A stretch of 46,290 bases of DNA, taken from Methylobacter sp. (GTDB taxonomy: Bacteria; Pseudomonadota; Gammaproteobacteria; Methylococcales; Methylomonadaceae). Positions 1 through 46,290 of the stretch are shown here, piece by piece. The stretch spans positions 1-46,290 of the forward strand of contig JAURVK010000174.1 in NCBI GenBank assembly GCA_030655535.1. Direction: 5' to 3'. The notes under the pieces were generated by a model. That model was not told where the DNA came from, did no database searches, and saw only the letters and a program-made list of their open reading frames with translations. A program made the translations under genes and the position numbers. Numbering within the stretch: position 1 is the first letter of the stretch; each line of letters starts with the position of its first letter.

Positions 1-100
1 CACGAAGAACATGGAGAGCACGAAGTTTTTAATGCCTTGAATTAACGTTGTTATTTTCTCCGTGTCCTTCGTGTTCTCTGTGGTAAAACATTTTTTCAGC
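1..100. repeat. imperfect inverted repeat, CGTGTCCTTCGTG type
   Basis: The left edge holds CACGAAGAACATGGAGAGCA at 1-20 and a roughly complementary stretch at 59-84 (CCGTGTCCTTCGTGTTCTCT). It lies downstream of bamD. A weak relative (CATGCTCTTCATGGTAAAAA) occurs near 5300-5320. It is best read as a copy of a short dispersed palindrome; no coding potential was seen in 1-151. Confidence 0.45.
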
Positions 101-151
101 CCGATTTGGATAATACTTTCACAGTCTCTCCCGCGTGGGAATGCAGATCGT

Positions 152-991
152 CTACTTTTCCAAGCCGATAAAATCCCAAACCTTATGCGAAAGGGTTGCG
201 TCTTTATGTTCGGGCACCGGCGGACCATTCGGATAGTTTAGCTCATAGACCCGGGCAGTATCTTTGGCAAGATCCGGCAGTTCAAGTTTAGTGTACGCCT
301 CCTGCATAATTTGCAAGGCATAAGGCACTGCCGGGGTGCGCTGGTATTTGTCAACGACGGTAGACGCCCTGTTGATAGCGGCAACATACGCTTTGCGCTT
401 CATGTAAAAACGGGCGACGTGGACTTCATGCATCGCCAGATTGTTTTTAAGCGCAATCATGCGTAGCTGGGCATCGGCTACATATTTGCTGTTTGGGAAT
501 CTGCGCAGCAGTTCGGAAAAATTGTCATAAGCATCACGCGCAGTCCCAGGGTCGCGTTGCGAGGTATCGGTGGGCAGGAAGCGATCGATAAAGCCAATGC
601 CGCGATTGTAATTAACCAGACCTTTTAAATAGTAAGCATAATCGACGCTGGAGCTGCGTGGGTTGATTTTGATGAAACGGTCTGCGGCGGCGATTGCGGC
701 CTCGGGATCAGCATTTTTGTAATAGGCGTAAGCAATATCCAGCTGGGTTTGAGCGGATTCATCGCCGAATGGATAGCGCGATTCAAGCGCTTCGTAGAGC
801 TTGATGGCTTTGTCATAATTGCCGTTATCCAGCGCCGTCTTGGCCTGGTTGCGAAACTTTTCGGCATTCCAGTCGGCGTATTCGTCTTCGGTTTCGGAAT
901 CACTGGTGCCAAGGCTTTTAAGCGTCTCACAACCTTGAAGAGACAGGCCTAAACAACAGATAAATAAAAATTTAATTAAAATTAATCGCAT
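152..991 (-). CDS. bamD: outer membrane protein assembly factor BamD
   Basis: BamD is the essential lipoprotein of the BAM complex that folds beta-barrel proteins into the outer membrane. The 279-residue product starts with a lipoprotein signal peptide ending in the lipobox LQGC (Cys21), so the mature protein would be lipid-anchored. The rest is TPR-like helical repeats, beginning near residue 48 (AKTALDNGNYDKAIKLYEAL) and including YPFGDESAQTQLDIAYAYYK and FPNSKYVADAQLRM, as in the YfiO/BamD family. Length is close to the usual 240-280 residues. It is divergent from rluD, the common gammaproteobacterial arrangement. ATG start at 991. Identity is secure; regulation is not visible. Confidence 0.95.
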   Translation of the reverse strand: MRLILIKFLFICCLGLSLQGCETLKSLGTSDSETEDEYADWNAEKFRNQAKTALDNGNYDKAIKLYEALESRYPFGDESAQTQLDIAYAYYKNADPEAAIAAADRFIKINPRSSSVDYAYYLKGLVNYNRGIGFIDRFLPTDTSQRDPGTARDAYDNFSELLRRFPNSKYVADAQLRMIALKNNLAMHEVHVARFYMKRKAYVAAINRASTVVDKYQRTPAVPYALQIMQEAYTKLELPDLAKDTARVYELNYPNGPPVPEHKDATLSHKVWDFIGLEK

Positions 992-1111
992 AGTGTTAAC
1001 GACACGTTGTAATATTGTGGGTTTTCTCGCTGGAAATAACTGCGATACTTGAAATGGCTGGAAGTGTCCCGCGAGTATAACTTAACAATGGGTTAATCAG
1101 AAGAACTTGTT

Positions 1112-2056
1112 ATGACAAGATTGAAGGAAGAAGTGCCATTCGAAATGGCCGGCATGCGATTAGATCAGGTGCTGGCGGAACTATTTACCGATTATTCGCG
1201 CAGCAAACTGCAAACTTGGGTTAAAGCCGGTCGGGTGCAGGTCAACGGGCTTACACTCAAGCCCAAAGACAAACTGGTCGGAGGAGAAACGATAGAGCTG
1301 GATGCCGAGGCGGAAATAGTGATAACCGCCGCACCGGAGCCAATTCCATTGGAAATTGTTTTTGAAGATGACAGCCTGCTCATTGTGAATAAACCGGCAG
1401 GCTTGGTGGTACATCCTGCGGTAGGAAACTGGAACGGTACGCTGTTAAATGCCCTGCTGAATCATGATGCTCATCTGGAAACCTTGCCCAGAGGCGGTAT
1501 CGTGCACAGGATTGATAAGGACACCACCGGGCTGTTGATGATCGCAAAAACCTTGCAAGCCCATAACAGTCTGACGCAGCAGCTACAAGACAGGACAATT
1601 ACCCGTGAATATCAGGCTATTACCCGAGGCCGTATGACCGCCGGAGGTACGGTGGATGAGCCGATCGGCAGGGATCCTGCCGACCGCAAACGCTATACGG
1701 TCAGGGAGAATGGAAAACATGCCGTGACCCATTACCGGGTCGGTCAGCGCTTTACTCGCCATACCCTGGTTCAGGTTAAGCTGGAAACCGGTCGTACTCA
1801 TCAGATTCGGGTTCATATGGCGTATATCCGTTTTCCGTTGTTGGGCGATCAGGTTTATGGCGGGCGCTTTCAAATGCCGCCGGATTGCAGTGAGCAGCTG
1901 GAAAAAGAATTACGCAGCTTCAAGCGGCAGGCCTTGCATGCGGCAAAATTGGGTTTACAGCATCCCGTTACCGATGAATATATCGAGTGGGAGCAACCGC
2001 TGCCCGATGATATGACCCGACTGCTGGACGCATTAGCGAAAAATGAGCGGGATTAA
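1112..2056 (+). CDS. rluD: 23S rRNA pseudouridine(1911/1915/1917) synthase
   Basis: RluD converts three uridines of helix 69 in 23S rRNA to pseudouridine, a step needed for normal 50S assembly. The 314-residue protein has an N-terminal S4 RNA-binding domain (about residues 15-75, with MRLDQVLAELFTDYSRSKLQ) and the RsuA/RluA catalytic domain. The motif GGIVHRIDKDTTGLLMIAK carries the catalytic Asp135. The later ETGRTHQIRVHMAYI is the conserved family motif. Length equals that of typical RluD (about 320). Its end overlaps the start of pgeF by 14 nt, implying translational coupling. RluC is the main alternative, but the divergent bamD neighbour and the pgeF partner favour RluD. Confidence 0.93.
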   Translation: MTRLKEEVPFEMAGMRLDQVLAELFTDYSRSKLQTWVKAGRVQVNGLTLKPKDKLVGGETIELDAEAEIVITAAPEPIPLEIVFEDDSLLIVNKPAGLVVHPAVGNWNGTLLNALLNHDAHLETLPRGGIVHRIDKDTTGLLMIAKTLQAHNSLTQQLQDRTITREYQAITRGRMTAGGTVDEPIGRDPADRKRYTVRENGKHAVTHYRVGQRFTRHTLVQVKLETGRTHQIRVHMAYIRFPLLGDQVYGGRFQMPPDCSEQLEKELRSFKRQALHAAKLGLQHPVTDEYIEWEQPLPDDMTRLLDALAKNERD

Positions 2057-2777
2057 ACAATGGCTGACCCCGGAATGGCCCGCACCTGCAAATATTCATG
2101 CGGCGACTACCTTGCGTGTCGGCGGGGTGAGTTGCGGCGTATACAGTAGCCTTAATCCGGCCATGCATGTGGGCGATGACACTGACCTCGTCAAGCAAAA
2201 CCGGCAGATTATTAAAGATTTGTTGGGATTGCCTGGCGATCCGGTTTGGCTGGATCAAATACACAGCAATCGGGCAGTGCAGGCGGTAACAACCGAACCC
2301 TTGCAACAAGCCGATGCCAGCTATACCGCTGAGTCTGGAATTGTCTGTGCGGTGATGACGGCGGACTGTTTGCCGTTGTTGATTTGCTCGACTGACGGAA
2401 GCCAAGTGGCGGCCATTCATGGAGGATGGCGGGGCTTGCTGACAGGCGTGATCGGCAATACCGTCAGTGCCATGCAAGATAGCGATTTACTGGTTTGGCT
2501 AGGGCCTGCAATCGGCCCAGGCTGCTTTGAAGTCGGCGCTGAAGTCAGGGATGCTTTTTTGGAAAAATCGGCAGCATTCCTATCGGCTTTTAAACAGCAA
2601 AGCAACGGCAAGTGGCTGGCAGATATTTATCAACTGGCCCGAATCGATCTGGGCATGTTGGGTATAGATAAGGTTTACGGCGGCGGTTTTTGTACCGGCA
2701 CCGAACATGACCGTTTTTATTCCTATCGCAGGGATAAACAAACAGGGCGTATGGCTACGCTAATTTGGAGAGCATAA
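2043..2777 (+). CDS. pgeF: peptidoglycan editing factor / multi-copper polyphenol oxidase family (YfiH)
   Basis: This 244-residue protein belongs to the YfiH/PgeF (DUF152) family. Members have been described both as editors that keep L-Ser out of the peptidoglycan stem peptide and as purine nucleoside phosphorylase/adenosine deaminase enzymes. The family metal-site motifs are visible: WLDQIHSNRAV, VMTADCLPLLI and AIHGGWRGLLTGVI, then FEVGAEVRDAF and a C-terminal YSYRRDKQTGRMATLIW. It starts inside the 3-prime end of rluD (ATG at 2043), the usual rluD-pgeF order. The stop is followed after 4 nt by the ZIP gene. The family call is firm; which activity matters in the cell cannot be told from sequence. 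Confidence 0.9.
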   Translation: MSGIKQWLTPEWPAPANIHAATTLRVGGVSCGVYSSLNPAMHVGDDTDLVKQNRQIIKDLLGLPGDPVWLDQIHSNRAVQAVTTEPLQQADASYTAESGIVCAVMTADCLPLLICSTDGSQVAAIHGGWRGLLTGVIGNTVSAMQDSDLLVWLGPAIGPGCFEVGAEVRDAFLEKSAAFLSAFKQQSNGKWLADIYQLARIDLGMLGIDKVYGGGFCTGTEHDRFYSYRRDKQTGRMATLIWRA

Positions 2778-2781
2778 ACTA

Positions 2782-3600
2782 GTGGATTTATTGATATTAA
2801 TTATCATCTTTACAGCGGTTGGCGGCGTATTAAGCGTTATGGCAGCCGCCGTTTTCTTGTTGTTGCCCGATCATCGCAGGAATGCGGTGTTGCCGCACGG
2901 GATCAGTTTTGCGATTGGCGCATTATTGGCGGTTGCCTTTTGGGGATTGATTCCCGAGGCATTTGGGCAAGTTAAACCTGAGCAGTTTCAAGCCTTATCC
3001 GGGACAATTTTAGCGGGTATACTCGGTTTTTTCGTATTGGAAAAATTGCTGATTTGGCGGCATTGTCATTCCGGCAGTTGTGAGGCGCACGGCGAAGAAG
3101 ACGATCACGAACACGCGCATAGTCACAGTCATGGCATGGCTAAGTCAGCCGGGGCGTTGATTATTCTCGGTGACGGTATCCACAATTTTGTCGATGGGGT
3201 TTTAATCGCGGCAGCGTTTTTGACCGATGTGCATTTGGGGATAGTGACCAGTCTGGCGGTTGCAGCGCACGAAATTCCTCAGGAAGTCGGCGATTTTGCG
3301 ATTTTGCTGCACAGCGGTTATTCCAAAAAGAAAGCGCTTTTTTACAATATGCTCGCCAGTTTAACCACTGTTTTGGGTGGCGTGTTGGCGTATTTCGGCT
3401 TGGAAGGCTTGCACGACAGCTTGCCGTATTTCCTGGCGTTGGCGGCCTCAAGCTTTATTTATATCGCGGTAGCCGACTTGATCCCGTCATTGCATAAAAA
3501 GACCGACATGAAGACCTCGTTGCAACAGATCAGCCTGATTGCTATGGGAGTATTGCTGATTTGCTCATTGCACGGTATTGCTCATAATATGGAAGTTTAA
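2782..3600 (+). CDS. ZIP-family divalent metal transporter
   Basis: A 272-residue integral membrane protein of the ZIP (Zrt/Irt-like) family, which moves Zn2+ or other divalent metals toward the cytoplasm. Around eight hydrophobic segments are visible. A histidine-rich cytoplasmic loop lies near residues 95-117 (HGEEDDHEHAHSHSHGM). The two signature helices follow: HNFVDGVLIAAAF, with the metal-binding His-Asn, and AVAAHEIPQEVGDFAILLHS, with His-Glu. The start is GTG at 2782, four bases after the pgeF stop, so it is probably the last gene of the rluD operon. Metal specificity cannot be assigned. The symbol zupT is avoided because the protein more resembles the GufA/SLC39-type bacterial ZIPs. 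Confidence 0.88.
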   Translation: MDLLILIIIFTAVGGVLSVMAAAVFLLLPDHRRNAVLPHGISFAIGALLAVAFWGLIPEAFGQVKPEQFQALSGTILAGILGFFVLEKLLIWRHCHSGSCEAHGEEDDHEHAHSHSHGMAKSAGALIILGDGIHNFVDGVLIAAAFLTDVHLGIVTSLAVAAHEIPQEVGDFAILLHSGYSKKKALFYNMLASLTTVLGGVLAYFGLEGLHDSLPYFLALAASSFIYIAVADLIPSLHKKTDMKTSLQQISLIAMGVLLICSLHGIAHNMEV

Positions 3601-3894
3601 GATAAATTGTAGGGGCGACCGGCCGGTCGACCATTGCGTAAAGGCATGAGTTATTTACAGCGGTTTCAATGTTGGTTAGCAATCAACATAATATTGTCGC
3701 TGGAGTGCAGGCTTCGCCTGCTCTGGCAAGCAAAGTTTGCACTCCCAGTGCGCCTATATTGAGTCATCAACTGAATTTGAAAACGCTGTAATTTCATTCC
3801 TTAACGTTTTTTCGCTGCCTGGACAAGAGGCTACATCTAGCCAACGTAAAGCATTTCGGATGGGGCAACATGCCCATCCGGCAGAGGGTAACTA
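3601..3894. other. intergenic region with short palindromic repeats
   Basis: This sits between convergent ZIP and mscL genes. It has one GTAGGGGCGACCGGCCGGTC copy (3609-3628), then an imperfect inverted repeat GGAGTGCAGGCTTCGCCTGC (about 3701-3720) followed by a TTTGCACTCC arm. There is a small GGATGGGG...CCCATCC stem near 3859-3880. No convincing gene; open frames here are shadows of mscL. Confidence 0.5.
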
Positions 3895-4314
3895 TTATTT
3901 TCTGTCTTTGAGTAAATCTCGAATTTCGGTCAATAAGAGCTCTTCCTTGGAAGGTTCCGGAGCTGCTGTAGGAACCGCCGCTTCTGTTTTTTTAAGGCTA
4001 TTGAGGAACTTTACGGCCATAAAAATAGCAAAGGCAATAATCGTAAAATCAACCATGCTTTGAATAAAATTGCCGTAATTAAGGGTCACGGCAGGCGCGT
4101 TTTCAGCGGCGTCTTTTAGAGTGTATGCCAGCTTGGTAAAGTCTACGCCGCCGATCAATACGCCAATCGGCGGCATAAATACATCGGCAACCAGGGAAGA
4201 AATGATTTTGCCGAACGCGGCGCCGACAATGATGCCCACGGCCATGTCTATAGCATTGCCCTTGATGGCGAATTCTTTGAATTCTTGTAACATGCCCATA
4301 ATCGACTCCTTCAT
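3895..4314 (-). CDS. mscL: large-conductance mechanosensitive channel MscL
   Basis: MscL is the emergency release valve that opens on membrane tension during hypo-osmotic shock. The 139-residue product has the diagnostic N-terminus ([20 protein letters not shown]), with TM1 glycines in [19 protein letters not shown], a periplasmic loop, TM2 ([20 protein letters not shown]) and a charged C-terminal cytoplasmic helix. Length matches the family (about 136). The ATG at 4314 is the first Met giving the extra MKESIMGML leader; Met6 at 4299 is a less likely alternative. It is monocistronic by appearance, with a GTCCCCAG/CTGGGGAC stem upstream. Confidence 0.95.
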
Positions 4315-4350
4315 TTTTTGACGGTACCGGCGAGGTGATTTTTGGCCCGA

Positions 4351-4375
4351 GTCCCCAGATAGAAATTCTGGGGAC
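4351..4375. repeat. perfect 8-bp inverted repeat upstream of mscL
   Basis: GTCCCCAG at 4351-4358 is perfectly complementary to CTGGGGAC at 4368-4375, with a 9-nt loop. It lies 37 bp before the mscL start. It could be an mRNA hairpin or a dispersed repeat; function is unknown. Confidence 0.5.
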
Positions 4376-4468
4376 GAGTGGGTGGACAGCTCGGGTTTTC
4401 CTTGGCTTGACAGTGAGAACTTAAGTACTCCTACTTAGTCAATTTAGAAATAACGGGTTCCTGTAACT

Positions 4469-4494
4469 GTGGGGGCGGCTTGCGTCGCCCCCAC
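4469..4494. repeat. GTGGGGGCG palindrome
   Basis: GTGGGGGCG at 4469-4477 pairs with CGCCCCCAC at 4486-4494 over an 8-nt loop. It belongs to the same broad family of GTRGGGGCG palindromes seen at 30641, 31097 and 33089. It lies between the Met-rich protein gene and mscL and could also act as a terminator of the former. Confidence 0.55.
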
Positions 4495-4551
4495 ATCCAG
4501 TTGCTTGACCGTCAGAATAAAGTTGACTGAGCACTCCCCTCTCCACTCCGG

Positions 4552-4926
4552 TTATTTTTTAAGCTCTTGTTTCTTTTGTTGATGCTGTTCCATCTTTTGT
4601 TGGCGGTGCTCCATCATTTGAGCGTGGTGCGCTTTCATCAGCTCCAATTGCTGATTTTTTAACGTTTCTTTTTTGGCGGCGTCTTTCTCTGACAAAATCT
4701 GATTTGAGAGGTCATGCATCTGCAGCATATGTTCCTGCATGGAGCGCATATGTTCATTTTTTTGTTCTTCGGTCATGCCGCTCATCATGCCCATTCCTTG
4801 ATGCATGCCCATTTCTTTCATTGGCATATCGGTTTTTTTCGGATCTGCGGCGGAACTCATCATGCTTATGGGCAGCAACAGTAATAGCACAGCAGTTGAT
4901 TTATAGAGATGTTTCATCGGGATCAC
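4552..4926 (-). CDS. small Met/His/Gln-rich periplasmic protein, putative metal-stress type
   Basis: A 124-residue protein with a clear signal peptide (hydrophobic core AVLLLLPISMMSSA, cleavage near residue 27). The mature part is very rich in Met, His, Gln and Lys, with runs such as MGMHQGMGMMSGM and MEHRQQKMEQHQQKKQELKK. The middle and end should form a long helix. Methionine- and histidine-rich periplasmic helices recall the CpxP/Spy/ZraP-like and copper-binding groups, but no LTxxQ signature is evident, so only a metal-binding or chaperone-like role is suggested. ATG at 4926, or equally Met4 at 4917; a good ribosome site (AAGGTGATC) precedes. No clear family match was recognised. Confidence 0.7.
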   Translation of the reverse strand: MIPMKHLYKSTAVLLLLLPISMMSSAADPKKTDMPMKEMGMHQGMGMMSGMTEEQKNEHMRSMQEHMLQMHDLSNQILSEKDAAKKETLKNQQLELMKAHHAQMMEHRQQKMEQHQQKKQELKK

Positions 4927-5364
4927 CTTGGTTGGGTTGATTAGGTTAAGGGTTAATTGTATGTGCGATCAACGTTCTGAAGAAATAAAAAGATTGTGTT
5001 ATTGACGGACGGAAAATAACATCTGTCATTCTAGGTGTATTTGATTGTATTTCAATAGGTTAAAATACCTAGTAGGGGGTGCTGATGCGTAACAATGTCT
5101 CATTGATCCTTTATCCGGTTTATAGCTTGTTTTTATTGCCATGAAGGACATGAAGATAATGGAATTGGGCGATTTGTCGAATAAGGCTTTCTAATCAACT
5201 TTACTGTAAAGCTATTAAAGCAGAACTAAAAAGTTTTGTTTTATACAATCATCTCTATAGGAAACGCAGCAAGTCAATACAGTGAATTCTTCAAGCCTTT
5301 CATGCTCTTCATGGTAAAAACAAATGACATTCCCTGAAATCAACACCCTGCCGTTCCAGCTCGG
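4927..5364. other. 438-bp non-coding stretch with operator-like inverted repeat
   Basis: AT-rich region upstream of the Met-rich gene and downstream of the GGDEF/EAL gene. An imperfect inverted repeat, CTAGGTGTATTT (5031-5042) against AAAATACCTAG (5062-5072), lies about 105-145 bp before the Met-rich start and could be a regulator site. The stretch 5290-5320 resembles the repeat at the left edge of the window. No gene seen. Confidence 0.35.
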
Positions 5365-8300
5365 CTACGCACTACAATGACGGTGTTTCCGTCTGTTCAG
5401 CCCTAACAGGCTCTGTTTGAATTGTTCCGCAGGAACCGGTCTGCCAAACAGATACCCTTGAAATACCAGACATCCGTAATTTGTCAGATATTCGCGTTGA
5501 ATCTCCGTTTCTACCCCTTCGGCAATAACGTTAAGGTCAAGGTTTTTTCCCAGTGCCAGAATGGTTCTGATAATGGCGGAGTCATGATTGTTAAACGCCA
5601 TATTTCTGACGAATGATTGGTCTATTTTTAGCTGCGCCAAGGGGAGTTTTTGCAGATAAGACAGCGACGAATAACCGGTACCGAAATCATCCAACGAAAA
5701 ACTGACTCCCAAATCCCTGACAGCATGCATTGTAGCAATGGTGTCTTCCATATTATCCAGAATCACGGACTCGGTAATTTCCAGTTTGAGCAAGGCGGGG
5801 TTGGCGCCGGTTTCTGCCAGTATCGTACGCACTTGCTCAATAAAATCAGGCTGATTGAGCTGTCGACTGCTGATATTGACCGCCAATTTCAGCTCGCGGG
5901 TTTCAGGGTATTTTGCCCAATCCACCAAGGTTTCGCAGCCTTGTTTCAATATCCAATGACCGATAGGCAAAATCAGACCGGTTTCTTCGGCAAGCGGAAT
6001 AAATTCGGCAGGAGAAATCATACCGCGCTCGGCCTGATTCCAGCGTATCAGCGCCTCTGCACCAGTCGGCTGTCCAGATACGTCGACCTGTACTTGGTAA
6101 TGTAAACTCAATTCGTTGCGGCCTAGTGCATTGCGCAAATCGGTTTCCAAAGCTGTCCGCGAATTTAAAGTCTCTTGCATTTCAGGAGTAAACGCGCGTA
6201 CCGCATTTCGTCCGGCTTGTTTGGCCTGATACATGGCTAGATCGGCACGCTTAAGCAGTTCTTCGCTGCTGGTTTCGTGGCCAAAAAACAGCACAAAACC
6301 AATACTGCCCGTGGAATAGTGTTCGACAAAAGGCTGTAGTTTATTATCGACTGCCAGGGATGGCGGAAGTGTCGCAGTCGGTAGGGAACCGGCGCGATCG
6401 GCTGCCAGGGATGGCGGCCGCGACTGCTCCCGGCAGTCTTCGGCATTCCCTCCATCCGTGGAGGTCAGAAGTGTCGCAGTCGGTACGACTGCAGGGATGC
6501 AGGAGGTAGAGCAACGCATGGAGCGGTTGCCGAGGGAATCGACGCGATCGAGATTAGTTTTCAATAGGTAGAATTCAGCCAGATTGTTACGAATTTTTTC
6601 TGCAATAATGTGGGCCTGGATGGATGCCTCAATCTCTTGTTTATCGAGAAACTCCAGCATAATCACAAACTCATCACCGCCAAGGCGGGCAACGGTATCA
6701 ACTTCGCGTACACTGTTTTTTAATCGTTGTCCCACTTCGATCAGCAATTGATCGCCCCGGTCATGCCCCAGCGTATCGTTAAGCGTTTTAAAATTATCAA
6801 GGTCAAGGAACATTAACGCTCCGTGGGTCTTGTTACGATGGCTGGTGTTGAGCGCCAGATTGAGTCGATCGAACAGTAGCGTCCGGTTAGGGAGTTTGGT
6901 CAGGGAATCGTAGTAAGCCAGATCTTTGATGCGCTCTTCATCGGCCTTGCGCTGGCTAATATCGGTGAAGGTGCAGACATAGTTGGTAATCAGGCCTTCA
7001 GGGTTAGAAATAGCGGTTATGCACAGCCATTCAGGATAGATCTCACCATTTTTTCTTTTATTCCAGATTTCGCCTTGCCAGTATTTATTGCGATTGATGC
7101 TTGCCCACATAGCCGCATAGAATTCACTGTCTTGCCGACCGGATTTGAGTATGCCTGCGGATTTACCGATAACCTCATCCGCACTGTAACCGGTTAGTGC
7201 GGTAAACGACTTGTTGACGCGCAAAATATTATTGTTGGCATCGGTGACCAGTATGCCTTCCTGGGATTCAAACGCTGCCGCCGCAATGCGCAGCTCGTGC
7301 TCGGCTTTGAGTCGCAGCTTTTCGTGGTCGAAATTATCCAGCGCATAGGAAAGATCGTCAGTCAGTCCGCGCATCAGGTCAATCAGATCGGGGGTAAAAT
7401 AGTCTTGTTCAGCTGAGTAAACGGCAATAGCCCCAATACAGCGACCGCCACGCATCAACGGGAATGCGGCGGCGGCCTTAATGTTTTCTGCAGCAGCCAT
7501 GGGTTGCCAGGGCAGCGTACTGGGTGCATTGAGAAAGTTGTTGAAGATTTTCGGCGCGCCGTCCCGGATTGCCGTTCCCATCGGTCCATGCCCCTCCGGC
7601 AATGCTTCATCCGCCGAGACTTTGATATTCCGAAGGTAGGTAGAATCGGGATGACTGGCTGCTACTGCACGCACCCAGCCATCCGGTTCGGTCATGCCCA
7701 CCCAAACCAAGTTAAAGTCAACATGATTGACTATGATCCGGCACACCTCGTTCAGTAACTTAACCTCGTCCGACTCGCGCACAATGATGTCGGCGCTCTG
7801 GGTCCATGCCGCATACAGGCGGTTGATTCGCACTCGCTGCCGTTCGGAATTGGACAGGGCATCGAGCATTTGATTAAAGCCGTGCGCCAGTATGCCAACC
7901 TCGTCATTGCCGGAAATATGCGCCCGCACATCGAGGTTTCCTCTCTCGACTTCGGCGGCTACCCGTAGCAGGTGATGCAATCTTCTGGTGAGTCTTCGCG
8001 CCAGTAGTATTGCGGCCGCCAATACGGTCAGCGCTGCAAACACTATAAAATTGATGCCCATGACCATAACGGAGTGGAGGTTGGCATTGACCCCGTTCAT
8101 GGTCATTTCTACCCGCGCCCATCCCACATGGCGCTCCCCAGCCATCACCGGTGCGGCAACATCAATTTGATGAGTATTGGCGAGCAATACTTGAGTTGTT
8201 GGCGGGGAACTTAACAGTTTTTGATTCGGCGCGTCGGTAACAAACAGCCCCGCCTCGTCAGGCCGTGTGGAACTCAGCACTTCGCCGCGCAACGATAAGA

Positions 8301-8595
8301 TATAAGCCCGTTCGAGATCGGGTAGACCGACAAAGCCCTGTAACACTTCCTTTAATCCGGCAATATCGTTGGCTAATACCCATGACGTGCTGCTGCCGGC
8401 TAACGATGTGGCGAGCGATTTACTCTGCTGTATGGCGGCGCTATAAAGAAAACTGCGTTGCCGGTCGTATAACAGGCCTGCAAGTCCTAGCATCATGATT
8501 AGCGCAACACCGCCGAATGACCACGCTAATTGACACCGAATGGAGCCGTTTAAAAAAGACCGTTGCACTTTGTCTCGATTATGAGTAGTTGTCAT
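5365..8595 (-). CDS. membrane GAF-PAS-GGDEF-EAL cyclic-di-GMP enzyme with an insert in the GGDEF domain
   Basis: A 1076-residue inner-membrane protein likely to make and/or degrade cyclic-di-GMP. In order: TM1 (about 25-43), periplasmic sensor region (45-175), TM2 (179-200), HAMP (200-252), GAF-like (about 270-425), PAS with PAC (435-550), GGDEF (552-805) with an intact GGDEF at 639-642, and EAL (about 815-1065) with EAL at 847-849 and SLDDFGTGYSSLSYLQ further on. Residues about 683-750 are a Ser/Pro/Thr-rich, low-complexity stretch foreign to GGDEF domains; they are encoded by the repeats at about 6351-6551. The frame remains open. The gene starts one base after the stop of the PhnD-like gene, so the two are one operon. 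The insert falls after the GGDEF motif, before the GSIGFVLF strand, so cyclase activity is uncertain while the EAL half looks whole. Confidence 0.88.
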   Translation of the reverse strand: MTTTHNRDKVQRSFLNGSIRCQLAWSFGGVALIMMLGLAGLLYDRQRSFLYSAAIQQSKSLATSLAGSSTSWVLANDIAGLKEVLQGFVGLPDLERAYILSLRGEVLSSTRPDEAGLFVTDAPNQKLLSSPPTTQVLLANTHQIDVAAPVMAGERHVGWARVEMTMNGVNANLHSVMVMGINFIVFAALTVLAAAILLARRLTRRLHHLLRVAAEVERGNLDVRAHISGNDEVGILAHGFNQMLDALSNSERQRVRINRLYAAWTQSADIIVRESDEVKLLNEVCRIIVNHVDFNLVWVGMTEPDGWVRAVAASHPDSTYLRNIKVSADEALPEGHGPMGTAIRDGAPKIFNNFLNAPSTLPWQPMAAAENIKAAAAFPLMRGGRCIGAIAVYSAEQDYFTPDLIDLMRGLTDDLSYALDNFDHEKLRLKAEHELRIAAAAFESQEGILVTDANNNILRVNKSFTALTGYSADEVIGKSAGILKSGRQDSEFYAAMWASINRNKYWQGEIWNKRKNGEIYPEWLCITAISNPEGLITNYVCTFTDISQRKADEERIKDLAYYDSLTKLPNRTLLFDRLNLALNTSHRNKTHGALMFLDLDNFKTLNDTLGHDRGDQLLIEVGQRLKNSVREVDTVARLGGDEFVIMLEFLDKQEIEASIQAHIIAEKIRNNLAEFYLLKTNLDRVDSLGNRSMRCSTSCIPAVVPTATLLTSTDGGNAEDCREQSRPPSLAADRAGSLPTATLPPSLAVDNKLQPFVEHYSTGSIGFVLFFGHETSSEELLKRADLAMYQAKQAGRNAVRAFTPEMQETLNSRTALETDLRNALGRNELSLHYQVQVDVSGQPTGAEALIRWNQAERGMISPAEFIPLAEETGLILPIGHWILKQGCETLVDWAKYPETRELKLAVNISSRQLNQPDFIEQVRTILAETGANPALLKLEITESVILDNMEDTIATMHAVRDLGVSFSLDDFGTGYSSLSYLQKLPLAQLKIDQSFVRNMAFNNHDSAIIRTILALGKNLDLNVIAEGVETEIQREYLTNYGCLVFQGYLFGRPVPAEQFKQSLLGLNRRKHRHCSA
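6351..6551. repeat. two related repeat units inserted in the GGDEF coding region
   Basis: CTGCCAGGGATGGCGG occurs at 6351-6366 and again at 6402-6417. GTGTCGCAGTCGGTA occurs at about 6369-6383 and 6470-6484. Each unit ends in a CGCGATCG tail (6393-6400 and 6543-6550). The stretch therefore looks like two tandem related units, one of 51 bp and one of about 150 bp with internal additions. It encodes the odd residues 683-750 of the overlapping gene without a stop codon. The repeat family was not recognised. Confidence 0.7.
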
Positions 8596-8596
8596 T

Positions 8597-9649
8597 TTAT
8601 TCTAAAGGTCGCACTGTTTTGATAAAGGTTGCAATAAATGTCTGTACCGGTTCGTAACTGTCATCATTAGCCGGTTCAAAACGGCTAACCGGAATACGCG
8701 CCAGCATTTCGCGACCTTGCTGATGCCGGTCGAGATTAAACAGCAGCGTAGCAAACTTGTTTGTCACCTCTGTCGGCAGGTTTTTGCGCACCACCCAGCC
8801 GTTGTTTTGCAACGGCTCGGTTCGCCATTTGACTTCGAGCTGGTCGGCTAGCTGGGGATTTTCCTTGCTGAATGTTTTCCATGGTACCAGCCAGGTTGCG
8901 GCCGCCGCGACATGTCCGCGCAATACGTTGATGATGGAAGACTCCTGCGAACCGACATAGCGGTTTTCGATGTCGCGGTTAATATCAATGCCGTGGGTAT
9001 GCAGATAATACTGGGGCATCATGGTCGCAGCCAGTGCAGTTGGCGCAGGATAAGATACCGTTTTGCCCTTGAGGTCGGCAACGGTGTTAATGCCGCTGTC
9101 GCGACGCACCAGAATAATGCCGCGAAAATCATCATCATCGGCCATCTTGCCGAATACGCGATAGCCATGTTTAAGCGAGTTGACGGTTTGATAAGGATTA
9201 GGCATCGCAAAATCAAAGTATCCGTTGTAGAGCTTTTTGTCAAACTCCTCATAATTGCGCGATGCTTCCAGGGTAAAATCCGCTTCAGGAATATTTGCGT
9301 TAAGAAAATCGACGATGGGGCCGTAAATTTCAAACAGTAACTTGGGATTATGCAAGGGATGAATAGCTATTATATATTTAGGTGCTTTAGATCTGCTTTG
9401 TGCGCTGAAACTGGGTTTATAAATATCATCGGACTGCTTGTTCCAGCCCGCAAGCAACGGTAAATCCGACAATAGTTTCCACCATTTGATGATGACGGTT
9501 TCTTGGTGTTGTTCGGCATTATCTTTCGATATTTGGACGGTTTCGGCTTGATCCGCTACGGTTTCCAAGGGATGAGCGTCAGCAAAAACAGCAAAGTTAA
9601 AGATCGACAGCAGCGTTATGAGGCTATATCGGCGTAAAATTTCAAGCAT
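8597..9649 (-). CDS. PhnD-like periplasmic phosphate/phosphite/phosphonate-binding protein
   Basis: A periplasmic substrate-binding protein of the PhnD family (type II fold). The preferred ATG at 9649 (350 residues) gives a clean signal peptide, MLEILRRYSLITLLSIFNFA followed by VFADA. The longer frame would use TTG at 9682 and put residues in front of the signal. Family features are AIHPLHNPKLLFEIYGPIVD, ASRNYEEFDKKLYNGYFDFA, the phosphate-loop region VADLKGKTVSYPAPTALAAT and VLRGHVAAAATW. No ABC permease or ATPase is nearby; its partner is the GGDEF/EAL gene one base downstream. It probably acts as a ligand sensor for that enzyme rather than as a transporter subunit. Ligand unknown. Confidence 0.85.
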   Translation of the reverse strand: MLEILRRYSLITLLSIFNFAVFADAHPLETVADQAETVQISKDNAEQHQETVIIKWWKLLSDLPLLAGWNKQSDDIYKPSFSAQSRSKAPKYIIAIHPLHNPKLLFEIYGPIVDFLNANIPEADFTLEASRNYEEFDKKLYNGYFDFAMPNPYQTVNSLKHGYRVFGKMADDDDFRGIILVRRDSGINTVADLKGKTVSYPAPTALAATMMPQYYLHTHGIDINRDIENRYVGSQESSIINVLRGHVAAAATWLVPWKTFSKENPQLADQLEVKWRTEPLQNNGWVVRKNLPTEVTNKFATLLFNLDRHQQGREMLARIPVSRFEPANDDSYEPVQTFIATFIKTVRPLE

Positions 9650-9774
9650 TATATAAGGTTGAAGCTCTGCAGCGGTCGTCAAGGTACGCTACGTTAATTT
9701 GCAAAATAGGTATTATTACGTAGGCGAGGCGAACAAAATGATACCCGTAATAGTTGGGTATTGGAATTTATTTG

Positions 9775-9796
9775 AACCTCCTTTTTACAGGGAGGG
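9775..9796. repeat. short AACCTCC...GGGAGG palindrome
   Basis: AACCTCCTTTTTACAGGGAG followed by GG forms a small hairpin between the divergent PhnD-like and phoB genes. Closely similar sequences occur at 22818-22840 and, more degenerate, at 22750-22770, so this is a small dispersed repeat. Confidence 0.45.
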
Positions 9797-9829
9797 TCTT
9801 AACTTCGTCATTATAATAAGCAAATCCTT

Positions 9830-9849
9830 TTTGTCATAAAAGGGTAACA
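9830..9849 (+). promoter_or_regulatory. possible Pho box before phoB
   Basis: TTGTCATAAAAGGGTAACA resembles two 7-bp direct half sites (TTGTCAT and GGTAACA) spaced as in the PhoB-binding consensus CTGTCATAAATCTGTCAC. It lies 46-65 bp before the phoB start, a place where autoregulation would be expected. The second half site is poor, so this is a candidate only. Confidence 0.45.
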
Positions 9850-9894
9850 TGTGGTTTGTTAAAATATCCTGTTTATTATGATGCTATTTGATAT

Positions 9895-10617
9895 ATGTCT
9901 AGTTTAAATATTCTCGTTGTTGAAGATGAAGATGCCATCAGGGAGATGTTGATGATGGTTCTTGAGCAGGCCGGCTTTAGGTCGATTGCAGCAGCGGATT
10001 CGGAAGACGCGCAAAAAGTTCTGGATGAGGTTTTGCCTGACTTGATTTTATTGGACTGGATGTTGCCGGGAGTCAGTGGTGTCGAATGGGCCAGACGCTT
10101 AAAAAAAGATCCCATGTATCGGGAACTGCCTATTATTTTATTGACGGCGCGAGGTGAGGAAGAAGATAAGGTTAAAGGCTTGGAAATCGGCGCAGACGAT
10201 TATATGACCAAACCTTTTTCACCCAAAGAGTTAGTGGCTCGTATCCGCGCAGTTTTACGCCGTAGCGGAAAAATAAACGATCTGGCGCAAATTACTGTGG
10301 GCGATCTGGTTCTTGATACCGAACAGCACCGACTCAGTATCGGCGATAAACAGCTGGATGTAAGCCCGACCGAATTCCGTTTAATGCAGTTTTTTATGAC
10401 CCATCCCGATAAAGTCTTCAATCGCACCCAATTACTGGATCAGGTCTGGGGGCGTAGTGTCTACATCGAAGAACGAACCGTTGACGTACATATACGGCGG
10501 TTACGAAAAATTTTGGCAGAATATGGGCGGGAGGATTTAGTTCAAACCGTGCGCGGTTTCGGCTACCGGTTTTCCGTGGCTAATTCGTCAACTGTTTTTG
10601 TATCCATGCCGTTGTAA
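9895..10617 (+). CDS. phoB: phosphate regulon response regulator PhoB
   Basis: A 240-residue OmpR/PhoB-family response regulator. The receiver domain (1-120) has the acidic pair in LVVEDEDAIREML, phospho-acceptor Asp in LILLDWMLPG, Thr in IILLTARGEEED and Lys in MTKPFSPKELVARI. The C-terminal winged-helix domain carries SPTEFRLMQFFMTHPDKVFN, ERTVDVHIRRLRK and TVRGFGYRFS. The PhoB-specific DWMLPGVSGVEWARRLK stretch and the following phoR make the assignment strong. The C-terminus has about ten extra residues beyond GFGYRFS. Upstream lies a possible Pho box. In the cell it activates phosphate-starvation genes when phosphorylated by PhoR. Confidence 0.94.
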   Translation: MSSLNILVVEDEDAIREMLMMVLEQAGFRSIAAADSEDAQKVLDEVLPDLILLDWMLPGVSGVEWARRLKKDPMYRELPIILLTARGEEEDKVKGLEIGADDYMTKPFSPKELVARIRAVLRRSGKINDLAQITVGDLVLDTEQHRLSIGDKQLDVSPTEFRLMQFFMTHPDKVFNRTQLLDQVWGRSVYIEERTVDVHIRRLRKILAEYGREDLVQTVRGFGYRFSVANSSTVFVSMPL

Positions 10618-10622
10618 TAAAC

Positions 10623-11903
10623 ATGGGTGTCTGGCAAAAAGAACTCATTACCGGATTGCTGCTGTTTTTAGCGGTATCGATAACGGGTGGAATGACCGGG
10701 CTGTTTACGCCCTTGGTGTTGGTGTTGGCGCTGGGCATGTTAATGCGCCAGCTGTACCAGGTTAATCGATTTGAAAGATGGATACGAACAGGGGGCAGGG
10801 CCAAGTATCCCAAGACATCCGGCGTTTGGGAAGAAATTTATTACCATGTCTACCGCATTAAAAAGAACGAAAAAAAACGCAAAAAGAAACTGGGAAAAAT
10901 GGTTGACCAGTTTCGCCAGTCCACGGAAGCGTTACCGGATGCAGCTATCGTTTTGGGCGCCAACGACGAGATTGAATGGGCGAATAAAGCGGCCAGAGAA
11001 GTTTTCGGCTTGCAGCAATCGGATAAAGGCCAACGCATTCCCAATCTTATTCGTTTCCCGGAATTTATTCGCTATCTTAAATCCAGAAATTATAGCGAGT
11101 CTGTCATATTACCCTCCCCGGTAAACAATCGTATCACACTGGCGGTGCGGATTATCGCTTATGGCGCAGGCTTGCGCCTGTTATTGGCTCAGGACGTTAC
11201 GCAGCTGAAAAAAATGGAAAGGATGCGCAAGGATTTTGTCGCTAATGTGTCGCATGAACTCAGAACGCCTTTGACCGTATTGAAAGGTTATCTGGAAACC
11301 TTGCAGGACATGGATGACGGCGAGTCACCCTTATTGACCACCTCGTTCCAGCAAATGCAGGGACAGACCGAGCGCATGCAGCATCTGGTTGATGATTTGC
11401 TATTGCTGACCCGCCTGGAAACCCAGCAGAAGAAAACCGAGTGCGTTAATGTCCCGGCTTTATTAAGTCAGATTTGCAAGGAAGCGGAGACGATACATGG
11501 CAATCTCCCGGGCCGGATCGAATTAACCCTGGAAAACGACGTGAATATAATGGGTGAGGAGCAGGAGTTGCGTAGTGCCTTTACCAATCTGTTGGGCAAT
11601 GCACTTAAATATTCGCCGGATAACTCCGTGGTAAAAGTGCGCTGGTATCAATCCAACGATACTATCATGCTGGATATTGAGGATCATGGCGAAGGCATTG
11701 CGGCTGTCGATATTCCTCGTGTTACCGAACGGTTTTACCGGTCTGAAGTCAAACGCATCAAGAAAGTGGGCGGTACCGGGCTAGGCTTGGCTATCGTCAA
11801 ACATGTGCTGATGCGGCATGATGCCAAGTTAAACATTACCAGTGAATTGGGTAAGGGCAGTTGTTTCAGTTGTCATTTTCCGGTTAAACGAATATGTAAT
11901 TAG
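10623..11903 (+). CDS. phoR: phosphate regulon sensor histidine kinase PhoR
   Basis: A 426-residue membrane histidine kinase, partner of PhoB. Two hydrophobic N-terminal segments (about 8-26 and 28-40) are followed by a basic linker (KKNEKKRKKKLGKM), a PAS domain (about 95-195) and the HisKA dimerisation helix with DFVANVSHELRTPLTVLKGY (phospho-accepting His near 211). The HATPase domain has the N box NLLGNALKYSP, the G1 box DHGEGI and the G2 box KVGGTGLGLAIVKHV. Size and layout match PhoR (about 430). It starts 5 nt after phoB. It is expected to sense phosphate status through the Pst/PhoU system, which is not in this window. Confidence 0.93.
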   Translation: MGVWQKELITGLLLFLAVSITGGMTGLFTPLVLVLALGMLMRQLYQVNRFERWIRTGGRAKYPKTSGVWEEIYYHVYRIKKNEKKRKKKLGKMVDQFRQSTEALPDAAIVLGANDEIEWANKAAREVFGLQQSDKGQRIPNLIRFPEFIRYLKSRNYSESVILPSPVNNRITLAVRIIAYGAGLRLLLAQDVTQLKKMERMRKDFVANVSHELRTPLTVLKGYLETLQDMDDGESPLLTTSFQQMQGQTERMQHLVDDLLLLTRLETQQKKTECVNVPALLSQICKEAETIHGNLPGRIELTLENDVNIMGEEQELRSAFTNLLGNALKYSPDNSVVKVRWYQSNDTIMLDIEDHGEGIAAVDIPRVTERFYRSEVKRIKKVGGTGLGLAIVKHVLMRHDAKLNITSELGKGSCFSCHFPVKRICN

Positions 11904-11921
11904 CACGACAAGCCGGTGTGC

Positions 11922-12093
11922 TAGGCAACTCGCAATAAATAAAATATCTGATTATCAAATACAATGGAACGCAGATAATTCAAGAAAAATCTTATTTGAT
12001 CTTAATTATCAGCGTTATCTGCGTTCCATTTTTCTAACTGCTGAGTAGTTAAAATTGTAGGATGTGGCGGTTTATTTTTTGCGAGTTGCCCTA
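11922..12093. repeat. outer inverted repeat around a small element
   Basis: TAGGCAACTCGCAATAAATA at 11922-11941 is mirrored imperfectly at 12071-12093 (TTTATTTTTTGCGAGTTGCC then CTA). The right arm continues from a GTAGGATGTG motif at 12057, a motif also seen at 22105. Together they enclose the 68-bp inverted-repeat element at 11963-12030, giving a nested structure between phoR and the jetD stub. Confidence 0.5.
11963..12030. mobile_element. 68-bp MITE-like inverted-repeat element, copy 1
   Basis: AATGGAACGCAGATAA (11963-11978) is perfectly complementary to TTATCTGCGTTCCATT (12015-12030). The interior has GATAATTCAAGAAAAATCTT and AATTATCAGCG, also found with small changes in the element at 32598-32714. 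Two copies with shared core and inverted ends support a mobile, non-autonomous repeat. It has no coding capacity. Confidence 0.7.
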
Positions 12094-12096
12094 CGC

Positions 12097-12495
12097 TTAA
12101 TTCGAGGCGATAGCAGGAAGATTGATTTGTGGAGAGGCCGACTCTGAATAAGCGGGTATAGAATGAAACTGCATAAGCGCCGATAACGCGGATTCCATCC
12201 AACCGAAGCCTATCCTTTCCTGCTCAAGACGCAGATTTTTGCCTATCCGATTGTCCCGTAAATCATTATAAAGCGCCATCTCAGCAGGGTTTAGCCTGGG
12301 CAAGTCGCGCAGCGTCTGTTTCTCTTCCTCGCCCCATTGCGATTCGAACGCCAGCAAGGTGGCGCGATCCATCAGGAACGACTGCACAGGGTCGAACCGG
12401 CTGCGGAGCTGATCGAGAATAGCGAAGCCGTGGGTGTCGATATCGCCCCAATAATGAATGCGGCAGCGCGAAAGCCAGTCGGCTTTGCGTAACAT
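12097..12495 (-). pseudogene. jetD: C-terminal remnant of Wadjet nuclease subunit JetD
   Basis: JetD is the TOPRIM-family nuclease of the Wadjet SMC system, which cleaves small circular DNA. Intact JetD is about 390-400 residues; only 132 remain here. They begin at MLRKADWLSRCRIHYWGDID and keep the Asp-x-Asp motif and following helix (THGFAILDQLR) of the DUF2220 domain, plus the ending RLEQERIGFGW. The N-terminal DUF3322 domain and the first TOPRIM motif (catalytic Glu) are absent. The reading frame is that of genuine JetD, and its ATG overlaps the TGA of the jetC stub by one base (TGATG). A deletion of the jetC 3-prime part and the jetD 5-prime part is the simplest explanation. A functional nuclease is very unlikely. 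Confidence 0.8.
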
Positions 12496-13592
12496 CAGTT
12501 ACGAATATCGACAGTCAGCCGCTCAAGACGGTCGCCGCCGTTATCGGCAATGCTGCGTTTGAGTTCGTCCGCCTCGATGCGTTGCGCGTCACGGAACTGT
12601 TCAAGGCGCTTGACCTGGGCATCCTGTTTTCTCCATTCATCGGCAAGGCCGGCGATGCGTTTCTCCAGAAGCCCTAGTTTCAGGTTCGCGAAGTAGGGTC
12701 TCAGCGCCTCGCGGCAGGCGCGCAGTTCTTCGACTTGCGCCGCAAGGGACGCATGATGTCCGCAGTCGGCAACCAGCGGCGTGAGCAATTCCACTTGCCG
12801 CTTGGCCTTTAACACCGCCTCATGCGCCCGGTTCAGGTCATTGAAGTGGCCGATCAAGGCCGCGATGCGCGGCGCAACATCGAAAGGTTCGAGCATATGG
12901 CTGCGGACAAAGTCGGTCAGGTTACCGACCGACTTCATCGACACCGTTTGATGAAACAGTTCCAGCGCCTGTTCATTATCGATGCCGAAACGGCGGCGGA
13001 ACCAGGCGCCGTAGGGCGGAAAGCTGTCAAACAGCTCAGCGCCTAAGCCTCGCAGTTTCTTGCGCAGTCCGCCGATGTCCGAGCCGAACTGTGCGAAGTC
13101 TGTCGCAATTGATAAGGCGCGTTCCGCACCGACAAAGAAGCGTGCAGGTTGGCCTTGCGCATCTTTCATCCGGAAGACCTGCGCCAACGTCACCGTTTGG
13201 TCGTAGCCCGCGTTATGAAAAACGCCCAGTATCACCGAATAGTTGTTGTGGTCGCGTAGCGCTACGGGTTTGGCGGTTCCGCTCACCTCGTTGCGCTCGG
13301 ACTTGTAATGCCCCAGCACATAGGAGCGTAGCGACCGCTCTTTGCTGTCGGCACCGGCGGCCTTGTTGTAGGCGATGCGGTGCGCCGGCACCAGCAGCGT
13401 GGTGACTGCATCGACCAGCGTCGATTTGCCCGAGCCAATATCGCCGGTCAGCAAGGCGTTCTTCCCGTCAGGATTGAGCGTCCACACCCGGCCGTCGAAG
13501 GTGCCCCAGTTGAAGACTTCCAGGCGATGCAGGCGGAAGCCCGAAAGCGCATCATCGTTCATGAAATCGAGGCTCAATTGCATATCATTCAT
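12495..13592 (-). pseudogene. jetC: N-terminal remnant of Wadjet SMC-like ATPase JetC
   Basis: JetC is the SMC/MukB-like ATPase that drives DNA loop extrusion in Wadjet. Intact JetC is roughly 1100 residues; this frame has 365. The N-terminal head is intact with the Walker A loop [20 protein letters not shown] and the family stretches RSYVLGHYK and [15 protein letters not shown]. The first coiled coil begins near residue 280 and the frame stops just after [15 protein letters not shown]. The hinge, returning coil, ABC signature and Walker B are gone, so no composite ATP site can form. The ATG at 13592 overlaps the jetB stop as ATGA; a longer start at 13649 would lie well inside jetB and is rejected. 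Confidence 0.82.
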
Positions 13593-14299
13593 GGTGCACT
13601 TCCTTGTGCACCACCCTTCGGGTGGCCTTCGTCCATGCAAATCGGCCATCCTGCCGATTTGTCATCAGTATTACTTCCCGAGGTTATGCCGAGCTGTGCC
13701 TGATATGCAGCCAGCCGCATATCGAAATCCGCCAGCCATTGCGCGTCGACAAAGGCCTTGAGGATGCGCCGCACCTCGAATGCGGCAGTTTGTCCTGCGG
13801 CCGGTTTAAGCTTGCGCAGGAAGCCCAGTTCGACGATCTTGTTCAGATGGGTCTCGATCTGGTCGATCAGCCGGGCCTCGTTGCTGCTTTCGGGCAGGAA
13901 CACCCGGACCAATTCGGCGATTTCATCCCGGGACAGCACCAGCCGTGTGTCGCCGCCGCTTGCATCGAACTCGGCCAGCTTCTTGCGCAGCAATGCCAGC
14001 AGCAGGCTTACCGGAAACGACAGGGGACGTCTGGCAATCAGGCGCGGAAGCTTTGGCGTTGCGTCATCGTCAGCTTCCTGACGCGAGCGCAGGAAGGCAT
14101 AGCCCTCAGCCTCGTCAAGCACCAGCTCCAGGCCCAGTACCGCCACATAGTCGCGCACCCGCGCTTGCAGATTGAGCAAGGCATTCCAAAGGCCGACGTC
14201 CGCTTCCTGATAGATCACGCCTTTGAGTAAAAGTATGACCTGGGCCGACAAGTCATGCGTTGCTGCGAGGGGTTCAAGTTCAAGTTCTTGTTCTGTCAT
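13589..14299 (-). CDS. jetB: Wadjet subunit JetB (MukE-like, DUF4194)
   Basis: JetB is the small KITE (MukE-like winged-helix) partner of the Wadjet kleisin. The 236-residue protein shows the family pattern [71 protein letters not shown] and [20 protein letters not shown]. The last is the winged helix that would contact the kleisin. Length is close to DUF4194 proteins. It starts two bases after the jetA stop and overlaps jetC by 4 nt, so the four-gene operon architecture is preserved. It appears intact, yet its partners jetC and jetD are not. Confidence 0.87.
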
Positions 14300-14301
14300 T
14301 C

Positions 14302-15756
14302 TTACCTCATAAAGATCACGCGCGGCAAACGCGCCTGTTTCGCCTGTTCCAGGCCATCGTCCCCTGTGCGTTTCCAGGCGATGGTATCGGCTGTATCTTC
14401 ATCCACCATTGTCTTGAAAGTATCGCCTGCGAGTTGCAGGTACGCCACCAGTTCCGCCAGACCATGTTGTAGCGGCTGCATCTTGCACAGCTCATGCAGA
14501 GTCACTTGCGAGCGATCCTGTAAGGCGTGGCGGATATGCCTGCCCAATTGCGCCTTGTCGATTACGATTTGCGAGTACAGCGCTGCCGCATCCATATCGG
14601 CATCGCCCGATTCCAGTTCTATATCGGCGATCAACGGTTTGATGGTCGGCGTGTGGAGCGGCCGTTCCATCGGCAACTCGATATCGGCAGCGGTGTCCGC
14701 AATGCTCATAACCATTCCCTGCGGTTGCGATTCCCTCATGTTAAGCGCCTTGGCCTCAATGCCGTGCAGGATGTCCATGATGCGGCGGTTCTCCAGCCAG
14801 GCCTGGTCGTCCAGAAAGCGGCGCAACTGTTGCGAAAGCTGGGCCACGGTGCGCTGCGTGTGTTCGCCGGCTTCCAGCCAGTCGTAATGCACGCGCCGGG
14901 TGCGGGCGTCGGGCTCCAGTTCGGCGACCGGCGGCAGGGCCAATACGCGGTCAAGCAAACTTGAGAGTTCTTCCTGGCGGCTGCTGGACATCAGGAAATC
15001 CCAAAAGGCGCGAAAACTGCGGCCCTGGTCGGAGTCGGCAATGGCGTCGCGCTCGCCCATGATGTCTTCCAGCAATGCGCCTTTGGAGCCTTCCCACAAC
15101 GCAATGCGTTCCCGCACGCGCCTGTCCAGCCTGCGGAAGTTGTGTTCCACCTCCCGGAAATCGCTGAGCAGCTCGCGCGCGAGCTGAATGAACTGTTGAA
15201 AGCGGTCTTTCAGCGCCGTGTCCTCCAGCAACGGAATGTCCCCGGTCAGTGCGCGTGCAATCTCGGCATCGATTTCATCGCGCCGCTTGTGCAATTCGGC
15301 AATACGCGTTTCCGGGTCGGTCTCGCTGCCTTCGCTCATCTGCTTGAGCAGCTCGAACAGCGTCAGCAGGCGCGACTCGGTGCCCACGAAACTGCGCTCG
15401 GTGAGCGTCCCCAGCCAGGCAATCGCCTTTTCGGTGGAAGGGGTCAGGTCGAAATGCGGCTCGTCCGACCCGTGGACGTAGAACTTGCGCAGCCAACCCT
15501 TGTCGGTGGCCGCCCAGTCGTTGAGGTAGTCCGGCGCCGTTTTCGGGAATGCCTCTGCACCCAACCGTTCGCGCAGGGCGAACAGTTCGTCTTCCAGCGC
15601 TTCAGCTAAATCCGCTTGCGCCATTACCCGGACGTTGGGCGCGATGAACACGCGTTGCAGAAAGCTCGCCACCAGCGGCGCATGCGGCGAATTCAGCAGC
15701 CGCCAGGCCGGGTGGTTCTGGCGCAGCAGGTCAAGGGTGGCGTAGTCCAGACTCAA
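14302..15756 (-). CDS. jetA: Wadjet kleisin subunit JetA (MukF-like, DUF3375)
   Basis: JetA is the kleisin that bridges the JetC heads in the Wadjet plasmid-defence complex. The 484-residue protein begins with the family N-terminus LSLDYATLDLLRQNHPAWRL and contains DYLNDWAATDKGWLRKFYV, SFVGTESRLLTLFELLKQM and FWDFLMSSSRQEELSSLLDR, typical of DUF3375. The start codon is TTG at 15756; GGAGGT lies 6 nt upstream, and the TTG overlaps the TGA of a preceding 38-codon ORF. Length matches intact JetA (about 480-500). It is probably now without function, since the ATPase and nuclease subunits are truncated. Confidence 0.88.
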   Translation of the reverse strand: MSLDYATLDLLRQNHPAWRLLNSPHAPLVASFLQRVFIAPNVRVMAQADLAEALEDELFALRERLGAEAFPKTAPDYLNDWAATDKGWLRKFYVHGSDEPHFDLTPSTEKAIAWLGTLTERSFVGTESRLLTLFELLKQMSEGSETDPETRIAELHKRRDEIDAEIARALTGDIPLLEDTALKDRFQQFIQLARELLSDFREVEHNFRRLDRRVRERIALWEGSKGALLEDIMGERDAIADSDQGRSFRAFWDFLMSSSRQEELSSLLDRVLALPPVAELEPDARTRRVHYDWLEAGEHTQRTVAQLSQQLRRFLDDQAWLENRRIMDILHGIEAKALNMRESQPQGMVMSIADTAADIELPMERPLHTPTIKPLIADIELESGDADMDAAALYSQIVIDKAQLGRHIRHALQDRSQVTLHELCKMQPLQHGLAELVAYLQLAGDTFKTMVDEDTADTIAWKRTGDDGLEQAKQARLPRVIFMR

Positions 15757-15869
15757 TCCGTGACCTCCAGGCCGACTTCAGGATAGGCGCACTCCTTGTT
15801 AATAACGCCTGTGCGTACGTCATTTAGCCGGACAACAGCCTGTTTGCTTCGATCATGGATTGGAGTCAT
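15753..15869 (-). CDS. 38-residue small ORF ahead of jetA
   Basis: An ATG at 15869 follows a very strong ribosome site (AGGAGG, spacing 4 nt). It opens a 38-codon frame starting MTPIHDRSKQAVVRLNDVRT and ending GLEVTD. Its TGA overlaps the TTG start of jetA as TTGA, the coupling pattern used between the other jet genes. The peptide is hydrophilic with no signal or membrane segment. I do not recognise it. It may be a leader peptide that sets jetA translation, a small accessory subunit, or the tail of a lost gene. Confidence 0.55.
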   Translation of the reverse strand: MTPIHDRSKQAVVRLNDVRTGVINKECAYPEVGLEVTD

Positions 15870-16082
15870 TGCTCCTCCTGTATAGTTGGGGTAAAAAGAA
15901 GCTTTGTGAGCTTTCCCTTTACACATAGCTTAAACTATTGTGCGGATTTCAGGGGGCACTTTTAGAGCTTTTGTTGCTATCACGCAAAATAACCAGCCAT
16001 TCTCAGTCTTGAGTCGTTAACTGCTATATCTGAATCACAGCTATGCTTAACAGTTTGTTATTGACCTAGCCTAAACAGCCCG

Positions 16083-16111
16083 CTTGAAAACAATCGGATT
16101 ATCCCCCATGT
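16083..16111 (+). promoter_or_regulatory. sigma-32 heat-shock promoter of clpB
   Basis: CTTGAAA (16083-16089) and CCCCATGT (16104-16111), separated by 14 nt, match the RpoH consensus CTTGAAA-N(11-16)-CCCCATNT exactly. The clpB start lies 40 nt downstream. This is the clearest promoter in the window. Confidence 0.88.
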
Positions 16112-16150
16112 TAGCAGTAACTTAAAAAACTCTTTGATAAGGTAAATATT

Positions 16151-18727
16151 ATGCGTATGGACAAATTGACCAGCCTATTTCAAACGGCGTTGGCCGATGC
16201 ACAAAGTATGGCTTTGGGTAAAGACCATCAATTCATCGAGCCGACCCATGTGCTGCTGGCATTGCTGGATCAGCAAGGCGGCAGCATCAGGCCGTTGCTG
16301 ACCCAGATGGGTGTCAACACCCAGTTGCTGCGCACCGAGCTGGTCAGGGAGCTGGGCCGTATTGCAACGGTTAGCGGTTCCGGCGGCGACGTGCAGCTTT
16401 CCAATGAATTATCGCGGCTGCTGAATTTAACCGATAAATTGGCGCAAAAGCGCAACGACAAATTCATCTCCAGCGAGCTGTTCTTGTTGGCGGCTTTTGA
16501 AGAAAAAGGCCTGCTTCAGGACCTGTTTAAAAAAGCCGGGATCACTAAACAGGCGGTGGAAAAAGCCATCGATGCGATGCGCGGCGGTCAGCCGGTCGAT
16601 GATGCCAATGCCGAAGAGCAGCGCCAGGCCTTGAAAAAATACACCATCGACCTGACCGAGCGCGCAGAACAGGGCAAGCTGGACCCGGTGATCGGACGGG
16701 ATGACGAGATACGCCGGACGATCCAGGTTTTACAGCGGCGCACCAAAAACAATCCGGTACTGATCGGCGAACCGGGCGTGGGCAAGACCGCGATTGTCGA
16801 AGGCTTGGCGCAGCGTATCGTCAACGGCGAAGTGCCGGAAGGCATCAAGGGCAAGCAGGTGTTGGCGCTGGATATGGCGGCGCTGATTGCCGGAGCCAAG
16901 TTTCGCGGCGAATTCGAGGAGCGTCTGAAAGCGGTGTTAAACGATCTCGCCAAACAGGAAGGCCAGGTGATTTTGTTTATCGACGAGCTGCACACGATGG
17001 TCGGTGCGGGCAAGGCCGAAGGCGCAATGGATGCCGGCAACATGCTGAAACCGGCGCTGGCGCGCGGCGAATTGCATTGCGTGGGCGCCACCACGCTGGA
17101 TGAATACCGCAAATATGTCGAAAAAGATGCGGCCCTGGAGCGCCGTTTCCAAAAGGTGTTGGTCGATGAGCCGTCGGTTGAAGACACTATCGCTATCCTG
17201 CGCGGCTTGAAGGAAAAATACGAGGTGCATCACGGCGTCGATATTACCGACCCGGCCATTATTGCGGCGGCGAATCTGTCCTACCGTTACATCGCCGACC
17301 GGCAGTTGCCGGACAAGGCCATCGATCTGATCGACGAGGCGGCCAGCCGTATCCGTATGGAAATCGACTCCAAACCGGAGGAAATGGACAAACTGTATCG
17401 GCGTTTGATTCAGTTAAAAATCGAGCAGGTGGCGCTGAAAAAAGAAAAAGATGCCGCCTCCAAAAAACGTCTGGAAATTCTGGAAGAGGAAATCGCCGAT
17501 CTGGAAAAAGAATATTCCGATCTGGAAGAAATCTGGAAAGCGGAAAAAGCTTCGTTGCAGGGTTCGGCATCGATCAAGGAAAAGCTGGAACAGGCCAGAA
17601 CCGAACTGGAAGCCGCCAGCCGAGCCAATGATCTGGCGCGGATGTCCGAGTTGCAGTACGGCATTATTCCGGCGCTGGAAAAACAATTGCAATCAGCGGT
17701 ACCGGCTGAAACAAAGAAAATGACCTTGTTGCGCAACAAGGTCACCGAAGAAGAAATCGCCGAAGTGGTGTCGAAATGGACCGGCATTCCGGTGTCGAAA
17801 ATGATGGAAGGCGAACGCGACAAGTTGTTGCGTATGGAAGAGCAGCTCAGCAAACGGGTGATCGGCCAGGAAGAAGCCCTGAAAGCGGTCAGCAATGCGA
17901 TCCGCCGTTCCAGAGCCGGATTATCAGACCCCAACCGTCCCAACGGTTCGTTCCTGTTTCTGGGGCCGACCGGCGTCGGTAAAACCGAGCTGTGCAAGGC
18001 GCTGGCCGAGTTTATGTTCGACACCTCCGATGCGATGGTGCGCATCGACATGTCCGAGTTTATGGAAAAACATTCGGTGGCGCGGCTGATCGGTGCGCCT
18101 CCGGGTTATGTCGGCTATGAAGAAGGCGGTTATCTGACCGAACTGGTCAGGCGCAAGCCGTATTCGGTCATTTTGCTGGATGAAATCGAAAAAGCCCATC
18201 CCGATGTGTTCAACATCCTGTTGCAGGTGCTGGACGACGGTCGCTTGACCGACGGACAGGGCAGAACCGTTGATTTCAGGAATACCATCATCGTGATGAC
18301 CTCCAACCTGGGCTCGGATATTATCCAATCGCTGTCCGGCGAAGCGCTGTATTCGGTGATGAAAGCGGCGGTCATGGACATCGTCGGCACCAAGTTCCGG
18401 CCCGAATTCATCAACCGGATCGATGAAGCGGTGGTGTTTCATTCCTTGGGTCGCGGACAGATTCGCGCCATTTCCGGCATTCAAATCGAATACTTGCGTA
18501 AACGTTTGCTGGATCGAGAAATCGGCTTTGAAATAACGGAAGAAGCGCTGGATCTGTTAGGCGAGGCGGGTTTTGATCCGGTTTACGGCGCAAGGCCGAT
18601 GAAACGGGCTATTCAGCAACAGCTTGAAAACCCGTTGGCTCAGCAGATACTGGCAGGCGACTTTGTCGCCGGGGATACCATAAAAGTGGATGTTGAGCAT
18701 GAGACCTTGCGGTTTTTGAAAGGCTAA
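16151..18727 (+). CDS. clpB: ATP-dependent disaggregase chaperone ClpB
   Basis: ClpB is a hexameric AAA+ machine that rescues aggregated proteins with DnaK. The 858-residue chain has the Clp N domain (about 1-148), AAA1 with Walker A GEPGVGKT at 206-213 and Walker [16 protein letters not shown], the M-domain coiled coil (about 410-525, [21 protein letters not shown] region) and AAA2 with [14 protein letters not shown] and [17 protein letters not shown]. The C-terminus has the [20 protein letters not shown] signature. The M domain separates ClpB from ClpA/ClpC. Length is the usual 857-860. Met1 or Met3 (16157) could be the start. A perfect heat-shock promoter sits upstream. Confidence 0.97.
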
Positions 18728-18819
18728 GATTGGCTAAGGTGGGGCATTGCCTTTAAGTGGCTTCCTATTTTAAGCCGGGACAGGCATTTTAAATTTGATA
18801 ACACTGATGTTATTTTATT

Positions 18820-18861
18820 GTGGGAGCGATGCCCTCATCGCGACGAGGGCATCGCTCCCAC
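18820..18861. terminator. 17-bp perfect stem-loop between convergent clpB and HupE-like genes
   Basis: GTGGGAGCGATGCCCTC (18820-18836) pairs perfectly with GAGGGCATCGCTCCCAC (18845-18861) around an 8-nt loop that can itself pair partly. It lies about 93 bp after clpB and 71 bp after the HupE-like stop, so it could terminate both. No T-run follows, so it may instead be a copy of a REP-like dispersed palindrome. Both readings are compatible. Confidence 0.6.
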
Positions 18862-18932
18862 ACTGTATTCCTAAGCCGGACGGAGCAACATGCCCCGTCC
18901 GAATGTTCCTGTTTCCCATCCTCGCAGACTGA

Positions 18933-19499
18933 CTAAACAGCGGCTAAATAATACAAGCCGCTGCTTAAGCAGGCTAATGAAAACAGGTAGTTCATACGCC
19001 TGCCTGTGCTTAGACCTAATACGCCGCCGGTCAGGCAAATAACCAGACTCATCAGCATTAACGAGGAAAAATACAGCAAGGCGCTGGAATCGGCTGGAAT
19101 TTCTGCGGCATGGGCATAGCCGTGGAAAACGGCAAAAAACGAGACGCTCAAAAAAAGTATTTTAGACCGTTGTTTTTGGCTGATAGCGACCAACAAGCCG
19201 AAGGCCGCCAACGATAAAGCGATGAATGCTTCAACAAACGGTATTTGCACCGCATAAACATTAAGCAAGGCTCCAGCCGCCATCAATGCCAGAAAAACAG
19301 CCGGAAAGGCAAACACAGCTTTGCCGCCCTGTTTAGCCGCAATCCAGCCGACCGCCATCAAGACCAATAAGTGATCGATACCGGTTAAAGGATGCAGTAA
19401 ACCGCTGATCAAACTGTGGTCGATATGTCCGCCGGTATGTGCATAAAGTGACGGCGATACAAGACATAAGGCGGCAATTAGCCCGTTTTTAATACGCAT
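18933..19499 (-). CDS. HupE/UreJ family membrane protein
   Basis: A 188-residue membrane protein of the HupE/UreJ family, members of which are thought to carry nickel (or cobalt) for hydrogenase and urease. It has a signal-like first helix (GLIAALCLVSPSLYAHTGGH), the family signature HPLTGIDHLLVLMAVGWIA with conserved His and Asp, then five further hydrophobic segments. AVFHGYAHAAEIP holds another conserved His pair. Length is in the normal 180-210 range. No hydrogenase or urease gene is nearby, so it stands alone. It is transcribed toward clpB with a shared stem-loop. The family is clear, the metal is inferred. Confidence 0.87.
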   Translation of the reverse strand: MRIKNGLIAALCLVSPSLYAHTGGHIDHSLISGLLHPLTGIDHLLVLMAVGWIAAKQGGKAVFAFPAVFLALMAAGALLNVYAVQIPFVEAFIALSLAAFGLLVAISQKQRSKILFLSVSFFAVFHGYAHAAEIPADSSALLYFSSLMLMSLVICLTGGVLGLSTGRRMNYLFSLACLSSGLYYLAAV

Positions 19500-19616
19500 A
19501 AATTAAGTCCTCTTAAAGTGGTTAAATCGGTGAACAATGGTCTGCAAGCTTGCTGGCTATCATTGCTGTAAAAAAGGCTCAGTCTATTAACTGGCCTGGT
19601 GTCTGTCAACGCTTTA

Positions 19617-20492
19617 TCAGGTAATTGCCTTAATCGCGTCTGCCAGCAGTTTGTCTAAGCCGATGCAGGAACTCGGATGGTCGATGCTGTCGGTACTCCA
19701 GAGGGTTTTGACGCCGGATTTAAGGATATGGGCGTAAGCATCGTCGCAAAACAGCGCATGAGTGACAACGGCGTAAATGTCTTTGCAACCTGCGGCTTGC
19801 AGCAGTCCGGCTGCTTTGGCGAGCGTCCTGCCGGTGCTGGCCATGTCGTCGATGATGATCACGGCTTGCTTGCAATAATCTCTATCCGGCAAGGTCATCT
19901 CGACCTGCTTGTCGCCGAGCCGATTTTTATCGGCAATCGCGTAATCGAAACCGATGTTTTCGGCGATAGCGGCGACCCATTGTTTCGATTCGCTGTCCGG
20001 CCCCAACAGCAGCGCATGGTTGAATTGTTCCTTTAAAAAAGTTCCGATTTCATCGGCGGCGGTAAGACTGATCGCGTTTTTTATCGGAATGGCTTGGGAT
20101 AATAACGAGATACGGTGCAAATGCGGATCGACAGTCAGTACATCGTCAAACAGGCTCGCCAGCAGTTTGCCGACGATGCGCTGGCTGACCGCTTCGCCGG
20201 GCTGATTGGCGATGTCCTGGCGCATATAACTTAAATAAGGCGCGACCAGGGTGAGTCGTTTAGCGCCTAATTCCCGTGCGGTGGCGGCGCACAGTAATAG
20301 TTCGATCAGCTTGTCGTTGGGCCGATTAAGGCTGCGGCAGACAATAACGTGTTCCGGCAATGGCGGCGGCAGGCGGATCAAACTTTCGCCGTCGGGAAAA
20401 TGATGCAGGATGACTTCGGTCAGCGGCACATTAAGACGGGCAGCCAAGCGTTGTGCTTGGCTTAAATAGTCGGGGAAGGCAAGTATCATCAT
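19617..20492 (-). CDS. PRPP synthetase-like phosphoribosyl(pyro)transferase
   Basis: A 291-residue member of the ribose-phosphate pyrophosphokinase family. The N half has FPDYLSQAQRLAARLNVPLT, FPDGESLIRLP and YLSYMRQDIANQPGEAVSQR, the last matching the ATP-binding flexible loop. The PRPP loop is VIIIDDMASTGRTLAKAA instead of the canonical VDDMIDTGGT, and the Mg-binding DLHADQ region is replaced by VDPHLHRISLLSQ. It is shorter than housekeeping Prs (about 315). It is the second gene of a unit with the phosphorylase (8-nt gap). It is probably a specialised paralogue acting on the same ribose phosphate pool; exact reaction unproven. Confidence 0.85.
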   Translation of the reverse strand: MMILAFPDYLSQAQRLAARLNVPLTEVILHHFPDGESLIRLPPPLPEHVIVCRSLNRPNDKLIELLLCAATARELGAKRLTLVAPYLSYMRQDIANQPGEAVSQRIVGKLLASLFDDVLTVDPHLHRISLLSQAIPIKNAISLTAADEIGTFLKEQFNHALLLGPDSESKQWVAAIAENIGFDYAIADKNRLGDKQVEMTLPDRDYCKQAVIIIDDMASTGRTLAKAAGLLQAAGCKDIYAVVTHALFCDDAYAHILKSGVKTLWSTDSIDHPSSCIGLDKLLADAIKAIT

Positions 20493-20500
20493 GGGCTAAG

Positions 20501-22036
20501 TTAAAAGGCAATCAACGGTTTGATGATTTGTTCTTCGCTGCCTATCGTGTAGCCGTTATTGTGGGCGGCCAAATCCTGAGAGAATTTAAAATCGGCCGGG
20601 AATTCGGCATAAATGCGGTATAAGATTTCACCTTCCTTTACCGGACTGCCCAGCTTCTTTAACAAATCGACGCCTGCTTTTTTCATCATCGGCGCACCGG
20701 CAAGTCGGGCTATTTTTGCCATTTGAAAGTTGTCGATACTGGTGACTACGCCGTCGCAACAGGCAACAACCTCATGACAAAGACTGCCCGGATGCAGGTC
20801 TATCGTTTTTGCGCCTTGCGCCTGAATCAATGCATTCATTTTAGCTCCGGCCCGGCCCGATTCGAGTATGTCTCTGGCAATCGCGTAGCCTTGGCCGCCG
20901 CGCACATCGGGATCGAATTCAATGATCCTGCCGGCCAGCTGCAAGGACTTCTGGCGCAAATCGAACGGCGCATCAGGGTCGTTTTGCAATACCTGCATAA
21001 TGTCCCGAGCTTCCAGTATCGGGCCTATGCCCCGACCTATCGGCTGGCGGCCGTCGGTAATCATCACTTCCAGATGAATGTTGAGCCGGTCGCCGACAAA
21101 CTCAAACAGCTTGCGCAAGGCCAGCGCCTGATTCATGTGCCGCACCTTGGCGGTGGGGCCGACCGGAATATCGATAAGCAGATGCGTGGAACCGGCGGCC
21201 AGTTTTTTGGACAGGATCGACGCCACCATTTGCCCCTGAGAATCGATGCCCAACGGACGTTCAACGGAAATCAGCATATCATCGACCGGCGCGAGTTTGG
21301 CCGTGCCGCCCCAGGCCAAACAGCCGCGCTCCTGGCGCACGATGTCGTGCAGTTGATCCGGCGTCAGGTTGACCTCGGCCAGCACTTCCATGGTGTCGGC
21401 CGTGCCTGCCGGCGAGGTGATCGCGCGGCTGGAGGTTTTCGGTATCAACATGCCGTGCGCGGCAACGATAGGCACGACCAGCATCGAAGTACGGTTGCCG
21501 GGAATGCCGCCGATGCAATGCTTATCGGCAACCAGCGATTCATGCCAGTTCATCGTGTCGCCGGATTGCAGCATCGCGCGGGTAAGAAAGAACAGTTCGT
21601 CGCGATCCAGATTGTTTTGCCCGGTCGCAACCAGGAAGGCAGCCATTTCCATTTTTGAATAGCGCGCTTCAGCAATATCGTTGGTTATGCTGTTGAAGTC
21701 ATCCTGATCGAGGCGTTCGCCGTTGATTTTGCGGCGCACCGCATCCATAGACTTGGGCGCTTCCGCATGATTGACGGTGACCAGAGAGCCTTCAGCGACA
21801 TTGAGCTGCTGGAATGCCTGCTCGGACAGCCCCAATTCTCCCGGCTGTACGATGGAACTATCATCGACTACGTTAAGGACGGCGAGTACCTTGGAGCCGT
21901 TATTACTAACCTGGATTTTAGACAGCGCCTGAAAACCTTCAGCCCGGTAAATGCCGCATTCGCGATGCAGATAAGCGACGTTTTCATGATAAGTATCGAT
22001 AGCGATACGGCGAATTTGCAGGTTGTCATTGCTCAT
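20501..22036 (-). CDS. AMP phosphorylase-like enzyme (type 2 thymidine phosphorylase family)
   Basis: A 511-residue glycosyltransferase-family-3 enzyme. Order: N-terminal beta domain (about 1-90) as in archaeal AMP phosphorylase, helical domain (about 95-160), phosphate-binding domain with [20 protein letters not shown] and [20 protein letters not shown], then [20 protein letters not shown], and a C-terminal PYNP-like domain near 430-500. These motifs fit archaeal AMP phosphorylases (AMP + Pi to adenine + ribose-1,5-bisphosphate) better than classic DeoA, which has GGVGD and GRGLGHTGGT. HAMAP calls bacterial relatives type 2 thymidine phosphorylase. The following PRPP-synthetase-like gene supports nucleotide ribose recycling. 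Substrate is inferred. Confidence 0.87.
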
Positions 22037-22099
22037 GGTTTAAAATAGCCGGTAGATAATGTGGATTGATGATGCGGTTTGAGGTGAGTATTGTCAATA

Positions 22100-22135
22100 A
22101 CTGTAGGATGTGCTGAACGCAGTGAAGCGCATCAT
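22100..22135. repeat. GTAGGATGTGCTGAACGCAG dispersed repeat copy
   Basis: Upstream of tag lies GTAGGATGTGCTGAACGCAG (22105-22124) followed by TGAAGCGCATCAT. The inner part GTGCTGAACGCAGTGAAGCGC is partly self-complementary. GTAGGATGTG also occurs at 12057-12066. It is non-coding; a longer frame for tag reading through it (from 22091) gives a non-homologous leader and is rejected. Confidence 0.5.
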
Positions 22136-22159
22136 TCGCGAGAATTATTAGGAACACCG

Positions 22160-22750
22160 ATGAAAAAATGCACATGGGCGCTGTCCAGTCCTAATACAGA
22201 ACACTATCACGATCTCGAATGGGGCGTTCCTGTGCATGACGACCGGCTGCTGTTCGAGTTTCTTATTCTTGAAGGCGCTCAGGCGGGTTTAAGCTGGTCG
22301 ACCATTTTAAACAAACGCGACGGCTACCGCTTAGCCTTCGATAATTTTGATGCTGAAACGATTACAGGTTACGATGACAAGAAAATCAGCGAACTGCTGG
22401 CTAATCCGGCCATAGTCAGAAACAGGCTAAAGATTAATGCAGCCGTGATCAACGCTCAGGCTTATTTGAAAGTTCGGCAGGCTTTCGGCAGTTTCGACGG
22501 CTATATCTGGCAATTCGTTGACGGCAGGTCGCAGCACAATGCCTGGAAAAATGCCGCCGACATTCCCGCTTCTACGCCAACCTCCGAGCTGATCAGCAAG
22601 GATCTTAAAAAACGCGGCTTTAAGTTTGTCGGCAGCACCATTTGTTATGCTTATATGCAGGCGACCGGCATGGTCAACGATCACACCATCGATTGTTACC
22701 GGCATGCCGAAATTAAAACCCAATATTCATCAAATTCCTTGCTGGTCTGA
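22160..22750 (+). CDS. tag: DNA-3-methyladenine glycosylase I
   Basis: Tag excises N3-methyladenine from alkylated DNA, the first step of base excision repair. The 196-residue protein from ATG 22160 (AGGA ribosome site) has the zinc-binding N-terminus MKKCTWALSSPNTEHYHDLE with Cys4 and His17, the substrate pocket WGVPVHDDRLLFEFLILEG, QAGLSWSTILNKRDGYRLAF, and the C-terminal GFKFVGSTICYAYMQATGMV followed by the zinc ligands in NDHTIDCYRH. Length fits E. coli Tag (187). It is monocistronic. An AlkB-like gene at 34882 is the other alkylation-repair gene in the window. Confidence 0.94.
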   Translation: MKKCTWALSSPNTEHYHDLEWGVPVHDDRLLFEFLILEGAQAGLSWSTILNKRDGYRLAFDNFDAETITGYDDKKISELLANPAIVRNRLKINAAVINAQAYLKVRQAFGSFDGYIWQFVDGRSQHNAWKNAADIPASTPTSELISKDLKKRGFKFVGSTICYAYMQATGMVNDHTIDCYRHAEIKTQYSSNSLLV

Positions 22751-22770
22751 AACCTTCTCTTTCAGGGAGA
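22750..22770. repeat. degenerate AACCTTCT...GGGAGA copy
   Basis: AACCTTCTCTTTCAGGGAGA overlaps the tag stop and is a weaker relative of the short palindromes at 9775 and 22818. It could fold into a small hairpin at the end of the tag mRNA. Confidence 0.35.
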
Positions 22771-22817
22771 TTATTTGAGTTTGACAATGATGCACCGGCA
22801 TCGTTATCCTTTTTGGT

Positions 22818-22840
22818 AACCTCCTCGTTCACGGGGAGGA
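22818..22840. repeat. short AACCTCC...GGGGAGGA palindrome
   Basis: AACCTCCTCGTTCACGGGGA followed by GGA; CCTCC pairs with GGAGG. It is a second good copy of the motif at 9775-9796, lying between tag and the glyoxalase gene. Confidence 0.45.
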
Positions 22841-22922
22841 ACTCTCCACCGACCTCTATCCGTCGGCAGGTGTCACTCGATGGATGAGGTCGGGTGTGGA
22901 TTGAAACATAAGGAGAAATATT

Positions 22923-23363
22923 ATGCGTTATCTACATACCATGGTTCGGGTTCATGACCTGAATGCATCCCTCGATTTTTATTGCAACAAACTGGGTCTG
23001 GTCGAATGCGACAGACTGGACAGCAAAGCCGGTCGTTTTACGCTGGTTTATCTGTATGCGCCGCTGGATGCCGATCAGGCCAAAAAGATGTATGCGCCGT
23101 TGCTGGAGCTGACTTACAATTGGGATACCGAAGATTACGGCGGCGGGCGCAACTTCGGGCATCTGGCTTTTGAAGTCGATAATATTTATCAAACCTGTCA
23201 AAAACTGATGGAGGCCGGTGTGCTGATCAACCGTCCGCCGCGTGACGGGCATATGGCGTTTATACGCTCGCCGGATAAGATTTCTATCGAGTTTTTGCAA
23301 AAAGGCGGGGCGCTTGCGCCGACAGAGCCGTGGATTTCTATGGAAAATACCGGGACTTGGTAA
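22923..23363 (+). CDS. gloA: lactoylglutathione lyase (glyoxalase I)
   Basis: Glyoxalase I isomerises the methylglyoxal-glutathione hemithioacetal to S-lactoylglutathione, detoxifying methylglyoxal in the cytosol. The 146-residue VOC-fold protein starts [19 protein letters not shown], with metal ligand His5. It goes on with [12 protein letters not shown] (ligand Glu), [18 protein letters not shown] (His) and [14 protein letters not shown] (Glu), the four expected ligands. An AAGGAG ribosome site lies 8 nt before the ATG. The His/Glu ligands and short length suggest a Ni-type enzyme as in E. coli. It stands alone. A few residues longer than E. coli GloA (135). Confidence 0.92.
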
Positions 23364-23472
23364 ACTATGTCTATTTTGCTGATTGCTGAGTAGTGGCGAT
23401 TTTCGGTTGCCAACTTAACGTGAGACCAACCGGGGTGCAGGCAGGCATAGGCTCTTTAAATGTAACGTTGTC

Positions 23473-23507
23473 CTGGAGTCCAAAGCTGGCTTTGGATGAT
23501 TGACTCC
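23473..23507. repeat. GGAGTCCAAAGC imperfect palindrome
   Basis: CTGGAGTCCAAAGCTGGCTT followed by TGGATGATTGACTCC folds on itself. Related sequence occurs at 25967-26013 (AAAGCCGGCTTTGGACTCCA; GGAGTTCAAAGCTAGCTTTG). It is a dispersed repeat. Confidence 0.5.
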
Positions 23508-23552
23508 GATTGCTAATATTATAGTCTAAGGAAATTCACAGGGCATTTGATC

Positions 23553-24059
23553 ATGATCGGATTTATTCTTTGCAGCTTGTCGCTGGCGGCTCTGGTTCAT
23601 AAGCAAAACGAATTTCTGAAGCTACTCGCCACGCCTGCGGCCCTGGGTATCGGGCTGACGGTCATGGCAGCCAGCCTGCTGCTCGGCTATTTGAAAAAAG
23701 TCCCCGCCGTTACTTGGCACGATGGCTTTGCAACCGGCTGTTTGTTGCTTTGGTATGGCTACTGGATGCCGCAGTTCAACGACAATGCGCCGATGTTCTT
23801 TTTCTTCCCACTGTATTACGCGCTGTTGACCTCAATCGTCACGCTAACCCTGATCAACAAAAGCGAATATTTCGATCATGAATCTATCGTACAGCTGCGT
23901 TATCTGGAAAAAAATACCCGTTTCAATATCGGTGTGCTTGTGGGCTTGGTGCTGATTAGTCTGCTGATCACTCGCCATTACACGCTTTACCCGATAGCGA
24001 TGACGCTTTTTATCGTCCGTCATACGATGATCGCCTGCCTTGAAATTATCGACCGCTGA
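23553..24059 (+). CDS. uncharacterised membrane protein, four to five TM segments
   Basis: A 168-residue integral membrane protein that I do not recognise. Hydrophobic segments lie near the N-terminus (IGFILCSLSLAALV), about 28-47 (AALGIGLTVMAASLLLGYL), about 62-78, about 86-105 (FFFFPLYYALLTSIVTLTLI) and 130-148 (GVLVGLVLISLLITRHYTLY), with a C-terminal amphipathic helix. A cytoplasmic loop has HESIVQLRYLEKN. ATG 23553 (AGGG site 9 nt before) is preferred over the in-frame TTG at 23547. It is monocistronic between glyoxalase and the convergent YheT-like gene. Confidence 0.72.
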   Translation: MIGFILCSLSLAALVHKQNEFLKLLATPAALGIGLTVMAASLLLGYLKKVPAVTWHDGFATGCLLLWYGYWMPQFNDNAPMFFFFPLYYALLTSIVTLTLINKSEYFDHESIVQLRYLEKNTRFNIGVLVGLVLISLLITRHYTLYPIAMTLFIVRHTMIACLEIIDR

Positions 24060-24115
24060 TAATGCCGGTTCATCCATAGATATTTTTTAAGCCATGTTCC
24101 AAAAGGCAAACTTTG

Positions 24116-25111
24116 TCATGAAACGGTGTGGCCCACCAAAAACTCCGGGATACGCTGTTCCAGCCAATATTCCGGTCTAAAAGGGATCGATCCCGAGATA
24201 AAACCGACATGCCCACCGTGCTGGGTCAGTTCCAATTGTACCTGCGGCGATAGCTCATTCAGGCCGGGCAGGACTGCTGTGGTCATAAACGGATCGTCAA
24301 CCGCCTGAAGCAACAGCGTAGGTACCGAGATTGACTTGAGGTATTGTCTGGAGCTTGCGCGCCGGTAATAATCGTGTACATCGTTAAAACCGTGCAACTT
24401 GGCTACGACTTGATCGTCATATTGCCAGAACGAATTGATGCTCGATAAATCGCCCAGTGCTCTGATCTTCACGGCTTCTTCGGTTTGGCCTATGCGTTCC
24501 AAATGGTGCAGTTTGGCGTGCATATAGGCTTTTAACTCCCGCAGTAAATTGACGCGGTAGAACTTTGAAAAACCGTTATCCAGTTTTGTCGCGCAAATTC
24601 CCAACAGCAACGGCACGGAAACGACGACAGCGGCAAACAAATTTACCTGATCGCCTTGTTCGCCCAGCCACTTTAAAACCACGTTGCCGCCTAATGAAAA
24701 ACCTACGACGCCTAAAGGCGTGTCGGGTTCGCGCAGTCGCAAGGTTTGATAGAGAAAATCAATGTCCTCGGTTTCGCCTGAATGATAACTGCGCGCCTTG
24801 TTATTGGATGAGCCGCTGCAGCCGCGAAAATTAAGCGCGGCGCTGCGAAAGCCTTGCTTGAGCAGGGCGCTTTGCAAGCCTTTGATATAACCCGATTGCG
24901 AGCTGCCGGTCAAGCCATGCACCAGCATAATCAGCGGTCGGCTGCCGGTTCCGCAATAATCGATATCGATAAAGTCCTGGTCGGGCGTCGTTAATCTTTC
25001 GCGGCGATAACCGGGCGGATTGGGCGTTTTTCTTAATAAGGCCGGATAAAGCGTTTGTAAATGGCTATTGCATAACCACCAGGCGGGCTTGAATGTTGTT
25101 TTGGTCGGCAT
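24116..25111 (-). CDS. alpha/beta hydrolase, YheT family
   Basis: A 331-residue hydrolase of the YheT/ABHD1-3 group, possibly an esterase; the natural substrate is not known. Features: PAWWLCNSHLQTLYPALLRK near the start (family hallmark), the oxyanion region LIMLVHGLTGSSQSGYIKGL, RSAALNFRGCSGSSN, the nucleophile elbow VVGFSLGGNVVLKW (Ser near 142), acid LLQAVDDPFM and catalytic His in THGGH-like QHGGHVGFISGS. All three triad residues are present. Length equals E. coli YheT (about 340). ATG at 25111; monocistronic. Confidence 0.9.
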   Translation of the reverse strand: MPTKTTFKPAWWLCNSHLQTLYPALLRKTPNPPGYRRERLTTPDQDFIDIDYCGTGSRPLIMLVHGLTGSSQSGYIKGLQSALLKQGFRSAALNFRGCSGSSNNKARSYHSGETEDIDFLYQTLRLREPDTPLGVVGFSLGGNVVLKWLGEQGDQVNLFAAVVVSVPLLLGICATKLDNGFSKFYRVNLLRELKAYMHAKLHHLERIGQTEEAVKIRALGDLSSINSFWQYDDQVVAKLHGFNDVHDYYRRASSRQYLKSISVPTLLLQAVDDPFMTTAVLPGLNELSPQVQLELTQHGGHVGFISGSIPFRPEYWLEQRIPEFLVGHTVS

Positions 25112-25330
25112 GGCTTATGGATTTTTGTAACGAGAATGCCTGATTGTAATACCATTCACGAACGATTAATCAATCTTGGCGGCTGCCGATATGAAAAACT
25201 GAGTCATTGAGATTAAGCCGCAGCAACAGCCGGATATTCCGGTAGCCTCGCAACATGCCGTTTTGGTCTATGTTTTCCAAGGCGTGTTGACACTAAATCA
25301 GTTTTTATTCATCAAATAAAGGATGTAAAT

Positions 25331-25933
25331 ATGCAGCACAAACCGGCAATAACCCGTGTAAAAATCCACGATATTATTCAAGCGCGTTGGAGTCCCAGAG
25401 CCTTTGACCCTGACAAACGGGTGAGTCATGACGATTTGCTGTCACTGCTGGAAGCCGCCCACTGGGCTCCGTCTTGCTTTAATGACCAGCCTTGGCGTTT
25501 TGTGGTCTGCGATAAAGCCACCGATGAAACCGGCTGGCAGCATGCGTTTTCAATCCTGGCTGAAAAAAACAGGCGATGGGCCAAGAATGCGCCGGTGCTG
25601 ATGCTTGCCGTCGCCATGGACAGTTTCAATCATAACGGCCAAGCCAATCGCTGGGCGATGTACGACACCGGCGCCGCCAGCGTCAGCATGTGCTTTCAGG
25701 CTACTGCGCTAGGCTTGTGCGTGCATCAAATGGGCGGCTTCGATGCTGAAAAAGCCCGCGAGGTTTTTAAGCTTCCGGGCGATTGCAGGCCGATGGCGAT
25801 GATGGCCGTCGGCTATCAGGCCGAGGTGGATGTGCTGGATGATGACTTTAAGGAAGCCGAGTTAGCCGCTCGTTCCAGGGCCGCGCTGAATGAACGGTTT
25901 TATGCGGGGCAATGGGGCAGGGGGATTGAATGA
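25331..25933 (+). CDS. nitroreductase family protein
   Basis: A 200-residue flavin (FMN) oxidoreductase of the nitroreductase superfamily. The N-terminal IIQARWSPRAFDPDKRVS supplies the usual Arg-Ser-x-Arg FMN contact. It continues with LLEAAHWAPSCFNDQPWRFV, YDTGAASVSMCFQATALGLC and HQMGGFDAEKAREVFKLP, then MAVGYQ near the C-terminus. Members reduce nitroaromatics, quinones or enones with NAD(P)H; the physiological substrate here is unknown. The ATG at 25331 follows AAGGATG. It is monocistronic. Family confidence is high, function is generic. Confidence 0.88.
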   Translation: MQHKPAITRVKIHDIIQARWSPRAFDPDKRVSHDDLLSLLEAAHWAPSCFNDQPWRFVVCDKATDETGWQHAFSILAEKNRRWAKNAPVLMLAVAMDSFNHNGQANRWAMYDTGAASVSMCFQATALGLCVHQMGGFDAEKAREVFKLPGDCRPMAMMAVGYQAEVDVLDDDFKEAELAARSRAALNERFYAGQWGRGIE

Positions 25934-25966
25934 TTTTTTGTAATTACTCAGGCCTTATTAAATCAT

Positions 25967-26013
25967 AAAGCCGGCTTTGGACTCCAGAAAGCGTGGATGC
26001 CGGAGTTCAAAGC
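25967..26013. repeat. AAAGCCGGCTTTGGACTCCA repeat pair
   Basis: AAAGCCGGCTTTGGACTCCA (25967-25986) and GGAGTTCAAAGCTAGCTTTG (26002-26021) are inverted relatives and form a long imperfect hairpin in the gap between the nitroreductase and RRM genes. It is the same family as 23473-23507. Confidence 0.55.
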
Positions 26014-26123
26014 TAGCTTTGAACCTTAGCGCTCTCATTACCGAATTGCATCAGGGCGTTGAACCAGCCAAGTTTGTTAAGAAGCTGTATACTTTATACA
26101 ATTTACACTAACACGGTAATCCG

Positions 26124-26360
26124 ATGAAACTACTGATACGCAATCTCGCCCGTACCACCACAGAAGAACAGCTTCGCGCTATGTTCGCGGCTCACGGCAC
26201 CGTGCAGTCCTGCACACTGGTCATCGACAAAGACACCGGTAAATCCAAGGGTTTCGGCTTTGTCGAAATGCCAAAACAGGGCGAGGCCAAGGCGGCGATA
26301 AGTGTCCTCAATGGCAAGGATGTGGCCGGTAACAAGATACGCGTTAAAAAGAGCGAATAG
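26124..26360 (+). CDS. small RNA-binding protein with one RRM domain
   Basis: A 78-residue single RNA-recognition-motif protein of the kind found in many proteobacteria and cyanobacteria. RNP2 is KLLIRNLA (2-9) and RNP1 is KGFGFVEM (46-53), each keeping the aromatic RNA-stacking positions expected (Phe47 and Phe49 region). The beta-alpha-beta-beta-alpha-beta layout fills the whole chain, with a basic end KIRVKKSE. It likely binds single-stranded RNA; cold-regulated cyanobacterial homologues are known, but no regulation is visible here. Monocistronic, ATG at 26124. Confidence 0.92.
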   Translation: MKLLIRNLARTTTEEQLRAMFAAHGTVQSCTLVIDKDTGKSKGFGFVEMPKQGEAKAAISVLNGKDVAGNKIRVKKSE

Positions 26361-26389
26361 GGCGGCGAGACTTATTACAATACATGACG

Positions 26390-27022
26390 CTAGTTGCGGT
26401 TTAACGCAGCGGCGGCATCCTGCTCGTTACCGGCCAGATGTGCGTCGCGGGACGGCAATACGTCTGCGACAACTTCCAGACGTTTCCAGGCCGGTGCCGG
26501 CGTTTCGCCATGTTGTTTGGGCACGAATGCGGACCCTTCGACCAGGGTCATTTTGTGGATATAACGCGGACAGTTGGGAAACATTTCCCGCAGTTTTACC
26601 CGCAACACCATTTGCGCTTCCGGCCAGTGAGTCATTAAAGGATCATCGTCCTGTATGAAGGCGCTGCCGTTTAAGCGAAGACGCGCTTGCCGCTGAAAGT
26701 CGACGAACAACAAGCTGACATGCTCGTTAACCAATACGTTACCGGCCGATAGATACATGCCGCTGCCGTCGTAGATTGGAAAAGCCAGCGTGCGTTCATC
26801 GATAACCTTGACTAGTCCGACGCTGCCGCCTTTGTAAGAACAGTTAGGGCGGCCTTCTCTATCGACGGTGGCAAAAAAAAACATGTTCTGCTCTTCGATA
26901 AATACCCGGTCTTCCGGGCTGATCTGATCATTGACTATCGCTTCGACCAGACGGTCGGCCATGGGGCGCGTCTCGAAGCGGTCTTGCAGTTGCCGGTTAC
27001 CTTCATGGAAAAATTCACTCAT
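26390..27022 (-). CDS. pyridoxamine 5'-phosphate oxidase-fold flavoprotein
   Basis: A 210-residue protein of the PNPOx-like FMN-binding split-barrel superfamily. The barrel covers about residues 40-150: FIEEQNMFFFATVDREGRPN, then CSYKGGSVGLVKVIDERTLA, the YDGSGMYLSAGNVLVNEHVS stretch and VSLLFVDFQRQARLRLNGSA. C-terminal residues are CPRYIHKMTLVEGSAFVP and a hydrophilic tail. This arrangement matches the bacterial group annotated only as pyridoxamine 5'-phosphate oxidase family. It lacks the PdxH C-terminal signature, so it is not the vitamin B6 enzyme. Substrate unknown. ATG at 27022. Confidence 0.85.
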   Translation of the reverse strand: MSEFFHEGNRQLQDRFETRPMADRLVEAIVNDQISPEDRVFIEEQNMFFFATVDREGRPNCSYKGGSVGLVKVIDERTLAFPIYDGSGMYLSAGNVLVNEHVSLLFVDFQRQARLRLNGSAFIQDDDPLMTHWPEAQMVLRVKLREMFPNCPRYIHKMTLVEGSAFVPKQHGETPAPAWKRLEVVADVLPSRDAHLAGNEQDAAAALNRN

Positions 27023-27080
27023 TGCTGCTCTCCTGGGCGTTGCTGGTTGGTAAAGAGGTGTCGGGAATATCGATTAAGTT

Positions 27081-27542
27081 GTGCTCGATAAGAATGATGG
27101 CAGCCTGCTTGGCTTGTCCTGTGATCAGGGTTATATTGATTTTGCCTTAATGGCGTTGTTCTGCCTAGCGTTTTATACCGTTAAAGCGTCGCTATCCGTT
27201 AGCTCCTGCCGGCTGGTGGTGATCGGGGCTATCGGCAACTTAGGCGGTTTGATGGTGACAGTGATGATTTATAGCAAAAAATACCCAAAAAATAAAACGG
27301 CGTGTGACAGCGGCGGCGAGCTATGCGACACTTGCCTTGTGTCAGCTGGCAACGTTATTTTTATGGGTAGTGAGTTTACAGTGTCATTTGCAGACAAAAT
27401 GAGCTTTGTTCAGGTTGCTGTGGTGATGTTCTTATTGACTGAAGAAATGCTTTATACCGGGATTGATACAGCAAAATACCGCAAAATATTTGCCGTATTT
27501 TTGTTTGCATCAGGCCTCTTGTTAATTATGAAATCATTATAA
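27081..27542 (+). CDS. small uncharacterised membrane protein
   Basis: Up to 153 residues from a GTG at 27081; ATG 27150 (Met24) is an alternative that begins in the first membrane segment. No ribosome site clearly decides. Hydrophobic segments are near 20-34 (FALMALFCLAFYTVK), 45-63 (LVVIGAIGNLGGLMVTVMIY) and 131-150 (IFAVFLFASGLLLIM), with a Cys-containing loop CDSGGELCDTCLVSAG between. I do not recognise the family. The DUF502 gene follows 14 nt later, so co-transcription is likely. Confidence is moderate because the start is unclear. Confidence 0.5.
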   Translation: MLDKNDGSLLGLSCDQGYIDFALMALFCLAFYTVKASLSVSSCRLVVIGAIGNLGGLMVTVMIYSKKYPKNKTACDSGGELCDTCLVSAGNVIFMGSEFTVSFADKMSFVQVAVVMFLLTEEMLYTGIDTAKYRKIFAVFLFASGLLLIMKSL

Positions 27543-27556
27543 AATTGGAGAGAGAA

Positions 27557-28147
27557 ATGAAAGAGTGGGTTAAAAAGCTGTTGAATTATTTCCTGATCGG
27601 TATTCTTGCCGTTATTCCTATTGTTATTGTTTTACAAATTATGATTTTTGTAAAAGACCGGGTTTCCGATTTGCTTCAATTGGTTTACGGTTATGCGGAT
27701 AGTTATTTTTATACCAGCTTGGTGTTCGCGGTCAGTTTTATTATTTTGGTGTACATTGGTCACAAATTAGCCCGAGAAGGCCGTTCTTGGGTTATTGCCG
27801 CGTTTGATCATGTTATTGACAGAATTCCATTAATGAACACGGTTTATCGGGTACTTAAAAAAGTGATCAATATGTTTTCGACCCATGATCAGTCTATCGC
27901 CAAGGAAGTGGTTTATGTCGAATACCCAAAAGAAGGCATTTGGGTGCCTGCGTATGTTACCAACAGGCTGGGTGACAAGTATGTGTTATTTGTTCCTACG
28001 TCGCCTAATCCGACATCCGGTTTTACGGTAATTGCCGATAAATCAAAAATAGTTAAATCGGCAATGAATATCGAAGAGGCCAGCAGTTTTGTGATCAGTG
28101 TTGGTGTTGATTACGGTAAGGCTTCGGAAATGAGCCAATTACCCTGA
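27557..28147 (+). CDS. DUF502 family membrane protein
   Basis: A 196-residue inner-membrane protein of the DUF502 family, whose biochemical role is unknown. ATG 27557 is preceded by TTGGAGAGAGAA, an excellent ribosome site. TM1 is at about 8-28 (YFLIGILAVIPIVIVLQIMI) and TM2 at about 52-70 (TSLVFAVSFIILVYIGHKLA). The conserved cytoplasmic domain then has DHVIDRIPLMNTVYRVLKKV, the family hallmark, and VLFVPTSPNPTSGFTVI. Length is typical (about 200). It sits between two unrecognised genes, the second encoding a coiled coil, which might be functional partners. Confidence 0.86.
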   Translation: MKEWVKKLLNYFLIGILAVIPIVIVLQIMIFVKDRVSDLLQLVYGYADSYFYTSLVFAVSFIILVYIGHKLAREGRSWVIAAFDHVIDRIPLMNTVYRVLKKVINMFSTHDQSIAKEVVYVEYPKEGIWVPAYVTNRLGDKYVLFVPTSPNPTSGFTVIADKSKIVKSAMNIEEASSFVISVGVDYGKASEMSQLP

Positions 28148-28569
28148 GTCTGATTCCTGGTATTTTAAGTGCCGATAGAGCATGAGGAAACGTAGATGAA
28201 ATAGATAAGTAGAGTGGCAGCGTCTTGATGCTGGTTTCAAGTACCGGTTGCGGCGGCGTAACAGCGCCAGCAAGTAGAGCAGGAAACGAAATGATCCGGG
28301 AAAGTGCATGACCCGTCGTGCACGCCTTCACCGCTTAACGTTAATCCCTTCCTTTGGCGCACGCGGCATGTCCTATGCCAAGAAACATGCACAATACAGT
28401 TAAGCAATGCTGCTTTATGCCAAAGCAAATAACAAAATCCCCGTGTTTTTAGTTGCAACCTGTCGGGTTGATTCGATTGACTTTACGGCGCTTGTTTGTT
28501 ATCAATGACCCTGCTTATTAGCAAAAAATAATAATAAATATAATAATTACTTAAGAGGAGGGGACGGGC
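28148..28569. other. 422-bp region without a recognisable gene
   Basis: No credible open frame. A small inverted repeat GTGCATGACCCGTCGTGCAC occurs near 28303-28322. A 73-codon frame on the minus strand (28237-28458) is Cys/Trp-rich with no start signal and is not believed. The last 20 bases supply a strong AGGAGGGG ribosome site for the coiled-coil gene. Confidence 0.4.
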
Positions 28570-29379
28570 ATGGTATCTGATAATGGCACCAAAACGGGCA
28601 AGTTGGCAAAACTAACTCAGCTGGAAGCGGAGGTAACTAAGCTTTCTGAGCAGGTGAAATCCAATAAGAAAACAATAATTTTACTGAAAAAATCGTTAAC
28701 TGAACGCGATTTAAAAATTCATGAATTAGAATCGAAATTGATATACGCTCAACAATCGCTGTTGAAAAAAGCGACTTTTACAATTCACCAGTGCAGGAAT
28801 CAAATTAAAAACGGAATTGACGAAAAAGTCATCAATCCGGTGTTATCGCAAATTCAGCAGCAGATTGAGGTTATTCAGGGTATCGTCTATGAAGCCAAAG
28901 ATCTCATCAACAAGAAAAAAGTGCTGATTCACGAAAACATTAATGCAACTTCAAATTTGGTTCATCAATGTCCTGATCAAGCGGTAAGGTATTTTGAAAG
29001 AACGGTTGTTGAACCGGCTAGATCATTGGTCACTGAAGTAGTTGGAATGGTCGATAGCAAGGTGAAAACCGGTCAGGATCTGGTCGTGCAAAAAATCATC
29101 TATCCGGGAAAGGTCTGGTACGACAGAATTGTTGATGTTGCGCAGGCACTACCGATGCAGAGTCAGGTCATTTTTCAAGTATGGCTGGCGGAGCCGGTCA
29201 TGCAGAAAATTGAGGCTTTACCCGTTATCGGAAAGGAACTGAGTGCCAGTGCAGATCTACTACTGAAAAGTTTGATGGGTCGGCTGAAATCCGGAGCGGA
29301 ACAGGGTTTGGCTCATACCGTCGACGCAATAAAAAAATCACCCTTTTGGGATGGAAAGCGCAACATAGAAGCGGCTTAA
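28570..29379 (+). CDS. uncharacterised coiled-coil protein
   Basis: A 269-residue protein without a signal peptide or membrane segment, not recognised by family. Residues about 10-65 form a strong heptad coiled coil (KLAKLTQLEAEVTKLSEQVK; KIHELESKLIYAQQSLL). The remainder is mostly amphipathic helix with apolipoprotein-like repeats (VINPVLSQIQQQIEVIQGIV; VDSKVKTGQDLVVQKIIYPG), suggesting binding to membrane, lipid or a polymer surface. A strong AGGAGGGG site precedes ATG 28570. The codon and base composition is AT-richer than the jet or clpB genes. It follows the DUF502 gene but 422 bp separate them. Confidence 0.7.
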   Translation: MVSDNGTKTGKLAKLTQLEAEVTKLSEQVKSNKKTIILLKKSLTERDLKIHELESKLIYAQQSLLKKATFTIHQCRNQIKNGIDEKVINPVLSQIQQQIEVIQGIVYEAKDLINKKKVLIHENINATSNLVHQCPDQAVRYFERTVVEPARSLVTEVVGMVDSKVKTGQDLVVQKIIYPGKVWYDRIVDVAQALPMQSQVIFQVWLAEPVMQKIEALPVIGKELSASADLLLKSLMGRLKSGAEQGLAHTVDAIKKSPFWDGKRNIEAA

Positions 29380-29423
29380 TAGCCGCCTGTTATTCAAGGA
29401 TGGCGGGCATTTGAAAAACGACG

Positions 29424-29444
29424 AGGCGACCGGTTCGGTCGCCT
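29424..29444. terminator. AGGCGACCG...CGGTCGCCT stem between convergent genes
   Basis: AGGCGACCG (29424-29432) and CGGTCGCCT (29436-29444) form a perfect 9-bp stem with a 3-nt loop, between the coiled-coil gene and oadB, which converge. It could terminate both. The arms match the GGCGACCGG/CCGGTCGCC cores of the palindrome at 30641-30702, so it may be a short member of that repeat family. Confidence 0.5.
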
Positions 29445-29489
29445 GTACTCATCACCGACGGTTTAAGTCGACGGCGATTGTTGCCGCGA

Positions 29490-30617
29490 TTACTTAACCA
29501 AACTCAATAAAATCCCCGCCGCCACTGCAGAGCCAATTACCCCGGCAACATTAGGTCCCATGGCATGCATCAACAGGAAGTTATGCGGGTTGCTTTCCAG
29601 CCCGATTTTGTTGACTACCCGCGCCGCCATCGGCACTGCAGAGACGCCGGCGGCACCGATCAGCGGATTAATCGGGGTGCTGCTGAATTTATTCATGATT
29701 TTCGCCATGATCACTCCTGAGGCTGTGCCGATGCTGAAAGCAATCGCTCCCAGGCCTAAGATGCCCAGCGTCTTGACTTGCAAAAAGGCTTCGGAGCTGA
29801 GCTTTGAACCTACCGCCAACCCTAAGAAAATAGTGACGATATTGATCAGTTCGTTTTGTGCGGTTTGACTCAAGCGTTCTACCACGCCACACGCGTTCAT
29901 CAGATTACCCAGTGCGAACATGCCGATTAAAGGTGCGGCTGACGGTAACAGCAAGGTACAAATAACCAGCAGCATTAACGGAAACACGATCTTTTCGGCC
30001 TTGCCCACTACCCGCAGTTGTTGCATCTCGATTTTACGTTCATCCTCAGTAGTTAAGGCGCGCATGATCGGCGGCTGTATCAGCGGCACTAAGGCCATGT
30101 AAGAGTAAGCCGCGACCGCAATGGCGCCCAACAAGTCGGGCGCCAGTTTCGAGGCGACATAAATAGCAGTCGGGCCGTCCGCGCCGCCGATAATGCCGAT
30201 TGCAGCGGCATCTTTTAAGGTGAATTCCAGTCCCGGTATGGCATTGAGCGCCAGCGCCCCCAGCAGTGAGGCAAAAATACCGAACTGCGCCGCAGCGCCC
30301 AGCAGCAAGGTTTTAGGGTTGGCCAGCATCGGGCCGAAATCGGTCATTGCGCCCACGCCCATAAATATCAGCAACGGAAACAGGCCGGTTTTAATGCCGA
30401 AATACAGGTAGTACAAAATACCGCCTTCTTCGGCGATACCGGCAATCGGGATGTTACTGAGTATTGCGCCAAAGCCTATCGGCAGTAACAGCAAGGGTTC
30501 AAAGCCTTTTTTGATAGCCAGAAACAGCAGTAAAAAGCCGATCAGCATCATGAACACCTGGCCGCCGGTAAAGTTGTATATACCTGTGCTATGCCAGAGT
30601 AAAATGAGATTTTCCAT
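29490..30617 (-). CDS. oadB: Na+-pumping decarboxylase beta subunit (OadB)
   Basis: OadB is the integral membrane subunit that takes carboxyl-biotin from OadA, decarboxylates it and exports Na+. The 375-residue chain has about ten TM segments, with the conserved [20 protein letters not shown] containing the key Asp for Na+ coupling. Also present are [20 protein letters not shown] near the N-terminus and [20 protein letters not shown] with the C-terminal conserved Asn/Ser. Length fits short-form OadB/GcdB (about 375). ATG at 30617. It lies 113 bp after oadA, with a palindrome in the gap. The complex acts in the cytoplasmic membrane. Confidence 0.93.
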
Positions 30618-30640
30618 GGGATGACCCTTTAATTAAATCA

Positions 30641-30702
30641 TGTAGGGGCGACCGGATGGGTCGCCCTTGTTCGGACACAGGCGACCGGCCGGTCGCCCCT
30701 AC
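30641..30702. repeat. GTAGGGGCGACCGG inverted repeat in the oadA-oadB gap
   Basis: TGTAGGGGCGACCGG (30641-30655) is inverted as CCGGTCGCCCCTAC (30689-30702), with two further partial arms between (GGGTCGCCC; GGCGACCGGCCGGTCGCC). It fills nearly the whole gap between oadA and oadB. It could reduce or tune read-through into oadB. Confidence 0.65.
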
Positions 30703-30730
30703 GGTTCTTTGCGCTCTTTGTGGCTGTTCT

Positions 30731-32545
30731 TTATAAGGAGATCAATACATCCCCGCCGGCAATGGCGCTGCCTTCTTTGACATAGATGGTGCTGACGATG
30801 CCGGTCGTTTTGGAGCGTACTTCGGTCTCCATTTTAATGGCTTCCATGATGACCACGACATCGCCTTCGGCAACGATGCTGCCCACATCGACCAGGATTT
30901 TCAGAATATTACCGGCCATCGGCGATTCAACTGTGGCACCGCTGCTGGCTATCAGTGCGGCATGGGGGGCGCTGGCGGTCGGTTGAATGCTCAAGGCGGT
31001 GTTGTTGGGGCCGACCATGACGCTGAAATTTCTGCCGTCGACATTAACCGTATAGGTTTCCGTTTGCGGCGGGGTGTTTGAATTGGCGGCGTTGGCGGAA
31101 TGTAGGGGCGAATTCATTCGCCCTGGACGGCTAAAGTCGCCCCCACATTCCGGCGCTGCTTCAAAAGCGGCCGGATTGCCCCGGTTAACCAGGAATTTCC
31201 AGCCGACTTGCGCAAACAAGCCGTTGATCAACGCGTCTTCTTCGATGTTGGCGGCGAGGGTTACGCCTTCGGCCCGGGCTTTTTCCCGGACTTCGGCAAT
31301 CAGTTTGTCCATTTCCGGTGCGATCAGATCGGCCGGACGACAGGTAATCGCTTGTGCGCCGTTCAGTACTTTGTCTTGCAAGGCTTTGTTGACCGGCGCG
31401 GGCGTAGCGCCGTATTCGCCTTTTAAAACGCCGGCGGTTTCTTTGGTAATGTTTTTGTAGCGTTCGCCGTTCATCACGTTGATCACGGCTTGGGTGCCGA
31501 CGATTTGCGAAGTCGGCGTGACCAGCGGGATAAAGCCCAAGTCTTCACGCACCCGGGGAATTTCCAGCATGACCTCGTCGAACTTGTCGGTAGCGCCTTG
31601 TTCTTTCAGCTGGCTTTCCATATTGGTCAGCATGCCGCCCGGTACTTGGGAAATCAGGATGCGACTATCGACACCTTTTAAGCTGCCTTCGTATTGCGCA
31701 TATTTTTTGCGAATATCCCGGAAATAGGTGGCGATATGTTCCAGCTCGACCAGATCCAGGCCGGTATCGCGTTCGGCGCCTTCCAGACTGGCGACGATGG
31801 TCTCGGTGGGGCTGTGCCCGTAAGTCATGCTCAACGATGAAATGGCGGTATCGACGTTGTCCGCGCCTGCTTCGACGGCCTTGATAATGCTGGCGACACT
31901 CAAGCCGGTGGTTGCATGGCAATGCAAATGGATGGGTATATTAGTGCTGGATTTCAACCGGCTGACCAGTTCAAAGGCGTCGTAAGGTTTGAGCAGTCCC
32001 GCCATGTCTTTGATACAAATGGAATGCGCGCCCATGTCTTCGATCTGTTTGCCCAGATTCACCCATAAGTCCATGGTGTGTACAGGACTGGTGGTGTAGG
32101 AGATGGCGCCTTGCGCATGGGCGTCGGTACGGAGTGCGGCTTTGACCGCATGCTCGATGTTGCGCATGTCGTTCATCGCATCGAAGATGCGAAACACATC
32201 GATACCGTTGATGACGCAGCGCTCGACGAACTTGTCCACCACATCGTCGGCGTAATGCCGGTAGCCCAAGATATTCTGGCCGCGGAACAGCATTTGCTGG
32301 GGCGTGTTAGGCATGGCGGCTTTCAGCAGACGCAGCCTTTCCCAGGGATCTTCGCCCAGATAACGGATACAGGCATCAAAAGTAGCGCCGCCCCAGGATT
32401 CAATAGACCAGTAACCAATCCGGTCGAGTTTTTCGCAAATAGGCAGCATATCTTCGATGCGCAACCGGGTTGCTAAAATAGATTGATGAGCATCACGCAG
32501 AACGACTTCGGTGATGCCTAAGGGCTGCTTTATATCGGTGGACAT
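30731..32545 (-). CDS. oadA: oxaloacetate decarboxylase alpha subunit (biotin-containing)
   Basis: OadA transfers the carboxyl of oxaloacetate to biotin. The 604-residue chain has the carboxyltransferase TIM barrel (about 5-280: [65 protein letters not shown]), the PYC_OADA post-barrel domain (about 290-455) and a C-terminal biotinyl domain with [12 protein letters not shown], biotin site Lys571. Metal ligands His-x-His sit in HLHCH. The linker residues about 465-483 are encoded by a GTAGGGGCGA palindrome (31097-31151) and look foreign. Conserved sequence resumes after, so function is probably kept. It is expected in complex with OadB and OadG. Confidence 0.93.
31097..31151. repeat. GTAGGGGCGA palindrome inside oadA
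   Basis: GGAATGTAGGGGCGA (31097-31111) is inverted with one mismatch as TCGCCCCCACATTCC (31137-31151). The 55-bp unit lies in the oadA linker before the biotinyl domain and is read through without a stop. It belongs to the family at 3609, 4469, 30641 and 33089. Confidence 0.72.
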
Positions 32546-32597
32546 GCTTGTTGTTTCTCCTGAAACCTTGATTTGTAATTATTTGGCAGTTCGAAAA

Positions 32598-32714
32598 AAT
32601 AGAACGCTGATGACGCAGATGAATATGATTGACGCCGATAATTCGAAAAATCTTATTTAATCATAATAATCAGCGTCACCTAGAGGCGCTTACTTTTGGC
32701 ATCTGCGTTCTATT
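32598..32714. mobile_element. MITE-like inverted-repeat element, copy 2
   Basis: AATAGAACG (32598-32606) is inverted as CGTTCTATT (32706-32714), and CAGAT/ATCTG extends the pairing. The core GATAATTCGAAAAATCTTAT and AATAATCAGCGTCA match the core of the 68-bp element at 11963-12030. This copy is longer (117 bp) and more diverged. It lies in the oadG-oadA gap. Confidence 0.62.
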
Positions 32715-32740
32715 GCATTTAATCATTGACCTTGTGGTCG

Positions 32741-32974
32741 TTAGTTATGCTGTTTACGGTACTGGTGTACGGCGGCCGTTATCGCGGCAACAACGCTTTT
32801 ATCGATGTCGGTGCTAATGCCGGGTACCGCCCGCGATACCGGTATTTCCGGGAAATAGCGCTGTACCACGGCCGACATCAGGTTGATAGCGCCTACCAGC
32901 ATGGTCAAAAACAGGAACACGATGCCCATTCCGACAAACATTAATTCGATTCCGCTAGTCATTAGTTCTGTCAT
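32741..32974 (-). CDS. oadG: oxaloacetate decarboxylase gamma subunit (OadG)
   Basis: A 77-residue membrane anchor that holds OadA and OadB together. The N-terminus is one TM helix with the family pattern MTSGIELMFVGMGIVFLFLT followed by MLVGAINLMSAVV. The hydrophilic C-terminal part ends in DKSVVAAITAAVHQYRKQH, where the His-containing tail binds Zn2+ in the characterised enzyme. Length is typical (about 80). It is the first gene of the oadGAB unit, with a 195-bp gap to oadA that holds a small mobile element. Confidence 0.9.
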   Translation of the reverse strand: MTELMTSGIELMFVGMGIVFLFLTMLVGAINLMSAVVQRYFPEIPVSRAVPGISTDIDKSVVAAITAAVHQYRKQHN

Positions 32975-33088
32975 GGTTGATCACGTTTTTAAAATGTTTA
33001 ACTATTGCATTGTATCATAGGCAAAAATCATAACTAATCGATGTTTTTTCATGATGATAATTGGCAGGCAGTCTTTTGGTTATATGAT

Positions 33089-33146
33089 TGTGGGTGCGAA
33101 TTTATTCGCGCAGTGGGTTAAAAACGCGAATAAATTCGCGCCCACA
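33089..33146. repeat. 22-bp inverted repeat upstream of msrB
   Basis: TGTGGGTGCGAATTTATTCG then CG (33089-33110) is inverted with one mismatch at 33125-33146 (CGCGAATAAATTCGCGCCCA then CA). It is a member of the GTRGGGGCGAATTYATTCG family. It lies 30 bp before the msrB start and would put a strong hairpin near any promoter there. Confidence 0.7.
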
Positions 33147-33176
33147 TTATAAATGGTTGTTATTAGGAGTAAAAAT

Positions 33177-33575
33177 ATGACAGATAAAGAACGCGACGAA
33201 AATAAACAGTGGCATGACAAATTAACGCCCGAGCAATTTACTATTTGCCGCCTGAAAGCCACCGAGCCGCCGTTTACCGGCAAATACGCCGATTGTAAAA
33301 AAGACGGCATTTATCAGTGTATTTGCTGCGGCAATCCGTTATTCGATTCGGCGACTAAATATGATTCAGGTTCAGGTTGGCCGAGTTTTTGGGATGTATT
33401 GACCGAACACAGTGTGGCTGAACATGTCGACGCCAGTCATGGTATGCGCAGGGTTGAAGTGACTTGTCAGTCCTGCGATGGGCATTTAGGTCATGTGTTT
33501 GAAGACGGCCCGCAACCGACAGGTCTGCGTTACTGCATAAATTCTGCGGCCTTAGACTTGAAAGAAAGATTATGA
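33177..33575 (+). CDS. msrB: peptide methionine (R)-S-oxide reductase MsrB
   Basis: MsrB reduces the R epimer of methionine sulfoxide in proteins with thioredoxin. ATG 33177 (AGGAG site) gives 132 residues; a longer frame from 33153 adds only a non-homologous leader. Zinc-binding pairs are [13 protein letters not shown] and [19 protein letters not shown], with the family stretch [10 protein letters not shown]. The catalytic Cys is in [11 protein letters not shown]. Its TGA overlaps the start of apeB as ATGA, so the three-gene unit msrB-apeB-alkB-like is translationally coupled. Confidence 0.94.
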
Positions 33576-34882
33576 GCGTTAGACAACAGGTTCAAAACTT
33601 ACTGGATTTTATCGATGCCAGTCCCAGTCCCTGGCATGCGGTTAACACCATCGAAGCCCGGCTTGCGACGCAAACTCCGGCGTGGGAGCGTCTCGACGAA
33701 ACCGCCAAATGGACATTGCAGCCGGGCGGGCGTTATTATGTGGTGCGCGACGATTCGTCTATCGTCCTGTTTGTTCAGGGACAAAAACCGCTGGCTGAAA
33801 CCGGGTTTAAAATTATCGGCGCACATACCGATTCCCCCGGCTTGAGGATAAAACCGAATGCTGCAAGTCGCGGGGATGGCTTGTTAAGGCTGGGCGTCGA
33901 GATTTACGGCGCCCCCATTTTGGCGACTTTTACCGACAGGGATTTAAGCCTTGCCGGAAGGATTAGTTATAAAAACGATCAGGGCGACATAGCCAGTCTG
34001 CTGGTCAAATTCGATCAACCGCTGCTGCGTTTGCCTAATCTGGCAATACACATGAACAGAACGGTTAATGAAGACGGCCTAAAACTGCAAAAGCAGACCG
34101 AATTGCCGTTGATCTTATCGGCATCGACCGAAGAGCAACTGCCTAAAGCTTGTTTTTCAGCATTGCTGCAACAGCAAACAGGCATAGCGGCGGCGCGTAT
34201 TTTATCCTGGGACTTGGCTGTGTACGACACCCAGAAAGGCGCTTTCTGGGGCGCGGAAAACGAGTTTTATGCAGACAGCCAACTGGATAATCTGGCTTCC
34301 TGCCATGCCGCGTTGCAGGCATTGCTGGAGCATGACATTTTACAGTCGGACAGTACCTTGGTGTGTGCGTTCTTCGATCATGAAGAAATCGGTAGTGGCA
34401 GCAACAAAGGCGCGGACGGCAGTTTTCTGCCCGATGTACTCCAGCGCATAGCGCTTTCGACCGCAGCAGGCAGCGAAGATGTTGCCAGAGCGCTGGCGAA
34501 AAGTTTCATGATCAGCGCGGATATGGCGCATGCCTATCAGCCTAATTTCCCCAATGCCTACGATGCCGACCATAAAGTCGGCGTCAATAAAGGCCCGGTG
34601 ATTAAAGTCAACGCCAATCAAAGCTACAGCTCGGAAAGCGTCTCGGCAGCGATGTTTGCCGACTGGTGCGAACAGGCCGAAGTGCCGTACCAGACCTATT
34701 CGCACCGTTGCGATATGCCTTGCGGAAGCACCATCGGGCCGATTACGGCCGCAAAACTGGGCATACGCTCAATCGATGTCGGCAGCCCGATGTGGGCGAT
34801 GCACAGCATCAGGGAAAGCGCCGGAGTGCTGGATCATGATTACATGATCAGGGTGATGAAACGGTTTTTTGCAGCGCGTTAA
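33572..34882 (+). CDS. apeB: M18 family aminopeptidase
   Basis: A 436-residue zinc aminopeptidase (aspartyl aminopeptidase family) that removes N-terminal, often acidic, residues in the cytosol. Seen: [20 protein letters not shown] at the N-terminus, metal ligand His in [16 protein letters not shown], Glu pair in [35 protein letters not shown], and the C-terminal [20 protein letters not shown] and [15 protein letters not shown] with the last His. All M18 metal residues are present. Length is the family norm (about 430). It is coupled by 4-nt overlap to msrB and by 1-nt overlap (TAATG) to the AlkB-like gene. Confidence 0.92.
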
Positions 34883-35466
34883 TGATGCCCAACCTAGTCC
34901 CCTTTGACGGCGAGCTTTATTGGGTTCAACAATTTTACCGGCAGCCGGAGTCCGATCTGCTGTTCGCGCAATTGCAGGGCGATCTGGCTTGGCAGGAAGA
35001 AACTATTTTTATTTATGGTCGGTGGGTTAAGGTGCCCCGCCTGATGTGCTGGTACGGCGATCCCGATGCGTGCTATAGCTATTCGGGCGTTAATCATCAG
35101 CCGATGCCGTGGACTCCGGCGTTACAGGCAGTCAGGGAGAAGCTGGAGCGGCAATGCCGCTGTACTTTCAATAGCGTATTAGCCAATTTGTACCGTGACG
35201 GTAAGGACTCGATGGGATGTCATGCCGATGATGAAAAAGAGCTGGGGCAAAATCCGGTGATTGCATCATTGAGCCTGGGCGATCAGCGCTTATTCAAGCT
35301 GCATCATAAAAACTGCCAAGAAAAGCTGGATATAGTTTTAGGCCACGGCGATTTGTTAGTGATGGCAGGCACCTTGCAACACCACTGGATGCATTCGGTG
35401 CCTAAAACCAAAAAAATGAAAACGCCCCGGATTAATTTGACGTTTCGGAAGATTAAGGTGGCTTGA
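34882..35466 (+). CDS. AlkB-like 2-oxoglutarate/Fe(II) dioxygenase
   Basis: A 194-residue member of the AlkB dioxygenase family, closer to the ALKBH2/3-like bacterial group than to E. coli AlkB. These enzymes directly reverse 1-methyladenine and 3-methylcytosine lesions. Fe ligands are His and Asp in MGCHADDEKELG and the distal His in TLQHHWMHSVPK. The 2OG-binding Arg is in PRINLTFRKIK, and the nucleotide-recognition lid includes FNSVLANLYRDGKDS. The ATG overlaps the apeB stop by one base. Its grouping with MsrB hints at a damage-repair unit, which is inference. Confidence 0.9.
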   Translation: MMPNLVPFDGELYWVQQFYRQPESDLLFAQLQGDLAWQEETIFIYGRWVKVPRLMCWYGDPDACYSYSGVNHQPMPWTPALQAVREKLERQCRCTFNSVLANLYRDGKDSMGCHADDEKELGQNPVIASLSLGDQRLFKLHHKNCQEKLDIVLGHGDLLVMAGTLQHHWMHSVPKTKKMKTPRINLTFRKIKVA

Positions 35467-35583
35467 TTTGCCGCGAAGACTCTAACTAGAGCCTCAAGAA
35501 AGAAAGTAAAATTTTGTGTCTTCGGTTTTTTTTAATATAAATTTAAGTCGTGATTCATATCTAATCAACACGCTTTAACTCAG

Positions 35584-35755
35584 TAGACATCTTTCCTAAA
35601 TACAGCTACGTAGGTATGTAGGCAGGAATAAGCCGGTTCAAGCGATAGCGAGAACCGGTGTTTCCGGCGCTCCGGAATTTGCCGGAAACGCTACCACGCG
35701 CTACGCTTGGGTAGTCTTATTCCTGCCTACACAAACTATTTAGGAAAGATGTCTA
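35584..35755. mobile_element. 172-bp MITE with perfect 19-bp inverted ends, TA-flanked
   Basis: TAGACATCTTTCCTAAATA (35584-35602) is exactly inverted at 35737-35755. The outermost TA at both ends is what IS630/Tc1-mariner transposition duplicates, leaving 17-bp ends GACATCTTTCCTAAATA. A second perfect 15-bp inverted pair lies inside (GTAGGCAGGAATAAG 35618-35632; CTTATTCCTGCCTAC 35716-35730), enclosing a GC-rich block with CCGGTTC/GAACCGG and TTTCCGG/CCGGAAA stems. No transposase is encoded, so it would need an enzyme in trans. Confidence 0.8.
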
Positions 35756-35889
35756 GTTACTTTAGTAATGAAAAAATGAAAGCACATCAACAAATGACTG
35801 AAGTCGTAAATGAACAAGATTTAGATGGAAAAATAACAAATACAGCAAAAATGCCTATACTTGTCCAATTATCCTACGCGCCGGAATAG
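35749..35889 (+). pseudogene. short orphan frame between the MITE and the YfiR-like gene
   Basis: An open frame enters from the MITE (first ATG 35749) and runs to a TAG that directly abuts the ATG of the YfiR-like gene (TAGATG). The product part outside the element reads FSNEKMKAHQQMTEVVNEQD and ends KMPILVQLSYAPE. It is not recognised. Since the downstream cassette is tightly packed, this may be the tail of an upstream gene whose start was replaced by the element, or a leader frame. Weakly supported. Confidence 0.3.
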
Positions 35890-36432
35890 ATGAGTATTAT
35901 CAACTTATCAGGTGTTTTTTTTGGCGTAGTCTTATTGCTTTCACAGCAGGTCATCGCTGATGATGTCGATGTCGAATATAAAGTAAAAGCCGGTTATTTA
36001 TACAATTTCACCAAATTTATTACTTGGCCTGAGGATAACAGCGAAACCTTTAATCTCTGTATTGCGGGTGAAGATCCTTTCGGCGATTTAATAGACCCCA
36101 TCGAACAGCGATCAGCTTTTGGACGAGCTATTAAACTATTCAGGTTTAATAGCCTCAATAAAGAGCAGCATTGCCATATTCTTTTTATCAGCGCCTCTAT
36201 CAAAGATAACTTGTTGCTCAAAGGCATGCTAACTGTTCACGATACCAATAAATCGTTAACCGTGGGTGAAAGTAAGGAGTTTGCAGCTCAGGGCGGAATG
36301 ATTGGCTTTGTTAACAGGCAGGACAAAATAAAGTTACAAATTAATCTAAAAATGCTGCAACAGAGTGGTTTAAAAATCAGCGCAAAATTATTGGAAGTTG
36401 CTGAGCTTATTGAGGGAGAAAACAATGATTAA
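35890..36432 (+). CDS. YfiR family (DUF4154) periplasmic protein
   Basis: A 180-residue protein with a signal peptide (hydrophobic core GVFFGVVLLLSQQVIA, cleavage near 24). The mature domain is YfiR-like: VEYKVKAGYLYNFTKFITWP, FNLCIAGEDPFGDLID, HILFISASI and a C-terminal LQINLKMLQQSGLKISAKLL. In Pseudomonas, YfiR binds and inhibits the diguanylate cyclase YfiN in the periplasm. Here it overlaps by 8 nt with the gene for a membrane GGDEF/EAL protein whose N-terminal layout is YfiN-like. Two Cys (residues 54 and 98 region) may form a disulfide. Repression of the neighbouring enzyme is the likely role. Confidence 0.88.
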   Translation: MSIINLSGVFFGVVLLLSQQVIADDVDVEYKVKAGYLYNFTKFITWPEDNSETFNLCIAGEDPFGDLIDPIEQRSAFGRAIKLFRFNSLNKEQHCHILFISASIKDNLLLKGMLTVHDTNKSLTVGESKEFAAQGGMIGFVNRQDKIKLQINLKMLQQSGLKISAKLLEVAELIEGENND

Positions 36433-38827
36433 ATTTATTCGTAATCTGTCAATAAACCACAAATTGCTGCTAATTTTATTATTTTCCAGTGTTTCATCGT
36501 TATTGTTTGCCGGTGTGCTTTTGATAGTGCTTGAGATCTCAGAGTTCCAGAAAAATACTCGGGATGATTTGTCAATCCTGGCTCAAATCATAGGTAATCG
36601 CAGCACCGCTGCATTAATGTTTGGGGACAGGGACTTGGCTAATGAAAATTTGGCTGTATTTAACAACCTGCCGGATGTGCAGGCGGCTTGTCTTTATGAT
36701 GCGCAAGACGCTGTTTTTGCGCAATTACAGAAAAACAGAGATCAGGAATGGACATGTCCTGTATCAGTTAAAGCTGAAAAAACCCGATTTGAAGATACTT
36801 ATTTACGTGTAGTTCAGCCGATTATTGTAGATACGGCGGAAGTAGGCACGGTTTATATTCAGGCCGATTTGACTCCGGCTTACTGGCGCAAAGTGCAATT
36901 TATAGGGCTGATATTTTTAGTGTTGGCGGGGATATCGATACTAACCTTCTTCCTGTCAACTCCGCTGTTGAAGCTTATTTCCTCGCCGATAAGAAAACTT
37001 GTCGATAAAGTTAAAAAAATTAGCGAGACACAAGATTATTCGTTGCGAGCGGTTAAAGTTAATGATGATGAGTTAGGCGTTCTGGTTGATGCCTTTAATG
37101 GCTTGATTGCTACTGTTGAGGCTCAAAACCAGGCTTTGACGCTGGCAAAAGACCGTTATTTGGCGCTTTATGATGATAATCCGACGATGGTGTTTAATCT
37201 GAAGGTAGACGGTCGTATTTTATCGGTTAATCGTACCGGTGCGCGATATCTGGGTTTATCTGTTGACGAAGTGCAAGGTTGTTCGATTTTTGATTTTATT
37301 CATAGGGATGATTTGCCTATCATGCATGATTTGGTTGCATGTTGCTTGACGCGTCCTTTACTGGTCTATAAACAGGAGCTTAGACAAATTTGTAATAAAG
37401 GAAGGATTATTTGGGTTAGGGCCACAGCGAGATTGGTCGAAGCTGAATATCAGCAAAGCAGTTTATTGCTGGTGGGTGAAGATATAACGGAAGCTCGCTT
37501 ATTGAGTGAAAATATTGCTTATCAGGCGAGTCATGATGCCTTGACAGGCTTGGCTAATCGCAGTCAGTTCGATAGTTATATTAAGCAGGCAGTCGCATTG
37601 GCTTATGCCGATAATTCGGAGCATATTTTGTGTTATCTGGATCTGGATCAATTTAAAGTGGTTAACGATACCTGCGGACATCTTGCCGGCGATGAATTGC
37701 TTAGACAGTTGGGTGAGTTGTTAAGGAAGCATACCAGGAAGCAAGATTTTGTAGCCCGTCTGGGCGGTGACGAGTTTGGCGTGTTGATGATCAATTGCTC
37801 ATTAAATGAGGCGTTTCGAGCCTGTGAGAATTTACGCGATTTGGTTAAAGATTTCCGTTTTGGCTGGGAAGATAGGGGCTTTACCATCGGCGTGAGTATC
37901 GGTATTTCAGCGATAAACGGTTCCAGCGGTAATGCCGTCGATCTGCTTAAAGAGGCCGATGCAGCCTGTTATGCGGCAAAAGATAATGGTCGCAATCGGG
38001 TGCATGTGTTTAGTCCTGATGATGAAGAGCTGGCGATGAGGCAGGGAGAAATGCAATGGGTAGAAAAAATCCGGCAGGGGCTGGAGAAAAATAGGTTTTA
38101 CCTGTACGGGCAGCCGATAGTCGCAATTGCTCATCATGAGGAAGGCTTGCATTTTGAAGCGTTGGTTCGTTATCAGGACGATGATGGTCGTATTATTCCC
38201 CCCGGCGCATTTTTACCGGCTGCAGAACGTTATAATCTGGCGCCCGCGCTGGATCGCTGGGTTATCAGTCATTTGTTTGAATGGATAGCGACGAAGCCGG
38301 ATTTTCTGGATAAGCTATCGTTGTGTTCGATTAATTTATCCGGCCTGTCGATGTCCGATGAAACCATGCCGGCGTTTCTTGCTGAACAATTCTCCAAGTG
38401 GGAAATTCCGGCACATAAGATCTGTTTTGAGGTCACCGAAACAGCCGCTATCGCCAATTTATCCCATGCGATTCAATTCATTACGCAATTAAAAGAGCGG
38501 GGCTGTTTGTTTTCACTGGATGACTTTGGCAGCGGCTTGTCTTCTTTTGCCTATTTAAAAAACCTGCCGGTCGATTTTCTTAAAATTGACGGCTTGTTTG
38601 TTAAGGATATACTCGATGATAAAGTGGATCTTGCCATGGTGAAATCAATTAACGAAGTCGGGCAGGTTATGGGCAAAAAAACGATTGCCGAATTTGTTGA
38701 AAATGAAAAAATCTTCAATTTGCTAAATGTTCTGGGCGTGGATTATGCGCAAGGTTACGGTATCGGCAAACCAGTGCCATTGGATGAGCTTAAACTAATA
38801 AAATCTTTTGCAGCGGCTTCAAAATGA
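36425..38827 (+). CDS. YfiN-like membrane PAS-GGDEF-EAL cyclic-di-GMP enzyme
   Basis: An 800-residue inner-membrane protein from ATG 36425 (GAGGGAGAAAAC before it; the earlier ATG at 36398 lies inside yfiR). TM1 about 13-37, periplasmic CHASE8-like domain 40-150, TM2 158-182, HAMP 183-236, PAS about 245-360, GGDEF domain 365-530 with GGDEF at 447-450 plus E, EAL domain about 545-795. EAL motif is at 578-580, with further catalytic signatures CSINLSG, CFEVTET and SLDDFGSG (697-704). Both halves keep catalytic residues, so either synthesis or breakdown is possible. The N-terminal layout is that of YfiN/TpbB. The stop overlaps the TonB receptor start (ATGA). Confidence 0.9.
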   Translation: MIKFIRNLSINHKLLLILLFSSVSSLLFAGVLLIVLEISEFQKNTRDDLSILAQIIGNRSTAALMFGDRDLANENLAVFNNLPDVQAACLYDAQDAVFAQLQKNRDQEWTCPVSVKAEKTRFEDTYLRVVQPIIVDTAEVGTVYIQADLTPAYWRKVQFIGLIFLVLAGISILTFFLSTPLLKLISSPIRKLVDKVKKISETQDYSLRAVKVNDDELGVLVDAFNGLIATVEAQNQALTLAKDRYLALYDDNPTMVFNLKVDGRILSVNRTGARYLGLSVDEVQGCSIFDFIHRDDLPIMHDLVACCLTRPLLVYKQELRQICNKGRIIWVRATARLVEAEYQQSSLLLVGEDITEARLLSENIAYQASHDALTGLANRSQFDSYIKQAVALAYADNSEHILCYLDLDQFKVVNDTCGHLAGDELLRQLGELLRKHTRKQDFVARLGGDEFGVLMINCSLNEAFRACENLRDLVKDFRFGWEDRGFTIGVSIGISAINGSSGNAVDLLKEADAACYAAKDNGRNRVHVFSPDDEELAMRQGEMQWVEKIRQGLEKNRFYLYGQPIVAIAHHEEGLHFEALVRYQDDDGRIIPPGAFLPAAERYNLAPALDRWVISHLFEWIATKPDFLDKLSLCSINLSGLSMSDETMPAFLAEQFSKWEIPAHKICFEVTETAAIANLSHAIQFITQLKERGCLFSLDDFGSGLSSFAYLKNLPVDFLKIDGLFVKDILDDKVDLAMVKSINEVGQVMGKKTIAEFVENEKIFNLLNVLGVDYAQGYGIGKPVPLDELKLIKSFAAASK

Positions 38828-40938
38828 ACGTTAAATTTACCATAATTGTCAGCTGGTTAGCGACTTTTAGCTACTTCAGTTCATGCGATGCAAGTGCTGA
38901 CGACTTAATGGATCTGTCTCTGGATGAATTGGGTGCAATTCCTGTTAGCGCTATTGCTACAGGGACGTCAAAACCTATTTTTCAGTCTGCTGCAGTGACC
39001 AGCGTGATTACCGCCGAGCAAATCAAATCCATGGGCGCAACCGAGCTGCATGAGGTTCTGGAAACAGTGCCCGGCATGCATGGTAGTCTGCAAAGAAGTA
39101 CATACGATTATAATTACAGTGTGCGTGGTATACAGAATGCAACCAATTCACAACTTCTGATATTGTTAAACGGTACGCGCATTACTACGCCGTTCCGTGG
39201 TACAACGATGTCCGCTTTGGAGCTGCCTGTTGAAGCAATTCAACGCGTGGAAGTCATCAGGGGGCCTGGGTCAGCACTTTATGGCGCGGATGCGTTTGCT
39301 GGCGTTATTAATATCATTACCAAAAAAGCGGCTGATATAAAGGGGTCGAAAGTTGGCGTTCGCGCGGGTGAATGGGACACACAAAGTGCCTGGGGTCAAC
39401 ACGGCGCCAAGTGGGCCGGCTGGGATGTCGCGACCAGTCTGCAATATCAGCATACCAGCGGTGATGATGGGAGGATTCTTAATGCTGACCTTCAAACCAC
39501 TAAAGATAATGCGTTTGGGACTCACGCCTCTCATGCTCCCGGTCCCATGAATACGCGCTATGAAACTCTCAATGGACATCTTAATCTACAGCGCAAGCAT
39601 TGGGATATTGGTTTCTGGGCATTTAATTCAATTAACGCAGGCACTCGTGCTGGTGTTAACGCAACGCTGGATCCAAACGGCAAGACTAACGGGGAACAAT
39701 ATCTGGGGGATGTGCGTTTTTCCACAGAAGACTGGTTTGACGATTTGGAATTGACGGCACATTTGAGTTATTTGCAGGCTGATTTTAACGCGGCATTTCA
39801 GGTTTTTCCAAATAATGCCAGCCTGCCGGGCACTGGAAATATTGCTAATACGCTTGATCCTTCAATACCCAGGACTTTATTTCCTAACGGTGTCAATAAT
39901 AATTTAGGGCGAATAGAGAAAATTCCATCAATTGAGTTGAGTTCAGTCTATAAGGGTTGGGGCAATCATCTGTTACGGTTAGGTACGGGCTTTCGGTATG
40001 AAGAAATTACTACCAGTGATAGTAGAAATTTCGGCTATGGTATGCCGCTGCCCGCTGTGGTTAACGGCACTTTAACTAATGTGACTGGTACACAGTTCGT
40101 TTATTTACCCGATACCCATCGATCAATCTGGTCTGCTGTAGCGCAGGATGAATGGCAATTCGCTAAAAACTGGCAGCTGACAGCGGGCGTGCGATTCGAT
40201 AACTATTCTGATTTTGGCAGCACCATCAATCCGCGCGCCGCCCTGGTTTGGGATATTAATGAACAGCTGACCAGCAAACTGTTGTATGGTAAAGCCTTTA
40301 GGGCGCCTAACTTCTCGGAACAAGGCAACCAGAATAATCCGGTTATCATAGGCAACAAGCAGTTAAAACCGGAAACCATTAATACCGTTGAATGGGCCAT
40401 TGATTATCGTCCTTTCTCTTCACTGAGAACGGCGGTCAATGTATATTATTATGAAATTAAAAATCTTATCGCGATACCGGCAGGATCTGTTACCTTTCAA
40501 AATAGCGGTAATCAAAACGGTTACGGTACCGAACTGGAATGGAACTGGCAAGCCACTGAAAAATGGAATGTGATGGGTAATTATGCATGGCAAAATGCTC
40601 GTAACACCACCAATCGCAGCCGGGTAACCGGCGTACCTGAACATCATGTTTATACGGCAGTCGGCTGGCAGTTTTTACCGCAGTGGCAATTACAGCCGCA
40701 GATTAACTGGATTGGCAGCCGAACCAGTGCATTTGGCGATAATAGATCATTGAAAGATTATGAAACGATAGATTTAACATTAAGGGGCAAAAAACTATTT
40801 GGACACCACCTTAATCTGACGGCTTCCATACATAATATGTTCGATGCTAATAATCTTGAGCCTGCCAGTCCTGCATTGCCGCAAAATATCCCGTTGCAGG
40901 GAAGAAGCTTTTACATTGAAGCGGCGATTGGCTTTTAA
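38824..40938 (+). CDS. TonB-dependent outer-membrane receptor
   Basis: A 704-residue outer-membrane receptor. Signal peptide about 1-25, then DDLMDLSLDELGAIPVSAIA, the short N-terminal motif of the receptor subgroup often found beside DUF4154 genes. The plug domain (about 45-165) has VITAEQIKSMGATELHEVLE, SVRGIQNATNSQLLILLNGT and VEVIRGPGSALYGADAFAGV. The barrel (about 180-704) contains LLYGKAFRAPNFSEQGNQNN and ends in the aromatic SFYIEAAIGF required for insertion. Ligand unknown; the subgroup resembles siderophore, cobalamin and colicin-I receptors. Start overlaps the GGDEF/EAL gene by 4 nt, so this is the last gene of a three-gene unit. Confidence 0.92.
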   Translation: MNVKFTIIVSWLATFSYFSSCDASADDLMDLSLDELGAIPVSAIATGTSKPIFQSAAVTSVITAEQIKSMGATELHEVLETVPGMHGSLQRSTYDYNYSVRGIQNATNSQLLILLNGTRITTPFRGTTMSALELPVEAIQRVEVIRGPGSALYGADAFAGVINIITKKAADIKGSKVGVRAGEWDTQSAWGQHGAKWAGWDVATSLQYQHTSGDDGRILNADLQTTKDNAFGTHASHAPGPMNTRYETLNGHLNLQRKHWDIGFWAFNSINAGTRAGVNATLDPNGKTNGEQYLGDVRFSTEDWFDDLELTAHLSYLQADFNAAFQVFPNNASLPGTGNIANTLDPSIPRTLFPNGVNNNLGRIEKIPSIELSSVYKGWGNHLLRLGTGFRYEEITTSDSRNFGYGMPLPAVVNGTLTNVTGTQFVYLPDTHRSIWSAVAQDEWQFAKNWQLTAGVRFDNYSDFGSTINPRAALVWDINEQLTSKLLYGKAFRAPNFSEQGNQNNPVIIGNKQLKPETINTVEWAIDYRPFSSLRTAVNVYYYEIKNLIAIPAGSVTFQNSGNQNGYGTELEWNWQATEKWNVMGNYAWQNARNTTNRSRVTGVPEHHVYTAVGWQFLPQWQLQPQINWIGSRTSAFGDNRSLKDYETIDLTLRGKKLFGHHLNLTASIHNMFDANNLEPASPALPQNIPLQGRSFYIEAAIGF

Positions 40939-41004
40939 TAGAATAAGCGAATATGTCCAATTTACAGGATGTTAATATAATATTGCAGCGGCAGTCGGTA
41001 TTTT

Positions 41005-41742
41005 TTATCGTGGACGGAATTCCCCGTTATTAGTCAGCATATTCCAGTAATTCAAATCTTTTTTAGCAACGCTATCCAGAAGCTCATCTACCTTAATCAC
41101 ACAAGGTTGGCGTAGCCCGTGGTAGTCCACTAATGGACCAATCCCGACAAAATGTATGCCCAATGCCGAAAAAACCCGCATCAAGGCAGGTTCCATAATT
41201 GCGTACCAGTAATGAATGTTATTTTCAGAACTCATTTTAATCGCACATGCAAACAAAGCCAGTGTCAAATGAGAAGATATCATCTTCTCTTCTTGTTCAA
41301 ATATAATCTCTAAATCAACAGCGTCAATAGTGGTCAATAATTGCTGTTCGTTTTTTCTTCGCCTAAACTCTTTCGACACACAAAATCTGGACAACTCAGC
41401 CAGATTATGCCGGGGCATGGTTTTTAATAAATTAACATTATCAATCTGGCTGTGTTTTTCCATTGGAAATGGTTTTTCTCGATTATTGGCATCTGGCAGA
41501 ATAAGACGGGTAGTTGCGATATAAATTCCAAGCCCACGATGGCGAATAAGATAATGACTTGAATGCGGGTCATATTCATCAAATTCTATTCCTTCAGGAA
41601 ATTCTTCGGGATTTTGAAACCCCATTTCAACACAATATACTTGATAACGTAACTTATATACCTCATGCTTGAGTTCGTCGGAGATCGCAGGGATCATCTC
41701 GAAATATTTATTAAAAATAGCAGTATCATTCATTTCTGGCAT
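41005..41742 (-). CDS. PEP-CTERM/exosortase system-associated acyltransferase
   Basis: A 245-residue GNAT-fold protein, related to acyl-homoserine-lactone synthases, of the group tied to exosortase/PEP-CTERM loci. Signature parts: VYKLRYQVYCVEMGFQNPEE, FDEYDPHSSHYLIRH, IYIATTRLILPDAN, HNLAELSRFCVSKEFRRRKN and MRVFSALGIHFVGIGPLVDY. The Arg-rich FRRRKN loop is the probable acyl-CoA contact. No exosortase, PEP-CTERM protein or polysaccharide gene is in the window, so this copy is solitary. Role is unknown even in the family; synthesis of a signal or acylation of an envelope component is inferred. Confidence 0.85.
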   Translation of the reverse strand: MPEMNDTAIFNKYFEMIPAISDELKHEVYKLRYQVYCVEMGFQNPEEFPEGIEFDEYDPHSSHYLIRHRGLGIYIATTRLILPDANNREKPFPMEKHSQIDNVNLLKTMPRHNLAELSRFCVSKEFRRRKNEQQLLTTIDAVDLEIIFEQEEKMISSHLTLALFACAIKMSSENNIHYWYAIMEPALMRVFSALGIHFVGIGPLVDYHGLRQPCVIKVDELLDSVAKKDLNYWNMLTNNGEFRPR

Positions 41743-41800
41743 TTGTCTAAAAACCGTATTTTAATCACACCGCATAAATAAACGGGGATGCCAAAAAAAC

Positions 41801-43075
41801 TCACCGAATAGCCTTAAAACCAATATCGGTGCGGTAATAGACTTTATCCCAGTGGATGCGGTCGGCTAGCACATAGGCTCTGCTTTGGGCTTCTTTAATA
41901 TCATGCCCTAAAGCGCAAGCGCATAATACCCGCCCGCCCGCCGTGACCAGATCGTTGCCGACTTGTTTAGTGGCAGCATGAAACACCTTGCTGTCTTCGT
42001 GCTCCTCGCCAGGCAAGCCGGAAATAACCGCACCGCTTTGATAGGCGTCGGGATAGCCGCCTGCTGCTAACACTATGCCTAATGCGGCGCGCTCGTCCCA
42101 ATCGCTGGTGGTCTTATCGAGATTTCCAGCCAGCGCGGCTTCGATAAGATCTACCAGATCGCTGTTCAGTCGCATCATGATCGGCTGCGTTTCAGGGTCG
42201 CCAAAGCGGCAGTTGTATTCCAGCACTTTAATCGAACCGTCGGCACTAATCATCAATCCTGCGTAGAGAAAGCCGGTATAAGGCAGGCCGTCTTCCGCCA
42301 TGCCTTTCAAGGTCGGCTCGATCACATCGCGCATGACCTTGTCGTGGATTTCAGGGGTGACGACGGGAGCAGGCGAATAAGCGCCCATGCCGCCGGTGTT
42401 GGGGCCCTGGTCGCCATTATCACGGGCTTTGTGATCCTGCGAGGTCGCCATCGGCAAGGCGTGTTTGCCGTCGGCTATGACTATAAAGCTGGCTTCCTCG
42501 CCGGTCAGGAATTCTTCTATGACGACGCGGTTGCCAGCCTCGCCGAACACATTGCCGGATAACATGTCCTCGACGGCGGCTATTGCTTCCTGTTCGGTCT
42601 GGGCGACGATCACGCCTTTGCCGGCCGCCAAGCCGTCCGCCTTGACCACAATCGGCGCGCCTTGTTGCTTGATGTAAGCTATGGCTTGCTGCTGGTCGGT
42701 AAAGGATTGGAAAGCGGCGGTCGGGATGTGGTGGCGGATCATGAAGTCTTTGCAAAAAGTCTTCGAGCCTTCCAGTTGCGCGGCTTTTGCGGTCGGGCCG
42801 AAGCACTTCAAACCCGCTTCCTGGAAACGATCGACAATACCCAAAACCAGCGGCACTTCGGGGCCGATGATGGTCAGGCCGACAGCTTCTTTTTGGGCGA
42901 ATGCCAGCAGCGCGGCAATATCGTCAACGGCGATGGCGATGTTTTCAACAGACGCTTCCAGCGCGGTTCCGGCATTGCCGGGCGCGACAAACACTTTTTC
43001 GACTTTGGCGGATTGTTGGGTTTTCCAGGCGAGGGCGTGTTCACGGCCGCCGCTGCCGACGATGAGGATTTTCAT
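41801..43075 (-). CDS. purD: phosphoribosylamine-glycine ligase (GAR synthetase)
   Basis: PurD joins phosphoribosylamine to glycine, the second step of purine synthesis. The 424-residue protein has the N domain start [40 protein letters not shown], the ATP-grasp region ([40 protein letters not shown]) and the conserved [19 protein letters not shown], plus [17 protein letters not shown]. Length is normal. It is downstream of purH on the same strand; the 89-bp gap contains a heptanucleotide repeat array. Confidence 0.96.
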
Positions 43076-43084
43076 AAGAAGATC

Positions 43085-43133
43085 AGGTTAAAGGTTAAAG
43101 GTTCAAGGTTCAAGGTTCAAGGTTCAAGGTGCA
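43085..43133. repeat. heptanucleotide tandem array (AGGTTCA)n
   Basis: Seven consecutive 7-bp units: two AGGTTAA, four AGGTTCA and one AGGTGCA. A reverse-complement stretch, TTTGACCTTGAACCT (43144-43158), follows, so the array can fold into a hairpin. It fills the purH-purD gap. Copy number may vary between strains. Confidence 0.75.
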
Positions 43134-43164
43134 TACGACGCCCTTTGACCTTGAACCTCACCAA

Positions 43165-44739
43165 TTAATGCCTGAAATGACGCATGCCGGTAAGGACCAT
43201 CGCGATATTATGCTCATCGGCTGCGGCAATGACTTCATTATCCCGCATCGAACCGCCGGGCTGAATGACAGCGGTGATGCCCGCTTCGGCAGCGGAATCG
43301 ATGCCGTCTCTGAACGGGAAAAACGCGTCGGAAGCCATTGCAGACCCTGGCACATCCAGACCCGCATCAACGGCTTTGATGCCTGCGATCCTGGCCGAAT
43401 AGACCCGGCTCATTTGTCCTGCGCCTACGCCGATCGTCTGGCCGTTTTTGCAGTAGACAATCGCATTGGATTTGACGAATTTGGCGACTTTCCAGGCGAA
43501 TAACAAATCGGCCAGTTCCTGTTCGGTCGGGGCGCGTTTGCTGACTATTTTAATATCGGCAGCGCCGATCTCGCCTAGATCCTTGTCTTGAACCAGTAAG
43601 CCGTCGGCAACGCGTTTGAAATCAAGTGACGCCCGGTTTTCGCTGTTCCAGATACCGCATTCCAGCACCCGGATATTTTGTTTTGTCGTCAACACAGCTT
43701 GCGCGGCTGCGCTGATGGACGGCGCAATAATCACTTCGACAAATTGACGCTTGACGATTTCAGCGGCGGTGTGTTCGTCCAGTTCCCGGTTAAATGCGAT
43801 AATGCCGCCGAATGCCGAGGTCGGGTCGGTTGCATAAGCCTGGTCGTAAGCGGCAAGCAGGTTGTCGGCCTGAGCTACGCCGCAGGGATTGGCGTGCTTG
43901 ACAATCACGCAGGTAGGCTGGTCGTTAAACGACTTGACGCATTCCAGCGCGGCATCGGCATCGGCAATATTGTTGTAGGATAATTCCTTGCCTTGCAGTT
44001 GTTTGGCAGCCGCAATCGTGCCGCTGGCCGGCGATTTTTCCCGGTAAAACGCCGCGTTCTGGTGCGGGTTTTCACCGTAACGCAGGGTCTGGTGATGGTA
44101 AAACTGCAAGTTCAGCGTTCCAGGAAATTGAACGCCCCTACCGCCGGCGCGGCGAAGCTTGCCCAGATAAGCTGCAATCGCGGTGTCGTAACGCGCGGTG
44201 TGTTCAAAGCTTTTTAGCGCCAGATTGAAGCGGGTTTGCTGCGCGAGTCCGCTGTTGTTGTTTTTCAGTTCGGCAATAATCGCTGCGTAATCGGCCGGAT
44301 CGACGATGATGGCGACATCGGCATGATTTTTGGCGGCGGCGCGGATCATGGTCGGGCCGCCGATGTCGATGTTTTCAATGGCGGCGGCAAAATCGCAGTC
44401 CGGATTGGCGATAGTCTGTTCAAACGGGTACAGATTGACGACCACCATATCGATCGGCTTAATGCCGTTCGCGGCCATCACTGCATCGTCTATGCCTCGA
44501 CGCGCCAAAATGCCGCCGTGGACTTTGGGGTGTAAAGTCTTGACCCGGCCATCCATCATTTCCGGAAAACCGGTGTAATCGGACACTTCGGTCGCCGGAA
44601 TATGATGTTCGGCCAGTGTTTTGGCGGTACCGCCGGTAGACAGGATTTCGATGCCTAATTGATGGAGTTCACGGCAAAAATCCACGATACCGGATTTGTC
44701 GGATACGCTGATCAGCGCGCGAGTGACTTTTTTGTTCAT
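43165..44739 (-). CDS. purH: bifunctional AICAR transformylase / IMP cyclohydrolase
   Basis: PurH performs the last two steps of IMP synthesis. The 524-residue chain has the N-terminal MGS-like IMP cyclohydrolase domain ([60 protein letters not shown]) and the AICAR transformylase domain with [15 protein letters not shown], the catalytic [20 protein letters not shown] and [19 protein letters not shown]. It ends in the standard [10 protein letters not shown]. Length matches E. coli PurH (529). It belongs to the dusB-fis-purH-purD run. Confidence 0.96.
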
Positions 44740-44807
44740 GCAGGTCTCTTCAATGAAAGGTGAGGGCGATTAAAGCTAGAGCGGTTAAAACCCGGCTTGT
44801 TGAAATT

Positions 44808-45092
44808 TTAGGACAGGCCGTAAAATTCCAGTTTTTTGCGCAAGGTGCTGCGGCTCAAACCCAATGCTTTGGCCGCTTTGGTTTGGTTGAAGCCTGAGTG
44901 TTCCAGTGTCGTTTGCAATAAAGGTTTTTCGACTTCGCCGATAACCATCGCATGCAGACCTACCGCATCATGACCGTTCAGGTGCAAAAAATATTGCTCC
45001 ACGGTCTGCTTAACATGTGCAGATAAAGGAATGGCGGCGGTTTTTTTGCTGTCTATGTTGATGATTTCGGCACTTTTTTGGGATGCGGTCAT
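44808..45092 (-). CDS. fis: DNA-binding protein Fis
   Basis: Fis is a nucleoid-associated protein that bends DNA at rRNA promoters, recombination sites and origins. This 94-residue copy has a variable N-terminus, then VKQTVEQYFLHLNG and VEKPLLQTTLEHSGFNQTKA, with the C-terminal helix-turn-helix AAKALGLSRSTLRKKLEFYG. Length is nearly that of E. coli Fis (98). It begins 2 nt after the dusB stop, the classic dusB-fis operon. In other bacteria this operon is growth-rate controlled; no promoter was identified here. Confidence 0.95.
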   Translation of the reverse strand: MTASQKSAEIINIDSKKTAAIPLSAHVKQTVEQYFLHLNGHDAVGLHAMVIGEVEKPLLQTTLEHSGFNQTKAAKALGLSRSTLRKKLEFYGLS

Positions 45093-45094
45093 AA

Positions 45095-46078
45095 TTATGC
45101 AGCACTGTCGGTGGTTAAAAGATTAAATGCCGAATTAATCAGCGCTATTTGTCGGGATGGACATTGTGCTTGGTTGATGTTGCTTTTGGTGTCCTGAGTT
45201 ACAGATTCAAGATGCTTAAAGTACCAAGCGATATGTTTCCGGGCTATTTTAACACCGCTTGCATTGCCGTAGAAACTATATAGTTTGTCCAAATGACTCA
45301 TGATTATGCTGTGTATGTCGGTAACCGTCGGTTTTTCAAGGTGTTTGCCGTGGTTGATGAAGTGACTTATTTGACTAAATAGCCATGGATTTCCTTGGGC
45401 GGCCCGGCCTATCATAATGGCGTCGGCGCCGGTTGAATGAAGTACAAATTGCGCTTGTTCCGGGCTATCAATATCGCCGTTGGCGATAACCGGAATGCTG
45501 ATGGCTTGTTTCACTTGTTTAACGGTGTCGTGTTCGGCCTGACCGTTAAATTTACAGGCACGGGTTCGGCCGTGAATAGTCAATGCGGCAATGCCCGCAT
45601 TTTCAGCTATTCGGGCTATTTCAACCGCATTGCGGCTGTGTAAATCCCAGCCGGTACGGATTTTCAAGGTGACCGGAATATCGACGGCATTAACGACCGC
45701 ATCCAGTATGCGCTGCACCAGCGCCTCATCTCTCATTAGCGCCGAGCCTGCGGCAACGGCACACACTTTTTTTGCCGGACAACCCATATTGATATCGATG
45801 ATCTGAGCGCCTCGCTGAGCATTGAGTCTTGCCGCATCGGCCATCAGCTGAGGGTCGGTACCCAGAATTTGTACCGAACGGATGCCGGTTTCACCGTCAT
45901 GATCGGCTTTTAGCAGCGTTCTTTTGTGCTGACGCAAAGCCGGATTGGAGGCCACCATTTCAGATACGGCTAAACCGGCGCCGAATTGCGTGCACAATTC
46001 CCTGAACGGCCGGTCGCTGATACCGGCCATAGGCGCCAGAATCAGATTGTTTTTAAGTTGATAAGGGCCGATGTGCAT
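45095..46078 (-). CDS. dusB: tRNA-dihydrouridine synthase B
   Basis: DusB is an FMN enzyme that reduces uridine to dihydrouridine in the tRNA D-loop (U17 in E. coli). The 327-residue protein starts MHIGPYQLKNNLILAPMAGI, has IIDINMGCPAKKVC with catalytic Cys100, VTLKIRTGWD, the FMN phosphate motif IPVIANGDI and GADAIMIGRAAQGNPWLF, and a C-terminal helical tRNA-binding domain. It directly precedes fis, which separates it from DusA and DusC. Length typical (about 320). Confidence 0.95.
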   Translation of the reverse strand: MHIGPYQLKNNLILAPMAGISDRPFRELCTQFGAGLAVSEMVASNPALRQHKRTLLKADHDGETGIRSVQILGTDPQLMADAARLNAQRGAQIIDINMGCPAKKVCAVAAGSALMRDEALVQRILDAVVNAVDIPVTLKIRTGWDLHSRNAVEIARIAENAGIAALTIHGRTRACKFNGQAEHDTVKQVKQAISIPVIANGDIDSPEQAQFVLHSTGADAIMIGRAAQGNPWLFSQISHFINHGKHLEKPTVTDIHSIIMSHLDKLYSFYGNASGVKIARKHIAWYFKHLESVTQDTKSNINQAQCPSRQIALINSAFNLLTTDSAA

Positions 46079-46089
46079 GGGGAGGAGAA

Positions 46090-46140
46090 AGGTGCAATGT
46101 TCAAGGATATGATCTTTTCACCTTGTACCTTGAACCTTAA
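46090..46140. repeat. AAGGTTC-related inverted repeat near right edge
   Basis: AAGGTGCAATGTTCAAGGAT (46090-46109) is imperfectly inverted by CCTTGTACCTTGAACCTT (46122-46139). The words match those of the heptamer array at 43085-43158, so it is probably a smaller copy of the same repeat. It lies upstream of dusB. Confidence 0.5.
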
Positions 46141-46149
46141 TTACCTAAA

Positions 46150-46290
46150 TCACTTGTCTCCGGCATCATTCCAAATTGGATTTTCCCGGTCTTCCGGTTC
46201 CAATTTAGTAATGTCTTCAGGATATAAATGCCAGAACGACTTATCAATGGTGGCGTTGTTATAGCTTTCTTTTTTCTCGTGGGTGAACGG
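46150..46290 (-). CDS. C-terminal 46 residues of an unidentified protein (partial)
   Basis: The minus strand carries an uninterrupted 47-codon frame to a TGA at 46150-46152, entering from beyond the right edge. The end reads NATIDKSFWHLYPEDITKLE then PEDRENPIWNDAGDK. It is hydrophilic and acidic, with two Trp. It would lie upstream of dusB on the same strand. I do not recognise it, and the start is outside the window. Confidence 0.5.
   Translation of the reverse strand, partial: PFTHEKKESYNNATIDKSFWHLYPEDITKLEPEDRENPIWNDAGDK

Follow-up and report, generated by a model that had tools for sequence, protein, structure and literature searches.

A type I Wadjet operon in Methylobacter sp. very probably inactivated by a recent deletion across jetC and jetD

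Three published accounts, in the parts that bear on the present locus, describe Wadjet or Wadjet-type systems that were damaged or lost. The PADLOC paper gives as an example a type I Wadjet whose jetC is frameshifted (PMC9252829). In Clostridium cellulovorans, a spontaneous deletion of ~23 kb included Wadjet genes, and a made deletion of jetABCD increased transconjugation by about five orders of magnitude (PMC12287153). For a laboratory strain of Mycobacterium smegmatis, a review mentions a null mutation of the Wadjet-type EptABCD (PMC10586767). Among the matches listed, the closest named relative of our locus by JetA (91%) is that of Methylobacter tundripaludum OWC-G53F (L022, taken as contig G018:C4 of our genus set). 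Its operon is complete, with a JetC of 1122 aa starting at 12185 and a JetD of 394 aa starting at 15553. Here we compare it with the operon in a 46,290-nucleotide stretch of Methylobacter sp. (the window), taken from a draft genome that totals 2.76 Mb over 179 contigs and is 87.8% complete. The comparison makes it highly probable that a once-complete jetABCD operon between clpB and phoR has recently lost ~3.13 kb by deletion, and with it the SMC motor and the nuclease.

The operon lies on the minus strand at 12097–15756; jetA and jetB are complete there, and jetC and jetD are reduced to a stub and a tail, respectively. The kleisin gene jetA (14302–15756, minus strand) starts with TTG and encodes 484 aa; it covers positions 1–478 of 480 of the PADLOC JetA1 model (E 1.1e-227) and matches Pfam DUF3375. 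The KITE gene jetB (13589–14299, minus strand) encodes 236 aa, compared with 219 aa in L022, and matches positions 9–198 of 207 of the JetB1 model (E 2e-96) as well as Pfam DUF4194 and MksE. Its 3' end overlaps the start of jetC. The open frame of JetC reaches 13649 upstream and gives 384 aa when counted from the first ATG. The homologous ATG is at 13592, and from there the stub (12495–13592, minus strand) has 365 aa, residues 1–365 of 1122, followed by a TGA at the junction; it matches positions 3–363 of 1123 of the JetC1 model (E 1.8e-175) and Pfam AAA_29. The JetD tail (12097–12495, minus strand) has 132 aa, made up of JetD residues 287–394 and a further 24 aa, and matches positions 281–388 of 391 of the JetD1 model (E 2.6e-50) and positions 75–178 of 179 of Pfam JetD_C. 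All four matches are to type 1 PADLOC models, and the genes follow the order of L022 on one strand, as expected for type I Wadjet ancestry. An earlier, sequence-only reading had described jetA and jetB as full length, which these coordinates and the model coverage bear out; it was also right that the JetC frame ends at 365 residues, counted from 13592, and that JetD survives as a 132-residue tail in its native frame.

L022 and the window share gene order, orientation and chromosomal site, the operon being flanked in both by clpB and, at its other end, by phoR-phoB. Over the parts that are kept, protein identity is 91% for JetA, 88% for JetB, 95% for JetC and 92% for JetD. The window differs in having neither JetC residues 366–1122 nor JetD residues 1–286. 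In the joint alignment, the window tracks jetC to codon 365 (AAC), whose last base is 12498. Two bases, TG at 12497–12496, separate it from the jetD-derived sequence, which begins with the ATG of codon 287 at 12495. The junction thus occupies 12495–12498 on the minus strand, and 3131 bp of L022 are replaced by 2 bp. The alignment agrees with the earlier proposal that the two stubs meet at a TGATG near 12495–12500. The length of 2.8–3 kb proposed for the missing part was of the right order, slightly below the actual value against L022. With an intact operon standing at the same site in L022, there is also support for the idea that a deletion collapsed the Wadjet operon. The missing parts of JetC and JetD were not found outside the stubs anywhere in the 87.8%-complete genome; a single weak extra match (E 0.018) concerns a part of the query that precedes the JetC start. 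An intact orthologue at the same locus and the absence of key parts are what is expected of a pseudogene. Direct observation covers the parts still present, the span and the motifs that are gone, and the relatives with intact operons.

The lost span contains residues that hardly vary among relatives. The stretches SGGQKEKLAY (1011–1020), 1045–1055 and 50–58 of JetC are those we take to be the signature, Walker B and Walker A, respectively. The signature is invariant in the 66 loci aligned and Walker B is invariant in the same loci except for one residue in one locus; both are absent from the window, and Walker A is kept in the stub. All 65 loci aligned for JetD share Glu261, Asp304 and Asp306. 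The tail keeps the Toprim DxD (Asp304 and Asp306), and Glu261 is gone together with the N-terminal part. By counting along the alignment, Glu261 corresponds to residue 248 of PDB chain 8q72_M, deposited as JetD(E248A). In a working type I Wadjet, a complete SMC subunit carries all three motifs, Walker A, signature and Walker B, and JetD has a CAP domain at its N-terminus and a Toprim domain with the conserved acidic residues; the window has the first of the three SMC motifs and residues 287–394 of JetD. Nor does it correspond to an MksBEF-like condensin, in which a complete SMC ATPase accompanies kleisin and KITE, as JetC is present only as a stub. With the signature, Walker B and the JetD glutamate all lost, the machine should not work, and on its sequence the operon should not restrict plasmids. 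The fragments probably do nothing.

How the joint was made is less clear than its outcome. It reads TGATG, and the native overlap of jetC and jetD in L022 (15551–15555) is TGATG too. This overlap is rare, being found in two of the 66 named loci compared (L022 and L097), with ATGA in 42 of them. The coupled start and stop codons noticed in the sequence-only reading are a real oddity, and their creation by chance in the deletion is one of several routes. Likewise, "one deletion" stands as the simplest reading and is unproven, because the joint is identical to the native overlap of L022. We prefer, for economy, a single deletion with a 2-bp filler that by chance met the ATG of Met287. Its edges would be codon 365 in jetC and codon 287 in jetD. 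A minor but appreciable share of probability goes to two separate shortenings, of jetC down to its own stop and of jetD after its own start, with the native TGATG left between them, or to a variant in which one replication event copied a short TGATG patch. Such a route accounts for the 2-bp filler and for the recurrence of a rare overlap, and the start ATG of jetD would share 3 bp with the ATG of Met287 for the second step. However, it demands two precise events, while the single deletion needs only the filler; in L022, the ATG found at the joint encodes Met287, a position occupied by Met in 43 of 65 loci. The choice concerns the route only and overlaps with the main verdict, as the operon is dead in either case. 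The joint shows no microhomology. Within 150 bp, the two L022 edges share no word longer than 8 bp, and the 8-bp word lies away from the joint, so slippage between repeats is not indicated. Ku was not found in any of the 23 genus genomes (in the control set, one of 14 has it, Bacillus subtilis). The 2-bp filler and the absence of microhomology and of Ku in these genomes count against the deletion, as they point to no particular joining route.

The fragmented state of the draft, in 179 contigs, would allow that the assembler dropped 3.1 kb from a complete operon, and we give this reading a small probability. However, there is no N in 9000–19000, the 8-bp word shared by the L022 edges away from the joint offers nothing for a repeat-driven collapse, the order and orientation of the flanks agree with L022, and the missing part was found on no other contig of the 87.8%-complete genome. 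Judged from the sequence, an assembly collapse is unlikely, though the short form may still stem from a local error or from a minor strain. We infer a real deletion in the organism.

A different reading accepts the deletion and supposes that the cell still produces and employs the short proteins, with JetA, JetB, the JetC half-head and the JetD Toprim fragment forming a reduced complex with another role. The coupled TGATG, the four open frames and the lack of any sign of relaxed selection speak for it. We regard it as very improbable, as JetC would act without signature and Walker B and JetD without its invariant Glu, and no relative examined shares the form. JetA is present in five of the 23 genus genomes, including the window's own. 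In the other four carriers (G008, G010, G018 and G020), JetC and JetD each give one near full-length match. A search allowing up to three mismatches finds the junction in one of the 23 genomes, its own. We also surveyed named loci, taking the best 80 of at least 549 confirmed JetA matches; this set overlaps with the genus set (L022 and L025 are taken as the same contigs as G018 and G008). Among these best 80, 63 loci have all four genes full, so relatives are not always paired with the same short forms, a pattern that would have spoken against the deletion. Full JetA and JetB with two such stubs occur in none of the 80, 12 of which reach a contig end. The same best 80 include 17 incomplete loci: JetA only in six, JetC cut by a contig end in four, a broken JetC frame with the other genes full in two (L036 and L054), a JetB frame under the length limit with the other genes full in one (L028), and other mixtures in four (L030, L031, L033 and L098). 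A contig end is reached in 12 of the 17, the exceptions being L028, L036, L054, L064 and L098; the label "broken" is provisional, as a simple open-frame rule was used. L064 has JetA and no JetB–JetD within 10 kb downstream. JetA and JetB seemed to recur without JetC and JetD in G065, which was rejected on inspection, as its JetC lies 10.9 kb further on, past an inserted gene block. G033 (taken as L084), where other genes come after JetA as far as the contig end and JetC sits on a different contig, is no clean loss either. In viral contigs, five stretches matched a pattern, none of them a JetA relative. The suggestion of a minimal working derivative finds no positive support, since conserved catalytic parts are gone and the form is seen in no relative examined.

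The state of selection can be explained by age. Pairwise dN/dS between the window and L022 is 0.157 for JetA, 0.134 for JetB, 0.065 for the JetC stub and 0.182 for the JetD tail. Changes were polarised onto the two branches by a 60% majority among 13 outgroups, and the analysis was repeated at 0.8. At 0.6, the nonsynonymous/synonymous counts for the window and L022 branches are 14/21 and 22/36 in JetA, 5/11 and 9/13 in JetB, 3/17 and 8/31 in the JetC stub, and 5/4 and 5/6 in the JetD tail. No branch difference is found in any of the four segments (Fisher test, p 0.73–1.00); the counts are small and many sites are left out as unpolarised (43, 16, 35 and 6, respectively). The 0.8 rule gives 2/8 and 7/16 for the JetC stub and 3/2 and 4/1 for the JetD tail, again with no difference. 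Under a strict rule, where all outgroups agree and few sites are left, the counts are 3/3 and 2/11 for the JetC stub (p 0.26) and 3/0 and 1/0 for the JetD tail; of the two stubs, only JetC leans towards relaxation here, without significance. The flanking genes had too few outgroups for polarisation, and no changes were scored in them. As protein change in the stubs is no faster than in the corresponding intact genes, either the deletion is recent relative to the time since the two operons diverged or selection still constrains the stubs. Recency is simpler; it accounts for the lack of decay that would otherwise favour a reduced complex. We infer that the event is recent, and jetA and jetB would still be open because too little time has passed since then for them to decay.

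It is very improbable that the region decayed step by step, or that a mobile element entered jetC-jetD and was excised again. Inserted genes are present in other Wadjet operons examined, and a patchwork remnant exists in G025, of another genus in the same family, where JetD residues 18–392 are matched beside scraps of JetA, and JetC is represented by its last 270 residues, with no other JetC match in that genome. The joint, however, carries no element remnant and no scar above 2 bp. Other eroded operons are that of G059, where a scrap of 36 JetA residues remains and JetC has no match, and that of G044, with JetC in two frames. There is a very small chance that the native TGATG coupling survived because JetA, JetB, the JetC Walker A half-head and the JetD Toprim tail are still co-translated and have taken on a different task, such as that of a non-cleaving complex for DNA binding or immunity.

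The chromosomal site may say something of the history of the operon. Its borders, named by eye, are a clpB-like gene (16151–18727, plus strand) and a phoR-like sensor kinase gene (10623–11903, plus strand), with a phoB-like regulator gene beyond the latter (9895–10617). In a survey of 20 genus stretches beside clpB, eight (G003, G004, G010, G015, G019, G020, G021 and G022) have clpB next to phoR at a distance of ~110–550 bp with no Jet match in the gap, three (G005, G011 and G013) have a gap of 0.8–2.3 kb, also with no Jet match in it, and one (G018) has the operon between the two genes; phoR is outside the stretch in the other eight, five of which are ended by a contig end. In G008 the operon adjoins phoR, and its clpB is on another contig. 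Against L022, dS is 0.25–0.36 in the jet genes, lower than in clpB (0.47), phoR (0.59) and phoB (0.80), which suggests that the operon may have been exchanged between lineages. This is a lead only, because plain DNA identity to L022 is nearly equal in jetA (0.906) and clpB (0.897). Loss at this locus fits a picture of Wadjet being gained, exchanged and lost quickly in Methylobacter.

For the cell, the most likely consequence is that small circular plasmids are no longer restricted by the Wadjet route, since SMC motor and nuclease are both lost. The locus also cautions that JetA and JetB alone are no proof of a working Wadjet. To all appearance a defence system has recently been lost here in an ordinary way, with no new mechanism or machine. 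The example is clean: we see a plasmid-defence operon shortly after its inactivation, and a related species has the intact version at the same site. The locus itself was not found in the literature searched, a scope that leaves aside bioRxiv preprints and most subscription journals. A related SMC complex lacking the nuclease subunit still works as an SMC complex, whereas the window has no complete SMC subunit. As far as the published descriptions extend, the PADLOC example is alike in being a Wadjet with a pseudogene that is recognised by its remaining genes, but it involves a frameshift (PMC9252829), whereas the window has lost 3.1 kb, including most of jetD. The Clostridium cellulovorans case, as described, is likewise a natural Wadjet loss by deletion, although that deletion is far larger and arose in culture beside two others (PMC12287153). 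EptABCD of Mycobacterium smegmatis, as the review presents it, is similarly a Wadjet-type system lost in a lineage (PMC10586767). Pseudogenised Wadjets are already in print, and the window is one more, very clean, case.

The jet genes of the window (12097-15756) are less diverged from their counterparts in Methylobacter tundripaludum OWC-G53F (L022), which carries an intact type I Wadjet operon at the same clpB-phoR site, than the genes around them. The dS values are 0.25-0.36 for the jet genes and 0.47-0.80 for flanking clpB, phoR and phoB. This lower jet dS gives a hint that Methylobacter lineages have exchanged the operon at the clpB-phoR site.

An imperfect palindrome of roughly 80-96 bp (11955-12050) lies in the gap separating phoR from the jetD remnant. 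It is a dispersed repeat: at an E-value limit of 0.001, 63 rows match in the genome that carries it, a number that counts the query itself and in which several rows are the two arms of one copy. Pieces of the palindrome are also present in contigs of two other genomes of the genus, G015 (L136) and G008 (L155). The repeat is similar to REP or MITE-like elements.

Other Wadjet operons are irregular as well. Locus L157 (183-6134), from another genus (genome G025), retains JetD, the last 270 aa of JetC and scraps of JetA, and is a second collapsed Wadjet within the family. In L162 of genome G044 (4319-7647), JetC runs over two reading frames with the split near residue 670, a frameshift that belongs either to the gene itself or to its assembly. 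In Methylomonas koyamae SM2 (L084, 11557-16872), the place of jetB after jetA is taken by an ATPase-like ORF and an ORF of 1350 aa; these ORFs reach near the contig end, and a JetC is present on a different contig of this genome (G033).

Some operons contain additional genes. In three Accumulibacter loci (L042, 11483-14959; L043, 2965-6504; L045, 5960-9490), jetA and jetB are parted by a 1158-aa ORF (L042), which looks SIR2-like by eye, or by its ~55% identical homologue. In L170 of genome G065 (1-8059), jetAB is set apart from JetC by 10.9 kb that, also judged by eye, appears to include a type III restriction-modification system. Wadjet operons may serve as landing sites for other defence genes.
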